Assembly (NCBI GenBank): GCA_017512495.1
Contig: JAFWGF010000004.1
Coordinates: 1-43,228 of the forward strand
From: Bacilli bacterium
GTDB lineage: Bacteria > Bacillota_I > Bacilli_A > RF39 > UBA660
Direction: 5' to 3'
DNA length: 43,228 nt
Part shown: piece after piece, positions 1-43,228 of the stretch
Numbering within the stretch: the first letter of the stretch is position 1
Layout: the number at the start of each line of letters is the position of its first letter
Notes under the pieces: model-generated
The model's database searches: none
What the model saw: only the letters and a program-made list of their open reading frames with translations
Told to the model about the DNA's origin: nothing
Translations under genes and position numbers: made by a program

Positions 1-129
1 ACAGGATTTAACTTCGTAATATTACCAGCTATATATTATTTATATTTAATTGGTTTTGTAGTAATATATGGAGTAATTGCACAAATAGTAAAAAGTATAT
101 ATATTAAAAAATTTGGTGAGTGGTTATAA
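1..129 (+). CDS. C-terminal end of a probable magnesium-transporting P-type ATPase (partial)
   Basis: Only the last 42 codons are present, read in frame from base 1 to a TAA stop. The peptide is one hydrophobic transmembrane helix followed by a basic tail ending in QIVKSIYIKKFGEWL. That ending closely resembles the C-terminus of bacterial MgtA-type Mg2+ P-type ATPases, which typically finish with a last helix and a (T)Q-(L/I)VK-x3-YI-(K/R)(K/R)FGEWL tail. The catalytic domains lie outside the window, so the assignment rests on this tail alone. Another polytopic membrane protein with a similar ending cannot be excluded. Confidence 0.6.
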   Translation, partial: TGFNFVILPAIYYLYLIGFVVIYGVIAQIVKSIYIKKFGEWL

Positions 130-208
130 TAATTATATAAACATAGTTATATATTTTCACAAATAAGAATTAATTCATATTTGTGTTGCGAGTTATACTG
201 CAATTCAA

Positions 209-242
209 GCTGAAATCAAAGCAAAAAACAATAAGTAATTAA
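209..242 (+). repeat. Degenerate direct repeat, copy A
   Basis: This 34-bp stretch matches 4487-4520 at 30 of 34 positions (one A/T change, three transitions) and is followed in both places by a CTAG-core terminator and a TATAAT promoter. Read as codons it ends in AEIKAKNNK-stop, against AVVKVKNNK-stop in copy B, so both may be tails of a decayed gene. The two copies bracket the genes at 331-4416. Confidence 0.6.
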
Positions 243-250
243 ATTAATAA

Positions 251-275
251 AGACTAGATTTATCTAGTCTTTTTT
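251..275 (+). terminator. Intrinsic terminator, CTAG family
   Basis: Stem AGACTAGAT / ATCTAGTCT with a 2-base centre (about 8 bp with a tetraloop in practice) followed by six T. It probably ends the transcript of the ATPase and its long 3' UTR. Confidence 0.85.
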
Positions 276-300
276 ATAATGGCCAATATAAATAGTAAGG

Positions 301-311
301 CATGATATAAT
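301..311 (+). promoter_or_regulatory. Extended -10 promoter for the DUF1848 gene
   Basis: CATGATATAAT, a TGN-extended -10 with no evident -35. The predicted transcript start near 318 falls at the Shine-Dalgarno sequence (aggagg, 318-323). Confidence 0.65.
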
Positions 312-330
312 CTATATAGGAGGTGTTAAT

Positions 331-1224
331 GTGATTTTAAATATAAGTGGTAGAACTGATATAGTTGCATTCTATTCAGATTGGTTAATGAATCGATTAG
401 AAGAAGGTTTTGTTGATGTAAGGAATCCATTTAATCCAACAATGATAAGTAGAATAATGATGGATGATGTTGATTTGTTGTTCTTTTGTACTAAGAATCC
501 TATACCAATCATAGATAAGTTAAAAGATATAAATAAGAAAATGTATTTTCATATTACTTTAACACCATATAAGAAAGATATAGAACCTAATTTACCACCA
601 AAAAAAGATATTATTGAAGCTATAAAAAAAATATCTAAAATAGTAGGAAAAGATAATTTAGTAATTAGATATGATCCTATATTTATTAATGATAAATATA
701 CGTTGAATTATCATATAAAAGCTTTTGATAAATTATGTGGTCTGTTAGATGGTTATGTAGAAAAAATATTAATATCATTTATTGATGATTATAAGAATGT
801 AAGAAATAATTATAAAATATTAAAATATCGACAATTAACTGAAAACGATTATAAAGTTATTGGAACAAGTTTTAGTAAAAGCGCAAAAAATCATAATATA
901 AAAGTTCATACTTGTGCTGAAATTCATAACTTAGTAGAATATGGTTTTATTAAAGATGAATGTATGTCTAAAGAACTAGCTTTAAAACTAACAGGTAAAA
1001 AGTACAAAAAATGGAATGCTAGAAAGAATGTCCCCTGTGAATGTGTTGAAATGGCTGATATAGGAGTATATAATTCTTGTAAGCATTTTTGTAAGTACTG
1101 CTATGCTAATTATGATGAAAAGCAAGTAAATACTAATTATAATAAACATAATCCAAAATCATCATTATTAACTGGTGAATTAAATGAAGATGATATTATA
1201 AAAGTTAGAAAAAATAACTTATAA
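331..1224 (+). CDS. DUF1848 family protein, radical-SAM-like iron-sulfur protein
   Basis: This 297-residue protein shows the hallmarks of DUF1848: the N-terminal SGRTDIVAFYSDWL and DVRNPFNP segments, then VIRYDPI in the middle. The C-terminal cysteine cluster C250-x3-C254-x2-C257 (CKHFCKYC) looks like a 4Fe-4S site of the radical-SAM/spore-photoproduct-lyase type, here unusually at the C-terminus, with further cysteines at C236 and C238. The reaction is not known for the family. GTG at 331 is the start because aggagg ends 7 nt upstream; the overlapping ATG at 329 is out of frame. It is followed 165 nt later, with its own promoter, by the large twin-HEPN-like gene, and both lie between the 34-bp repeats. 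Confidence 0.8.
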   Translation: MILNISGRTDIVAFYSDWLMNRLEEGFVDVRNPFNPTMISRIMMDDVDLLFFCTKNPIPIIDKLKDINKKMYFHITLTPYKKDIEPNLPPKKDIIEAIKKISKIVGKDNLVIRYDPIFINDKYTLNYHIKAFDKLCGLLDGYVEKILISFIDDYKNVRNNYKILKYRQLTENDYKVIGTSFSKSAKNHNIKVHTCAEIHNLVEYGFIKDECMSKELALKLTGKKYKKWNARKNVPCECVEMADIGVYNSCKHFCKYCYANYDEKQVNTNYNKHNPKSSLLTGELNEDDIIKVRKNNL

Positions 1225-1350
1225 GATTTAGATATTGAGATTTTAGAAAAATCATAAATAATAGTTTCCAGTAAATTAATAAAAGTAAATTATAATATTT
1301 ATTTAAATGGTATGAATAATTGATTGTCAAAATGAAAAAAAATCAAAAGT

Positions 1351-1361
1351 TATGATATAAT
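1351..1361 (+). promoter_or_regulatory. Extended -10 promoter for the 1008-residue protein
   Basis: TATGATATAAT. The Shine-Dalgarno downstream is weak (ggtgag at 1379-1384). A TTGTCA at 1324 is too far away (26 bp) to act as a normal -35. The rest of 1225-1389 is AT-rich with no gene visible. Confidence 0.6.
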
Positions 1362-1389
1362 TATTTATGAAAGAATTTGGTGAGATTTT

Positions 1390-4300
1390 ATGGGTTTATA
1401 TAATTTAGTTAATTCTATTGTGACCTCACAAAGTGAAGAAGATGCAAAAGAATTATTAATGGGAAGTAATATATTATTATTGAATAATAAAGAATACTAT
1501 AATGCAATAATATCAAATTTCATTCAAAAAAAAGAGACAATAATAAAAAAAGAAAATGGTAAAATTGTATTTGATTTGAATAATACAACTGATATTTGGA
1601 ATATAATATTTATAAGTGAATATATAAAAGAGAATGACATTTTATATAAAACATATAATAATCTTTTACTAGAAATAGTTAATATTGAAGGTCAATTATT
1701 GGTAATAAAAAACAAACATAAAACCGCTAAATCAAAAGAAGAACATGCAGCTATAAATACAGAATATCAAAATCTAAATAATGTTTTATCTGCTAAAAAG
1801 AATCAAAGAGACAGTATGAGTGGTGTGATAGAAACATTCTATAGAACCGATTGGATAGAACTTGTTAACACAAATAGTAAAATTGAACAAATGCAGGAAA
1901 TAAACGTTCTAAAGCAAGCTATAAATATAATTCATAAAGTAAGAAATAGCCTTGAACATGATAATATAGATATTGATAAGATAATTGAATTAGATAATGA
2001 TAACTTTAAAATATCCATTCCAATTGAATATTTAGACGGCTTTAATAAAGGAAAAATAATAGCTAATGATGAAGATAGAGTTATAGTAGAAAGAACAAAT
2101 CTAATAGCTCTACCACTCCTAAGTGAATTAAATTGTAATATAGATTCATTACAAAGTATATTTTATAATATAGAGCCAGATTTTTTATCACTACTTCTTG
2201 AAAAATATAATTACAATATAAAAGATATATATAAATTATCAAGAGGTATTTTAAAAAATAGTCAGAAAACAAAGGAATTACTTAATAAAGGAATAGATAT
2301 TGAACTTATTGAAAAAATTCCATATATGGTGGCTGATTCATTTACAAGTACACAAGAAATTATTGATATGATAAATTATTTGACCAAAGAGAATATGCTG
2401 GATAAAATAGGAAAAATCACTCCATATGCTTTTAAAAACGCTGATATTTTAGACATATATTTAAAAAACGGAATCGATTTAGATATTATAAATAGTTTTG
2501 AATGGGGAGCATTTGTTAATCCTTTATATGCAATTTCATTACTTGAAAAAGTTAATATATTAAAAGAAAATGGCATTAATTTTTCAAAATTAATAAAAAG
2601 ATTTTCAAACAAGAGGGATGTTAATAGAATACCCTTTGACTATGCAAAAGAAATAATTAGATTTACAAATAGATTAAAGGAAAATAATATACCCATTGAG
2701 GTATTATATGATGAAAATTTACTAAAAGAGGAATTGTTTGAAAATAGTGAAAACTTTAAAAAAATGTATATGGAAGATGACGTTTTTATTCCATTAATTA
2801 GACCTGTTTTTTGGTTTGCAATTTCCACTGATGGAAAAAGTTTTGATCCAAACAATTGGATAGTAGATGAGTTAACTAAAAATGGAATTAAACATAATGA
2901 AATAGGTATTTATGGTCAAAATTTTGAAAAACTTAAAACTGTATTAATCAATAATAATCTATATCCAATGAGTGAAGATAATAATAATACTTATATAGCA
3001 CTAGAATTATTACGAGTAATGGAATACTTAGATAAAGAGGGTACATTTTATGAAAACGTTTCAATCTTTGATAATATAAGTTATTTAGTTAAAAATGGAG
3101 TAAATATTGAAATAATAGATTCAATGTCAATCGATGCAATAGTAAATGCTAAACAAACATTGTTTTTTATACAACAAGGAATTCGTTACGATGAAATAGC
3201 AAAAATTCCAGCATCTGGTTATAGGTATCCAAAAGAAACCATAACTTTCATTAAATTTTTAAAAGAAAATGATTTATCTTTAGAAATAGTAAATGATGAT
3301 TTGTTTCTGTATCCTTTGAATTCAATTAATTTATTAAAATCAATTCCAAAAGATAAAATGCATATTGTTAGAAGTCTATCAGAATTGTCAATTTCTAATA
3401 TTGATGAAACAATAGAAATAATTAATACACTTACAGAGTATAATATAAATTTTGATAATATATCTTTGAATTTTATTGAAGGAGCAGAATCGTCAATCTC
3501 TTTAATTAAATGGTTAGAAGAAAAAAAATATAATATAAGAGTTCTAGAAAAACTTCCAGCATGTGCTTTCTTTAGGTTTAATGAAATGGATCAATTGCAA
3601 AATATATTAAAATATTTTGAACAATCCTGGAAGAAATATGAAAATTTACCTGATAATGGAAAAAGTTATCTAGAACAAACAGAGGAAGTAATAGAAGTTT
3701 TATTTAATAATGGATATACAGTTGATAAAGAAATCCCTACAAAAATATTTAGTGTTCCTAATGTTAAAGATCAAAATATTGAGTATTTATTAAAGTTAGT
3801 TAATTATGAATATAAAAAATTAGATGAGTTTCCAGATGAATTTTACACATGTAATTATGAAATATTAGAACACATGTGTAAAAATTATAATTACAATTTA
3901 TGTAAAAGTATTTTTGGGCTAGATAATCCAAAATTAATAGCAACATTAATATATGGAAATTCTGTATTTAGTCAATATCAAAAACAAAATCAAGACGACT
4001 TATTAATTGACATAGATCCAATAACAATAATTCATGCTGGATTTAATACAAGCATGATGTATAAGAATAGTATAAATGTTAGTGACTGGAATCAAGAAAC
4101 ATATCTTGCAAGATTTATAAATGATGAGAACCAGCAACCTCGTGATAATATTGAAATGAAAAGGTACATATTAGATAAGTTTAGAAATGCATTTGCTCAC
4201 TTTAGATTTAAACCTGTTATAGACAATAATGGTGAAATAGTAACTGATAAAATTCATATTTATGATAAATATGATGAAAGCAATGATACAAATTTTGATA

Positions 4301-4416
4301 TTATTTTAGATATAAAAGACTTTGTTGAAATAACTCGACAAGTAGAAAAAGGTTTACTTCAGAAAAAAGACGAAATGTTCGATATTAATGAAGAAAACAG
4401 ATTTAAAAAAAGATAA
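1390..4416 (+). CDS. Large unrecognised protein: HEPN-like domain, helical-repeat solenoid, second HEPN-like domain
   Basis: I do not recognise a named family for this 1008-residue soluble protein. Two RX4H motifs typical of HEPN domains are visible: R185-NSLE-H190 (context HKVRNSLEHDN) and R932-NAFA-H937 (context LDKFRNAFAHFRF). Each is followed by a short strand-rich stretch ending in a helix (ISIPIEYLDGF; IILDIKDFVEITRQVEKGL), which suggests the same fold twice. Residues 90-140 are probably coiled coil. Roughly residues 260-800 hold about ten repeats spaced 34-38 residues apart with a core like L-x-(K/E)-N-G-I-x-(I/L)-x-x-(I/L) (LNKGIDIELIEKI, LKNGIDLDIINSF, LVKNGVNIEIIDSM), consistent with an alpha-solenoid. 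HEPN proteins of this motif are often RNases in toxin-antitoxin or phage defence; that function is inferred, not shown. No signal peptide or membrane segment. Confidence 0.55.
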   Translation: MGLYNLVNSIVTSQSEEDAKELLMGSNILLLNNKEYYNAIISNFIQKKETIIKKENGKIVFDLNNTTDIWNIIFISEYIKENDILYKTYNNLLLEIVNIEGQLLVIKNKHKTAKSKEEHAAINTEYQNLNNVLSAKKNQRDSMSGVIETFYRTDWIELVNTNSKIEQMQEINVLKQAINIIHKVRNSLEHDNIDIDKIIELDNDNFKISIPIEYLDGFNKGKIIANDEDRVIVERTNLIALPLLSELNCNIDSLQSIFYNIEPDFLSLLLEKYNYNIKDIYKLSRGILKNSQKTKELLNKGIDIELIEKIPYMVADSFTSTQEIIDMINYLTKENMLDKIGKITPYAFKNADILDIYLKNGIDLDIINSFEWGAFVNPLYAISLLEKVNILKENGINFSKLIKRFSNKRDVNRIPFDYAKEIIRFTNRLKENNIPIEVLYDENLLKEELFENSENFKKMYMEDDVFIPLIRPVFWFAISTDGKSFDPNNWIVDELTKNGIKHNEIGIYGQNFEKLKTVLINNNLYPMSEDNNNTYIALELLRVMEYLDKEGTFYENVSIFDNISYLVKNGVNIEIIDSMSIDAIVNAKQTLFFIQQGIRYDEIAKIPASGYRYPKETITFIKFLKENDLSLEIVNDDLFLYPLNSINLLKSIPKDKMHIVRSLSELSISNIDETIEIINTLTEYNINFDNISLNFIEGAESSISLIKWLEEKKYNIRVLEKLPACAFFRFNEMDQLQNILKYFEQSWKKYENLPDNGKSYLEQTEEVIEVLFNNGYTVDKEIPTKIFSVPNVKDQNIEYLLKLVNYEYKKLDEFPDEFYTCNYEILEHMCKNYNYNLCKSIFGLDNPKLIATLIYGNSVFSQYQKQNQDDLLIDIDPITIIHAGFNTSMMYKNSINVSDWNQETYLARFINDENQQPRDNIEMKRYILDKFRNAFAHFRFKPVIDNNGEIVTDKIHIYDKYDESNDTNFDIILDIKDFVEITRQVEKGLLQKKDEMFDINEENRFKKR

Positions 4417-4486
4417 TATCGTGAAAAAACATCTTTACTACAATGCTCAAATATAATTAAGTTATGTTAGTCTTATATAGAGTTAG

Positions 4487-4520
4487 GCTGTAGTCAAAGT
4501 AAAAAATAATAAGTAATTAA
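4487..4520 (+). repeat. Degenerate direct repeat, copy B
   Basis: Partner of 209-242 (30 of 34 identical). It lies just downstream of the twin-HEPN-like gene and just upstream of terminator 4528-4551, the same order as in copy A. Confidence 0.6.
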
Positions 4521-4527
4521 AAATTGT

Positions 4528-4551
4528 GACTAGAGAAATCTAGTCTTTTTT
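4528..4551 (+). terminator. Intrinsic terminator, CTAG family
   Basis: GACTAGA - GAAA loop - TCTAGTC, 7 bp, followed by six T. It separates the 1008-residue gene from the WYL regulator. Confidence 0.85.
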
Positions 4552-4561
4552 ATGGTATAAT
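4551..4561 (+). promoter_or_regulatory. Extended -10 promoter for the WYL regulator
   Basis: TATGGTATAAT directly abuts the T-tract of the preceding terminator. The start codon is 16 nt beyond the -10, so the predicted leader is about 10 nt. Confidence 0.65.
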
Positions 4562-4577
4562 TTATAGAGGTGATAAT

Positions 4578-5054
4578 ATGTCTAAATTGTCTAATGTACT
4601 TATGATGTTACAATTACTTCAGAATAAAAGAAAATATAGTATAAAAGAATTAGCCGAGAAATTAGAAGTATCTCCAAGAATGATAAGACAATATAAAGAT
4701 GAATTAGAATATGCAGGTATTTATATTGAAACAATATATGGACCTTATGGAGGATATGTGTTAAATCAAGATGTTAAAATACCTGAAAAATTTATCAAAC
4801 CAAAAAATATTAAATTAGATAATAGAGAATATTATAACTTATTAAGTAAATGTATTAACAGTCATAATAAATGCTATATAGAGTATTACTCAAAAGAACA
4901 TGATAAAATTACTAAGAGAGTAATTAGACCATATAATTTAATGGTATTAGATAATGAATGGGGAGTAGCAGCTTATTGTGAAAACAAACAAGAAATAAGA
5001 CATTTTTATCTAGATAGAATTAGTAAATTAGAAGTACTAGATGAAAAATATTAA
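4578..5054 (+). CDS. Compact HTH-WYL transcriptional regulator
   Basis: Residues 1-60 form an HTH_11/DeoR-type winged helix (YSIKELAEKLEVSPRMIRQYKDEL) ending in the wing motif YGPYGGYVL. Residues 85-158 are a WYL domain (IEYYSKEHDKITKRVIRPY, then DNEWGVAAYC and HFYLDRISKLEVL). In the WYL signature the tryptophan is kept but YL is replaced by GV. At 158 residues it is half the usual length of YafY/WYL regulators, because the linker between domains and the C-terminal WCX extension are missing. WYL domains bind nucleotides or nucleic acid, and several WYL regulators control phage-defence operons. Neighbours are a HEPN-like gene upstream and a HAD-NADAR gene downstream, with an inverted repeat in between. 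Targets are not known. Confidence 0.85.
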   Translation: MSKLSNVLMMLQLLQNKRKYSIKELAEKLEVSPRMIRQYKDELEYAGIYIETIYGPYGGYVLNQDVKIPEKFIKPKNIKLDNREYYNLLSKCINSHNKCYIEYYSKEHDKITKRVIRPYNLMVLDNEWGVAAYCENKQEIRHFYLDRISKLEVLDEKY

Positions 5055-5073
5055 TGTGACATAAATACTTCCA

Positions 5074-5097
5074 CATAATATAGTAAAGTATATTATG
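5074..5097. promoter_or_regulatory. Inverted repeat, candidate operator upstream of HAD-NADAR
   Basis: CATAATATA - gtaaag - TATATTATG, a perfect 9-bp inverted repeat with a 6-bp centre, in the 59-bp gap between the WYL regulator and the HAD-NADAR gene. It could be an operator for the neighbouring regulator or an mRNA hairpin just ahead of the Shine-Dalgarno (aaaggaag). No classical promoter is otherwise obvious here. Confidence 0.5.
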
Positions 5098-5113
5098 AAA
5101 GGAAGATGATCGT

Positions 5114-6112
5114 ATGACGTATATTGATTTTGATGGTGTTATATTAGATACTGAAGATTTAATGTTTGAAGAATGGAGAAAGATTCCTAATAGACATTCA
5201 TTATCGGAAACTGAGAAAATAGAATATCTAAAGCATGTTGATTGGAATTATGTTTTAAAAAATGCTGAACCTATTAATAATTCTATTAAATATTTAAAAC
5301 TTATGGATTCAAAAAATACTTTTATACTTACGAAAGTTCATTCATTAGAAGAAGGAACAGCAAAAATAAATTGGGTTAAAGAACAAAATATTAGACTTAG
5401 AGTAATATTAGTACCATATTACTTAAGAAAATGTGATGTTGTAGACCCTAGTGATAGTGTTTTAATTGATGATTGTTTAAATACTCTACGTGAATGGGAA
5501 GAGAATAATGGTAAAGTGATTTTTTTCGATAAAGATAATGATAATTGTGATAGTTGGCATGAGCAAAATGTAAATAACTATAAATGTATAGATAATTTAG
5601 CTGAATTCGTAAATATGAATAATCAAGTTAAACTTGATCAATATAGAGATATTTGGATGTCAGAAAAATTTGATGATGTTATAGGATTTTATCCAAGAGA
5701 GTTTTATCCATTAGATAATTTTTCATCATTTAAAGTGGAAGTAGATGGATATTTATATGCTTCTTTAGAAGAAGCATTTCAAAGTTCATTATTTTTACCT
5801 GATTATCCTGGAATAGCAGAACGAATTAAGAATAGTCATTCGGCACATGAAGCTCAAAAGATTATGTTTGCTAATATTGATAAAGTAAAATATTCAAATG
5901 AAGAACAAGTTACTATAATGGAAAAGTTACTTAGGTTAAAAATAGAACAAAATCCATACGTTTTGAAAAAATTACTAGAAACTAAGAATTACTTAATAGT
6001 AGAGGATTCTCCAAAAGATAATTTTTGGGGATGGGGAATAAATAGAGATGGTCAAAATCAATTAGGAAAGTTATGGATGAAATTAAGAGAAGAATTAAGA
6101 AATAAAGACTAG
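5114..6112 (+). CDS. HAD-like phosphatase fused to a NADAR domain
   Basis: Residues 1-175 are a HAD-superfamily domain. The catalytic DxD motif is IDFDGVILDTE near the N-terminus, and LIDDCLNTLREWEENNGKVIFF carries the distal acidic pair, resembling 5'(3')-deoxyribonucleotidase-type HADs. Residues 195-330 are a NADAR (YbiA-like) domain: VDGYLYASLEEAFQ, SHSAHEAQKIMF, then the signature EDSPKDNFWGWG and GQNQLGKLWMKLR. NADAR proteins hydrolyse ADP-ribose linkages, including ADP-ribose on guanine in DNA, and some act as antitoxins to DarT-type toxins. The fusion suggests two-step removal or recycling of an ADP-ribosylated or phosphorylated nucleotide; that is inference. Its TAG stop sits inside the terminator stem. 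Confidence 0.85.
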   Translation: MTYIDFDGVILDTEDLMFEEWRKIPNRHSLSETEKIEYLKHVDWNYVLKNAEPINNSIKYLKLMDSKNTFILTKVHSLEEGTAKINWVKEQNIRLRVILVPYYLRKCDVVDPSDSVLIDDCLNTLREWEENNGKVIFFDKDNDNCDSWHEQNVNNYKCIDNLAEFVNMNNQVKLDQYRDIWMSEKFDDVIGFYPREFYPLDNFSSFKVEVDGYLYASLEEAFQSSLFLPDYPGIAERIKNSHSAHEAQKIMFANIDKVKYSNEEQVTIMEKLLRLKIEQNPYVLKKLLETKNYLIVEDSPKDNFWGWGINRDGQNQLGKLWMKLREELRNKD

Positions 6113-6130
6113 GATATCTAGTCTTTTTTT
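6106..6130 (+). terminator. Intrinsic terminator containing the HAD-NADAR stop codon
   Basis: AGACTAG - gatat - CTAGTCT, then seven T. The stop TAG (6110-6112) is the last triplet of the 5' arm. Confidence 0.88.
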
Positions 6131-6131
6131 G

Positions 6132-6140
6132 TGATATAAT
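6132..6140 (+). promoter_or_regulatory. Extended -10 promoter
   Basis: TGATATAAT immediately after the terminator T-run. The predicted leader to the GTG at 6161 is about 14 nt. Confidence 0.65.
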
Positions 6141-6160
6141 AGTTTACGGAGAGTGATAGA

Positions 6161-6487
6161 GTGAGTTTTACAATTAATATTTATTATAAAGGAAAAAATG
6201 GTTCTGCTAGGGAATTTGCTAATGAAATGATTTCTTCTGGAATAGTAGAAGAAATAAGAAGTAAAAGTGGTAATCTAAGATATGAATATTTTGAACCAAT
6301 GGATGATAAAGAGACAATATTACTTATTGATAGTTGGGAGAATCAAGATGCACTTGATAAACATCATAAATCAGATATTATGAATAAAATAATGGAATTA
6401 AGAAATAAATATGATTTACATATGAAAGTAGAAAAATATGTTTTGGATGATAGTAATAAACAAGATGAAAAATATATAAGAAAGTAG
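6161..6487 (+). CDS. Antibiotic-biosynthesis monooxygenase (ABM) domain protein, putative quinol monooxygenase
   Basis: A 108-residue single-domain protein with the dimeric alpha-beta barrel ABM pattern: a first strand followed by a helix (SAREFANEMISSGIVEEIRSK), then YEYFEPMDDKETILLIDSW and the conserved NQDALDKHHKSD helix. Relatives include YgiN-like quinol monooxygenases and heme-degrading enzymes. No heme-ligand pattern is clear, so the substrate is open. The start is GTG, with an imperfect Shine-Dalgarno (ggagagtgat). It leads a short run with the GNAT-YoaP gene 8 nt downstream. Confidence 0.8.
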   Translation: MSFTINIYYKGKNGSAREFANEMISSGIVEEIRSKSGNLRYEYFEPMDDKETILLIDSWENQDALDKHHKSDIMNKIMELRNKYDLHMKVEKYVLDDSNKQDEKYIRK

Positions 6488-6495
6488 GAATAAGT

Positions 6496-7239
6496 ATGAA
6501 TGAGTATATTAATTTAGATGAAAAAAATATTGATGAAGAGCACATTTGCTGTGCAATTGGTGATCCTAAACATCAAGATGGCGTAGACAAAAAGAAAGAA
6601 TGGATCAAAAGTAAATTGAAAGATGGCCATGTATTTAGAAAGTTAAATGCAAGAGGTAAAATCTTCATTGAATATGAACCAATTGAAACAGCTTGGGCTC
6701 CTATTAATGGTAAAAACTATATGTATATTTATTGTTTATGGGTAGCAGGTAGTTTTAAAGGAAAAGGTATTGGTAAAGAATTATTAGAATATGCTATAGA
6801 AGATGCTAAAAAGAAAAAAATGAGTGGTATTTGTACAATAGTTACTCAAAAGAAAAAACCATTTATTGGTGATAAGAAATTTTTTGAACATTTTGGATTT
6901 AAAGTAGTAGATACTATTAATGACTATGAATTGATGGTATTACAATTTGATGATAAAGAAATACCTAAATTTAATGACAATGCTCGTAAGATGGAAATTG
7001 ATAGTCAAGACTTTACTATTTATTATTCTAATGAATGTCCTTATGTAGAATATGAAGTAAAAGAATTATCTGATTATGCTAAAGAAAAAGGTATTAAATT
7101 GAACTTTGTAAAGATAGATACACTGGAAAAAGCTAAAAATGCTCCATGTATAATTAATAACTGGGCTAACTTTTATAAAGGAAAATTTATATCAAATACA
7201 ATTCTTAATGCTAATGCATTTGCAAAATTATTAAAATAA
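6496..7239 (+). CDS. GNAT N-acetyltransferase with C-terminal YoaP domain
   Basis: This is the two-domain architecture seen in YoaP-like acetyltransferases. Residues 1-150 are a GNAT fold with the acetyl-CoA loop VAGSFKGKGIGKELLEYA and the terminal KKFFEHFGFKVVDT. Residues 165-247 are the YoaP domain, a thioredoxin-like fold with YYSNECPYVEYEVKELSDYA, FVKIDTLEKAKNAPCIINNW and FYKGKFISN. Only the first cysteine of a CxxC-like position is present (CPYV). The substrate is unknown. It lies 8 nt after the ABM gene and so is probably co-transcribed with it. Confidence 0.88.
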   Translation: MNEYINLDEKNIDEEHICCAIGDPKHQDGVDKKKEWIKSKLKDGHVFRKLNARGKIFIEYEPIETAWAPINGKNYMYIYCLWVAGSFKGKGIGKELLEYAIEDAKKKKMSGICTIVTQKKKPFIGDKKFFEHFGFKVVDTINDYELMVLQFDDKEIPKFNDNARKMEIDSQDFTIYYSNECPYVEYEVKELSDYAKEKGIKLNFVKIDTLEKAKNAPCIINNWANFYKGKFISNTILNANAFAKLLK

Positions 7240-7263
7240 TTATAATAATGATTAGGTGATATT

Positions 7264-7803
7264 ATGAAAACAACACTTAAATATTTTGTTCATGGAACTA
7301 CTTATGATAATGCTAGTAAAAAATGTTCTGGATGGAAACAAGTACAATTAACTGATTTAGGAAAAGAACAAGCAGCAAATTTAGGAAAGATTAATTCTGA
7401 TATTAAATTTGATGTTATTTTTACATCTGATTTAATAAGAGCAATTGATAGTGCTAATATAGCATTTCCCAATGTAGAAAAGATTCAAGATGAAAGACTT
7501 AGAGAATGCAATTATGGTGATTTGGATGGAATGGATAAAAACTTAATAGTATATGAAGATCACATTGATGAGCCTTTTCCAAATGGTGAATCATTAAAAG
7601 ATGTCGAACAAAGAATTAGAAGTTTTATTGATGACATAAAAAAAGAATATCAAGGAAAAACAATTGGAATAGTTGCTCATCGTGCACCACAATTAGCTTT
7701 TGAAGTAATCACTAAGAATATTAGTTGGGAAGAAGCAAATAAAAATGATTGGCGAAAAACTGGAGATTGGCAACCAGGATGGGAATATACAATAAAAATG
7801 TAA
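7264..7803 (+). CDS. Histidine phosphatase superfamily protein with VHG in place of RHG
   Basis: The phosphoglycerate-mutase-like fold is shown by FVHGTTYDN, the SGW...LTDLGKEQAANLG helix, FTSDLIRAIDSA, the acid motif DERLRECNYGDLDG and the second catalytic histidine in GIVAHRAPQLAFE. The nucleophile His is kept, but the arginine of the usual RHG motif is valine. That is recurrent in a small Bacillota subfamily, so the gene is probably not a degraded copy. The substrate, probably a small phosphometabolite, is not predictable. Its Shine-Dalgarno is taggtgat. A TATAAT at 7241-7246 could give it a separate short-leader transcript. Confidence 0.82.
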   Translation: MKTTLKYFVHGTTYDNASKKCSGWKQVQLTDLGKEQAANLGKINSDIKFDVIFTSDLIRAIDSANIAFPNVEKIQDERLRECNYGDLDGMDKNLIVYEDHIDEPFPNGESLKDVEQRIRSFIDDIKKEYQGKTIGIVAHRAPQLAFEVITKNISWEEANKNDWRKTGDWQPGWEYTIKM

Positions 7804-7815
7804 GATATGATTATA

Positions 7816-7842
7816 AAAACTCAGAGTAATCTGAGTTTTTTT
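7816..7842. terminator. Bidirectional terminator between convergent genes
   Basis: AAAACTCAG - agtaat - CTGAGTTTT with A- and T-tracts on both sides. It serves the phosphatase (+) and the kinase-like gene (-), whose stop codon begins at its edge. Confidence 0.88.
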
Positions 7843-8539
7843 ATTTAAAATATTTCTTTTGTAATACTTTTTCTGCATCATCAAGAGTAGTAATAGGTTG
7901 ATCTGTTAAGTTTTCAATACTTGATTTTAACCATCTAAGATAAGAACTAGGATTAGCCAATTTATCTAAATCTCCAACATACCCATATTGTTCAGCTATT
8001 TCTCTATATTTCATAATATCTTCCAGCAAAAAAGAGTAAATACGATTCATCACTTCATATAAATTGTCTTCCTTATAATTTCTACCCGACAAATATAAAT
8101 AAGGTAAAGTATCTATAATTTTAAAAGAAATTTCATCATAAATTATATTTCCACAATGGAAATCTTTTATTAAAATACCTTGACTAGAAATAGAATTCAA
8201 ACTATCTGTTACAACTTGTAATTGATCACTTAAGAGGTTAATTTTTTGATTGAGAGGTTTGCATTTAGATAGACTAGTACCATGAGCATATTCCATTATA
8301 ACAGCACGAACATAATTGCCTACATAAGCACAATTTTTAGCAAATATAAAAGAAGATGAATCTATATCTTTAAATTGTAATACATAATCAGGATAATAAT
8401 CTGAATATAATAGTTTAATTACAGAGTTATCATCTAACAAAAAGCAAGTTCCATCTTTACCATAACCTAATGATTTTACTTTATGCTTATCTATATATTG
8501 TTGTAAAGTATTTAAATTGTTAAAATGTAAATCTTTCAT
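7841..8539 (-). CDS. Small atypical protein-kinase-like protein
   Basis: A 232-residue soluble protein with a minimal kinase pattern: glycine loop LGYGKDGTCFLL, the lysine in SVIKLLY, hinge IMEYAHG, catalytic loop ILIKDFHCGNIIYD (the D and N of the HxDxxxxN motif kept, the first His replaced by K/I), and IIDT in place of DFG. This is the layout of aminoglycoside-phosphotransferase or RIO/ABC1-like kinases rather than Hanks kinases. The substrate could be a protein or a small molecule. It is one of only two minus-strand genes and has its own strong promoter. Confidence 0.75.
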   Translation of the reverse strand: MKDLHFNNLNTLQQYIDKHKVKSLGYGKDGTCFLLDDNSVIKLLYSDYYPDYVLQFKDIDSSSFIFAKNCAYVGNYVRAVIMEYAHGTSLSKCKPLNQKINLLSDQLQVVTDSLNSISSQGILIKDFHCGNIIYDEISFKIIDTLPYLYLSGRNYKEDNLYEVMNRIYSFLLEDIMKYREIAEQYGYVGDLDKLANPSSYLRWLKSSIENLTDQPITTLDDAEKVLQKKYFK

Positions 8540-8557
8540 ATATACCTCATTCCAGAT

Positions 8558-8586
8558 ATTATATGTTTATTTTTAACTTTTGTAAA
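8558..8586 (-). promoter_or_regulatory. Sigma-A promoter for the minus-strand kinase-like gene
   Basis: On the minus strand, TTTACA (8586-8581), a 17-bp spacer and TATAAT (8563-8558). The transcript start is near 8551, giving a leader of about 12 nt with Shine-Dalgarno gagg. Confidence 0.8.
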
Positions 8587-8617
8587 GAAAGTAAATGTTT
8601 TAAAAAGTAGTTGCTTT

Positions 8618-8626
8618 TGATATAAT
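8618..8626 (+). promoter_or_regulatory. Extended -10 promoter for the amylase
   Basis: TGATATAAT, then aaggagg at 8630-8636 and ATG at 8644. It is divergent from the kinase promoter within a 104-bp gap. Confidence 0.7.
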
Positions 8627-8643
8627 TATAAGGAGGTTAAAAT

Positions 8644-10488
8644 ATGTTAGATGATATACAATTTGATTTAGAAAAGATAGAAACAATTAATAATAATTCG
8701 ACTAAATACAGGGTAACAACCAAAATACCACTTTCCTTAGGTTGGGTTCAAAGAATGAACTTTATTGTAGAAGATAATGAAAGAAGAATTAATTTTAATA
8801 TGAATCATACTAAGAATACTGATCGATATGCTTATTTTGAAACAGAATTAGTATTAGATACTAGTGCTTTATATCATTATTATTTTTCTTTTGAAGCTAA
8901 TAATAAATTTATGTATTATAAGAAACATAATAATAGTAATTACAATCAAATTAATACTGAAGATATGTGGAAGTTAAGCGTTAATTTTGAAGTACCAGAC
9001 TGGGCTAAAGGAAAAATTATGTATCATATATTTGTAGATAGATTTAATCGTACCGAAATACCTAAAGATATGCCGCATCGTACTATTCATAAATCTTGGG
9101 ATGAAGATATTGTAGTTGGACCAAATGATGAAGGTATTTGGAATGCTGATTTTTATGGAGGTAATTTACAAGGAATTATAAATAAATTAGATTATATAAA
9201 ATCTTTAGGAGTTAGTATAATCTATTTAAGTCCAATTGTTTGGTCACAATCTAATCATCGTTATGATGCTGCTGACTATGAGAATGTTGATCCTTATTTA
9301 GGTACAAATAAAGATTTAAAAGAGCTCTGTGATAAGGCTCATGAATTAGATATGAAAATTGTTTTAGATGCTGTATTTAATCATACTGGTAATGACAGTA
9401 AATATTTTAATCAATATAGTCATTTTAATAATATAGGTGCTTATCAAAGTAGTGATTCTAAATACTATGACTTTTATCGTAAATATATTGTAAATAATCA
9501 AACATTCTTTGATTACTGGTGGGGTATGAAGAATTTACCAGTATGTGATGGTAATTCAAAAATTTGGCAAGACTATATTTACGGTGAAGGTGGCATAATT
9601 GATTTATGGTTTGATTTAGGCATCGATGGATTAAGATTAGATGTTGCGGATGAATTATCTGATGACTTTATTGAAGGTATAAGAAAAGCAGTTAAAAGAA
9701 ATAAAGATGATGGATTTATCTTAGGAGAAGTATGGAAGAATCCTATGCGTATGAATAGGGGATATATATCTTCCGGTAAAGGAATGGATACTGTAATGAA
9801 TTATACCTTAGTAGATGCTTTAATAAGATACATTAAATATCGTGATGTATATAAATTACATGATGCTTTAAAACAGTTAAAGATAGAATATCCTGATGAT
9901 ACTATTAATAGTTTGATGAATTTTACTTCTACTCATGATATAAGTAGAGCTATTAATATATTTGGAACTAGAGAATTTCAATACAATGAAGAATGGGCTT
10001 GGAATTTATCTAACAACAATATTTATTGGCAAAAAGATTATAAATTATCTAAAGAAGATTATGAATTAGGGAAGGATATCTATAAAGCTTATTTATATAC
10101 TTTAGCATATCTTCCCGGTATTTTATCAATCTTCTATGGAGATGAAGTAGGATTACAAGGTATGGGTAATTTAGCTAATAGAAGACCTTTTCCATGGAAT
10201 AATATAGATGAAGATTTATTGGAATTTGTTAGAGATATTGGAAAGATTAGAACTAGTGAAAAATATTTAGAAACAGCTGATTTTGATATTATAGATATAA
10301 ATGATAGATATTTTATGTTTACTCGTACTAATAAAGATGATCAAGTATTATTCACAATGAATAGATCTAGTAATAAAAGTAATATATTGATTCCTAGAAT
10401 GTATCGAGATTATAATATTATTCATAGTTATAAAGATACAAATAAAGAAGAAATAGATAGTCATGGAGTATTAGTATTAAAAAAATAA
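8644..10488 (+). CDS. Glycoside hydrolase family 13 alpha-amylase / neopullulanase-type enzyme
   Basis: A 614-residue protein without a signal peptide, hence probably cytoplasmic breakdown of maltodextrins. Residues 1-105 are a beta-rich N-terminal domain (CBM34-like), as in cyclomaltodextrinases and neopullulanases. The (beta/alpha)8 barrel starts at [12 protein letters not shown]13 regions are all visible: region I DAVFNH, region [12 protein letters not shown] with nucleophile D333, region III ILGEVW with acid/base E362, region IV FTSTHD with D432. A small C-terminal beta domain follows. It is preceded by a strong aaggagg Shine-Dalgarno. No transporter or maltose regulator is adjacent, and no clear terminator follows. 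Confidence 0.93.
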
Positions 10489-10507
10489 GAAAGTAGAAGT
10501 CTAGTTT

Positions 10508-10536
10508 TTGACTTGATTTGTTCTTATTGCTATAAT
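10508..10536 (+). promoter_or_regulatory. Sigma-A promoter for the 116-residue protein
   Basis: TTGACT, 17-bp spacer, TATAAT. Because the -10 lies inside any longer reading frame from the TTG at 10513, translation must start downstream, at the ATG at 10564. Confidence 0.8.
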
Positions 10537-10563
10537 AAATTTACAATGTTTGAGGAGAATATT

Positions 10564-10914
10564 ATGGAAGATTACTATAGTTTAAATTATATGCAAGTTA
10601 TGATGTATATGCATAAAATAGATGAAATAAGAAAAAGTGATCCATTTTTTGATGAATCAATTGTTGTAATATTTGAAAATTATGTAGTTGATAGAACTGC
10701 AGAAATTGCAATTGATAGTATTGGATTTAATCCATTAGTTGATAAAAAATATCGTATTACTAAGAGTCTGTTTGAATACTTAAACTGTTTAACTGGCGTA
10801 GATGTATTTGATAAAAAAGAAGTAAAAGAATTTAAAAGTATATATGAATCAGAAATAGAAGAAATATCAGATGAAAAGTTTATAAGAGTTAAAAAGAGAA
10901 ATTTAGCAAATTAA
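10564..10914 (+). CDS. Hypothetical acidic protein, 116 residues
   Basis: I do not recognise a family. The protein is soluble, rich in Asp, Glu, Ile and Tyr, with helix-prone segments (MQVMMYMHKIDEIRKS, SLFEYLNCLTGVDVFDKKEVKEF). ATG 10564 is chosen because it follows tgaggag at a normal distance and lies downstream of the promoter -10; upstream in-frame TTG and ATG codons have no ribosome site. It sits 17 nt ahead of the metallophosphoesterase and is probably co-transcribed with it. Confidence 0.7.
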   Translation: MEDYYSLNYMQVMMYMHKIDEIRKSDPFFDESIVVIFENYVVDRTAEIAIDSIGFNPLVDKKYRITKSLFEYLNCLTGVDVFDKKEVKEFKSIYESEIEEISDEKFIRVKKRNLAN

Positions 10915-10931
10915 AGAACAAGAGGTGTACT

Positions 10932-11858
10932 ATGAATAAACCATCAGATATGTTACAGGTTAGAGAAAGTATTATTTATAATAAGAATGTCGAAAATGAT
11001 ATTAAAATTGCTAGTGTTGGAGATATTCATATATCTAAATCAGTTGGAGAAAAAGATATTAATAATATTTATGAGTCTTTAGCTAGAGAAGAACCTGATT
11101 ATGTTTGTTTACTTGGAGATATAATTGATTCACCAAAAGAGTTAACTAAACGTTTTGATGATTTAGAGAAACTAATTAAGAGTTGTTCTTCTATTGCTCC
11201 TACAATGATAGTTTTAGGTGGACATGATTTTATTTATGATGTTCCTGATTTATCAGACGAATCTAATGTTTGGGGTAAACTTAATCAGTTATCAGAGGTA
11301 TACATTTTAAATGACGAAATATATAGTGATGATAAAATAATTATAGGTGGATATATTCAAAAAGAAGATGTCTATAATAATCGTTATGATAAACATACTG
11401 AAGATGCGATTGCATTTTATATAGATTTGATGCAGCATCCTGATCTTTATTCTGGATTAAGAGAAGATTTGCCTAAAGTATTTCTTACTCATTCGCCCGC
11501 AACAATTAATGATAATAGAATAAAAAGTCAATTAAGTGCGTATGACGTTATTATAACTGGCCACTATCATAATGGATGTGTTCCAGCAATGTTAGAGAAT
11601 ATCTATCCTAAGAATGCTGGTATTATTACACCAAAATTAAAGATGTTTCCTAAACAAGCTAGAGGAGTTGTTAGATTAGATACCGGAACTTATTTAATAT
11701 ATAGTGGTGGTTGGATTAAATTATCTGCTGGATCACCATTACTATTTCATCCACTTGATATGCTTTGTAATAGACAAATTGATGTTACTACATTAACTTC
11801 TAATGAAGAATATATGAATGAGAGTGTTAAAACTAAAAAATTAGTTCTTAAAAAATAG
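10932..11858 (+). CDS. Calcineurin-like metallophosphoesterase
   Basis: All five metal-binding blocks of the superfamily are recognisable in this 308-residue protein: VGDIHIS (GDxH), LLGDIID (GDxxD), LGGHDF in place of GNHD, LTHSP and ITGHYHNG (GHxH). The asparagine of GNH(D/E) is glycine, a notable change because it normally helps position the phosphate. There is no signal peptide and no membrane segment. The substrate is unknown; such proteins act on nucleotides, phosphoproteins or nucleic acid ends. The stop TAG overlaps the first bases of the terminator stem. Confidence 0.88.
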   Translation: MNKPSDMLQVRESIIYNKNVENDIKIASVGDIHISKSVGEKDINNIYESLAREEPDYVCLLGDIIDSPKELTKRFDDLEKLIKSCSSIAPTMIVLGGHDFIYDVPDLSDESNVWGKLNQLSEVYILNDEIYSDDKIIIGGYIQKEDVYNNRYDKHTEDAIAFYIDLMQHPDLYSGLREDLPKVFLTHSPATINDNRIKSQLSAYDVIITGHYHNGCVPAMLENIYPKNAGIITPKLKMFPKQARGVVRLDTGTYLIYSGGWIKLSAGSPLLFHPLDMLCNRQIDVTTLTSNEEYMNESVKTKKLVLKK

Positions 11859-11879
11859 ACTAGAACAATCTAGTCTTTT
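11857..11879 (+). terminator. Intrinsic terminator, CTAG family
   Basis: AGACTAGA - acaa - TCTAGTCT, 8 bp, then TTT. The stop codon TAG (11856-11858) overlaps its first two bases. Confidence 0.82.
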
Positions 11880-11880
11880 A

Positions 11881-11909
11881 TTGACAAATTATATGTTTTT
11901 TTGTAGAAT
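11881..11909 (+). promoter_or_regulatory. Sigma-A promoter directly after the terminator
   Basis: TTGACA, 17-bp spacer, TAGAAT. The -35 begins one base after the terminator. Confidence 0.8.
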
Positions 11910-11934
11910 ATTATGTGCTTTTTAGGGGGTATAT

Positions 11935-12534
11935 ATGAATAAATTATTTGATAATAGTCATTTTATCGCAATGCAATTTAACAAATCAAAAAATTTAAAT
12001 AGTCATTTATTTGGCTTTAAAAATTATAATATACCAAAACAAAAAAATGTTGTTCAGGTATTTCCTAATGATGATATAAGTACTTGGGATGAGGTCCTAA
12101 AATATATTGAATTTTTGAATAGTAAAAATGTATTTGAAAGTATATCTGTAGCTTGCCTTAGTGAAGAATTATTTTGTGATATTTTTGGATTTAGTGAACA
12201 AGAATATAAGGAATATATAGATTATGGTTCAAAAGAAATGAAATCTGCATGTGTTGAGGAAGACTTCCAATGGTTTGAATATACTGAACCATATGAACTT
12301 AAAATACGCTATAGAATTCCTAAAGAATTAGTGTTTGGTTCAATTGTACGTAACAAAAGTGGAGAATTAGGATTTATTGCTAATAAGAATTATATAGATA
12401 ATTTGAATGATGATGAAAAGAATGAATTTATTGAACTATATAGAGAATTAATATTAAATGAAGTGCGAAATGAAGATTTAGATGATAAATATGCTTTTCG
12501 TGATATTAAGAAATTTAAGGCTAGAGAAATCTAG
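11935..12534 (+). CDS. Hypothetical protein, 199 residues
   Basis: I do not recognise a family. It is soluble with mixed alpha/beta composition: an N-terminal stretch with NYNIPKQKNVVQVFPNDD, a central helical segment (WDEVLKYIEFLNS, FSEQEYKEYIDYGSKEM) and a charged C-terminus rich in Asp, Glu and Lys. It has its own promoter and a strong Shine-Dalgarno (aggggg). The last codons (AREI-stop) are written by the terminator hairpin itself, so the terminator has apparently trimmed or fixed the C-terminus. Confidence 0.7.
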   Translation: MNKLFDNSHFIAMQFNKSKNLNSHLFGFKNYNIPKQKNVVQVFPNDDISTWDEVLKYIEFLNSKNVFESISVACLSEELFCDIFGFSEQEYKEYIDYGSKEMKSACVEEDFQWFEYTEPYELKIRYRIPKELVFGSIVRNKSGELGFIANKNYIDNLNDDEKNEFIELYRELILNEVRNEDLDDKYAFRDIKKFKAREI

Positions 12535-12542
12535 TCTTTTTT
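12519..12542 (+). terminator. Intrinsic terminator, CTAG family, encoding the C-terminus of the preceding protein
   Basis: GGCTAGA - GAAA - TCTAGTC followed by six T. The stop TAG (12532-12534) is in the 3' arm. The stem-loop is identical to that at 21400-21417. Confidence 0.85.
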
Positions 12543-12552
12543 ATGTTATAAT
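12542..12552 (+). promoter_or_regulatory. Possible upstream promoter of the two-component operon
   Basis: TATGTTATAAT after the terminator T-run, in the same arrangement as other promoters here. If used, the leader to the regulator would be about 100 nt, unusually long for this window. Confidence 0.5.
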
Positions 12553-12606
12553 TAAAAAGAGATTTGATTATTAAAAAGAAATGATATTGTGTTATAAATA
12601 AAAAGT

Positions 12607-12628
12607 TTTAATATTCATTTAATATTCA
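12607..12628 (+). promoter_or_regulatory. Tandem 11-bp operator (putative response-regulator box)
   Basis: Two perfect head-to-tail copies of TTTAATATTCA. A tandem direct repeat with 11-bp period is the classic binding site of OmpR/PhoB-family regulators, and it lies 10 bp ahead of a -10-like TATATT (12639-12644), replacing the -35. A related pair lies at 14638-14659. The second unit also overlaps a small inverted repeat, ATTCATTT...AAATGAAT. Confidence 0.7.
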
Positions 12629-12659
12629 AATGAATAATTATATTTGAGGTGATAAAACT

Positions 12660-13349
12660 ATGCGAATATTGATTGTTGAAGATGAAGAATCACTTGCAGA
12701 ATTAGTCGCAAATAGATTAAAGAAAGAGAAATATACTGTTGATATTGCCAATGATGGAGAAGAAGGACTTTACAATGCATTAGAAGATTTATATGATCTT
12801 ATAATACTTGATATAATGCTTCCTAATATTAATGGTATTGATATATTAAAAGAAATTAAGAAGAATAATATAAAGTCTAAAGTAATAATGTTAACAGCTA
12901 AGTCTGAATTAGAAGATAAACTACTGGGATTTAGTGAAGGTGCTAATGATTATATTCCAAAACCATTTCATATTGATGAAGTAGTCGCAAGAGTTAATGC
13001 TCAATTAAGAATTGAAAAAATTAAGAATAACAATCTTGAATTTGGAGATTTGATTCTTGATTTAAAAACATCCGATATTATTAACAAGAATAATAATGAA
13101 AAGATAAATATTATTAATAAAGAATTTCAATTGTTAGAATATTTTATGAATAATCCTAATCAAGTATTATCTAAAGAAATGATATATGATAAAGTATGGG
13201 GATTAGAAAATGATTCTATTTCTAATAATTTAGAAGCTTATTTATCATTCATTAGAAAAAAATTAAAACTTATTAATTCAAATGTTCAGATAAAAGCTTT
13301 AAGAAATTTAGGTTATAAGATGGAGTATAAAGATGAAAGAACTAAATAG
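12660..13349 (+). CDS. OmpR/PhoB-family response regulator
   Basis: The receiver domain (1-115) has acidic pocket E7-D8-E9, phosphoacceptor D51 in LIILDIMLP, T79 and K101 in YIPKPF. The winged-helix DNA-binding domain (125-229) has the usual FQLLEYFMNNPNQVLSKEMI and ending RNLGYKME. Length 229 is normal. Shine-Dalgarno gaggtgat precedes the ATG. The gene overlaps the histidine kinase by 17 nt, so the two are translationally coupled. The tandem 11-bp repeat upstream suggests that it regulates itself. Confidence 0.95.
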   Translation: MRILIVEDEESLAELVANRLKKEKYTVDIANDGEEGLYNALEDLYDLIILDIMLPNINGIDILKEIKKNNIKSKVIMLTAKSELEDKLLGFSEGANDYIPKPFHIDEVVARVNAQLRIEKIKNNNLEFGDLILDLKTSDIINKNNNEKINIINKEFQLLEYFMNNPNQVLSKEMIYDKVWGLENDSISNNLEAYLSFIRKKLKLINSNVQIKALRNLGYKMEYKDERTK

Positions 13350-14547
13350 AAAAGTATTTAATACAATATTCATAATCTTATCAGTATTTATATTTATTAT
13401 TGTTTTTATATATAATGTAGAAATATATAGAAGAGAATATAGTGCTGTACAGCGAAATTTAAGCTTCATGGAAGAAAGAATTACTAAACCAAATTATAGA
13501 AATCCAATTATCGATGATGAACAAGATGATAGAGGCTTTGAAAATATGATGATTATGGATTATGAAGTATATACAGTTATATTAAGTGATGGAGAAATTG
13601 AAAGAATTATTAGTCATAGTAGTAATACCAGTGATTTTGATGTTCAAAGTATTGCAGAGAAAATTATTACTAAAAAACAAGGAATAAAGATTGGGAGTTT
13701 ATATAATAACAAGTATTCTTACAATTATTATTTAGATACAATAATTATTATCAATACCAAGAATATTAATGATAGATTAATACTTATATTAATTAAGTCA
13801 CTTATAATCTTATTAATAGTTGAAATTATGGTTTGTTATATTTCTAAAATGTTAACTGAGAGAATTACTAAGCCAGCTCAAGAATCGTTTGAGAAACAAA
13901 AAGATTTTATCGCAGATGCTTCACATGAACTTAAAACACCTCTCGCAGTAATAATGGCATCTTCAGATGAATTAAAAAGTGATAAAAAGAATTCTAAATA
14001 TGTTGACAATATCAAGTATGAATCTGAAAGAATGAATAATTTAATTAAGAGTTTATTAGATTTATCTAAATTAGAAAATGGCATATCTATTGCTAATTAT
14101 AAAGAAGAAAATATCTCAAAGATTATTGAGAGAATATGTTTAACCTTTGAGGCAATTGCTTTTGAAAATAATGTTACTATTGATACTAATATTGAAAAAG
14201 ATGTAATACTTAAATGTAGTAAAGAAGAAATAGAAAGATTAATATCAATAATATTAGATAATGCTATTAAACATAGTTATAAAGATTCTATTATTAAAGT
14301 TAATCTAAACAAGGATAAGAATAATATAAATTTAGAAATAACAAACAGTGGAGATCCAATAAAAATTGGTGATGAAGAAAAAATATTTGAAAGATTTTAT
14401 CGAGCAGATAAATCTAGAAAAAGAGATTCTAACAGATATGGTTTAGGACTTGCTATTGCAAAGAATATAGTTACTAATCATAATGGTACAATTAAAGCTT
14501 TTTCTAAAGATGGATTGACGACATTTAAAATAAATATAAAAAAATAA
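13333..14547 (+). CDS. Sensor histidine kinase, partner of the response regulator
   Basis: A 404-residue membrane kinase with TM1 at about 8-28, an extracytoplasmic loop of about 120 residues, TM2 at about 149-170, dimerisation/phosphoacceptor helix with H198 in DASHELKTPL, N box ILDNAIKHS, F box IFERFYRADKS and G2 box RYGLGLAIA. The sensor loop is rich in charged residues (IDDEQDDRGFENMM) and has no recognised sensor fold. A full HAMP domain is not evident between TM2 and the H box. The signal is unknown; the adjacent surface-protein operon suggests an envelope or surface cue. Confidence 0.95.
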   Translation: MKELNRKVFNTIFIILSVFIFIIVFIYNVEIYRREYSAVQRNLSFMEERITKPNYRNPIIDDEQDDRGFENMMIMDYEVYTVILSDGEIERIISHSSNTSDFDVQSIAEKIITKKQGIKIGSLYNNKYSYNYYLDTIIIINTKNINDRLILILIKSLIILLIVEIMVCYISKMLTERITKPAQESFEKQKDFIADASHELKTPLAVIMASSDELKSDKKNSKYVDNIKYESERMNNLIKSLLDLSKLENGISIANYKEENISKIIERICLTFEAIAFENNVTIDTNIEKDVILKCSKEEIERLISIILDNAIKHSYKDSIIKVNLNKDKNNINLEITNSGDPIKIGDEEKIFERFYRADKSRKRDSNRYGLGLAIAKNIVTNHNGTIKAFSKDGLTTFKINIKK

Positions 14548-14577
14548 GAACATTAATTAATATTTAATGTTCTTTTA
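14546..14577 (+). terminator. Intrinsic terminator after the histidine kinase
   Basis: AAGAACATTAA - 7-base loop - TTAATGTTCTT, 11 bp, with a T-rich but interrupted tail. It separates the two-component operon from the surface-protein operon. Confidence 0.75.
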
Positions 14578-14637
14578 ATTTTTATTAAGTACTATTATCT
14601 TGTAGAAAGGAGAAATGATATATAAGAAAAAATTATA

Positions 14638-14659
14638 TTTAATATTCGTTTAATTTTAC
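14638..14659 (+). promoter_or_regulatory. Second tandem 11-bp operator, upstream of the surface-protein operon
   Basis: TTTAATATTCG followed directly by TTTAATTTTAC. The first unit matches the box at 12607 in 10 of 11 bases and the second in 8 or 9. A TATATA -10 candidate lies 12 bp downstream (14672-14677). Best explanation: the response regulator at 12660 controls this operon. Confidence 0.6.
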
Positions 14660-14693
14660 GATGGTAAAGTTTATATAGAAAAGGAGATGATAT

Positions 14694-14723
14694 ATGAATA
14701 AATTTAAAGACTTCAAGGATTAA
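14694..14723 (+). CDS. Possible 9-residue leader peptide ORF
   Basis: ATG to TAA encoding MNKFKDFKD, preceded by a strong aaaggag at normal spacing. It lies between the putative operator and the first surface-protein gene. It may be a leader peptide, a translation enhancer, or the remnant of a truncated gene. The only support is the strong Shine-Dalgarno. Confidence 0.35.
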   Translation: MNKFKDFKD

Positions 14724-14773
14724 AAGAATAAAATAATATTAATATATATAAATAAAATGAATGGAGGTAATAA

Positions 14774-15076
14774 ATGAAAGATATAATGGGTGAAAAAATA
14801 ATAATATTTGTAATAGGTTTATTATTAGGTGCAGTAATCGCAACAGGAGCATTTGTTGTTTGTACAAAGACTTGTCATAATAAAGGTAACAGGGGAGAAA
14901 TAATGCAATTACCAAATGGAAATCAACCATCTATGAATAATGGACAAGGTCAAAATAATAATCAAAATGGTCAACCACCAGCAGCACCTAGTGGAGATAA
15001 TAATCAAAATAGTCAACCACCAGAAAAACCAGGAGAAAGTAACTCTCAAAATAGTACCCAAGATAATAATTCTTAG
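14774..15076 (+). CDS. Membrane-anchored low-complexity protein (N/Q/P/G-rich)
   Basis: Residues 8-28 (IIIFVIGLLLGAVIATGAFVV) form one transmembrane helix or uncleaved signal anchor. The remaining 70 residues outside are disordered and rich in Asn, Gln, Pro and Gly (repeats of NNQNGQPP and NNQNSQPP). Three methionine-poor tail units with QPP suggest internal duplication. Shine-Dalgarno ggaggt. It lies 14 nt ahead of the beta-helix gene, so the two form an operon. It may be a short surface spacer or a partner for the beta-helix protein; no family is recognised. Confidence 0.75.
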   Translation: MKDIMGEKIIIFVIGLLLGAVIATGAFVVCTKTCHNKGNRGEIMQLPNGNQPSMNNGQGQNNNQNGQPPAAPSGDNNQNSQPPEKPGESNSQNSTQDNNS

Positions 15077-15090
15077 TTAGAAAGGAGAAT

Positions 15091-16434
15091 ATGATGAAAG
15101 ATAAAAAGACATTGACATATATAACTATAATTGTCGTATTAGTTATAATGCTTGGAGTAATGTGGTTTATAATTATTAGTGATGATAATAAAAGTAATAA
15201 TAATAATAACACTCTACCCAGAATGAATAATAACTCTCAAGCTACATACTCTGGTGTTAAAGAAATAACTAGTAATGAAGATATAACATCAGGAGAATAT
15301 AAATCATCAACTGCTGATGAAAATACCATTTTAGTAACAGGAAATATTAAATCTACTCTCTCAAATATAACTGTAAATAAAACGGGTGATTCAGCTGGAG
15401 GAGACAATACTAGTTTTTATGGTACTAATTCAGCTATATTAGCAAAATCAGGAGCCAATTTAACTATTAAGAATGCAACAATTACTACTGATGCTACAGG
15501 GGCAAATGGCGTGTTTAGTTATGGAGGCTCTGCTACAACAAATAATTCTTCAGGAGATGGCACAACAATTAATATTTCAAATTCTACAATAACTACAAGT
15601 AAGGATAATTCAGGTGGTATTATGACAACTGGTGGAGGTACTATGAATGCTACTAATTTAACAATTAATACCGCTGGAACTTCATCAGCAGCAATTCGTT
15701 CAGATAGAGGTGGCGGAACAGTAACAGTCAATAAAGGAACTTATAAAACAACAGGTAAAGGTTCACCAACTATTTATTCTACTGCTGATATAACAGTAAA
15801 AAATGCCAAATTAATTGCTACTGCATCAGAGGGAGTAGTAATTGAAGGTAAAAATAGCGTTACTTTAGAAGATGTAGAATTAACAGATACTAATAATACT
15901 CTAAATGGACAATCTACTACATATAAAAATATCTTTATATATCAGTCTATGTCTGGTGATGCTGATACAGGAACAGCAGAGTTTTCATCAAAAAATTCTA
16001 CTATTGTTACTAATAAAGGGGATACTATATATGTAACTAATACTAAAGCAAATATTACTTTAGAAAATAATAAGTTTACTAATAAAGATACAACAGGAAA
16101 TTTCTTAAGAATTCAGAAAGATTCATGGGGGAATTCTGGTTCTAATGGTGGAGATTTTAGTTTAAAATTAATTAATCAAAAAGTAAGCGGTAATATAGTT
16201 GTTGATTCTATCTCAAAACTTACTATGGAATTGACAAAATCATCAAGTTATGAAGGTACTATTAATAATAGTAATGAAGCTAAAGAAATTAAATTGATTT
16301 TAGATAGTAATTCTAAGATTAAATTAACTGGTGATTCATATGTTTCAGAACTTGAAGATGCCGATAATACTTATTCAAATATTGATTTAAATGGTTATAA
16401 ATTATATGTAGGAGGTAAAGAATTTAGTAAATAA
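15091..16434 (+). CDS. Membrane-anchored right-handed beta-helix surface protein (Cthe_2159-like carbohydrate-binding type)
   Basis: An N-terminal TM anchor (about 8-30), an Asn-rich linker, then about 360 residues of short repetitive strands rich in Thr, Ser, Asn, Gly (LTIKNATITTD, TINISNSTITTSKDNSGGIMTTGGG, ITVKNAKLIATASEGVVIEG). This is the pattern of a parallel beta-helix and matches the carbohydrate-binding Cthe_2159-type proteins of Bacillota, which bind acidic polysaccharide. A second ATG at 15094 sits at better spacing from aaaggag and may be the true start. Its position after a two-component system and the shared operator suggest that it is a regulated surface protein. Confidence 0.8.
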   Translation: MMKDKKTLTYITIIVVLVIMLGVMWFIIISDDNKSNNNNNTLPRMNNNSQATYSGVKEITSNEDITSGEYKSSTADENTILVTGNIKSTLSNITVNKTGDSAGGDNTSFYGTNSAILAKSGANLTIKNATITTDATGANGVFSYGGSATTNNSSGDGTTINISNSTITTSKDNSGGIMTTGGGTMNATNLTINTAGTSSAAIRSDRGGGTVTVNKGTYKTTGKGSPTIYSTADITVKNAKLIATASEGVVIEGKNSVTLEDVELTDTNNTLNGQSTTYKNIFIYQSMSGDADTGTAEFSSKNSTIVTNKGDTIYVTNTKANITLENNKFTNKDTTGNFLRIQKDSWGNSGSNGGDFSLKLINQKVSGNIVVDSISKLTMELTKSSSYEGTINNSNEAKEIKLILDSNSKIKLTGDSYVSELEDADNTYSNIDLNGYKLYVGGKEFSK

Positions 16435-16436
16435 AA

Positions 16437-16465
16437 GAAAAGACTAGAGATTTCTAGTCTTTTTG
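16437..16465. terminator. Intrinsic terminator, CTAG family
   Basis: AAAAGACTAGA - gatt - TCTAGTCTTTT, with A- and T-tracts on both sides so it could work in both directions. Confidence 0.88.
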
Positions 16466-16475
16466 TTATCATTAA

Positions 16476-16486
16476 TATGTTATAAT
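16476..16486 (+). promoter_or_regulatory. Extended -10 promoter for the CDF transporter
   Basis: TATGTTATAAT; predicted leader about 10 nt (ATG at 16503). Confidence 0.65.
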
Positions 16487-16502
16487 AAGTTAGAGGTGTA
16501 AC

Positions 16503-17615
16503 ATGAAAGATTACAGAGAAAAAGTTGTTATTAAGACGAGTATTATTAGTATAATATCAAACATTGTTTTAGCTGGTTTTAAAGCTTTTGTAGGATTATT
16601 AGCTAATTCTATTGCAATCATATCTGATGCCGTTAATAATTTGAGTGATGCATTATCAAGTATTATCACAATAGTTGGTACTAAATTAGCAGGAAAAGCT
16701 CCAGATAAAAAACATCCATATGGTTATGGAAGAATAGAGTATATGACTTCTCTTATTGTTTCTGGAATAGTTTTATATGCGGGTATTACTGCTTTTGTAG
16801 AATCAGTTAAGAAGATTATTCATCCAGAAGTAGCAGACTACAGTACAATAACATTAGTTATCTTAATTGCTGGTATTATTGTTAAATTTATTTTAGGAAT
16901 ATATGTTAAGAAGAAAGGTAAAGAAGTTAATTCTGATTCTTTAGTAGCCAGTGGATCAGATGCATTTAATGATGCAATACTTTCTATTTCTGTACTTGCT
17001 TCAGCCATTATTTATATGTTATTTAAGATTAGTTTAGAAGCTTATGTAGGTGTCTTATTATCTATATTTATTATTAAGGCCGGATTAGAATTAATAAAAG
17101 AATCAGTTGATAATATGCTTGGAGTTAGAATAGAAAGTTCTTTAGCTAAAGCTATTAAGAGAGATATTACAAAAGAACCAGATATTCAAGGAGCTTATGA
17201 TTTAATATTACATGATTATGGACCTGATAGATATTCGGGATCAGTACATATTGAAATTTCTGATACATTGACAGTTTCAGATATCGATAGATTATCTAGA
17301 AAAATAACTAAGATGATTGCAGAAAAATATGGAGTAATGTTACATACAATAGGAGTTTACTCAGTTAATACAAAAGATAAGAATGTAATAAATGCTAAAA
17401 AAGAAATTACAAAAATAGTCTTTGCCCATAAAGGTATATTACAAATGCATGGATTTTATATTGATTTTAAAGAAAAATTTATTAGTTTTGATATAATTAT
17501 AGACTTTAAAGTTAAGAATAGAGAAGAAGTGTATAGAGAAATATATGATGAAATTCAAAATAAATATAATGGTTATAAAATTAATATTACACTTGATATA
17601 GATATGAGTGATTAG
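16503..17615 (+). CDS. Cation diffusion facilitator (CDF) family metal transporter
   Basis: A 370-residue protein with six predicted TM helices. The metal-site residues are visible in TM2 (ISDAVNNLSDAL) and TM5 (GSDAFNDAI), with the CDF signature HPYGYGRIEYM in between. The cytoplasmic end is longer than usual and appears to hold two ferredoxin-like domains (SVHIEISDTLTVSDIDRLSRKI, then FISFDIIIDFKVKNREEVYREI). The family exports Zn2+, Mn2+, Fe2+ or Co2+; the DxxxD motif pattern does not settle which. It is followed 9 nt later by the flavodoxin lipoprotein. Confidence 0.93.
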   Translation: MKDYREKVVIKTSIISIISNIVLAGFKAFVGLLANSIAIISDAVNNLSDALSSIITIVGTKLAGKAPDKKHPYGYGRIEYMTSLIVSGIVLYAGITAFVESVKKIIHPEVADYSTITLVILIAGIIVKFILGIYVKKKGKEVNSDSLVASGSDAFNDAILSISVLASAIIYMLFKISLEAYVGVLLSIFIIKAGLELIKESVDNMLGVRIESSLAKAIKRDITKEPDIQGAYDLILHDYGPDRYSGSVHIEISDTLTVSDIDRLSRKITKMIAEKYGVMLHTIGVYSVNTKDKNVINAKKEITKIVFAHKGILQMHGFYIDFKEKFISFDIIIDFKVKNREEVYREIYDEIQNKYNGYKINITLDIDMSD

Positions 17616-17624
17616 GAGGATTAT

Positions 17625-18557
17625 ATGAAAAAAATTGTTGTAAGTATATTGGTATTATCACTTATAATTACCGGTTGTATTAATAAAAAAGAAGTAAAGG
17701 AAACTAAGAAAGAAGAAGTTAACTCAAATAATAATTCGGTAGTTATATATTTTTCTGCTACTGGAACAACTGAAAAGATAGCTAAGAGAATAGCTAAACA
17801 AGCAAATAGTGGTATTATTGAAATTGTTCCTAAGGATAAATATGAAGATAAAGATTTAGATTATAATAGTGATTGTCGAGCTAATAGAGAACAAAATGAT
17901 TCTAAAGCAAGACCTGAAATTAAGAATAAAATTGATATTAGTAATTATGATGTTATCTATTTAGGATATCCTATTTGGTGGGGTACCAATCCTAAAATTA
18001 TCTTAACACTACTAGATACATATGATTTTACTGATAAAGTAATATTTCCATTTTGTACATCAGGTAGTACTGATATAACTGGAAGTATAAGTGATTTAAG
18101 GAAATATAATTCAAAATTAAATATTAAAGATGGAAAAAGATTTGCTTCTAATTCTAGTGAACATGAAATTATAGATTTTGTAGATAGAAGTAAAATAGAA
18201 ATGAATTCTCTAGATAAGGAGACCAGTAAAATGAAAGTAACGATTGATGACAAAGAATATACTATAAATTTAGAAGACAGTGCTGCTGCTAAAAAGTTAA
18301 TTGAATTAGCTCCATTTGAGACAAAGATGGATGAATTAAACGGAAATGAAAAATATGTTTATTTATCTGATAGTTTTCCAGTTGATTCATATAAACCAGA
18401 ACATATTGAACAGGGAGATGTAATGTTATTTGATAATAGTTGTTTAGTTATATTTTATAAGTCATTTGATACATCATATAGTTATACTAAGATAGGTCAT
18501 ATAGATAATTTACCAGACTTAGGTAATAATAGTGTAGATGTTAAATTTGGAAAGTGA
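17625..18557 (+). CDS. Lipoprotein with flavodoxin domain fused to cyclophilin-like domain
   Basis: The signal peptide with lipobox LIITGC (Cys18) predicts a membrane-anchored extracytoplasmic lipoprotein. Residues 38-190 are a flavodoxin domain with FMN phosphate loop FSATGTTEKIAKRI, GYPIWWGTNP and FCTSGSTDITGS. Residues 200-310 match the cyclophilin-like domain (MKVTIDDKEYTINLEDS, then LNGNEKYVYLSDSF, GDVMLFDNSCLVIFYKSF, YTKIGHID). This fusion is a known architecture in gut Bacillota. It probably handles electron transfer outside the membrane; the partner is unknown. Shine-Dalgarno aggagg, 9 nt after the CDF gene. Confidence 0.9.
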   Translation: MKKIVVSILVLSLIITGCINKKEVKETKKEEVNSNNNSVVIYFSATGTTEKIAKRIAKQANSGIIEIVPKDKYEDKDLDYNSDCRANREQNDSKARPEIKNKIDISNYDVIYLGYPIWWGTNPKIILTLLDTYDFTDKVIFPFCTSGSTDITGSISDLRKYNSKLNIKDGKRFASNSSEHEIIDFVDRSKIEMNSLDKETSKMKVTIDDKEYTINLEDSAAAKKLIELAPFETKMDELNGNEKYVYLSDSFPVDSYKPEHIEQGDVMLFDNSCLVIFYKSFDTSYSYTKIGHIDNLPDLGNNSVDVKFGK

Positions 18558-18558
18558 G

Positions 18559-18601
18559 ATACGTAATAACTCTTGTTTATAATACGTATATAGTATATAA
18601 T
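18559..18601 (+). promoter_or_regulatory. Promoter with flanking inverted repeat, upstream of the zinc-ribbon gene
   Basis: TTGTTT (18573), 17-bp spacer, TATAAT (18596-18601). An inverted repeat ATACGTA (18559-18565) and TACGTAT (18583-18589) surrounds the -35, a geometry that would fit a repressor site. Confidence 0.55.
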
Positions 18602-18623
18602 TTTTATATTAGGATGTGATGAT

Positions 18624-19178
18624 ATGAATAATAATGAAAGTCAAAATAATTCTATTACTACTACTGAAACCGGAATACAAAATATAGAAGCACAAAATAC
18701 AAATGTTCAAGCAACTGAGCAAACATCTGTAACAAATGAGACTTCGATTAATAGTATAAAATGTCCTAATTGTGGTGGAGAAAATATTCCTGGTTCTCAT
18801 TATTGTGTAAAATGTGGAAATCCATTAGTTCCAGGAGCTGTTAATGATGAAGAAGAAAATAGTGAAGAGAAAATTGGTAATATCTTAGGAATAATTTCCT
18901 TAGTATTATACTTTGGTGGACCAATATTAGGGACTATTATTTCATCATTATTACCAGAAAGTTTGCGAGTGTATTTTTCATCAGTTGAAGGTATGTCTAA
19001 TCTTGCAGCCCTTATAATTATGATTGTCGGTAGAGTAAAATATCCATCTAACAAACTTTTAAAAACAGTTATGTGGATTATGATTTATATGTATGCTATA
19101 GGAATAATACTATTTATATTATTTATAATTTGGTGTACTGTTACATGCAGTAGTTATGATACTAGTGGGTGTGGCTAA
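18624..19178 (+). CDS. Zinc-ribbon membrane protein
   Basis: The N-terminal 45 residues are disordered (N, T, Q, E). A zinc ribbon follows, CPNCGG then CVKCGNPL (two CxxC pairs 14 residues apart), and then about three transmembrane helices in residues 85-175. The C-terminus has a small Cys cluster (WCTVTCSSYDTSGCG). Such zinc-ribbon membrane proteins are common in Bacillota and lack a defined function. The stop codon overlaps the start of the next gene (TAATG), so the two are coupled. Confidence 0.82.
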   Translation: MNNNESQNNSITTTETGIQNIEAQNTNVQATEQTSVTNETSINSIKCPNCGGENIPGSHYCVKCGNPLVPGAVNDEEENSEEKIGNILGIISLVLYFGGPILGTIISSLLPESLRVYFSSVEGMSNLAALIIMIVGRVKYPSNKLLKTVMWIMIYMYAIGIILFILFIIWCTVTCSSYDTSGCG

Positions 19179-19867
19179 TGGTAATTAATAAAATTAAATT
19201 TCCATTATATGGAATTATAATTGTATTAGCAGTCTTTATTGGAATGTGGTATATATATCGTAATTTAGAGAAAGAAAAATGTAAGAGAAATGAAATATAT
19301 TTATATTTTATAATGTATATACCATTTGCTTTTATATTTGGGAAAATATACACTGTTTTTGCATATGGTGAAAGTGATTTCTTAACTGCTGGTTTATCTG
19401 CTTATGGTGGTTTAATTGGTGTTATAATCGCAGCTATTATATATGAAAAAATAGTACCTAATAAAGGGAAAGTAATTAAATATACGGTTTTATCTTTGCC
19501 ATTAGTTTATGGAATTACAAAGATTGCTTGTGCTATTACTGGATGCTGTAGTGGAATACCTTATAGCGGATTATTTAAAGTTAAATATCCACAGGCTATG
19601 AATATATGGCAATTTCCAGTACAAATAACTGAAACTATAGTCTTTTTATTAATATTTTTAATATGTAGAACACTAAGCAAGAATAAAAATATAAATTATA
19701 TTGTTCTTAGTTTAGTAGCTATCTTTAAATTTTTACTAGATTTTTTAAGATATGATCATTTAAAAATCCTAATAACTAAAAATCAAATTTTTAGTATTAT
19801 ACTTCTATTAGTAGTTATTATAATGTACATAATTAATAAAAATAAAGATCTTAAAAATAAATGTTAG
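19178..19867 (+). CDS. Lgt-like protein (prolipoprotein diacylglyceryl transferase family, divergent)
   Basis: A polytopic membrane protein of 229 residues with Lgt-family landmarks: LSAYGGLIGVIIA (the YGG motif), ITKIACAITGCCSGIPYSG in place of GRIGNFxNGELYG, FPVQITET (family P-x-QLxES/T) and FLRYDHLK near the C-terminus. The arginine and asparagine of the canonical central motif are replaced, so it is probably one of the CC-containing Lgt-like paralogs rather than the housekeeping enzyme. ATG 19178 is used because it gives TAATG coupling with the previous gene. Its TAG stop overlaps the terminator stem. Confidence 0.75.
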   Translation: MVINKIKFPLYGIIIVLAVFIGMWYIYRNLEKEKCKRNEIYLYFIMYIPFAFIFGKIYTVFAYGESDFLTAGLSAYGGLIGVIIAAIIYEKIVPNKGKVIKYTVLSLPLVYGITKIACAITGCCSGIPYSGLFKVKYPQAMNIWQFPVQITETIVFLLIFLICRTLSKNKNINYIVLSLVAIFKFLLDFLRYDHLKILITKNQIFSIILLLVVIIMYIINKNKDLKNKC

Positions 19868-19890
19868 ATTGAGTAAAAACTCAATCTTTT
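19866..19890 (+). terminator. Intrinsic terminator
   Basis: AGATTGAGT - aaaa - ACTCAATCT, 9 bp, then TTTT. The stop TAG (19865-19867) overlaps it by two bases. Confidence 0.88.
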
Positions 19891-19901
19891 TATGTTATAA
19901 T
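19891..19901 (+). promoter_or_regulatory. Extended -10 promoter for the DUF6056 gene
   Basis: TATGTTATAAT; aggaggg follows at 19907, at the predicted transcript start. Confidence 0.65.
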
Positions 19902-19919
19902 ATTATAGGAGGGATAGAT

Positions 19920-21398
19920 ATGAAAAAGAAAAAAAGAAAATTAAATAACAATAAAATAATATATATAATATTCTTTATTTTTTTTCTAACAATCTTCTTC
20001 TTAAGCCCAATATCTGGAGATGATTGGAGTAATTATTTAGAAGGAAGTATAGGTTTCTCTCATATGATAGGTCAAGCAATTGGAATGTATTTCTCTTGGG
20101 AGGGAAGACTTGTCAGTAGATTATTAATTAATATACTGACTTATAATAAATGGTTATGGAATATAATAAACTCTATAGTAATAATCGGAATAGTTTACTA
20201 TATTAATAAAATAGTTAAATTTAAAAATAAAAGTTCAATGATAGTATTAACATTTTTACTAATATTATTTATGAATGTATTTACTTTTTCTCAAGTAATT
20301 ACCTGGATTGCGGGTAATATAACATATTTATTTGTAATACCTTTATTATTAATATATATGTATATAATATATTATGATAAAGATACTTCATTAAAAATGA
20401 CTATACTTTTAATATTTTTAAATATAATTATTCCAATGTTTATAGAGCATATGGCAATTATATTAATAGTATTGAATATATATTTTATTATTAAAGATTA
20501 TTATATTAATAAAAGAATAAATAAGAAATTATTAGCGTATTTATTAATATCAATAATTAGTTTTATGACAATGTATTTTTCACCAGGAAATAGAATAAGA
20601 AGTGGAATGGAAAACTTAGAGTTTAATAAATTATCATTAATTGGAAAAATAGTTTACAATATACCTAATTTGATATTATATACTTATAGAATTAATTATT
20701 TCTTAATACCACTATTAATACTAGGAAATTACTATATAATTAAAAAGTGTATTAAAAATAAACTCCTAAGAATTATTCTATATATATTAGAAATAATATC
20801 ATTAGTCCCAACAATACTATACTTATTAGAAAGTTTTGGTATAATCACAACAAATATAAATCAAAATAATATATTAATAATAATTTATTACTTTGTATTA
20901 ACAATAATAAATTTCATATTACTTATTAAGTATTATCAAAAAAAGAAAAAAGAATTACCTATTATATTCTATGTAGGTGGAATCCTTTCTAATTTAATTA
21001 TGTTAATGTCACCTACATGGGGATATAGAACTAGTTTTAGTACATATTTATTCTTATCAATTTGTTACCTAATAATAATTGATGAAAATATTAAGATAAA
21101 TAATTTGAAAAATATAGTGATAAACTTAATGGCAGTAACAGGAATAATATTTTATTTGATTTTCTATATTAGTATTAATAAAGCATATCAAGATAATAAA
21201 AAGATAATTACTGAAGCAAATAATAATAAATCAAATAGAATAGAATTAATTGCTTATCCTGGATTTGCTCCATGCAATATTAATCCAACAGACGAGTATC
21301 ATTTAAAAAAGTTTAAAGAGTATTATAAAATTGCAGATGATGTAGAAATAGTAATAGTAAATAAGAATTGGAGATATATAATTTTTTATAAAAAATAA
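19920..21398 (+). CDS. DUF6056-like polytopic membrane protein
   Basis: A 492-residue protein with about 11-12 transmembrane helices. After TM1 it has SPISGDDWSNYLEGS and later FSWEGRLVSRLL, then YFSPGNRIR and WGYRTSFSTYLF, which is the motif series of DUF6056 proteins (GT-C glycosyltransferase-like membrane proteins of cell-surface polysaccharide loci). Start ATG 19920 is chosen because it follows aggaggg; in-frame codons further upstream lie in the promoter. No partner glycosyltransferase is adjacent, so the substrate is open. Confidence 0.8.
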   Translation: MKKKKRKLNNNKIIYIIFFIFFLTIFFLSPISGDDWSNYLEGSIGFSHMIGQAIGMYFSWEGRLVSRLLINILTYNKWLWNIINSIVIIGIVYYINKIVKFKNKSSMIVLTFLLILFMNVFTFSQVITWIAGNITYLFVIPLLLIYMYIIYYDKDTSLKMTILLIFLNIIIPMFIEHMAIILIVLNIYFIIKDYYINKRINKKLLAYLLISIISFMTMYFSPGNRIRSGMENLEFNKLSLIGKIVYNIPNLILYTYRINYFLIPLLILGNYYIIKKCIKNKLLRIILYILEIISLVPTILYLLESFGIITTNINQNNILIIIYYFVLTIINFILLIKYYQKKKKELPIIFYVGGILSNLIMLMSPTWGYRTSFSTYLFLSICYLIIIDENIKINNLKNIVINLMAVTGIIFYLIFYISINKAYQDNKKIITEANNNKSNRIELIAYPGFAPCNINPTDEYHLKKFKEYYKIADDVEIVIVNKNWRYIIFYKK

Positions 21399-21399
21399 A

Positions 21400-21420
21400 G
21401 GCTAGAGAAATCTAGTCTTT
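21400..21420 (+). terminator. Intrinsic terminator, CTAG family
   Basis: GGCTAGA - GAAA - TCTAGTC then TTT; stem-loop identical to 12519-12536. Confidence 0.82.
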
Positions 21421-21422
21421 TA

Positions 21423-21433
21423 TATGATATAAT
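21423..21433 (+). promoter_or_regulatory. Extended -10 promoter
   Basis: TATGATATAAT three bases after the terminator; leader about 11 nt. Confidence 0.65.
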
Positions 21434-21450
21434 TATTATGGAGTGATACT

Positions 21451-21969
21451 ATGAGCTATGTAATTGAAGATTTAAGAACTGATAATGCTGAGGATTATGC
21501 AAAAGTTAATATATTAGCTTGGAGGCAATCATATAAGGGAATTGTAAACGATGACTTTTTAGATTTGCTCAATACTGAAAATAAGTATAAAGAAACAGTT
21601 GAAAAATTAATTCGAAATTTAAATGAAGATCGAAATAAAGCATTTATTTTAAGAGTTGATGAAAAACCTGTTGGTATATTAAGAGTTAGAAAGTCACAGT
21701 TTGAAGATTATCCTGACTATGGTCAACTTGGTGCTATATATTTGTTAGATGAAGTTAAAGGTAAAGGTTATGGAAGAATATTATTTAATAAGGCAGTAGA
21801 AGTATTAAAAGATTGGGGATATACCAAAATGATTAATGGTTGTTTTGAAGGGAATCCATCTAATGAGTTTTATAAAAGAATGGGTGGTAAGTTTGTAGGT
21901 ACTACTATGTTAACGTTACAAAATGGGCAAGAACTGGTTGAAAATTTATATTGTTATGATGAAATATAA
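21451..21969 (+). CDS. GNAT family N-acetyltransferase
   Basis: A 172-residue single GNAT domain: LRTDNAEDYAKVNILAWRQSYKGIVNDDFLD is the typical N-terminal substrate-side motif of RimI-like small-molecule acetyltransferases. LGAIYLLDEVKGKGYGRILFNKAVEVLKDWG is the acetyl-CoA binding core, and NPSNEFYKRMGGKFVG closes the fold. The substrate is unknown. It leads a four-gene run (21451-22946) with spacers of 12, 22 and 4 nt. Confidence 0.92.
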   Translation: MSYVIEDLRTDNAEDYAKVNILAWRQSYKGIVNDDFLDLLNTENKYKETVEKLIRNLNEDRNKAFILRVDEKPVGILRVRKSQFEDYPDYGQLGAIYLLDEVKGKGYGRILFNKAVEVLKDWGYTKMINGCFEGNPSNEFYKRMGGKFVGTTMLTLQNGQELVENLYCYDEI

Positions 21970-21981
21970 TAGGAGGATATC

Positions 21982-22419
21982 ATGAATAAATTATTTATAT
22001 ATTATAGTTTAACTAATAATGGAGATGTAGTTGCAGATTTCTTAAAAGAAAAAGGATATGAAATTAGAAAAGTTATTCCTAAAAACAAATATCCGAAAAA
22101 CAGATTTTTACAAATAATGATTGGTGGATATAAAGCATCATTTAATAAGAAGGATAAATTATTAGATTTTGATACTGATATTAATAATTATGAAAAGGTT
22201 GTAATAGGATCTCCTATCTGGAATGATAGATTAAGTGCACCTATTAATACTGTAATTAATCTTCTAAATACAAAGAACATATCTTTTGTCTTATATAGTG
22301 CAAGTGGTAAAGCAGAGCATGCATTAGAGAAGATTAAAAGTTTATACGAAGTAGATGCTATTGTATTAAAGGAACCAAAAAAACATAAAGAAGAATTAGA
22401 AAAATTAAAAGACATGTAA
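21982..22419 (+). CDS. Flavodoxin family protein
   Basis: A 145-residue cytoplasmic protein with a flavodoxin-like core. The first strand and loop FIYYSLTNNGDVVADFLKE is a variant FMN phosphate loop; VVIGSPIWNDRLSAPINTVI and SFVLYSASGKAEHALEKI correspond to the isoalloxazine-binding loops. It is shorter than standard flavodoxins. Likely a redox carrier; partner unknown. Shine-Dalgarno aggagg. Confidence 0.85.
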   Translation: MNKLFIYYSLTNNGDVVADFLKEKGYEIRKVIPKNKYPKNRFLQIMIGGYKASFNKKDKLLDFDTDINNYEKVVIGSPIWNDRLSAPINTVINLLNTKNISFVLYSASGKAEHALEKIKSLYEVDAIVLKEPKKHKEELEKLKDM

Positions 22420-22441
22420 TATAAGTATTAGGAGTGATAGT

Positions 22442-22732
22442 ATGGCTTCGACAAAGGATTATCGAGATTTTATAATTGAACAATTAAATATAATGGATAA
22501 CATTATTTGTAAGCCAATGATGGGTGAGTATCTATTGTATTACAATGGAATACTATTTGGAGGAATCTATGATGATAGATTACTTGTTAAGAAGGTAGAA
22601 AGTAATAAGAAGTATAATATGCAAGAAGCAATTCCATATAAAAATGGTAATCCAATGTATTTAGTAGATGACGTAGATAATCAAGAAATATTAAGAGAAA
22701 TAGTATTAAATACTTGTAACGATTTGAGGTGA
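22442..22732 (+). CDS. TfoX N-terminal-domain protein
   Basis: The 96 residues match the TfoX/Sxy N-terminal domain: DFIIEQLN, CKPMMGEYLLYYNGILFGGIYDDRLLVKK and PYKNGNPMYLVDDVDNQEIL. In gammaproteobacteria full-length TfoX controls competence with CRP. This stand-alone form, widespread in Bacillota, lacks the C-terminal domain and has no proven role. It is followed after only 4 nt by the 69-residue gene. Confidence 0.9.
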   Translation: MASTKDYRDFIIEQLNIMDNIICKPMMGEYLLYYNGILFGGIYDDRLLVKKVESNKKYNMQEAIPYKNGNPMYLVDDVDNQEILREIVLNTCNDLR

Positions 22733-22736
22733 TAAA

Positions 22737-22946
22737 ATGAGTAAGTATAAACCACTATGGGAATATGTAAAAAAGAATAATAAAGATGAATACAAATTGT
22801 CATTTGATGAAGTAAAGAAAATTACAGGATTTGAATTTGACCATGCATTTTTGACTTTTAAGAAGGAATTAGCAGATTATGGATATGAATTTAAGAAATT
22901 ATCATTAAAAGAAAAATGGGTCCAAATTGTTAAACAGCACAAATAG
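22737..22946 (+). CDS. Small hypothetical protein, 69 residues, partner of TfoX-N
   Basis: Reads MSKYKPLWEYVKKNN, then LSFDEVKKITGFEFDHAFLTFKKEL and a basic tail. The pattern (PLW..., SFDEV-x-x-ITG, hydrophobic helix) resembles small DUF7662-type domains with a helical core, but I am not sure of the family. Shine-Dalgarno gaggtgat lies within the end of the previous gene, so the two are translationally coupled. No clear terminator follows. Confidence 0.75.
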   Translation: MSKYKPLWEYVKKNNKDEYKLSFDEVKKITGFEFDHAFLTFKKELADYGYEFKKLSLKEKWVQIVKQHK

Positions 22947-22987
22947 AATTGTTTTTCAAGACTTGTAATAATTTCGATATAGTTATA

Positions 22988-22993
22988 TATAAT
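22988..22993 (+). promoter_or_regulatory. -10 element for the DUF3795-HAM1 pair
   Basis: TATAAT; a TTGTAA at 22963-22968 gives a 19-bp spacer, longer than ideal. Confidence 0.45.
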
Positions 22994-23009
22994 ATTTGGA
23001 GGTAGAAAT

Positions 23010-23462
23010 ATGAAAGCAATTTGTGGAGCTAATTGTGATGAATGTCAAATATTTAAAAATAATAAGTGTAGAGGATGTATTGCAACAAACGGATGTCCAT
23101 TTGGTAAAAAGTGTTGGATTGCTAAATATATTGAATTAGGTGGAATTGAGGAGTTTGAAAAACAAAAAAAACTATTAATAAAAGAAATTAATTCTTTATG
23201 TATTGAGGGAATGCCAAAAATACAAGAATTATACCCATTAAATGGATCTTTTATAAATTTAGAATATAAATTACCTAACGGAGAAAAAATAAGTTTTTTA
23301 AATGATGATGAAGCTTATCTTGGTAATCAAGTAGAGTGTGAATTTAATGATGAAGAAATAAGAAAATGTTTTGGTATAGCAGTAAATATGAACTTTATTT
23401 TAATAAGTGAATATGAAGAAGATGGAAAAAATCCTGAGATTTTACTATATAAAAAGAGGTGA
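23010..23462 (+). CDS. DUF3795 cysteine-rich protein
   Basis: The N-terminal 40 residues carry the DUF3795 cysteine series CGANCDECQIF, KCRGCIATNGCPFGKKCWIAKYI (eight cysteines), probably a metal or Fe-S site. The C-terminal 100 residues have mixed alpha/beta composition (KISFLNDDEAYLGNQVECEF). Function unknown for the family. Shine-Dalgarno ggagg. The stop TGA is part of the aggtga Shine-Dalgarno of the HAM1-family gene downstream. Confidence 0.85.
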   Translation: MKAICGANCDECQIFKNNKCRGCIATNGCPFGKKCWIAKYIELGGIEEFEKQKKLLIKEINSLCIEGMPKIQELYPLNGSFINLEYKLPNGEKISFLNDDEAYLGNQVECEFNDEEIRKCFGIAVNMNFILISEYEEDGKNPEILLYKKR

Positions 23463-23467
23463 TAAGT

Positions 23468-24025
23468 ATGAAAAAGATAACATATGTAACAGGTAATTGG
23501 GCTAAATTAGCATCAGCAAAACACGCTCTAGAACCATTAGGTTTTGAAGTTGATAATATAAAAATGGAAACTCCTGAGATACAAGCAGATGATGTAACAG
23601 AAGTTTCTAAGTATTCAGCAAAGTGGGCTGCAGAGGAATTAAATAAACCAGTATTAAAAAATGATTCAGGATTATTTGTAAATGCCTTAAACGGGTTTCC
23701 TGGGGTATATACGCATTATGTACAAGATACTATTGATGTGGATGGATTACTTAAATTAATGGAAGGTATTGAAGATAGAAGTGCTTACTTTAAAGAATCA
23801 ATAGCCTATTGTGAGCCTGGGAGTGAACCGGTTGTTTTTGAAGGACTAACTAAAGGAACTATAGACACTAAAAAATCAGGAACATATGGTTGGAGCTGGG
23901 ACTTTGTATTTATTCCAGAAGGCGAAAGTCAAACGCTAGGTTGCTTTGAAGATGAAGAAAGATGGGAATTTTGGAGTCAAGATGCTTATAAGGATTTAGC
24001 AAACTACCTAGTAAAGAAAAAATAG
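23468..24025 (+). CDS. RdgB/HAM1 family non-canonical purine NTP pyrophosphatase
   Basis: The 185-residue sequence follows the HAM1 fold: VTGNWAKLASAKHAL (substrate loop, family T-x-N-x-x-K), ADDVTEVSKYSAKWAAEEL, VLKNDSGLFVNALNGFPGVYTHYV (family E-D-S-G-L-x-V-x-A-L-x-G-x-P-G; the first E/D is N here), and GTYGWSWDFVFIPEG. The enzyme would hydrolyse dITP, XTP and similar. ATG 23468 is used, not the upstream GTG 23459, because aggtgat lies just before it. NWAK in place of NxxK and the N for E/D change mark a divergent branch. Confidence 0.85.
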   Translation: MKKITYVTGNWAKLASAKHALEPLGFEVDNIKMETPEIQADDVTEVSKYSAKWAAEELNKPVLKNDSGLFVNALNGFPGVYTHYVQDTIDVDGLLKLMEGIEDRSAYFKESIAYCEPGSEPVVFEGLTKGTIDTKKSGTYGWSWDFVFIPEGESQTLGCFEDEERWEFWSQDAYKDLANYLVKKK

Positions 24026-24045
24026 AAGATTAAATTTATACAAAC

Positions 24046-24074
24046 AAAAAAACTCTAATTTAGTTAGAGTTTTT
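24046..24074. terminator. Bidirectional terminator between convergent genes
   Basis: AAAAACTCTAA - tttag - TTAGAGTTTTT; A- and T-tracts on both sides. Confidence 0.88.
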
Positions 24075-24084
24075 AATTTATATA

Positions 24085-24789
24085 TTATGCTTGTACATAA
24101 GTTACTGTGAAGAATGAAGTAGCACCAGTATGACCTTGAGCAGTTTCATTAATCTCAGCTAATTGTTGAGGAGTAGGTAATGTCTCAACAGTAGGTTTAT
24201 AAGTAACCGTTACCTTAAATGAAGCTGATTGCCCAGAAGCTAATGTATCATTTTCATTTATTGAATTACCATTTGCATAAGTAACTGTATAAGTCATAAA
24301 TTGTTGAGCAGTAGGATTTAAATCATTCTTAATAACATTTGATACTTTCGCATTAAGAGTACCACTATTTTTGAATGTAGTAGTAAAAGTAAATGTATCT
24401 CCAGGAGCAGTTAATACATGTTTAAAATATACAGTATTACCTTCAGTCCAAATAATAGCTCCAGTTGGATTTGGATTATCAGGAGTTACTTTTCCATCAT
24501 CTGGTGTAAGACTTCCTGGATTACTAGGATTTATTTGACATACTTCTCCATCAGGACAAGTAATTGAATTATCAAGAACATCAATATCCCATTTAGTAGT
24601 ATCATTAATAGTAGAAGAACCACTAATATTTAATGATGAAGATAATCCTGCATAACCAATACTAATACCTATAAATAATAATAGTAATAGAACTACTGCT
24701 AAATATTTTTTTCCCATTCCTCTTCTTTGATCATTTTGTTGAACTTGTTGAACTTGCTGTACTTGCTCATTAATTTCATTTTGATTCAT
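24085..24789 (-). CDS. Membrane-anchored extracellular protein, TasA/camelysin-like
   Basis: Residues 1-24 are polar with a VQQ repeat and basic end (QRRGMGKKY), then a signal/anchor helix LAVVLLLLLFIGISIGYAGLSS. The mature part starts with SSSLNISGSSTIND and WDIDVLDN, a pattern shared with TasA/camelysin-like and other SipW-type beta-sandwich proteins, followed by Thr/Asn/Ser-rich strands (FTFTTTFKNSGTLNAKV, ASFKVTVTYKP). One probable disulfide (CPDGEVC). No SipW or sortase gene is next to it. Shine-Dalgarno aggagg. It is the second of only two minus-strand genes. Confidence 0.75.
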   Translation of the reverse strand: MNQNEINEQVQQVQQVQQNDQRRGMGKKYLAVVLLLLLFIGISIGYAGLSSSLNISGSSTINDTTKWDIDVLDNSITCPDGEVCQINPSNPGSLTPDDGKVTPDNPNPTGAIIWTEGNTVYFKHVLTAPGDTFTFTTTFKNSGTLNAKVSNVIKNDLNPTAQQFMTYTVTYANGNSINENDTLASGQSASFKVTVTYKPTVETLPTPQQLAEINETAQGHTGATSFFTVTYVQA

Positions 24790-24880
24790 ATAGTTTTTCC
24801 TCCTATCATTAATATAATTTTACCAACAAAAAAAACAAATTACAACATATTAATTTTTACTTTACAGATATTTAGCAAAT

Positions 24881-24909
24881 TTGACACATTAGATGGCTGC
24901 ATATTATAA
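24881..24909 (+). promoter_or_regulatory. Possible upstream sigma-A promoter before the ABC operon
   Basis: TTGACA, 17-bp spacer, TTATAA. If active, the leader to the ABC gene would be about 80 nt and include a small hairpin, ATAGTA - aaaa - TACTAT (24937-24952). The remainder of 24790-24997 has no visible gene. Confidence 0.5.
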
Positions 24910-24964
24910 AATTAAGAACTTAGAAAAATATAAATTATAGTAAAAATACTATTTAATATCTTCT

Positions 24965-24975
24965 TGTGATATAAT
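24965..24975 (+). promoter_or_regulatory. Extended -10 promoter for the ABC operon
   Basis: TGTGATATAAT; leader about 16 nt with aaggaga. Confidence 0.65.
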
Positions 24976-24997
24976 TAAGGTAATTAAGGAGAGTATT

Positions 24998-25708
24998 ATG
25001 ATAGAAATTAAAAATGTTACTAAAAAATATGGTGATAAAAAAGCTGTAGATAATGTATCTTTTAAAGTAAATGATGGTGATATATTTGCTTTTATTGGAC
25101 ATAATGGAGCTGGTAAAACAACTCTAATTAAGGCAATGGTAGGTATTCATGATTTTGATGAAGGAGATATTTTAATTGATGGTATGTCTATTAAAGACAA
25201 TCCTGTTGAATGTAAGAGATTAATGGCCTATGTACCTGATAATCCAGAGACATATGAACATATGAAAGCCATAGATTATATTAATTTTATTTGTGATATG
25301 TATGATGTTGATACTGGAACAAGAGAAAAGAATATCAAAAAGTATGCTAAATTATTTGAAATGGAAGATAAGTTAAATGATACAATTGATAGTTATTCTC
25401 ATGGAATGAAACAAAAAATAGTTTTAATTTCAGCATTAGCTCATAATCCTAAATATCTTATTATGGATGAACCTTTTGTAGGATTAGATCCAAAAGCTGT
25501 TTTTGATATGAAAGAAATTTTAAATGAAATGGTTAAAGATAAAAAAGTAGTATTTTATTCAACTCATATTTTAGATGTAGCAGAAAAACTATGTTCTCGA
25601 GTAGCTATTATAAAAGAAGGAAAATTAATTAAGAGTGGTAGTATGAAAGAAATTAAAGGAGATAAATCTCTAGAAAAAGTATTTATGGAATTAGAGGAGA
25701 CAAAATGA
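24998..25708 (+). CDS. ABC transporter ATP-binding protein
   Basis: A 236-residue ATPase with Walker A GHNGAGKTT, signature YSHGMKQKI, Walker B YLIMDEPF, D-loop GLDP and switch His STHIL. The pattern (IEIKNVTKKYGDKKAVDNVSF, MAYVPDNPETYEHMKAIDYINFI) places it in the ABC-2/exporter class. It overlaps the permease by 4 nt (ATGA), so the pair makes one exporter. Substrate not evident. Confidence 0.95.
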   Translation: MIEIKNVTKKYGDKKAVDNVSFKVNDGDIFAFIGHNGAGKTTLIKAMVGIHDFDEGDILIDGMSIKDNPVECKRLMAYVPDNPETYEHMKAIDYINFICDMYDVDTGTREKNIKKYAKLFEMEDKLNDTIDSYSHGMKQKIVLISALAHNPKYLIMDEPFVGLDPKAVFDMKEILNEMVKDKKVVFYSTHILDVAEKLCSRVAIIKEGKLIKSGSMKEIKGDKSLEKVFMELEETK

Positions 25709-27312
25709 GAAAGTTATATTCATTAATTAGAGCATGTATGACTAGTGATATGAATCTTTTTAAAATAAAACAAAAGAACGCAACTGGTATAAAGAAATTG
25801 TTTTTACCTTTATTTTTATCACTAGCTTTTATGTTTGCTATATGGAGTAATGCTCATCTTATTTTTGAGCAACTTGCACCTATGCATTTACAATATGTTG
25901 TACTATCATTATTCGTTTTTGGAACTTCTATTATGACCATAGTAGAAGGAGTTTATAAGAGCGGTTCTTTACTATTTAATTGCAAAGATGATCAGTTATT
26001 ATTATCTTTACCAATAAAAAGAAGTACTGTTGTATTTGTAAGAATATTTAAATTTTATGTTTTTGAATTACTTTTTAATTCATTATTTATGATACCATTA
26101 ATTCTTGCTTATTTAAGATGGGCAGAGAGTATCAATTGGACATTCTTTCTAACAAGTTTTGTTATGATATTATTACTTCCAATAATACCAATTGTTATTT
26201 CATGTATTATTGGAGCAATTATATCTAGTTTGTCCAGTAGATTTAAATTTAAGAATTTTGTACAAACAGTAATCGCAATAATATTATTACTAGCAGTTTT
26301 GTATATATCATTCTTTATGGATACTTTTTATGAATATGTAGTTAAACACGCAACAAGTATTAATGATATGTTAACTAAGATTTATTATCCTGCTGGAGCC
26401 TACGCCAATCTTGTTACTAATTTTAATGCTAAAGATTTATTAATCTTTATTTTGATTAATATTGGGCTATTTGTTTTAATGGTTTTGATTCTAAGTAAAT
26501 TCTATTTTAGAATTAATTCAAGAATAAAAAGCGTAACAACAAGTAAGAAAACAAAAATTACTGATTTAAAAATAAAGTCTAGTTCTGTAACAAAATCTTT
26601 GATTAAAAAGGAATTGAATATGTTCTTTAAGATACCAGTATTTATTATTAATGCAGGTTTTGGATTAGTTATCTTTTTAGCAGGATGTATTTATCTAGCT
26701 ATAAAGTATGATAGTATGACATCATTTTATATAGATTTTTTACCAGAGCAAGTATTAAATAATCCTGCGTTATTAATATTATTATTAATGTTTTTTGCCA
26801 GTTTTATGACATCTATTACTAATTCATTAATTAGTTTAGAAGGAAGAAATATTAATATACTTAAATCTTTACCAATAAAAACTAAAACAGTTTTAATGTC
26901 TAAGATATATGCTTGTTTAGTAATTACTACACCAATGATATTACTAGGAGATATCATTCTATTTATTAGATTCAAAGTAAGCTTTATAAGTATAATATTA
27001 CTAGTATTATTATCTGTTTTAATACCACTAGTTTCTCATTTTGTAGGACTTATTATTAATTTAAAATTTCCTAATTTAACTGCTGAAAATCCTACAGAAG
27101 TAGTAAAGCAAAGCCCTAGTTCATTAATATCAGTTTTATTAGGAATGTTATTACTTCTTCTTAATATAATGTTAATAATAAAAGTGTTAATTAATATTAA
27201 TTTAACTCTAATATTAGTTATCGTTACATTAATGTACATAGTAATTGATTTAATATTATATTTATATTTAAATAATAAAAGTGTTAAAGACTTTAACAAA
27301 TTATCAGTTTAA
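25705..27312 (+). CDS. ABC exporter permease subunit
   Basis: A 535-residue protein with about 12 predicted TM helices in two similar halves separated by a charged cytoplasmic stretch (SRIKSVTTSKKTKITDLKIKS). Each half carries LLSLPIKRSTVVFVRIFK- or ILKSLPIKTKTVLMSKIY-type motifs after TM pairs, a hallmark of the large ABC-2-like permeases that work with a single ATPase. Co-translated with the ATPase by a 4-nt overlap. Confidence 0.88.
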   Translation: MRKLYSLIRACMTSDMNLFKIKQKNATGIKKLFLPLFLSLAFMFAIWSNAHLIFEQLAPMHLQYVVLSLFVFGTSIMTIVEGVYKSGSLLFNCKDDQLLLSLPIKRSTVVFVRIFKFYVFELLFNSLFMIPLILAYLRWAESINWTFFLTSFVMILLLPIIPIVISCIIGAIISSLSSRFKFKNFVQTVIAIILLLAVLYISFFMDTFYEYVVKHATSINDMLTKIYYPAGAYANLVTNFNAKDLLIFILINIGLFVLMVLILSKFYFRINSRIKSVTTSKKTKITDLKIKSSSVTKSLIKKELNMFFKIPVFIINAGFGLVIFLAGCIYLAIKYDSMTSFYIDFLPEQVLNNPALLILLLMFFASFMTSITNSLISLEGRNINILKSLPIKTKTVLMSKIYACLVITTPMILLGDIILFIRFKVSFISIILLVLLSVLIPLVSHFVGLIINLKFPNLTAENPTEVVKQSPSSLISVLLGMLLLLLNIMLIIKVLININLTLILVIVTLMYIVIDLILYLYLNNKSVKDFNKLSV

Positions 27313-27314
27313 TT

Positions 27315-27344
27315 AAAAACTTCATCAAACGATGGAGTTTTTTT
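27315..27344 (+). terminator. Intrinsic terminator of the ABC operon
   Basis: AAACTTCATC - aaac - GATGGAGTTT (10 bp, one G-U pair), then T. Confidence 0.88.
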
Positions 27345-27350
27345 AGTCTC

Positions 27351-27361
27351 TATGATATAGT
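27351..27361 (+). promoter_or_regulatory. Extended -10 promoter
   Basis: TATGATATAGT, five to seven bases after the terminator T-run; leader about 13 nt to the ATG at 27381. Confidence 0.6.
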
Positions 27362-27380
27362 AATTGAGGAGATGATAACC

Positions 27381-27863
27381 ATGGATTATGAGATTATAGA
27401 AGTTGATTTAAAAGATAAAGATAAGTTATATAGATTATTACAATTTGCCCTATATGATGGTTCACAATATGTAGATAATGAAATTAATAACGAATGTATT
27501 TATGAATATAAATGGTTTGATGATTATTTTACAGATAATAGTCGAAATGCTTTTTTTATACAGAGAGATAATGATTATATAGGAATTGTCTTAATTAATG
27601 AAAATTTAAAGTTTAATAAAACTGGTAAATGGGTAGCAGAATTTCTTATATTACCTAGATATAGACGAAATCATATTGGTAAAAGAGTAGCCTTTGATAT
27701 TTTTAATAAATACAAAGGTATTTGGGAAGTGCAACCTATGGAGAATAATCCAGCAGCTTATAATTTTTGGAAAAATATAATCAAAGAATATACAAATAAC
27801 AAGTATACAATCAAAAAAGATGAAATAAATGATATATTTATATTTAATAATATTGATAAATAA
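27381..27863 (+). CDS. GNAT family N-acetyltransferase
   Basis: 160 residues. Core VAEFLILPRYRRNHIGKRVAFDIF is the acetyl-CoA loop (R-x-x-x-x-G-K pattern), and EVQPMENNPAAYNFWKNII closes the fold. Start ATG 27381 is preferred over ATG 27372, which is only one base from the gaggag Shine-Dalgarno. Substrate unknown. Confidence 0.9.
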   Translation: MDYEIIEVDLKDKDKLYRLLQFALYDGSQYVDNEINNECIYEYKWFDDYFTDNSRNAFFIQRDNDYIGIVLINENLKFNKTGKWVAEFLILPRYRRNHIGKRVAFDIFNKYKGIWEVQPMENNPAAYNFWKNIIKEYTNNKYTIKKDEINDIFIFNNIDK

Positions 27864-27874
27864 AAATACTGAAG

Positions 27875-27885
27875 TATAATATAAT
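27875..27885 (+). promoter_or_regulatory. Double -10 element for the HEAT-methyltransferase gene
   Basis: TATAATATAAT holds two overlapping -10 hexamers just before ggaggg. Confidence 0.5.
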
Positions 27886-27906
27886 TGTTTGGAGGGATTA
27901 GGTTTT

Positions 27907-29703
27907 ATGGAAAAAGCACAATTAACAAAAGTGATAAATGATTTAAAGAAAGATAGGTTTAAAAGTATAACAAAAGATAAAATATCTGAACTTGATTTAC
28001 TATATATTGCTAATAAGTTGAAAGATGATGAGTATGATGTAAGTAGATTAATCAATATTATTCTTTCAAATACAATTAATGAGAATTGTGACTGGAATAT
28101 TGGTAGTTTACTTCAACATTTTGATTATAACGATATTATTAATGCTCTACAAAATACACCATTAAATAAAAGGGGATATTTATATGATTCAATTGGTTTT
28201 TGTTGGGCATTAGGAGAATGTCCATATAAGAATGAACAAGTAATAGAATTCTTATATGAAGTTATTAATAATGGAAGAAACTCTGAATCATGGTGGAAAG
28301 CAGCATTTGCTTTAGAAAAAATTACTGGTAAAAATGCTATTAATAATTTAAAAAGAAGTTTGAAAAATTATGGAACAGTTTCATTAGAAGAAAGCTTAGA
28401 TAATTTATCTGATAAAAAAAATGTAATTAATGTATTATTAAATGCTAATAGTAATGTGATTAAAGAAGATATATATCCTAAATTAAAAGAAAGATTTAAT
28501 GATAGTATAGATGAAAAAGAATTAATTAATATTGTTTGGTTATTAGGAAGATTAAGATTATATGATGAAAGTATGCTAAATAAATCTTTAGAAATATTAG
28601 AAACAACTGATAATTATGAAACTAAGTATTATATTTTACAAGCTATGATAGATGATCCTAAGCAAATATATATAAAATATTTTAATGAATTTTTAGATTC
28701 AGAAGATAATTTGATTAAAAAGATGGCTATTGTTGGATTAGCTGAATTAGGAATAGGTGTTAAAGTAGAACAATTAGAATCTATGTTACAAAGAGAAACT
28801 AATCCAAGCGTAATAGCAGCTTTATCACAAGCCATTTATATGACTAAAAGTAAACATTTTATTGATGAAAGAAATTATATTAGAAAATATATGGTTAACG
28901 AAAATGGATTGATAGGTGATGATTCAGATAAATGGTATGCTGATGCATCGATTTATAATTTGTTTTCTGAAGCAGAAGATCCAGAAAATGTTTGCTTTAA
29001 TATGATATTTAATCGAATATTAGAAGAAAAGATAAAAATAGAAAATCCAGTTGATTTAGCAACAGGAACTGGTAGAGCAGCTAAATATATCTTAAATAAT
29101 ATTTCGTATGATGGATGTTTATATGCAATAGATTATAGCCAACAGATGTTAGATTATTTTGATAGAACTATTAATAGACAAAAATATTATGTCAAAGATA
29201 TTGATTTAGTACATTCTAAAATACAAGATTTTAAATTACCAGATAATAAAAAATCATCACTTGTAATTAGTTCGTTTGGATTCCCTAGTAAGATTTCTGA
29301 TAAAGAAAGATGTAGATTAGAATTAGAAAGTGTCTTTAATTTATTATCAGATGATGGTGTATTTGTTACACTAGGTTGGGATGAAACATTTAATGATGAT
29401 TTAAATAATGTATGGTATAAATATATACCAGATAATATAAAAGCAGCTAATTATGAAGAGTGGCGAAGAGCAAGAGAAGCTAGTATAACAAGTGCTAGAA
29501 ATTGTGATTTAACTTGGTATAAAAAGAACATAAGAGTACCATTAATTTATGATACATTAGAAGAAACAATTAATGTTATGGGACACTTATTTGGTAGAGA
29601 TGCTGCTCTAGATATATTAAAGAGTAAGAAGAACATGTGGTGGATGTCTTTAGGAATTACATGGGATAATAAAGAATCTTTAGCAAAGGTATTAAAAAAA
29701 TAA
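27907..29703 (+). CDS. HEAT-repeat protein fused to a class I SAM-dependent methyltransferase
   Basis: 598 residues. The first 330 are helical with HEAT-like repeats (WWKAAFALEKITGKNAINNL, NIVWLLGRLRLYDESML, KKMAIVGLAELGIGVKVEQL, VIAALSQAIYMT). The C-terminal half is a Rossmann methyltransferase: motif I VDLATGTGRAAKYI near D383, YAIDYSQQML (acidic end of strand 2), SSLVISSFGFPS (motif IV position), LLSDDGVFVTLGW. The HEAT part may recruit a macromolecular substrate. ATG 27907 is used; the TTG at 27889 lies before the Shine-Dalgarno. The CYTH gene follows after 9 nt. Substrate unknown. Confidence 0.82.
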   Translation: MEKAQLTKVINDLKKDRFKSITKDKISELDLLYIANKLKDDEYDVSRLINIILSNTINENCDWNIGSLLQHFDYNDIINALQNTPLNKRGYLYDSIGFCWALGECPYKNEQVIEFLYEVINNGRNSESWWKAAFALEKITGKNAINNLKRSLKNYGTVSLEESLDNLSDKKNVINVLLNANSNVIKEDIYPKLKERFNDSIDEKELINIVWLLGRLRLYDESMLNKSLEILETTDNYETKYYILQAMIDDPKQIYIKYFNEFLDSEDNLIKKMAIVGLAELGIGVKVEQLESMLQRETNPSVIAALSQAIYMTKSKHFIDERNYIRKYMVNENGLIGDDSDKWYADASIYNLFSEAEDPENVCFNMIFNRILEEKIKIENPVDLATGTGRAAKYILNNISYDGCLYAIDYSQQMLDYFDRTINRQKYYVKDIDLVHSKIQDFKLPDNKKSSLVISSFGFPSKISDKERCRLELESVFNLLSDDGVFVTLGWDETFNDDLNNVWYKYIPDNIKAANYEEWRRAREASITSARNCDLTWYKKNIRVPLIYDTLEETINVMGHLFGRDAALDILKSKKNMWWMSLGITWDNKESLAKVLKK

Positions 29704-29712
29704 GAGGTTGGT

Positions 29713-30279
29713 ATGAAAGAAATAGAAGTATTAGTAGAAGTTTATGATGATGTAAAAAATATTAAAAAGAAATTTAAAAAGTTTAATTATAAAGGATTAA
29801 AAAGAACAATTGATGAATATTATTATGATCCTAAAAGAAGTGAATTAAAACCAAATAAGAATAGTGGTTTAGACCATTGTTTAAGATTAAGAACTAAAAA
29901 TGATGAATATAGTATTACTTATAAAGATGATGTCTTTGATAATGGTAAATGGTTATATTCCAATGAATATGAAACTAAAGTAGAAAACATTGAAATGGTT
30001 CGAGAAATATTTAAAAGATTAGGCTTAATAAAATTTATTGAGATTGATAATAAAAAAGAAACATACACATATAATGATTATGAAATAGTAATTGAAGGTG
30101 TTAAAGATTTAGGTTTGTTTATGGAAGTTGAATATTGTACTGATGATGATGTAGACGTAAAAGAAGTAAAAAATGATATTCAAAAATTCATTGATAGTTT
30201 AAAAATAAAGGTTTCAGATGAACTAAATATTGGTAAACCAGAAATGTATATGAAAAAACATAATATAAAAATAGATTAA
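29713..30279 (+). CDS. CYTH domain protein (class IV adenylate cyclase-like)
   Basis: 188 residues with the CYTH tunnel-fold landmarks: N-terminal EIEVLVE (ExE of the ExExK signature, but lysine replaced), DEYYYDP, LRLRTKNDEYSITYKDD, NEYETKVEN, VIEGVKDLGLFMEVEY. Family members hydrolyse inorganic triphosphate or thiamine triphosphate or act as CyaB cyclases. The missing lysine leaves the activity uncertain. Its TAA stop lies in the terminator stem. A second CYTH-like gene follows. Confidence 0.85.
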   Translation: MKEIEVLVEVYDDVKNIKKKFKKFNYKGLKRTIDEYYYDPKRSELKPNKNSGLDHCLRLRTKNDEYSITYKDDVFDNGKWLYSNEYETKVENIEMVREIFKRLGLIKFIEIDNKKETYTYNDYEIVIEGVKDLGLFMEVEYCTDDDVDVKEVKNDIQKFIDSLKIKVSDELNIGKPEMYMKKHNIKID

Positions 30280-30297
30280 GTTATACTTAATCTTTTT
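30273..30297 (+). terminator. Intrinsic terminator containing the CYTH stop codon
   Basis: AGATTAAGT - tat - ACTTAATCT, 9 bp, then TTTT; stop TAA (30277-30279) in the 5' arm. Confidence 0.85.
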
Positions 30298-30298
30298 A

Positions 30299-30309
30299 TG
30301 TGATATAAT
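30299..30309 (+). promoter_or_regulatory. Extended -10 promoter
   Basis: TGTGATATAAT; leader about 12 nt with caggtgat. Confidence 0.65.
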
Positions 30310-30327
30310 GTTAATACAGGTGATACA

Positions 30328-30981
30328 ATGGAGACGGAAATTAGATACTATTATTCAATGAATAGTAAAGAAGATATACTTAAGTATTTAAAAGGGAATA
30401 ATGAATTAGAATATAAAGGTAGATTTTATGAATGTACTGATCAATATAATCATCCAATGAAAGAATATGATTTTTATCAAAAGAAAATAGATGGACGTTT
30501 TCGTGTAAGAAGAACAATAGGTGAAGATATATCAAAGTGTATGATAACTTGGAAAAGAAGATTAAATGATAAAAAAGAAGAATTAATTCATCAAGAGGAA
30601 GAAGTAGAATTAAATATTGATATTAATGAGTATGATAATTTGTGTTTTATATTGGAAAATGTATTACATTTAGAAATGGTCGAAAGCTATGAAAGATATC
30701 GTTCTGTTTTTAGTAACAAAGAAGTAGAAATTGTAGTAGATGAATATCCTTTTGGAATTTGTCTAGAAATAGAGAACAAAAGTAATAATAGTAATCCGAA
30801 ATTAATTATCGAAAAATGGCTTGTAAAATTAAAACTTGATATCAACGAAGCATACAGACTATCATGGGATGACAAATATCTAGAGTTATGTAATGAACAG
30901 CACAAAAAAGTAGAAAGTATTGTTAGATTTGATAAAGAGATGCCTAAAGTAACAAAAAAATTTACAAGAAGTAAATGTTAA
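30328..30981 (+). CDS. Second CYTH-like protein
   Basis: 217 residues. ETEIRYYY is an ExExR variant of the CYTH signature. GRFRVRRTIGE, MITWKRRL, HQEEEVELNI, VEIVVDEYPFGICLEIEN follow the CYTH strand order with alternating basic and acidic residues. The C-terminal 40 residues are basic (KVTKKFTRSKC). It is distinct enough from the neighbour that recent duplication is unlikely. Substrate, presumably a triphosphate compound, unknown. Confidence 0.78.
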   Translation: METEIRYYYSMNSKEDILKYLKGNNELEYKGRFYECTDQYNHPMKEYDFYQKKIDGRFRVRRTIGEDISKCMITWKRRLNDKKEELIHQEEEVELNIDINEYDNLCFILENVLHLEMVESYERYRSVFSNKEVEIVVDEYPFGICLEIENKSNNSNPKLIIEKWLVKLKLDINEAYRLSWDDKYLELCNEQHKKVESIVRFDKEMPKVTKKFTRSKC

Positions 30982-31061
30982 TATTTTTTATCAAAATGTA
31001 TATAAAATTTGGTAGATAAAAAAAGTTTTTGTTATAAAATATAGACAGGAGAAGTGAGAAA

Positions 31062-31586
31062 ATGGCTATTGGAAACAGGATATATGAATTAAGAAAAAGC
31101 GAAAAATTATCACAAGAAAAACTTGCAGAGAAAATTGGTGTAACTAGACAAACAATAAGTAATTGGGAATTGAATGAGTCTAGTCCTGATTTAAAGCAAG
31201 CAAAAGAATTATCAAATGTTTTTAATATTAGTTTAGATGAATTAGTAGAAAATAATATAAGAGATATTTTATTAGATAAAACGAATAAAAGTAACATTAA
31301 TATGAATAAATTAAATAAAATAATGTTAAGTATGCTTATATCTATCATAGTACTTATTACTATATTACTATTAATATTAATATCGTTAAATACAATAAGT
31401 AATGGTAAGAAAAAAAGTGATGATTACACTAATTACCGTGGGGTAATGGCTGTTTGTGAAGTAAATGATGAAGCTGTCTTTATATCTACACCGGCTGCAG
31501 ATTTTGAAAAGATCAAACAGGTATATGAATCCCAAGGTGGAAAATGTTATGATCGTGAGGTCGTAAAACCTAAAAATGAAGACTAG
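31062..31586 (+). CDS. XRE-family HTH regulator with membrane anchor
   Basis: Residues 1-64 are a canonical HTH_3 domain (LRKSEKLSQEKLAEKIGVTRQTISNWE is the recognition region). A linker follows, then TM at about 88-110 (IMLSMLISIIVLITILLLIL) and an outside domain of about 60 residues with two cysteines (C127, C158), which may form a disulfide. This is a one-component membrane-bound regulator plan. Ligand unknown. A -10 (TATAAA near 31035) precedes caggaga. Its TAG stop lies in the terminator stem. Confidence 0.9.
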   Translation: MAIGNRIYELRKSEKLSQEKLAEKIGVTRQTISNWELNESSPDLKQAKELSNVFNISLDELVENNIRDILLDKTNKSNINMNKLNKIMLSMLISIIVLITILLLILISLNTISNGKKKSDDYTNYRGVMAVCEVNDEAVFISTPAADFEKIKQVYESQGGKCYDREVVKPKNED

Positions 31587-31604
31587 GATATACCTAGTTT
31601 TTTT
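31581..31604 (+). terminator. Intrinsic terminator, CTAG family, containing the stop codon
   Basis: GACTAGG - atata - CCTAGTT then seven T; the stop TAG (31584-31586) is in the 5' arm. Confidence 0.85.
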
Positions 31605-31613
31605 ATAAAAGTC

Positions 31614-31641
31614 TTGATATTTGAAAAAAATATATTATAAT
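31614..31641 (+). promoter_or_regulatory. Sigma-A promoter of the preQ1 riboswitch transcript
   Basis: TTGATA, 16-bp spacer, TATAAT. The predicted start near 31648 falls on the first base of the riboswitch P1 stem. Confidence 0.7.
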
Positions 31642-31648
31642 TATCTAG

Positions 31649-31684
31649 TACTAGTTAACCTACACATCCTAGTATAAAAAAGGG
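31649..31684 (+). ncRNA. preQ1 class I riboswitch
   Basis: P1 is TACTAG (31649-31654) pairing with CTAGTA (31669-31674). The 14-base loop TTAACCTACACATC contains the conserved CTACAC with the preQ1-reading cytosine, and the A-rich tail (TAAAAAAGGG) can form the pseudoknot through its GG with CC of the loop. The tail merges into the Shine-Dalgarno (gggaaggag), so control is probably translational. The gene downstream is a queuosine-precursor transporter, which is the expected regulon. Confidence 0.85.
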
Positions 31685-31697
31685 AAGGAGAATAATT

Positions 31698-32363
31698 ATG
31701 CAAAATGTGTTATTGATTTTCATTAATATACTTGTAACATTTAGTTTGGTATTATTAATCGAAAAAATATTCAAAAAGGAAGGATTATATGTTTGGGCAG
31801 CTATTGCACTTATAATGGCTAATATTTTAGAATGTAAAACTGCTGGATTATTTAGTGGATTTACTGCTACTTGTGGGAATGTTTTGTTTGCATCTGTTTT
31901 CTTAGCTACTGATATTATGAATGAAAAATATGGTGCTGAATATAGTAAGAAAGCAATTAAACTAGCGGTATTTGCTATGGTATCATTTACAATCATAATG
32001 CAAATAGGTTTATTATTTAAACCTGATGCAACAGATATGGCTCATGATGCTATGAAAACATTATTCGGTCTAAATTTAAGAATAACTATCTCAAGTGTTT
32101 TATTATTCTATATTAGTAATAACTTAGATATATTCCTTTTTGAAAGAATAAAAAAGAAATTACCTGATAAGTTATGGGTAAGAAACAATGTTGCTACTAT
32201 CATATCTAATGTTTTAGAAAATTATTTCTTTATTTTCTTTGCATTTGTAGGTATGTATGATATTCCAACAATGTTAAACATTGCAACTACTATTTCAGCT
32301 GTTGAAATAGTAATAGCTTTATGTGATACACCATTTTTATATGTATCTAAAAAATTATCATAA
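31698..32363 (+). CDS. Queuosine precursor transporter (YhhQ/VUT family)
   Basis: 221 residues with about six TM helices. YhhQ/QPTR hallmarks are VWAAIALIMANILECKTAGLFSG, the ATDIMNEKYGAEYSKKAIKLAVFAM segment (family D-x-x-N-E-x-Y-G) and RNNVATIISNVLENYFFIFFAFVG near the end. It imports preQ0, preQ1 or queuine for tRNA modification. The preQ1-I riboswitch directly upstream both supports the assignment and gives its control. No queuosine biosynthesis genes are in the window, in line with salvage. Confidence 0.93.
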   Translation: MQNVLLIFINILVTFSLVLLIEKIFKKEGLYVWAAIALIMANILECKTAGLFSGFTATCGNVLFASVFLATDIMNEKYGAEYSKKAIKLAVFAMVSFTIIMQIGLLFKPDATDMAHDAMKTLFGLNLRITISSVLLFYISNNLDIFLFERIKKKLPDKLWVRNNVATIISNVLENYFFIFFAFVGMYDIPTMLNIATTISAVEIVIALCDTPFLYVSKKLS

Positions 32364-32364
32364 G

Positions 32365-32391
32365 AAAAGAGTAATACAAAATACTCTTTTT
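32365..32391 (+). terminator. Intrinsic terminator
   Basis: AAAAGAGTA - 8-base loop - TACTCTTTT, 9 bp, then T. Confidence 0.85.
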
Positions 32392-32393
32392 AT

Positions 32394-32409
32394 TTTGTAA
32401 ATTTACAAA
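32394..32409. promoter_or_regulatory. 16-bp perfect palindrome, candidate operator
   Basis: TTTGTAAATTTACAAA, 41 bp upstream of the -10 of the PfkB gene. It is not part of the terminator. It could bind a dimeric regulator of the kinase gene. Confidence 0.4.
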
Positions 32410-32444
32410 TAGTTATATTTTATTGTTAGAAGAAAGAGTATTTA

Positions 32445-32455
32445 TTTGATATAAT
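32445..32455 (+). promoter_or_regulatory. Extended -10 promoter for the PfkB kinase gene
   Basis: TTTGATATAAT; agaggtgg lies at the predicted start. Confidence 0.65.
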
Positions 32456-32473
32456 TATATAGAGGTGGAATTT

Positions 32474-33370
32474 ATGAAAGTAGTTTGTGTTGGACATTCA
32501 ACTTTTGATACAACTTTACCAGTAAAAGAATACCCAACTGAAAATATTAAATATCGTTTAGATCACCATATTGAATGTGGTGGTGGACCTGCATCTAATG
32601 GTGCCTATCTATTAGCAAAGTGGGGAATGGACACAACTATTGCTTCGGTAATCGGTGATGACTATTACGGAGATCAAATAATCGAATCATTTAAGAAAGT
32701 AGAAGCAGATATCACATATTTAGAAAAAATGCCTAATCATATGACGACAAGTAGTTACATAATTGCGAATATGAGTAATGGATCAAGAACAATTTTATCT
32801 TCAAAAGATGAATCGGTTAGAAAATTATCTAAATCATTATGTATTCCAGCAGATGTTATTTTAATAGATGGGGAACATCCAGAATCAGCACATGAATTAC
32901 TTGATAGTAATCCTAGAGCATTAAGTGTTTTAGATGCTGGAAGATTAAATGATGATACTAAAGCTTTGGGTAAGAAAGTTACATACTTAGTATGTTCTAA
33001 AGACTTTGCTGAAGAATTTGCTGAAGAAAAAATCGATATTGGCAATTTAGAGAGTCTTACCAATATCTATAATAAATTAAAAGAGTATTTTGAAACTAAC
33101 ATCGTTATTACTTTAGAAGCAGCAGGTAGCTATACTGAAATAAATGGTGTAGGACAAATAATTCCTTCAATTAGTGTTAAAGCACTAGATTCAACTGGTG
33201 CTGGAGATATTTTCCATGGAGCTTTTACATATTTTATTGCAAACGGATATTCTCTATATGATACTATTAAATTTTCATCTATAACATCAGCAATATCTGT
33301 TACTAGAATTGGATCGCGTTATTCTATACCTTTATTAGATGAAGTAATAAATTATGATACAGCTATATAG
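32474..33370 (+). CDS. PfkB/ribokinase-family carbohydrate kinase
   Basis: 298 residues. The N-terminal VVCVGHSTFDTTLPV and GGGPASNGAYLLAKWG are the PfkB substrate-side motifs. The second PfkB signature DSTGAGDIFHGAFTYFI holds the anion hole and catalytic Asp. Likely phosphorylates a sugar or nucleoside; the substrate cannot be read from the sequence. ATG 32474 is used; the GTG at 32465 is part of the Shine-Dalgarno. The 3' end overlaps the Smr gene by 17 nt. Confidence 0.9.
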   Translation: MKVVCVGHSTFDTTLPVKEYPTENIKYRLDHHIECGGGPASNGAYLLAKWGMDTTIASVIGDDYYGDQIIESFKKVEADITYLEKMPNHMTTSSYIIANMSNGSRTILSSKDESVRKLSKSLCIPADVILIDGEHPESAHELLDSNPRALSVLDAGRLNDDTKALGKKVTYLVCSKDFAEEFAEEKIDIGNLESLTNIYNKLKEYFETNIVITLEAAGSYTEINGVGQIIPSISVKALDSTGAGDIFHGAFTYFIANGYSLYDTIKFSSITSAISVTRIGSRYSIPLLDEVINYDTAI

Positions 33371-33614
33371 TAATTTACCAACTCTAGATTTACACGGAGT
33401 TGATAGGGAATATGCAAGAATTCAAATAAATGATTTTATAAGAGATAATTATCTAGCTAAAAACAAGAAAATAGTTATCATTCATGGTAATGGTACCGGT
33501 GTAATTAAAAGAACTACGAGAGAAGTATTAAAAATTAACAGATATGTAGAAGAATTTCATATAGACAATTTTAATGATGGTATGACAATCGTTACAATTA
33601 GAAAAAAGCCTTGA
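33354..33614 (+). CDS. Stand-alone Smr domain protein
   Basis: 86 residues forming a single Smr domain: LDLHGVDREYARIQINDFI (LDLHG motif) and IIHGNGTGVIKR (HGxGxG). Smr domains are endonuclease modules related to MutS2 C-termini and to ribosome-rescue RNases such as SmrB. This stand-alone form lacks the MutS core. It overlaps the PfkB gene by 17 nt without a good Shine-Dalgarno, so it depends on coupling. Its TGA stop is inside the terminator stem. Confidence 0.88.
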   Translation: MIQLYSNLPTLDLHGVDREYARIQINDFIRDNYLAKNKKIVIIHGNGTGVIKRTTREVLKINRYVEEFHIDNFNDGMTIVTIRKKP

Positions 33615-33631
33615 CTTTTCGAGGTTTTTTT
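33602..33631 (+). terminator. Intrinsic terminator overlapping the stop codon and the next promoter
   Basis: CCTTGA - cttt - TCGAGG with A and T tracts extending the stem. The Smr stop TGA (33612-33614) and the TTGACT -35 (33611-33616) of the next gene both lie in it. Confidence 0.8.
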
Positions 33632-33639
33632 GTTATTAT
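33611..33639 (+). promoter_or_regulatory. Sigma-A promoter embedded in the terminator
   Basis: TTGACT, 17-bp spacer, TATTAT. The -35 shares bases with the stop codon and terminator loop. Confidence 0.6.
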
Positions 33640-33674
33640 AGCAAATACATGCGAACAGAGGGGAGTTTGGAAAT

Positions 33675-35714
33675 ATGTACGTAAATGATTATGAGAGAAG
33701 AGGTTTTCCATTAAGAGACTTTATACTAAAACTAATATTAGTAATAATATTTGTCTTTTTATTGTGTTGGTTACTACCTAAGTTCATGAGACCTTCAGTA
33801 GTTAACTATAACTCAAAAGATGGAAAAGCATGCACTACTAGTACTTGTGATACTACTGGAATCAGTGCACTAACATCACAAATCTTTGCAGACAACTTAG
33901 AAAGAATGAAAGATGCTGCTATTTCATATTATACTGATGAAAGATTACCAAAAAATGTTGGTGATTCAGATACAATGACATTAAGTGATATGATTGGTAA
34001 ACATTTAATAGTTGCTTTAATTGATAAAAACAACAAAGCATGTGATGTTGAAAAAAGTTATGTAAAAATAACTAAAGTAGATGACGAATATATCTTAAAA
34101 GTTAACTTAAAAGATAGCGAGAAAGAAGATTATATTTTAGTTCATCTAGGTTGCTACACATATTGTGAAGGTGCATTATGTCAAAAGCAATTAACTAACG
34201 TAGCTGTAAAAGGATCTAAGGTAACAGGATATGTACCAATCAAAGGTTATGTTGATAATGGTGTTTATTATCCACCAAAGAGTGTAACACCTGTTATTAA
34301 AATAAAAGTTAGATGTGAATACAGAAATGGTAAATATTATGATAAGTCTGGAAAGGTTGTTTCTAAAGATGAATTTGAGAGACAATGTATCACAAAACCA
34401 GAAAAGAAATATTATTGTGTTAAACATGATGGTAAATATTATGATGATAAAGGTAATATAGTTTCTCGTAAAGAATATAAGAAGAAATGTTCTGAACCTG
34501 AAAATAAACATTACTGTGTTAAGTACAATGGTAAGTACTATGATGATAAGGGCAAAATAGTTTCTTATAAAGAATATAAGAAAGCATGTTTCCCTGAAGA
34601 AAAACATTATTGTGTATACTACAATGGTAAGTATTATGATAGTGATGGTAAGGTAACAGATAAAGAAACATTTGAAAGAGAATGTACTGTACCAGAAGAA
34701 AAACATTATTGTGTTAAACATGATGGTAAATATTATGATGATAAAGGAAATGTAGTTTCTTATGAAGCTTACAAGAAAGCTTGTGGTCAAGAAGAACAAC
34801 ACTATTGTGGTAAATATGATGGTAAATACTATGATGATAAAGGAAAAGTAGTTTCTTATAAAGAATATAAGAAAGCATGTTTCCCAGAAGTAGAGTATTT
34901 ATATGAATATAAGAAAACTACAGCTGCAGAATTCTCTGAATGGACAAATTGGAGTGCATGGAATAAAACTAACTGTGCTACTTCAGAAATTAATTGTAGT
35001 AATTCAGATGTTAATTGTTTAAGAAAATTACAAATCTATAAACAAAAAGAAAAAATTGGTGAGTATGATAGAACATATGCAAGAGAAAGATCAGTTCTAA
35101 GACAAACTGGTTCATATACTCAAAAATCATGTTCAAATTACAACTATGTAGAAATTAATAAAACAACATATGTTACTAAAACAACAACTACATATACTGC
35201 AACTGATACAATTACATCAGTTACACAACACTCAACTGGTGGTTGGGTATACAATGGTAGAGCAAGTTATAGTAATCCACCTTCAGATACTGCATCTAAG
35301 CATTATAAATTTGTAGGTGCTGATTATAGTAACTGTAGTGATGCTTGTCAAACATTACCTAACTATTATTATGATTCATATACATATACTGGTGGTTTAA
35401 GTAGTGTATCATCTACAACAACTCCAGGAAATGTTACAAGTTCTACATCTAGCACAACTACATCAACTACAACAACAACATCAGAAGCTAGCTGTGGTGA
35501 ATATGTATATAAGACAATCCCAATCTATGGTTATATTACAGTAACAGATAAAGCAACAAGAAGAGAACCATTATACGGAACAGTTTGTTACCAAAGTACA
35601 AAAACTAGAGATTTAATAAGTGGAGAAGTAACTAGATATAAATGGAGTACTGATAACGATATGACATTAATAAATAATGGATGGGTTAAAACAGGAAACA
35701 AGAAACAAAAGTAG
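33675..35714 (+). CDS. Large membrane-anchored extracellular protein with six Cys-bearing KYYDDKG repeats
   Basis: 679 residues. A short cytoplasmic N-terminus, TM at about 15-35, then a 160-residue domain (NLERMKDAAISYYTDERLP, TLSDMIGKHLIVALI, cysteines C158, C162). Residues 214-402 hold six tandem repeats of about 31-33 residues with the core C-x-x-(Y/H)-(N/D)-GKYYD-x-x-GK-V(S/T)-x-(K/E)-x-(Y/F)-x-x-x-C, two cysteines each. The C-terminal third is Tyr/Thr/Ser-rich with a poly-Thr linker and further cysteines. I recognise no named family. It looks like a disulfide-bonded surface stalk. It forms an operon with the next gene (12-nt spacer). Confidence 0.7.
   Translation: MYVNDYERRGFPLRDFILKLILVIIFVFLLCWLLPKFMRPSVVNYNSKDGKACTTSTCDTTGISALTSQIFADNLERMKDAAISYYTDERLPKNVGDSDTMTLSDMIGKHLIVALIDKNNKACDVEKSYVKITKVDDEYILKVNLKDSEKEDYILVHLGCYTYCEGALCQKQLTNVAVKGSKVTGYVPIKGYVDNGVYYPPKSVTPVIKIKVRCEYRNGKYYDKSGKVVSKDEFERQCITKPEKKYYCVKHDGKYYDDKGNIVSRKEYKKKCSEPENKHYCVKYNGKYYDDKGKIVSYKEYKKACFPEEKHYCVYYNGKYYDSDGKVTDKETFERECTVPEEKHYCVKHDGKYYDDKGNVVSYEAYKKACGQEEQHYCGKYDGKYYDDKGKVVSYKEYKKACFPEVEYLYEYKKTTAAEFSEWTNWSAWNKTNCATSEINCSNSDVNCLRKLQIYKQKEKIGEYDRTYARERSVLRQTGSYTQKSCSNYNYVEINKTTYVTKTTTTYTATDTITSVTQHSTGGWVYNGRASYSNPPSDTASKHYKFVGADYSNCSDACQTLPNYYYDSYTYTGGLSSVSSTTTPGNVTSSTSSTTTSTTTTTSEASCGEYVYKTIPIYGYITVTDKATRREPLYGTVCYQSTKTRDLISGEVTRYKWSTDNDMTLINNGWVKTGNKKQK
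34314..34880 (+). repeat. Six tandem peptide repeats within the surface protein
   Basis: Units of about 93-99 bp coding for GKYYDDKG-type repeats, each opening and closing with a cysteine. Units 2, 3, 5 and 6 are closest to each other in both peptide and DNA, which suggests recent duplication or gene conversion. Confidence 0.8.
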
Positions 35715-35726
35715 GAGGAATGAAAT

Positions 35727-38132
35727 ATGAATTCAAGTAAAATAAATAATATTGTATTCTTCAAATCAAATGGTGTTAGTAAAGCATGCGTTTTCTATAA
35801 AGATGGAACTGTTAAAGAACTTTCTAACAAAGAAGGAATAAGTTTAATTAAGAAAATAGCAAATAATAATGGCATTAATACTACTAATGAATTTAAAAAA
35901 GTATTTGCTAATATGGTAAATAAGAATTTAGTTCATGTTGTTTCTGAAAAAGAATTTAGAAAGAACTTTGAATCTTATAAACCAGTTGTAAAAACTGAAA
36001 AGAAAACTATTAAAAAAGTAGAAGAACCAATTAAGGTTGAAAAAGAAGATACAACAAAAAATGTAGAACAAGTTGTTGTAGCTTCTGATTCTACATCAAT
36101 TAATTCAATAAATGCTGAAAAAGAGTTTAAGCCAGTTAAGGCAAAGAATATTGGGTTAATTAATGATAAGAAGAATAAAAAGAAAAAACCATTTAAAGTA
36201 AGAATAGCAGCAGCAGCATTAGCTGCAATCGTAGGTCTTACTGGAACAGCTTTTGGATTATCAAAGATATCTAAGAGTGGAATTATGTCTAAAAGTAACT
36301 TTAAATCTATAACTAGATTAGCAAGTAATGAATCTGAAGACTTAGTAAAAGATAATAATGATTACTATGATAGTTATACTTATGAAGAATTACTTCAAGT
36401 AACTAAAAATAAAACACAAAAAGCTGAAATGAAGAGAATTCATGATGCACTATATGGTTATAATATTGATTTTGCTAATAACTATATAGAAGAAGATAAA
36501 GATATTAAAGCAGCTCTAACATTTAGAGAAGTAGTAGCTTTATCACAAGCATATAATGATTTCACACCAGCTCAAATTAAAGCTATATTTAATGGTACTG
36601 CTATCAAGGCAGCAGAATTAGATAGTGCTTATAAAACTGCAACATTACAATTAATGGGTGCTCACGTTATTGAAAATAGAGAACATCCTGTTGATATGAG
36701 TGGAATTATTGTAAGTGAAGAAGGAAAAGAATTCTACAATAAATATCATAATTTGTTCTTAAGTGCTAAAGAAGCTACTGGAGACGAAAAAATCGAAGCT
36801 GTAGAAGCATTCTACGCTGAAGTACGTAAAGATTTCCCAATTGATCCAGATACTCGTGAGGTTGGAATTTCACATTCTAGTTCTCATCAAGTAGTTGAAT
36901 CATATATGTTATCTATTACTCCAATGGTAGCTGCTGGAGAAATCATGTGGCAAAACTTAGACATTGACAAAACATTACAAGGTGGAGTAAGTGCATATTT
37001 CTTAGGAACTGTTGATGTTAATGAATTATCAAAAGAAGAATTAGTAGAACTTATTCTAAATGGTAATGGTGGAGTATCTAAAGGAGAAATCGATTACTTC
37101 AACGATTTAGGTCTATGTAATATAGCAGAAGATAAATTTGAAATTGTTCAACAAATTACTATGGGAGCAGTTGGAAATTCAGATAAAACTAATCCAAGAT
37201 TTGATCAATATGAAAATGCAATGGTTAAAGAATTAACTGATATGGATGCATATGTAATTGATGATGCTCATAGAGAATTATCAGAATTAGATAGCTTCCA
37301 AGATGCAGTTAACTGGCATTTTGAATTAGATGAGGACGGATACTATACTGGTTCAGTATACTATACAACTGAAACTCATACACGTACAAGAACATGGAAG
37401 AAGACTAAAACAACTAAGAAAACTGTAGTTACACGTACTAAGAAAGAAATTCCAGATGACGAAAAAGAAAAAATCGATAAACAAATAAAAGAAGAAAACG
37501 AACAAGAAAAGAAAAAACAAGAAGAGAAGGCAGAAGAAAATCGTAAAGAAATGCAAGAAGAAGAAGACAAAAAAGCAGAAGAAATCAAAAAAGAAGTAGA
37601 AGAAGATGAAAAAGATCTACAAGATAAGATTGAAGATGCTAACGAAAAGATTGAACATAATCAAGAAATCGATAAGCAAATCGAAAATGGAGAAACTCCA
37701 GTTGAAGATAAAACTCCAGTTAATGAAAAGGACTTTGGAGATCATAATGTAACATTTGATGATGAGCATAAGGATGATCAAGGAAACTTAAATGATTCAG
37801 TAGAACATATAACAACTGATGATTCTGATGTAAAAACACCAAGTGATTTACCAGATCCTAATGAAACTGGTAAGAAATTTGATGAAGAAGGAGAAAAACA
37901 AGCTCCTAAAACAGAAGCTCCAAAGACTGAAGCTCCTAAAACAGAAGCTCCAAAGACTGAAGCACCAAAAGCTGAAGCTCCTAAAACAGAGGCTCCAAAA
38001 GCTGAAGCCCCTAAAACAGAAGCTCCAAAAGCTGAAGCTCCTAAGTCAAATGAACAAATCGTTAATGAATATGTAGAAAAAGAAGCTAGTTCATCTGATG
38101 AGGAAGAAAAAGCAAAAGAATTACAAAAATAA
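35727..38132 (+). CDS. Large membrane-anchored protein with coiled coil and APKTE repeats
   Basis: 801 residues, no named family. Residues 1-80 form a small domain (NNIVFFKSNGVSKACVFYKDG); 80-157 are charged linker; basic KKNKKKKPFKVR precedes a TM at about 158-178 (IAAAALAAIVGLTGTAFGL). The outside part has a helical globular domain to about 530 (DKTLQGGVSAYFLGTV, EIVQQITMGAVGN), a Glu/Lys coiled coil at about 570-650, an acidic stretch, and APKTE/APKAE repeats near the C-terminus, which probably span or bind the cell wall. It is co-transcribed with the Cys-repeat surface protein; the two may form one envelope structure. Confidence 0.65.
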   Translation: MNSSKINNIVFFKSNGVSKACVFYKDGTVKELSNKEGISLIKKIANNNGINTTNEFKKVFANMVNKNLVHVVSEKEFRKNFESYKPVVKTEKKTIKKVEEPIKVEKEDTTKNVEQVVVASDSTSINSINAEKEFKPVKAKNIGLINDKKNKKKKPFKVRIAAAALAAIVGLTGTAFGLSKISKSGIMSKSNFKSITRLASNESEDLVKDNNDYYDSYTYEELLQVTKNKTQKAEMKRIHDALYGYNIDFANNYIEEDKDIKAALTFREVVALSQAYNDFTPAQIKAIFNGTAIKAAELDSAYKTATLQLMGAHVIENREHPVDMSGIIVSEEGKEFYNKYHNLFLSAKEATGDEKIEAVEAFYAEVRKDFPIDPDTREVGISHSSSHQVVESYMLSITPMVAAGEIMWQNLDIDKTLQGGVSAYFLGTVDVNELSKEELVELILNGNGGVSKGEIDYFNDLGLCNIAEDKFEIVQQITMGAVGNSDKTNPRFDQYENAMVKELTDMDAYVIDDAHRELSELDSFQDAVNWHFELDEDGYYTGSVYYTTETHTRTRTWKKTKTTKKTVVTRTKKEIPDDEKEKIDKQIKEENEQEKKKQEEKAEENRKEMQEEEDKKAEEIKKEVEEDEKDLQDKIEDANEKIEHNQEIDKQIENGETPVEDKTPVNEKDFGDHNVTFDDEHKDDQGNLNDSVEHITTDDSDVKTPSDLPDPNETGKKFDEEGEKQAPKTEAPKTEAPKTEAPKTEAPKAEAPKTEAPKAEAPKTEAPKAEAPKSNEQIVNEYVEKEASSSDEEEKAKELQK
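37902..38045 (+). repeat. 15-bp tandem repeat coding for APKTE/APKAE
   Basis: About 9.6 units of 15 bp, with a 30-bp higher-order period because TE and AE units alternate in the second half. Such in-frame repeats change length by slippage. Confidence 0.9.
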
Positions 38133-38157
38133 AAGATAGAATAATTCTATCTTTTTT
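38131..38157 (+). terminator. Intrinsic terminator
   Basis: AAAAGATAGAAT / ATTCTATCTTTT palindrome with a minimal loop, then T; stop TAA overlaps its start. Confidence 0.85.
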
Positions 38158-38177
38158 CTTTAATTAATTAATAATAT

Positions 38178-38206
38178 TTGACAAAAAACAACATATGTGG
38201 TATAAT
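38178..38206 (+). promoter_or_regulatory. Perfect consensus sigma-A promoter
   Basis: TTGACA, 17-bp spacer, TATAAT: the only fully consensus promoter seen in the window. The start near 38213 gives a leader of about 48 nt. Confidence 0.9.
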
Positions 38207-38215
38207 GTATTCACA

Positions 38216-38256
38216 TTGAAGGTACAGTGGGGATTCAAACTTATAGGGGGTTGAAT
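38216..38256 (+). promoter_or_regulatory. Leader with alternative short pairings around the Shine-Dalgarno
   Basis: TTGAA (38216-38220) and TTGAAT (38251-38256) can each pair with ATTCAA (38233-38238). The second pairing would close a loop holding the strong aggggg Shine-Dalgarno (38245-38250). The stems are only 5-6 bp, so a regulatory switch is a suggestion, not a call. Confidence 0.3.
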
Positions 38257-38260
38257 ATAT

Positions 38261-38680
38261 ATGAAAAATGGTTATATATTTGAGTATCTTGATGAAAATG
38301 ATTTTAGAAAGAAAGAAAGATCAGTAAGAAAGTATAATATGTTAGCTTACAAGAAATTAACATTTACATACTATCCTGAATTACGTAGTGGTAAATTCTT
38401 AGGAGAAATAGTAAATAAAAATGATAAAGATAAGACTGTAAGTTATGAATTACAATTACCAACTGATGAACTATTTAAAAAAGTTCATGGACCAATTGTA
38501 TTACACTATACTGTATATACTGAGAAGAATATTATTCTTTTAACTAATATTACACCTGAAGGTATTTTAGATGAAGGCCATAGAGCGGAATTATCTACTT
38601 ATAAAGGTGTAATGATTTCTAAAACAAATCCAGAAAAAGATATGTTTAAGATTAATTTATTAAATATGTTAAATAAATAG
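38261..38680 (+). CDS. Hypothetical 139-residue protein with the strongest promoter of the window
   Basis: I do not recognise a family. The protein is soluble, basic at the N-terminus (DFRKKERSVRKYNML) and strand-rich after that (LGEIVNKNDKDKTVSYELQL, GPIVLHYTVYTEKNIILLT). It has a monocistronic unit: perfect consensus promoter, 48-nt leader with aggggg, and its own terminator. The expression signals suggest an abundant protein. Its TAG stop lies in the terminator stem. Two tRNA genes follow. Confidence 0.75.
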   Translation: MKNGYIFEYLDENDFRKKERSVRKYNMLAYKKLTFTYYPELRSGKFLGEIVNKNDKDKTVSYELQLPTDELFKKVHGPIVLHYTVYTEKNIILLTNITPEGILDEGHRAELSTYKGVMISKTNPEKDMFKINLLNMLNK

Positions 38681-38699
38681 AGTTAATCTCTATTTTTTT
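38676..38699 (+). terminator. Intrinsic terminator containing the stop codon
   Basis: AATAGAG - ttaat - CTCTATT, then T; stop TAG (38678-38680) in the 5' arm. Confidence 0.85.
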
Positions 38700-38709
38700 A
38701 ATATTTTGG

Positions 38710-38738
38710 TTGCAACAATACTAAAATTATGCTATTAT
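38710..38738 (+). promoter_or_regulatory. tRNA operon promoter
   Basis: TTGCAA, 17-bp spacer, TATTAT; the start near 38745 is just ahead of the first tRNA. Confidence 0.75.
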
Positions 38739-38748
38739 TAAATAGCAC

Positions 38749-38825
38749 GGACCCTTAGCTCAGTTGGTTAGAGCATCCGGCTCATAACCGGGCGGTCATA
38801 GGTTCGAGTCCTATAGGGTCCACCA
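38749..38825 (+). tRNA. tRNA with CAT anticodon, probably tRNA-Ile2 (lysidine) rather than tRNA-Met
   Basis: Complete 77-nt cloverleaf with encoded CCA: acceptor GGACCCT/AGGGTCC, D loop with AGTTGGTTA, anticodon CAT at 38783-38785 in loop CTCATAA, T arm ATAGG/CCTAT with GTTCGAGTC. It is not an initiator: the first pair is G-C, and the anticodon stem lacks the three G-C pairs. The acceptor has C4-G69, C5-G68 and C6-G67, the pairs used by TilS to recognise tRNA-Ile2, and the overall sequence resembles Bacillota Ile2. Elongator Met remains possible. Confidence 0.92.
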
Positions 38826-38831
38826 TTACAT

Positions 38832-38915
38832 GCGAGTATGGCGGAATTGGCAGACGCGCTAGACTTAGGATCTAGTGTCCCAGACGTGCAGGTTCAACTC
38901 CTGTTACTCGCACCA
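38832..38915 (+). tRNA. tRNA-Leu (anticodon TAG)
   Basis: 84 nt with encoded CCA: acceptor GCGAGTA/TACTCGC, anticodon stem CTAGA/TCTAG with loop CTTAGGA (anticodon TAG at 38866-38868, reads CUA/CUN), short variable arm TGTCCCAGACGTG, T arm with GTTCAACTC. Six nt after the CAT tRNA, so a two-tRNA transcript. Confidence 0.95.
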
Positions 38916-38925
38916 ATATATAAAT

Positions 38926-38954
38926 AAACTAGAATAATAAATTCTAGTTTTTTT
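38926..38954 (+). terminator. Intrinsic terminator of the tRNA operon, CTAG family
   Basis: AAACTAGAAT - aataa - ATTCTAGTTT, 10 bp, then T. Confidence 0.88.
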
Positions 38955-38962
38955 ATATTCAG

Positions 38963-38973
38963 TGTGATATAAT
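38963..38973 (+). promoter_or_regulatory. Extended -10 promoter
   Basis: TGTGATATAAT; leader about 22 nt to the ATG at 39003. Confidence 0.65.
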
Positions 38974-39002
38974 AATTCTAATATAAATTTGAGGTGAGTA
39001 AT

Positions 39003-39467
39003 ATGAATCAAATTTTTAATGAAATGAATTATAGAAACTATTTAGAAAACACTTCCGTATTACCGATTGATGTAGATAGCATTGAAAGAGAAGAAAGAAT
39101 TGATAAGTATAGTAATGCTTATCTTCAAAAGTTAATAGATGATACGCAAAAATTTGCTATGTATGTACTAGAAGAATTAAAGAAAGATAAAAATGATTTA
39201 GAAGATTCAGCATATATAAAAATCCAATTAAATGATGAAGATGAAATAAAAAGTACTATACTAGGAGTATTGTTAATTGATAAACTATATAATGTAGAAG
39301 GTTTTGGTGAAGACTTCTGGATTAGTAAGCACTTATTAGAAGAATTTTTAAATACTAAAATTTATATAAATGCAGAGTATAAAGATGATGAATCAGATAA
39401 TATTACAGCTGTTCCATATATCTTAATAACGATGAGTAAGGATCAACTAAAAAATATGAAAATATAA
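39003..39467 (+). CDS. Hypothetical protein, 154 residues
   Basis: I do not recognise a family. It is acidic and helical: DVDSIEREERIDKYSNAYLQKLIDDTQKF, MYVLEELKKDKND, then STILGVLLIDKLYNVEGFGEDFWISKHLLEEF and strands to the end. ATG 39003 is chosen because gaggtgag lies 5 nt upstream; the GTG at 38994 is part of that Shine-Dalgarno. It precedes the YbaK-type deacylase by 16 nt and is probably co-transcribed. Confidence 0.72.
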   Translation: MNQIFNEMNYRNYLENTSVLPIDVDSIEREERIDKYSNAYLQKLIDDTQKFAMYVLEELKKDKNDLEDSAYIKIQLNDEDEIKSTILGVLLIDKLYNVEGFGEDFWISKHLLEEFLNTKIYINAEYKDDESDNITAVPYILITMSKDQLKNMKI

Positions 39468-39483
39468 TAAAAAGGAGAATAAT

Positions 39484-40020
39484 ATGTTTATAAGTGATAT
39501 AACAAAAGAAATGCCAAGTAGTTATACTAGTGAATTAGAAAAAAAAGTATATGAAAAATTAAATGAATTAAATATTGATTTTGATAGAGTAGATAATGAT
39601 ACTGTTGAGTCAATGGAAGAGTGTATTGAGATAAATAATAAACTAGGTGCTGAAATAAGAAAAACAATAATTGTATGTAATGAAAAGAAAACACAATTTT
39701 ATTTAGTTGTTTTACCAGCAGAAAAAAGATTTGATTCAAAAATTTTCAGAGATAAAATGGGATGTTCAAGAGTATCTTTCGCATCTGCTGAATCTATGGA
39801 AAAAGTATTAGGAGTAGTTCCTGGAAGTGCTACTGTGATGAGTGTAATTAATGATACTGATAATATAGTAAAAGTAGCAATTGATAAAGAAGTAGCTGAT
39901 TCAGAATACTTCGCATGTAATACTGGTGAAAATACAAAGCATATTAAAATTAAAACTGAAGATTTATTAGAAGTTTTTCTACCTAATGTAAACCATGAGC
40001 CAACAATTATAGAGTTATAA
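39484..40020 (+). CDS. YbaK/ProX-type aminoacyl-tRNA deacylase domain protein
   Basis: 178 residues. YEKLNELNIDFDRVDNDTVESMEECIEINNKLGAEIRKTIIVCNEKKTQFY follows the fold of the PrdX/ProX and YbaK editing domains, with the conserved (K/R)T-(I/L)-(F/I) lysine region, LVVLPAEKRFDSKIFRDKMGCSRVSFAS, LGVVPGSATVMSVIND (family G-x-x-P-G-x-(V/A)-x-P) and NTGENTKHIKIKTEDLLEVF. It would clear mischarged Ala- or Cys-tRNAPro. Two tRNA genes lie upstream, but the link is only positional. Confidence 0.85.
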   Translation: MFISDITKEMPSSYTSELEKKVYEKLNELNIDFDRVDNDTVESMEECIEINNKLGAEIRKTIIVCNEKKTQFYLVVLPAEKRFDSKIFRDKMGCSRVSFASAESMEKVLGVVPGSATVMSVINDTDNIVKVAIDKEVADSEYFACNTGENTKHIKIKTEDLLEVFLPNVNHEPTIIEL

Positions 40021-40042
40021 GCATACTTTGTATGCTTTTTTT
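40019..40042 (+). terminator. Intrinsic terminator
   Basis: AAGCATAC - ttt - GTATGCTT then T; stop TAA overlaps its first two bases. Confidence 0.88.
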
Positions 40043-40060
40043 ATGCAAAAGAAAAAATAG

Positions 40061-40071
40061 TATGATAGAAT
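40061..40071 (+). promoter_or_regulatory. Extended -10 promoter
   Basis: TATGATAGAAT ahead of ggaggaag and ATG 40094. Confidence 0.6.
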
Positions 40072-40093
40072 AAAAACAGAGTGGAGGAAGTAT

Positions 40094-41338
40094 ATGATAT
40101 TAGCTACTACCAAAAATCTTTGTACTGATGCTAGTTTAAATACAATAATGTATTACACAAAGAATGTATTAAACTTAATTGTGATTATTGCTCCCATTTT
40201 AGCAATTGTTGGTTTTACGATATTATTTTTTCAATTAATAAATAATCCAGATAATAATAAATTAATAAAAAAGCTAGTAAATTCTTTAAAAGCATTAGTA
40301 ATAATCTTTTTTATACCAATGCTTGTTACTATAGTAATGAGTTTAGTAGGTAATAACACTAAAATTAGTGTATGCTATAAAAATGCAACTAAACCCAGTT
40401 TATATTCAAAATATATAAAAATAGATCCAGGAAAGCCTAGTTCAGTAATAACTGATCCATCAGGTTATGATTCTGGAACTTTTAGACAATTAGATTTTAG
40501 TTGTAAAAGTAAACATATTAAAGCACAATTCTCATGTGATACAATTCATATTGTTGAAAGACATATAAATGATTTTAATTATTATAATTTTAATACTGCA
40601 ATTAATTCATATGGTGGTTTCGATAAATATATGAAAAGTTTAGGAGGATACTTTGAAAAGTATTATGGATATCAACCTAAAGTAACGACAGTCTATGAAT
40701 TTCAACAAGTTGCAGAATATGTCTTGGGTATGATAGTTATATATGGATTTGATTACTATAATGGTGATAATGGTAAATATTGTAAATGGGGTGGTGGATG
40801 TCAAAAGATGTCAGCAATCAGAAAAGGTGAAACTCCTGGAGTAGCCTCCTCAGACGCCTTTTATCCATATCAATTAGTACATACAGAAGATGGATTATCA
40901 GATGCTAAACATTTTGATAAACTGATTTCTAATAAAGGTGCTATCAATATGACTACTTGTTGTAATTGGACAACAGATATGGTTTATTATAAAGCTGGTA
41001 TTTTTGGCACCGGTAGGACTGCTGTTAATTCTTCCGGAAATTTCGCAGGATTAGCTAAAGCCAAAACTAATAAAATAATTACTAATTATGAAGAAATAAA
41101 ACCTGGTGATATAATTGAATGGTTTGACAATCCAATTAATCTCAATGATCCAGACTCATGGGCTTCAAGTGGCTGGTATCACGTATCTTTTGTAGGTGAA
41201 GTAGATTACAAGAAAAAGACATTTACAGCATATGAAACAGGTAGTGGGTTAACTAGTTCACGTAACCATAAAGTAGTTCATAAAATGAGTAAAAAGTTAA
41301 AAAATGCTGCAATAATTAGAGTAATAGATTTAAAATAA
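40094..41338 (+). CDS. Membrane-tethered papain-like (NlpC/P60- or CHAP-like) putative cell-wall hydrolase
   Basis: 414 residues. Two TM helices near 25-48 and 65-87 resemble a small VirB2/TrbC-like hairpin; a long outside region follows (C-rich: CKSKHIKAQFSC) with a helical middle. The C-terminal domain (about 225-414) has a probable Cys nucleophile at C289 or C290 in NMTTCCNWTTDMVYYKAGI, a catalytic His H363 in GWYHVSFVGEVD, and the EIKPGDIIEW turn seen in NlpC/P60 and CHAP peptidases. A peptidoglycan peptidase or amidase is inferred. The glutathione peroxidase gene follows after 17 nt. Confidence 0.7.
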   Translation: MILATTKNLCTDASLNTIMYYTKNVLNLIVIIAPILAIVGFTILFFQLINNPDNNKLIKKLVNSLKALVIIFFIPMLVTIVMSLVGNNTKISVCYKNATKPSLYSKYIKIDPGKPSSVITDPSGYDSGTFRQLDFSCKSKHIKAQFSCDTIHIVERHINDFNYYNFNTAINSYGGFDKYMKSLGGYFEKYYGYQPKVTTVYEFQQVAEYVLGMIVIYGFDYYNGDNGKYCKWGGGCQKMSAIRKGETPGVASSDAFYPYQLVHTEDGLSDAKHFDKLISNKGAINMTTCCNWTTDMVYYKAGIFGTGRTAVNSSGNFAGLAKAKTNKIITNYEEIKPGDIIEWFDNPINLNDPDSWASSGWYHVSFVGEVDYKKKTFTAYETGSGLTSSRNHKVVHKMSKKLKNAAIIRVIDLK

Positions 41339-41355
41339 TTTATAGGAGGATTTAT

Positions 41356-41892
41356 ATGATTTATGATTTATTAGTAAAAACAAGATCTGGAGAAGATTAT
41401 GCATTAAGTAATTTGAAAGGAAAAGTTGTAGTTGTAGTTAATACAGCTACTGGTTGTGGGTTTACTCCACAATATGAAGGTTTAGAATATTTATATGAAA
41501 AATATCATGATAAAGGTCTAGAAATATTAGATTTTCCATGTAATCAATTTGGTCATCAAGCGCCTGGAGATGATAATGAAATTCATGAGTTTTGTACTGC
41601 AAAATATCAAACACAGTTTGATCAAATGAAAAAAATAGATGTTAATGGAGATCAGGCTGATGAACTATTTAAAGTATTAAAAAATAGTAATTTAGAAGAA
41701 GAAATAGAAGGCATGAAAAATAAAATGGCAATGAAAGCAATTATGAAGATTAGTTCAACTTGCAAGGAAAAGAATGATATAAAATGGAATTTTACTAAGT
41801 TTTTAATTGATAGAGAAGGTAATGTAATTAAAAGATATAGTCCAACTTATGATCCTAAAAAGATGGAAGAAGATATTTTGAAATTACTATAG
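41356..41892 (+). CDS. gpx: Glutathione peroxidase family (thioredoxin-dependent) peroxidase
   Basis: 178 residues with GPx motifs: VNTATGCGFTPQYEGLE (peroxidatic Cys34), DFPCNQFGHQAPG (second block, Gln present) and KWNFTKFLIDREGNVIKRY (Trp-Asn). The Cys type in bacteria usually uses thioredoxin. Compared with the family there is an insert of about 25 residues (EEEIEGMKNKMAMKAIMKIS) including a candidate resolving Cys. It leads gpx-trxA-trxB, so the electron chain NADPH to TrxB to TrxA to Gpx is complete in one operon. Shine-Dalgarno aggagg. Confidence 0.93.
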   Translation: MIYDLLVKTRSGEDYALSNLKGKVVVVVNTATGCGFTPQYEGLEYLYEKYHDKGLEILDFPCNQFGHQAPGDDNEIHEFCTAKYQTQFDQMKKIDVNGDQADELFKVLKNSNLEEEIEGMKNKMAMKAIMKISSTCKEKNDIKWNFTKFLIDREGNVIKRYSPTYDPKKMEEDILKLL

Positions 41893-41901
41893 GAGGTTCA
41901 A

Positions 41902-42210
41902 ATGGAAATAGTTAAAGTCACAAACGATAATTTTGAAGCAGAAGTATTAAATTGCGATAAACCAGTTTTAATTGATTTTAATGCTGCTTGGTGTGGTCCC
42001 TGTAAGATAATGTTACCTATTTTAGAGGAAATAGCAGCAACTGATAAAATAAAAATTGTCTCAATTGATATTGATGATAATGATGAATTAGTTGATAAAT
42101 ATCAAGTTAGTTCAATTCCTTGTTTAGTTATGTTAAATGAAGGAAAAGAAGTAAAAAGAAATGTTGGAATGATTTCTAAAGACGATTTAGAAAGATTTAT
42201 AGGTAATTAA
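41902..42210 (+). CDS. trxA: Thioredoxin
   Basis: 102 residues, active site WCGPC (C31, C34) in FNAAWCGPCKIMLP, cis-Pro in SSIPCLVML with an extra Cys directly after that Pro. Length and fold are standard. Shine-Dalgarno aggagg overlaps the end of gpx; 9-nt spacer. Reduces disulfides and the peroxidase upstream. Confidence 0.95.
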   Translation: MEIVKVTNDNFEAEVLNCDKPVLIDFNAAWCGPCKIMLPILEEIAATDKIKIVSIDIDDNDELVDKYQVSSIPCLVMLNEGKEVKRNVGMISKDDLERFIGN

Positions 42211-42211
42211 T

Positions 42212-43114
42212 ATGTATGATATTATAATTATTGGTGCAGGACCTGCTGGTATGACTGCTGCTATCTATGGAAAAAGAGCTTTAAAAAACGTTTTGGTTTT
42301 AGAGGCGATTACTTATGGAGGACAAATTATTAATACTTTAGATATTGAAAATTATCCTGTTGAAGCTCATATATCTGGATTTGATTTTGCAACTAAATTG
42401 TATAATCAAATTGTTGACTTAGGAGCTGAAATAAAATATGAAAAAGTTACTGAAATAATTGATAAAAATGACTACAAAGAAGTAATTACAAGTAAGAATA
42501 CTTATCAGACTAAGACAATTATTATTGCAACTGGTGCAGATAATCGTAAATTAGGATTAGAAAACGAAAGTGATTTAATTGGAAAAGGTATCTCTTATTG
42601 TGCAACTTGTGATGGTAATTTCTTTAAAAAGAAAGATGTTGCTGTAGTTGGTGGAGGTAATACAGCTCTTGAAGATGCTTTATATTTATCTAGTATTGCT
42701 GATAAGGTATATTTGATTCATCGACGTGATCAATTTCGTGGTGATCAATCAGTAGTTGAAAAATTAAAAGAGCAAGACAACGTGGAATTTATCTATAACA
42801 GTAATGTAACTAAACTAATTGCAGATGATTCATTGACGGCTATTGAAGTTACTAATAAAGATGGTTCAATCAAGAATATATCAGTTAAAGGTTTGTTTGT
42901 TGCAATTGGTAAAGTACCAGAAAATGAAAACTTTAAAAAATTAATTAATATTGATGAATCTGGTTATATTATTGCAGATGAAAGCTGTCATACAAACATT
43001 CCTGGTATATTTGTAGCTGGTGATACTAGAAATAAAGAATTAAGACAATTAGTAACTGCTACAGCTGATGGTGCAATTGCTGCTACTGAAGCTATTAAAT
43101 ATTTAAATAATTAG
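42212..43114 (+). CDS. trxB: Thioredoxin reductase
   Basis: 300 residues. FAD-binding GAGPAGMTAAIYG, redox motif CATCDG (C130, C133), NAD(P)-binding VVGGGNTALEDALYLS, HRRDQFR for NADPH phosphate, and the C-terminal FAD motif GIFVAGDTRNKELRQLVTATADGAIAA. Normal low-Mr TrxB. It begins one base after trxA stops, so translation is coupled. Its TAG stop overlaps the terminator. Confidence 0.97.
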   Translation: MYDIIIIGAGPAGMTAAIYGKRALKNVLVLEAITYGGQIINTLDIENYPVEAHISGFDFATKLYNQIVDLGAEIKYEKVTEIIDKNDYKEVITSKNTYQTKTIIIATGADNRKLGLENESDLIGKGISYCATCDGNFFKKKDVAVVGGGNTALEDALYLSSIADKVYLIHRRDQFRGDQSVVEKLKEQDNVEFIYNSNVTKLIADDSLTAIEVTNKDGSIKNISVKGLFVAIGKVPENENFKKLINIDESGYIIADESCHTNIPGIFVAGDTRNKELRQLVTATADGAIAATEAIKYLNN

Positions 43115-43141
43115 AATTTCAAATTAGGAATTCTTTTTTTT
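43113..43141 (+). terminator. Intrinsic terminator of the gpx-trxA-trxB operon
   Basis: AGAATT - 10-base loop - AATTCT then eight T; the stem is short but the T-run is strong. Confidence 0.7.
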
Positions 43142-43146
43142 ATATC

Positions 43147-43157
43147 TATGTTATAAT
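43147..43157 (+). promoter_or_regulatory. Extended -10 promoter
   Basis: TATGTTATAAT; leader about 11 nt with gtggtgg. Confidence 0.65.
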
Positions 43158-43174
43158 ATTTTTGTGGTGGTAAT

Positions 43175-43228
43175 ATGAATATCTATGAATATATTGATAA
43201 ATATGGAGATTATACATTTGATGAAAAG
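43175..43228 (+). CDS. N-terminal start of a probable DUF2974 (Mbeg1-like) protein (partial)
   Basis: Only 18 codons, MNIYEYIDKYGDYTFDEK, are inside the window. The N-(I)-x-(D/E)-Y-(I/L)-x-x-(Y/R)-G-D-x-(T/S)-F-x-E-x opening is typical of DUF2974/Mbeg1-like alpha/beta hydrolases. It has its own promoter and a Shine-Dalgarno. The rest is outside, so the call is tentative. Confidence 0.5.
   Translation, partial: MNIYEYIDKYGDYTFDEK

Follow-up and report, generated by a model that had tools for sequence, protein, structure and literature searches.

Many WYL regulators have been described as repressors. Two WYL activators, SiwR and PafBC, invite comparison with the locus treated here. SiwR of Mycobacterium smegmatis controls adjacent enzyme genes (PMC10693628), as the WYL regulator would do here, and both systems have a palindrome in the promoter and a conserved triplet at -26 (GGA in SiwR, KCC here, which is GGM on the other strand). 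The SiwR genes are however divergent and the targets DinB/YfiT-like (PMC10693628), whereas the present target lies downstream on the same strand and is exchanged for others in relatives, and the regulator is only about 158-200 aa long. PafBC is likewise a WYL activator, which employs a -26 element together with sigma adaptation where promoters lack a normal -35 contact, but it is a regulon-wide DNA-damage heterodimer (PMC11804915), whereas here one regulator gene stands before one adjoining promoter.

The nearest published idea is that of ARG-centred systems under WYL or Nudix control (PMC9503650), in which a WYL regulator occurs with an HAD nucleotidase and sometimes with NADAR; here, however, no ARG domain was seen among the 10 genes scanned, and the main partners are SIS, Ham1 and CYTH. 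NADAR takes ADP-ribose off guanine or cleaves riboflavin intermediates, and the ybiA gene of E. coli sits in a LexA-controlled operon (PMC11125620). The domain found here aligns with YbiA (PDB 2b3w) and has retained the glutamate that precedes the YWG/FWG motif, but it is fused to an HAD domain, and an adjacent ADP-ribosyltransferase gene, as expected of the DarT1-NADAR and YarT-YbiA toxin-antitoxin pairs, was not seen among the 10 genes scanned (one of which, an orphan, has no domain assignment). A literature search outside which most subscription journals fell yielded no paper joining the WYL domain, Ham1 and nucleotide and, within the same limit, none joining WYL, spacer, TTGACA and activator; on the gene neighbourhood of WYL with NADAR, or of WYL with an HAD nucleotidase, only PMC9503650 was relevant.

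The locus and its neighbours

The window, by which we mean the whole stretch of 43,228 nucleotides analysed, is the entire contig C41 of a source genome of 1.37 Mb (51 contigs, 86% complete). Four adjoining open reading frames near its start were originally put forward as a candidate for one uncharacterised defence or stress system, and all four are present (Table 1). Pfam and PHROG matches uphold the assignments to DUF1848, WYL and HAD-NADAR, but the 1008-aa protein that had been taken to be HEPN-like has no significant domain or family match, Pfam included, only chance-level matches in the PDB, and an AlphaFold model, built from the single sequence, that is unusable (pLDDT 38). Its two RNxxxH motifs (RNSLEH, position 185; RNAFAH, position 932) agree with the Rx4-6H pattern of HEPN RNases, and of 20,000 sequences made by shuffling its residues 0.05% have at least two such motifs; from these motifs a HEPN relation is plausible, but no more. 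No relative of this orphan was found in the other family genomes (145 in all), in 395 genomes of the class, in plasmids, phages or viral contigs or, apart from itself, in the genome contig collection.

Table 1. Positions of the WYL unit, its elements and its neighbours in the window
Feature	Position	Strand	Basis or details
DUF1848 protein, neighbour outside the unit	331..1224	+	Pfam DUF1848, E 7e-89
1008-aa orphan with two RNxxxH motifs, neighbour outside the unit	1390..4416	+	Open reading frame, motif search
Terminator-like stem-loop parting the unit from the upstream orphan gene	4528..4545	+	Stem-loop scan; palindromes of this family recur in the window
Compact WYL transcription regulator (HTH + WYL, 158 aa)	4578..5054	+	Pfam WYL, HTH_11
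Conserved promoter after the WYL gene	5056..5089	+	GTGACA 5056-5061, ATACTTCC 5065-5072, -10-like TAAAGT 5084-5089
Inverted repeat CATAATATA / TATATTATG	5074-5082, 5089-5097 (5074..5097)	.	Read from the sequence; folding
HAD phosphatase (about residues 1-165) fused to YbiA-type NADAR (about 187-331)	5114..6112	+	Pfam, PHROG, motif reading
Terminator-like stem-loop at the end of the unit	6104..6126	+	Stem-loop scan

The DUF1848 protein, in which a CxxxCxxC motif (C-KHF-C-KY-C) can be read near the C-terminus, occurs in 66 of the 145 family genomes at locations other than those of the WYL cassette, and no paper joining DUF1848 with radical SAM came up in the same search, with most subscription journals outside it. 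Among 20 fetched DUF1848 loci none has the orphan, a WYL gene or HAD-NADAR, and among 40 loci fetched around WYL, NADAR or HAD matches none has DUF1848 or the orphan. The comparison of gene neighbourhoods that had been proposed as a check thus goes against DUF1848 and the HEPN-like protein and strongly in favour of WYL with HAD/NADAR, and the reservation that the grouping could be chance was justified for DUF1848 and the orphan, which these 60 loci confirm as chance neighbours of the cassette, but not for WYL with HAD-NADAR. Terminator-like stem-loops lie at 249-272 and at the two positions of Table 1 (6 were found in 6.3 kb as against 0.7 in shuffles), and because of these DUF1848 with the orphan and WYL with HAD-NADAR are regarded as separate blocks; the view that the genes are not one operon accordingly stands for the four together, but WYL and HAD-NADAR belong together. 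A near-identical palindrome, AAGACTAGA-N-TCTAGTCTT, is found at gene ends at six places in the window where 0.21 matches are expected (250-271, 4526-4547, 11856-11877, 12517-12538, 16440-16461 and 21398-21419, with 6104-6126 in addition), and it looks like one standard terminator used repeatedly across the source genome.

It is by now extremely improbable that all four genes make up one uncharacterised defence or stress system. They do adjoin in the window, and DUF1848 matches a DRT-associated PADLOC model, but the neighbourhoods of DUF1848 and WYL never mix in the 60 fetched loci, the orphan stands without a relative in 395 genomes and terminators split the block. A reverse transcriptase, as in DRT with a DUF1848 partner, is not among the 10 genes scanned, the window starting at base 1 of the contig, and a Pfam scan of these 10 genes found no BREX or CBASS core gene beside the WYL regulator. 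The four-gene combination does not exist as one system; there is instead a two-part cassette, different from what had been proposed. The set has one further genome of the same genus, G013, from which all four genes are absent, and since only two of the genes of 6113-18600 have strong matches there, on different contigs, no empty site can be read.

The WYL gene and the genes that follow it

The regulator has an N-terminal HTH_11 (40.2 bits, cut-off 25) and a WYL domain (E 1e-14, 54.6 bits, cut-off 21.8), both above the Pfam cut-offs as befits a WYL regulator, and relatives occur in 41 of the 145 family genomes. Most of the named loci that carry it belong to Bacilli assembled from rumen and gut metagenomes, and it is absent from the viral contigs searched. 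One WYL-SIS-Ham1 cassette (L206) stands in a record titled Candidatus Saccharibacteria of low coverage, which is probably mislabelled or a mixed bin.

A first set, comprising the window and fetched relatives (a part of the WYL matches in the 145 genomes), holds 37 WYL genes, and in 32 of the 35 cases with a readable next gene this gene is of a recognisable family (SIS 18, HAD/NADAR 8, Ham1 4, CYTH 1, HD_4 1); the other three are without an assigned family, and one of them is followed by a phosphoribosyltransferase gene. A second set, which overlaps the first in genomes, consists of the best 80 of 274 matching stretches in the genome contig collection and gave 80 named loci with 81 WYL genes, three of which were excluded because the next gene is unreadable. 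In all 78 readable cases from these best 80 of 274 the first downstream gene belongs to the SIS, Ham1, NADAR, CYTH or HAD families (SIS 38, Ham1 24, NADAR 6, CYTH 6, HAD 3 and Hydrolase_3 (Cof-type) HAD 1), and Ham1 lies directly 3' of SIS in 35 of the 38 SIS cases. It is thus well supported that the WYL gene and the enzyme gene following it are a real two-part cassette of regulator, promoter and enzyme.

The enzymes have furthermore been swapped under one regulator and promoter, since regulators 91-92% identical to that of the window precede NADAR or CYTH. When the next-gene label is mapped on a tree built from 105 WYL proteins, at least 26 changes are required, although many forks are weak and the starred branches by themselves force only 2-3 changes per large group, and the window's own clade of 14 members (SH-aLRT 100) is followed by NADAR (6), CYTH (3), HAD (3), Cof-type HAD (1) and HAD-NADAR (1). 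HAD or NADAR relatives occur in 71 of the 145 family genomes, and the arrangements with WYL form a series that runs from WYL-NADAR and WYL-HAD lying about 3 kb apart in G143 (L072), by way of WYL-HAD-NADAR as separate genes in G066 (L073), to the fusion in the window, which among the genomes examined was found in the source genome only. Three close NADAR relatives (L086, L087 and L088) have no directly preceding WYL gene and no such promoter in front.

Some arrangements deserve separate mention. In L092, L093, L094 and L095 a WYL gene, an HAD gene, a gene whose product (773-784 aa) has traces of HAD and phosphoribosyltransferase, and a gene for a PfkB-SIS fusion (about 650 aa) stand in a row, the HAD frame being broken and one more open reading frame intervening in L095; we read these rows as an uncharacterised nucleotide-sugar pathway of greater length that is governed by the same type of regulator. 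A GNAT-YoaP gene lies just below the unit in the window (6496-7239) and, in L101 and L102, immediately above the WYL gene, which may mark a shared insertion spot. In L072 (7169-10352) ORF6N and Bro-N genes of phage type precede and separate the two cassettes, hinting at mobility.

The promoter and the hairpin

About 55 nt behind the compact HTH-WYL gene come a conserved promoter and the enzyme gene. The gap after the WYL stop codon is almost constant and contains TGAC-RT-AAATAYTKCCTC-N-TGNTANNNT, that is a TGACA-like hexamer, an ATAYTKCC block around -26 and an extended -10, the spacer measuring 21-22 nt rather than 17. The pattern ATANNNC-N12-TANNNT is ungapped in 36 of 36 regulator 3' flanks, where the anchoring demanded ATANNNC and TANNNT at a fixed distance and lost 0 rows (a 37th flank, L100, is cut by the contig end and was left out), and the G at -14, which was no part of the anchoring, is present in 31 of the 36. 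A weight matrix found no site of at least 15 bits beyond these 36 in 856,799 bases, which include 20 DUF1848 loci, and 55 of 58 second-set sites not identical to any training site score at least 15 bits; L178 and L179 are readable cases below that score and L222 gave no promoter score. Matches to TTGACA at four or more of six positions occur at spacers of 16-18 in none of 95 distinct sites and at 20-22, mostly exactly 22, in 90, and for sites outside the training set the counts are 0 of 52 and 51 of 52 against a random background of 15%, a result that is only partly independent, as the motif model was trained on some of these loci and spans most of TGACA.

The promoter of the window has a spacer of 22 nt and a weight-matrix score of 22.2, but by its sequence it would be weaker than most, as its -10 is weak, has A at -14 in place of the G of most relatives and can alternatively be read as GTGACA-17-TATAGT (5079-5084), and this counts against the explanation that we favour below. 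A scan of the window with the standard promoter consensus was uninformative (71 found, 61.8 in shuffles). A regulon pattern matched 70 times in 145 genomes, as against 18 for a reversed control, and nine of the 30 matches fetched score at least 23 bits, eight of them behind a WYL gene and the ninth in L155; the pattern misses the window's own site and has two weak matches in the source genome (C3:8010 and C25:10825), so that a second target there is conceivable. L155 (1300-1550), with the promoter and the first codons of a SIS-like gene but no WYL gene, is a decayed cassette, and its promoter lies directly behind a gene with a GNAT-YoaP-like end part.

We lean towards the reading, in our view somewhat probable, that the WYL regulator acts locally, through the adjoining promoter, to induce a single house-cleaning enzyme, in this case the HAD phosphatase-NADAR. 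The unit 4578-6112 would then be one member of a cassette widespread in gut and rumen Bacilli, in which the small regulator made from the first gene would act on the promoter directly behind that gene and would probably activate it. Activation is favoured because the TGACA-like hexamer lies 21-22 nt upstream of the extended -10, too far for normal sigma-factor contact, and because the ATAYTKCC block lies around -26, where PafBC and SiwR work. The KCC block indeed occupies the place of their elements (PMC11804915, PMC10693628) and, judged by sequence, the promoters share with theirs a -26 element, an extended or weak -10 and the lack of a normally spaced -35. The same site could however be used by a repressor, and a WYL protein that locally represses the next gene until a ligand relieves the repression is an alternative, which we think rather unlikely. 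It would conform to the description of many WYL regulators and to the inverted repeat flanking the -10, but the centre of this repeat is not fixed at a single point from site to site, and a promoter that is poor by normal rules (spacer 21-22) is a better fit to one that is activated. For the ARG systems, too, WYL regulators are stated to be repressors (PMC9503650).

The inverted repeat is extended by TTCC (5069-5072) and GGAA (5101-5104) and as RNA would pair with the Shine-Dalgarno GGAAG at 5101-5105. On folding, 93 distinct sites have a mean z of -3.1, as against -0.45 for a control of 200 leaders that contain a ribosome-binding site, and this site is paired with the upstream TTCCTC arm in 80 of the 93 as against 60 of the 200. 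A hairpin of such strength may mean that control is exerted at the RNA level instead, the leader hairpin hiding the ribosome-binding site and the upstream conserved block binding a ligand or a protein, possibly the WYL protein itself with its Sm-like fold. The notion is strengthened when G-U pairs are allowed (z -2.6 versus -1.8), but the G-U share of pairs (14.9%) is not above that of shuffles (16.6%), RNAalifold gives no consensus structure over the sites, Rfam has no match here, fixed-centre pairing is weak, the letters and spacing of the promoter are the most constant features and the -10 is often located within the loop or close to it. RNA-level control is in our opinion quite improbable, and selection may act on the RNA or on the DNA repeat.

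The partner enzymes and their possible signal

The NADAR part of the enzyme in the window is clear (residues 197-329, E 3e-20, 73.4 bits, cut-off 35.1), and the HAD part matches a PHROG deoxyribonucleotidase (E 7e-10) and, just below the Pfam cut-off of 23.8, HAD_2 (residues 5-98, 23.1 bits). HAD phosphatases are defined by a DxD motif I, an S/T motif II and an acidic motif IV, and these can be read here as DFDGVILDT, ILT and LIDD. The NADAR sequence VED aligns with VEH of YbiA, so that the last-strand glutamate with a role in YbiA-family NADAR (PMC11125620) is present, its exact position being assigned by reading the alignment. The N-glycosidase could release ADP-ribose, or a ribosyl intermediate, and the phosphatase could dephosphorylate the product. 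The SIS protein has a model of pLDDT 89.6, and the solved structures that come closest to it in fold are phosphosugar isomerases, glucosamine-6-phosphate deaminases and the deglycases FrlB and FraB; a model for an archaeal sugar-phosphate isomerase is matched weakly by 27 of 30 SIS relatives. Ham1 clears away abnormal purine nucleotides, the substrates of CYTH enzymes are triphosphates and those of HAD enzymes phosphate esters. By their family names the partners would thus share the theme of repairing damaged nucleotides and sugar phosphates, but SIS enzymes act on many phosphosugars, which counts against the label of house-cleaning. Under the induction that we favour, the WYL domain would bind a signal, for which a fragment of nucleic acid or a nucleotide derivative arising from damage is the likeliest candidate, RNA polymerase would then start at the promoter and the enzyme gene or genes behind it would be transcribed, the enzyme being exchangeable and nearly always one expected to remove or remodel abnormal nucleotides or sugar phosphates (SIS with Ham1, Ham1 alone, CYTH, HAD or NADAR).

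A defence role of the cassette is possible but not supported, as the partners in relatives are Ham1, SIS, CYTH, HAD and NADAR and the 77 flanking genes show only scattered matches to defence models (raw matches, no control set). In its most specific form, which we take to be unlikely, the WYL protein would sense ADP-ribose-type signals of phage attack and induce NADAR and HAD, by which the modification would be stripped off and processed, in the manner of the ARG-centred systems (Iyer et al. 2022). The swapping of parts is typical of conflict systems and the phage-type genes adjoin the L072 copies, but most cassettes have SIS, Ham1 or CYTH, none of which is known to act on ADP-ribose, the flanking genes are mostly housekeeping, the regulator was not found in viral contigs, and neither an ADP-ribosyltransferase nor ARG is among the 10 genes scanned, which lie at this end of the window. 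The precedent lies in the WYL or Nudix regulators that accompany ARG, HAD 5' nucleotidases, HD phosphatases and occasionally NADAR, as described (PMC9503650).

Going beyond induction as such, the mini WYL sensor and its own promoter with over-long spacer could be a self-contained plug-in that places varied metabolite-repair enzymes (Ham1, SIS deglycase/isomerase-like, CYTH, NADAR and HAD) under one damage signal, the 5' arm of the hairpin, lying inside the promoter, keeping read-through RNA from the regulator gene untranslated so that only RNA from the induced promoter is translated; this we put forward tentatively and as somewhat unlikely. A vague guess at defence has in any case become a testable regulatory unit across many gut and rumen Bacilli, with a recognisable promoter signature for one small WYL clade. 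WYL sensing would hereby be tied to the repair of nucleotides and sugar phosphates, beyond DNA repair or phage defence alone, and the promoter signature would offer a cheap route to new repair enzymes, since any gene behind it would be a candidate.

Follow-up and report, generated by a model that had tools for sequence, protein, structure and literature searches.

P0001, a protein of 1008 amino acids encoded in the genome of a Bacilli bacterium, carries two RNxxxH motifs at opposite ends of an alpha-solenoid spine. The best explanation of its features as a whole is a self-contained twin-HEPN RNase with intramolecular pairing, which would be gated by the solenoid and activated by a trigger; we assign this reading a probability of about 45%. 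Within it, the HEPN fold of the N-terminal domain, the intramolecular pairing, the RNase activity, the sensing by the solenoid and the role in defence are parts that we infer.

The gene and its neighbours

The stretch of DNA analysed (the window) is the whole contig (C41, 43,228 bases) of a metagenome-assembled genome of 1.37 Mb, and its GC content is ~22-31%. The original prediction had described an open reading frame of 1008 residues at 1390-4416 (+); this frame indeed begins with ATG and runs without an internal stop. Compared with the 76% identical homolog from genome G168, the gene has a dN/dS of 0.18 (NG86). The gene is real and under purifying selection. A promoter-like site with a TG before its -10 element lies just 5' of the start codon (consensus promoter matches are many in the AT-rich region around the gene), and an intrinsic-terminator-like hairpin with a T run lies 3' of the gene. 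The terminator-like sites number two, one per strand of the same hairpin, versus 0.6 in shuffled sequences. Because the promoter-like site stands directly before the gene and the hairpin after it, P0001 is probably transcribed alone, i.e., the gene looks monocistronic with promoter and terminator candidates of its own.

Coordinates of the features discussed (window positions unless another contig or locus is given)
Feature	Position	Strand	Basis
Twin-HEPN solenoid gene (P0001), 1008 aa	1390..4416	+	open reading frame, homologs, dN/dS
Promoter-like site, TG before -10, just 5' of start codon	1332..1361	+	consensus match only
N-terminal HEPN-like domain (residues ~66-246)	1585..2127	+	conservation, predicted secondary structure
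Motif 1, R185-N-S-L-E-H190 (RNxxxH)	1942..1959	+	R, N, H invariant in six homologs
Alpha-solenoid spine (residues ~261-790)	2170..3759	+	periodicity, repeat model, predicted paired helices
C-terminal HEPN domain (residues ~847-996)	3928..4377	+	PF18736 match, conservation
Motif 2, R932-N-A-F-A-H937 (RNxxxH), then near-invariant F/Y-R-F/I	4183..4200	+	R, N, H invariant
Intrinsic-terminator-like hairpin with T run, 3' of P0001 gene	4528..4545	+	
623-aa protein	L045:6856-8727; contig C13 ~11855-13726	-	found by PF18736 search of genome

In the window, a DUF1848 gene is located upstream of the P0001 gene, and a short WYL regulator, a HAD-NADAR fusion and ordinary-looking genes are located downstream. 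The fusion (5114-6112, +) joins a HAD-like domain to a NADAR domain and lies two genes downstream of P0001. Three other proteins are encoded elsewhere in the window, all on the forward strand: a protein of 604 aa with HEAT-like repeats fused to a methyltransferase domain (27889-29703); a protein of 679 aa with an N-terminal membrane segment, no Pfam match and several ~33-residue repeats of the type YYCVKHDGKYYDDKGNVVSYEAYKKAC with about two Cys each (33675-35714); and a protein of 801 aa with one membrane segment, a charged coiled coil and a tail of APKTE repeats, again with no Pfam match (35727-38132).

Two invariant motifs

The motifs R185-H190 and R932-H937, on which the original prediction was built, are both present, lie ~740 residues apart and are the sole RX4-6H motifs of P0001. 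The prediction would have failed if their Arg and His residues varied among homologs; in fact, all six homologous proteins have the same R, N and H in both motifs. In the six-way alignment (P0001 numbering), three of 26 Arg residues (R185, R932, R939) and three of 10 His residues (H182, H190, H937) are invariant; by a rough hypergeometric estimate that takes residues as exchangeable, the four motif Arg and His residues would all be among them with a probability of ~6e-4. The Asn directly after the motif Arg (N186 and N933) is invariant as well. HEPN domains whose motif is intact characteristically have a polar residue at this place, mostly N, D or H (PMC3710099), and both P0001 motifs combine Rx4-6H with a polar residue after the Arg.

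The HEPN motif lies at the end of helix 3 and is followed by a loop (PMC3710099). In P0001, the last residues of the predicted helices 169-189 and 920-936 fall within the motifs (with low confidence in the N-terminal domain). The similar ending that had been proposed after each motif was recovered: each motif closes a predicted helix, and strands and then another helix come after it. Furthermore, E77, E81 and D83 are invariant in the N-terminal domain, with a spacing unlike the Ex3[KR] that is typical of the conserved acidic residue in HEPN helix 2 and without a clear C-terminal counterpart.

Conservation is concentrated at the two ends, with invariant columns making up 17% of residues 1-260 and 18% of residues 791-1008 versus 2.5% in the middle of the six-way alignment. 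Against the 76% identical homolog, dN/dS (NG86) is 0.26 in the middle, and 0.12 and 0.10 at the N- and C-terminal ends, respectively; therefore, the gene is under selection and its spine is changing fastest.

Proposed HEPN character of the two ends

A HEPN domain had been proposed for both ends of P0001. For the C-terminal end the proposal stood, with a match to PF18736 (pEK499_p136 HEPN) at window positions 4063-4338 that scored 30.5 bits against the curated cut-off of 26.6 bits; for the N-terminal end no family match was obtained. PF18736 also matched the homolog from G295 (L007/L010; 27.3 bits) and the family consensus (27.4 bits). The match to P0001 itself is marginal, as the whole-protein hmmscan did not list PF18736. 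The C-terminal end is the only one modelled with moderate confidence (pLDDT ~56-83), with a predicted helix at 920-936, strands at 940-944, 950-959 and 969-974, and a helix at 975-996. From these sequence matches, the C-terminal domain can be assigned to HEPN with fair confidence.

The N-terminal consensus matched neither PF18736 nor any other Pfam family, and none was located in this domain of the members. Here, helices are predicted at 66-81, 84-111, 116-152 and 169-189, strands at 198-203 and 206-211 and a helix at 227-246, in a model of low confidence except for residues ~90-140; the domain holds a length-variable coiled-coil insert (residues ~85-152). Aligning the N- and C-terminal profiles with hhalign placed motif on motif through the next strand (score 28.8; E 0.0024 for a single comparison; probability 12%). 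The highest scores of 154 unrelated pieces of 100-150 aa were 19.8 against the N-terminal and 22.4 against the C-terminal profile, a loose background because these pieces are single sequences and not profiles. AlphaFold, run with five sequences, gave a mean pLDDT of 49.7 for the full length and 51.2 for the N-terminal domain. Foldseek searches with these low-confidence models (mean pLDDT ~50), which bear on the four-helix bundle expected of HEPN domains, returned nothing below E = 0.001, and PDB sequence searches gave chance-level matches only. Three features suggest that the N-terminal domain is HEPN-like: its invariant RNxxxH, which closes a predicted helix; the helix-strand-strand-helix ending that it has in common with the C-terminal domain; and the weak profile match between the two.

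The repeat spine

About ten repeats of 34-38 residues had been proposed between the two ends. This was not supported: autocorrelation of the P0001 solenoid peaks at lags of 10 and 27 (z <= 3), with no period of 34-38 residues. Autocorrelation of P0001 and of its 76% identical relative from G168 gave weak signals only. Among the relatives, a clear period of 24 residues was found in three homologs (z = 17.8, 7.0 and 4.9) and a period of 27 in a fourth (z = 9.8). The 24-residue unit of the relatives reads AFxxPxxTIxLYxxGIDIxxLP, and a model of this repeat detected 18-19 units or fragments in two relatives and six partial copies in the P0001 spine. The regular 24-27-residue repeat of the relatives is worn down in P0001. 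Residues 292-406 are predicted to form short paired helices (pLDDT mostly 58-86), consistent with an alpha-solenoid. The spine is the fastest-evolving and most length-variable part of the protein (425 to 633 aa among homologs), and searches detected no such repeat spine elsewhere.

Distribution of the homologs

The homologous set comprises six proteins, including P0001, from five genomes; the others are 33-76% identical to P0001 and 924-1140 aa long. A search of 386 genomes of the family yielded the homologs from G168 (1006 aa, 76% identity to P0001) and G295 (L007; 926 aa, 36%), and profile searches added tandem paralogs in G459 (L011; 1076 and 924 aa) and a homolog in G873 (1140 aa). The nearest homologs come from assemblies of uncultured Bacilli or Bacillales, one of them from goat omasum. 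The gene is present in 3 of 39 species of the genus (one genome each), in 3 of the 386 genomes of the family sample and in 2 of 385 sampled genomes of the order. Whole homologs outside the family were not found in the class and phylum samples (all taxon samples were partial and the collections are not exhaustive), nor were homologs found in viral contigs, phages or plasmids. The gene is rare, and its occurrence looks like that of a patchily retained single gene.

Several matches were rejected. The G181 match in the family search is a different repeat protein (L004:1153-2733, +), mTERF-like in look, with repeat units like IEKIIELLSKYNMVSLLEQCPYILA. The C-domain profile also matched other members of the family weakly (E 4e-4 to 4e-3), over ~36-91 positions, and these were treated as chance; one of these weak matches falls in a frame with a stop. 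The class-level match in G598 (E 3e-4) covers solenoid positions only and was treated as similarity of repeat type.

Genomic surroundings

The genes of the five genomes occupy four different chromosomal places, and one genome has a tandem pair. The one shared place is that between fmt and rlmN, which flank the gene or genes in both G295 and L011, and neighbour sharing is limited to these two genomes. In L011 the tandem paralogs (6333-12389, +) have repeat periods of 27 and 24, and G295 has a single copy at this place. The G168 gene adjoins genes for a PEP-utilising enzyme and an HD-domain protein, and the G873 gene comes after an ftsW/rodA-like gene. The flanking DNA of the P0001 and G168 genes, which encode 76% identical proteins, has only short AT-rich matches in common.

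At none of the five loci were nucleotidyltransferase, restriction, CRISPR or defence genes recognised next to the gene; the neighbours in the other four genomes were judged by eye. A partner gene of the MNT type is lacking next to the P0001 gene in the window, and none was recognised by eye in the other four loci. CRISPR-like repeats or arrays were found at none of the five loci, and Rfam gave no match beside the P0001 gene. The patchy presence, the varied places and the tandem duplication fit what is typical of accessory conflict genes. The fmt-rlmN place in two genomes looks resident rather than mobile, which we count against a defence reading.

A second twin-RNxxxH protein in the same genome

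A PF18736 search of the genome revealed a second protein with two RNxxxH motifs, 623 aa long, on contig C13. It contains RNAFAH at 128 and RNSITH at 482, with a coiled-coil-like stretch between them and no repeats, and its gene stands alone among core genes, next to a polC-like gene. In hmmscan, two stretches of the protein matched PF18736 with 21.6 bits, which is below the cut-off. Against the C-terminal profile of the P0001 family, each of its ends scored higher than any of the 154 background pieces, and its N-terminal end did so against the N-terminal profile as well. Homologs of it were not found in 13 relatives. Like P0001, it has two RNxxxH motifs and PF18736-like matches; unlike P0001, it lacks repeats, and BLAST aligned the two proteins in the motif regions only, with no detectable similarity beyond them. 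This second case suggests that chains with two RNxxxH motifs may have recurred in the lineage as a design.

Possible function and its alternatives

HEPN RNases rely on the Arg and His of their motif, work without metal and produce 2',3'-cyclic phosphate ends (PMC3710099). They typically homodimerise, and Cas13 pairs two domains within one chain on target recognition (PMC12165695). For P0001 we propose a stand-alone, single-gene RNase with one HEPN domain at each end of an alpha-solenoid. Its two RNxxxH half-sites would pair inside the molecule to form one composite RNase site, metal-independent and leaving 2',3'-cyclic phosphate ends. Intramolecular pairing is the simplest reading, since one chain carries both invariant motifs and no partner gene was recognised; on sequence grounds, RNase activity with such pairing appears probable. 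The solenoid would keep the half-sites apart or out of register until a trigger binds, most likely a phage protein, or an RNA or host component altered by phage, and the activated enzyme would cut cellular RNA (tRNA or mRNA), so that growth stops. By analogy with DSR2, the length-variable and fast-changing solenoid is best seen as the sensor. Given RNase activity with intramolecular pairing, a role in defence would be rather likely: it fits the patchy presence and the tandem duplication, and it fits less well the absence from mobile elements and the resident place in two genomes.

The same protein could act in housekeeping or stress, trimming or cutting a specific host RNA (tRNA, mRNA or ribosomal RNA) bound by the solenoid. 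Such a role would suit a chromosomal gene that occupies the fmt-rlmN place in two genomes, that turned up in no phage, plasmid or viral contig and that has no recognised defence neighbours. However, so few close relatives carry the gene (3/39 in the genus) that it is not a housekeeping gene there, and the presumed binding part evolves fastest and varies most in length, which would not be expected of a part that binds a conserved host RNA; we consider this explanation unlikely. Still less probable is that only the C-terminal HEPN domain is active, in a protein that works as a homodimer and whose N-terminal motif sits in a structural or non-catalytic domain. This would agree with the lack of a family match and the low hhalign probability for the N-terminal domain, and most HEPN RNases do act as homodimers (PMC12165695). 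Against it, the N-terminal R, N and H are as invariant as the C-terminal ones, and the helix-motif-strand-strand-helix pattern is common to both ends.

About equally improbable is an addiction or stress-response module in which a HEPN toxin is restrained either by a distinct antitoxin or by the toxin's own solenoid. HEPN domains are commonly the toxins of MNT-HEPN modules (PMC3710099), and the tandem paralogs of L011 could be a pair; yet the five loci show no conserved adjacent gene or recognised nucleotidyltransferase, and the P0001 gene has an apparent promoter and terminator of its own. A Cas13-like RNA-guided effector, with its guide encoded elsewhere or supplied by an unseen small RNA, is very improbable despite the resemblance to Cas13 in size and in having two RX4-6H motifs in one chain, and despite the proposal that Cas13 derives from defence HEPN proteins (PMC12165695). 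CRISPR-like repeats are absent from the five loci, an Rfam match is absent beside the P0001 gene, the flanks of the 76% identical homologs share nothing beyond short AT-rich matches, and the spine is a repeat solenoid.

Comparison with known systems

The HEPN superfamily is already known, and the C-terminal domain of P0001, by its sequence match, appears to fall in a known family. That no described family has the layout of P0001, as had been claimed, agrees with the absence of a full-length match among the Pfam, NCBIfam and PADLOC models; the PADLOC match to mad4 (E 0.024) and the matches to MauJ (E 0.086) and ZT_dimer (E 0.8) were below any cut-off and were rejected. The combination of two HEPN motifs with a solenoid of 24-residue repeats matched none of the models in these three collections over its full length.

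The closest family is pEK499_p136 (PF18736; Anantharaman et al. 2013, PMC3710099), which the C-terminal domain of P0001 matches and with which it shares an RNxxxH at a helix end. The PF18736 model is one domain of 152 positions, whereas P0001 has two HEPN-like motifs with a solenoid between them. In contrast to the genomic context of pEK499_p136 (PMC3710099), the P0001 loci have no recognised R-M, ART/macro or Pgl neighbours. Beyond Cas13, twelve uncharacterised clusters of proteins with an intramolecular HEPN pair have been described, two of which became Cas13an (PMC12165695); likened by description only, P0001 is of the same general kind as these clusters of Yoon et al. 2024 (PMC12165695).

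In the single-chain defence protein DSR2, binding of a phage tail-tube protein by the large alpha-solenoid turns on a fused enzyme (PMC11087589). The comparison is one of analogy, as the enzyme of DSR2 is a SIR2 NADase and not HEPN, and no homology to P0001 is claimed.

P0001 and Cas13, including Cas13an, both have two RX4-6H motifs per chain with expected intramolecular pairing, and P0001 lies within the 800-1400 aa of most Cas13 proteins. Measured against the two HEPN domains of Cas13, P0001 has two invariant motifs and one domain matched to a HEPN family. It differs from Cas13 in having no CRISPR array or seen guide RNA, in having a solenoid in place of the crRNA-binding lobe, and in the absence of detected sequence similarity. 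Only tentatively do we suggest a one-gene class of immune RNases in which unlike HEPN half-sites would be joined by trigger binding across an evolvable solenoid of 24-residue repeats. Equally speculative is that this class would be a protein-sensing, CRISPR-free counterpart of Cas13, with a repeat-less cousin, the 623-aa protein, in the same genome. The family bears on the origin of twin-HEPN effectors and offers a directly testable single-gene defence candidate. If the proposal is true, the family would have a sensor that changes by gain and loss of 24-residue repeats and would represent, beside Cas13, another route to a switchable RNase with intramolecular HEPN pairing.
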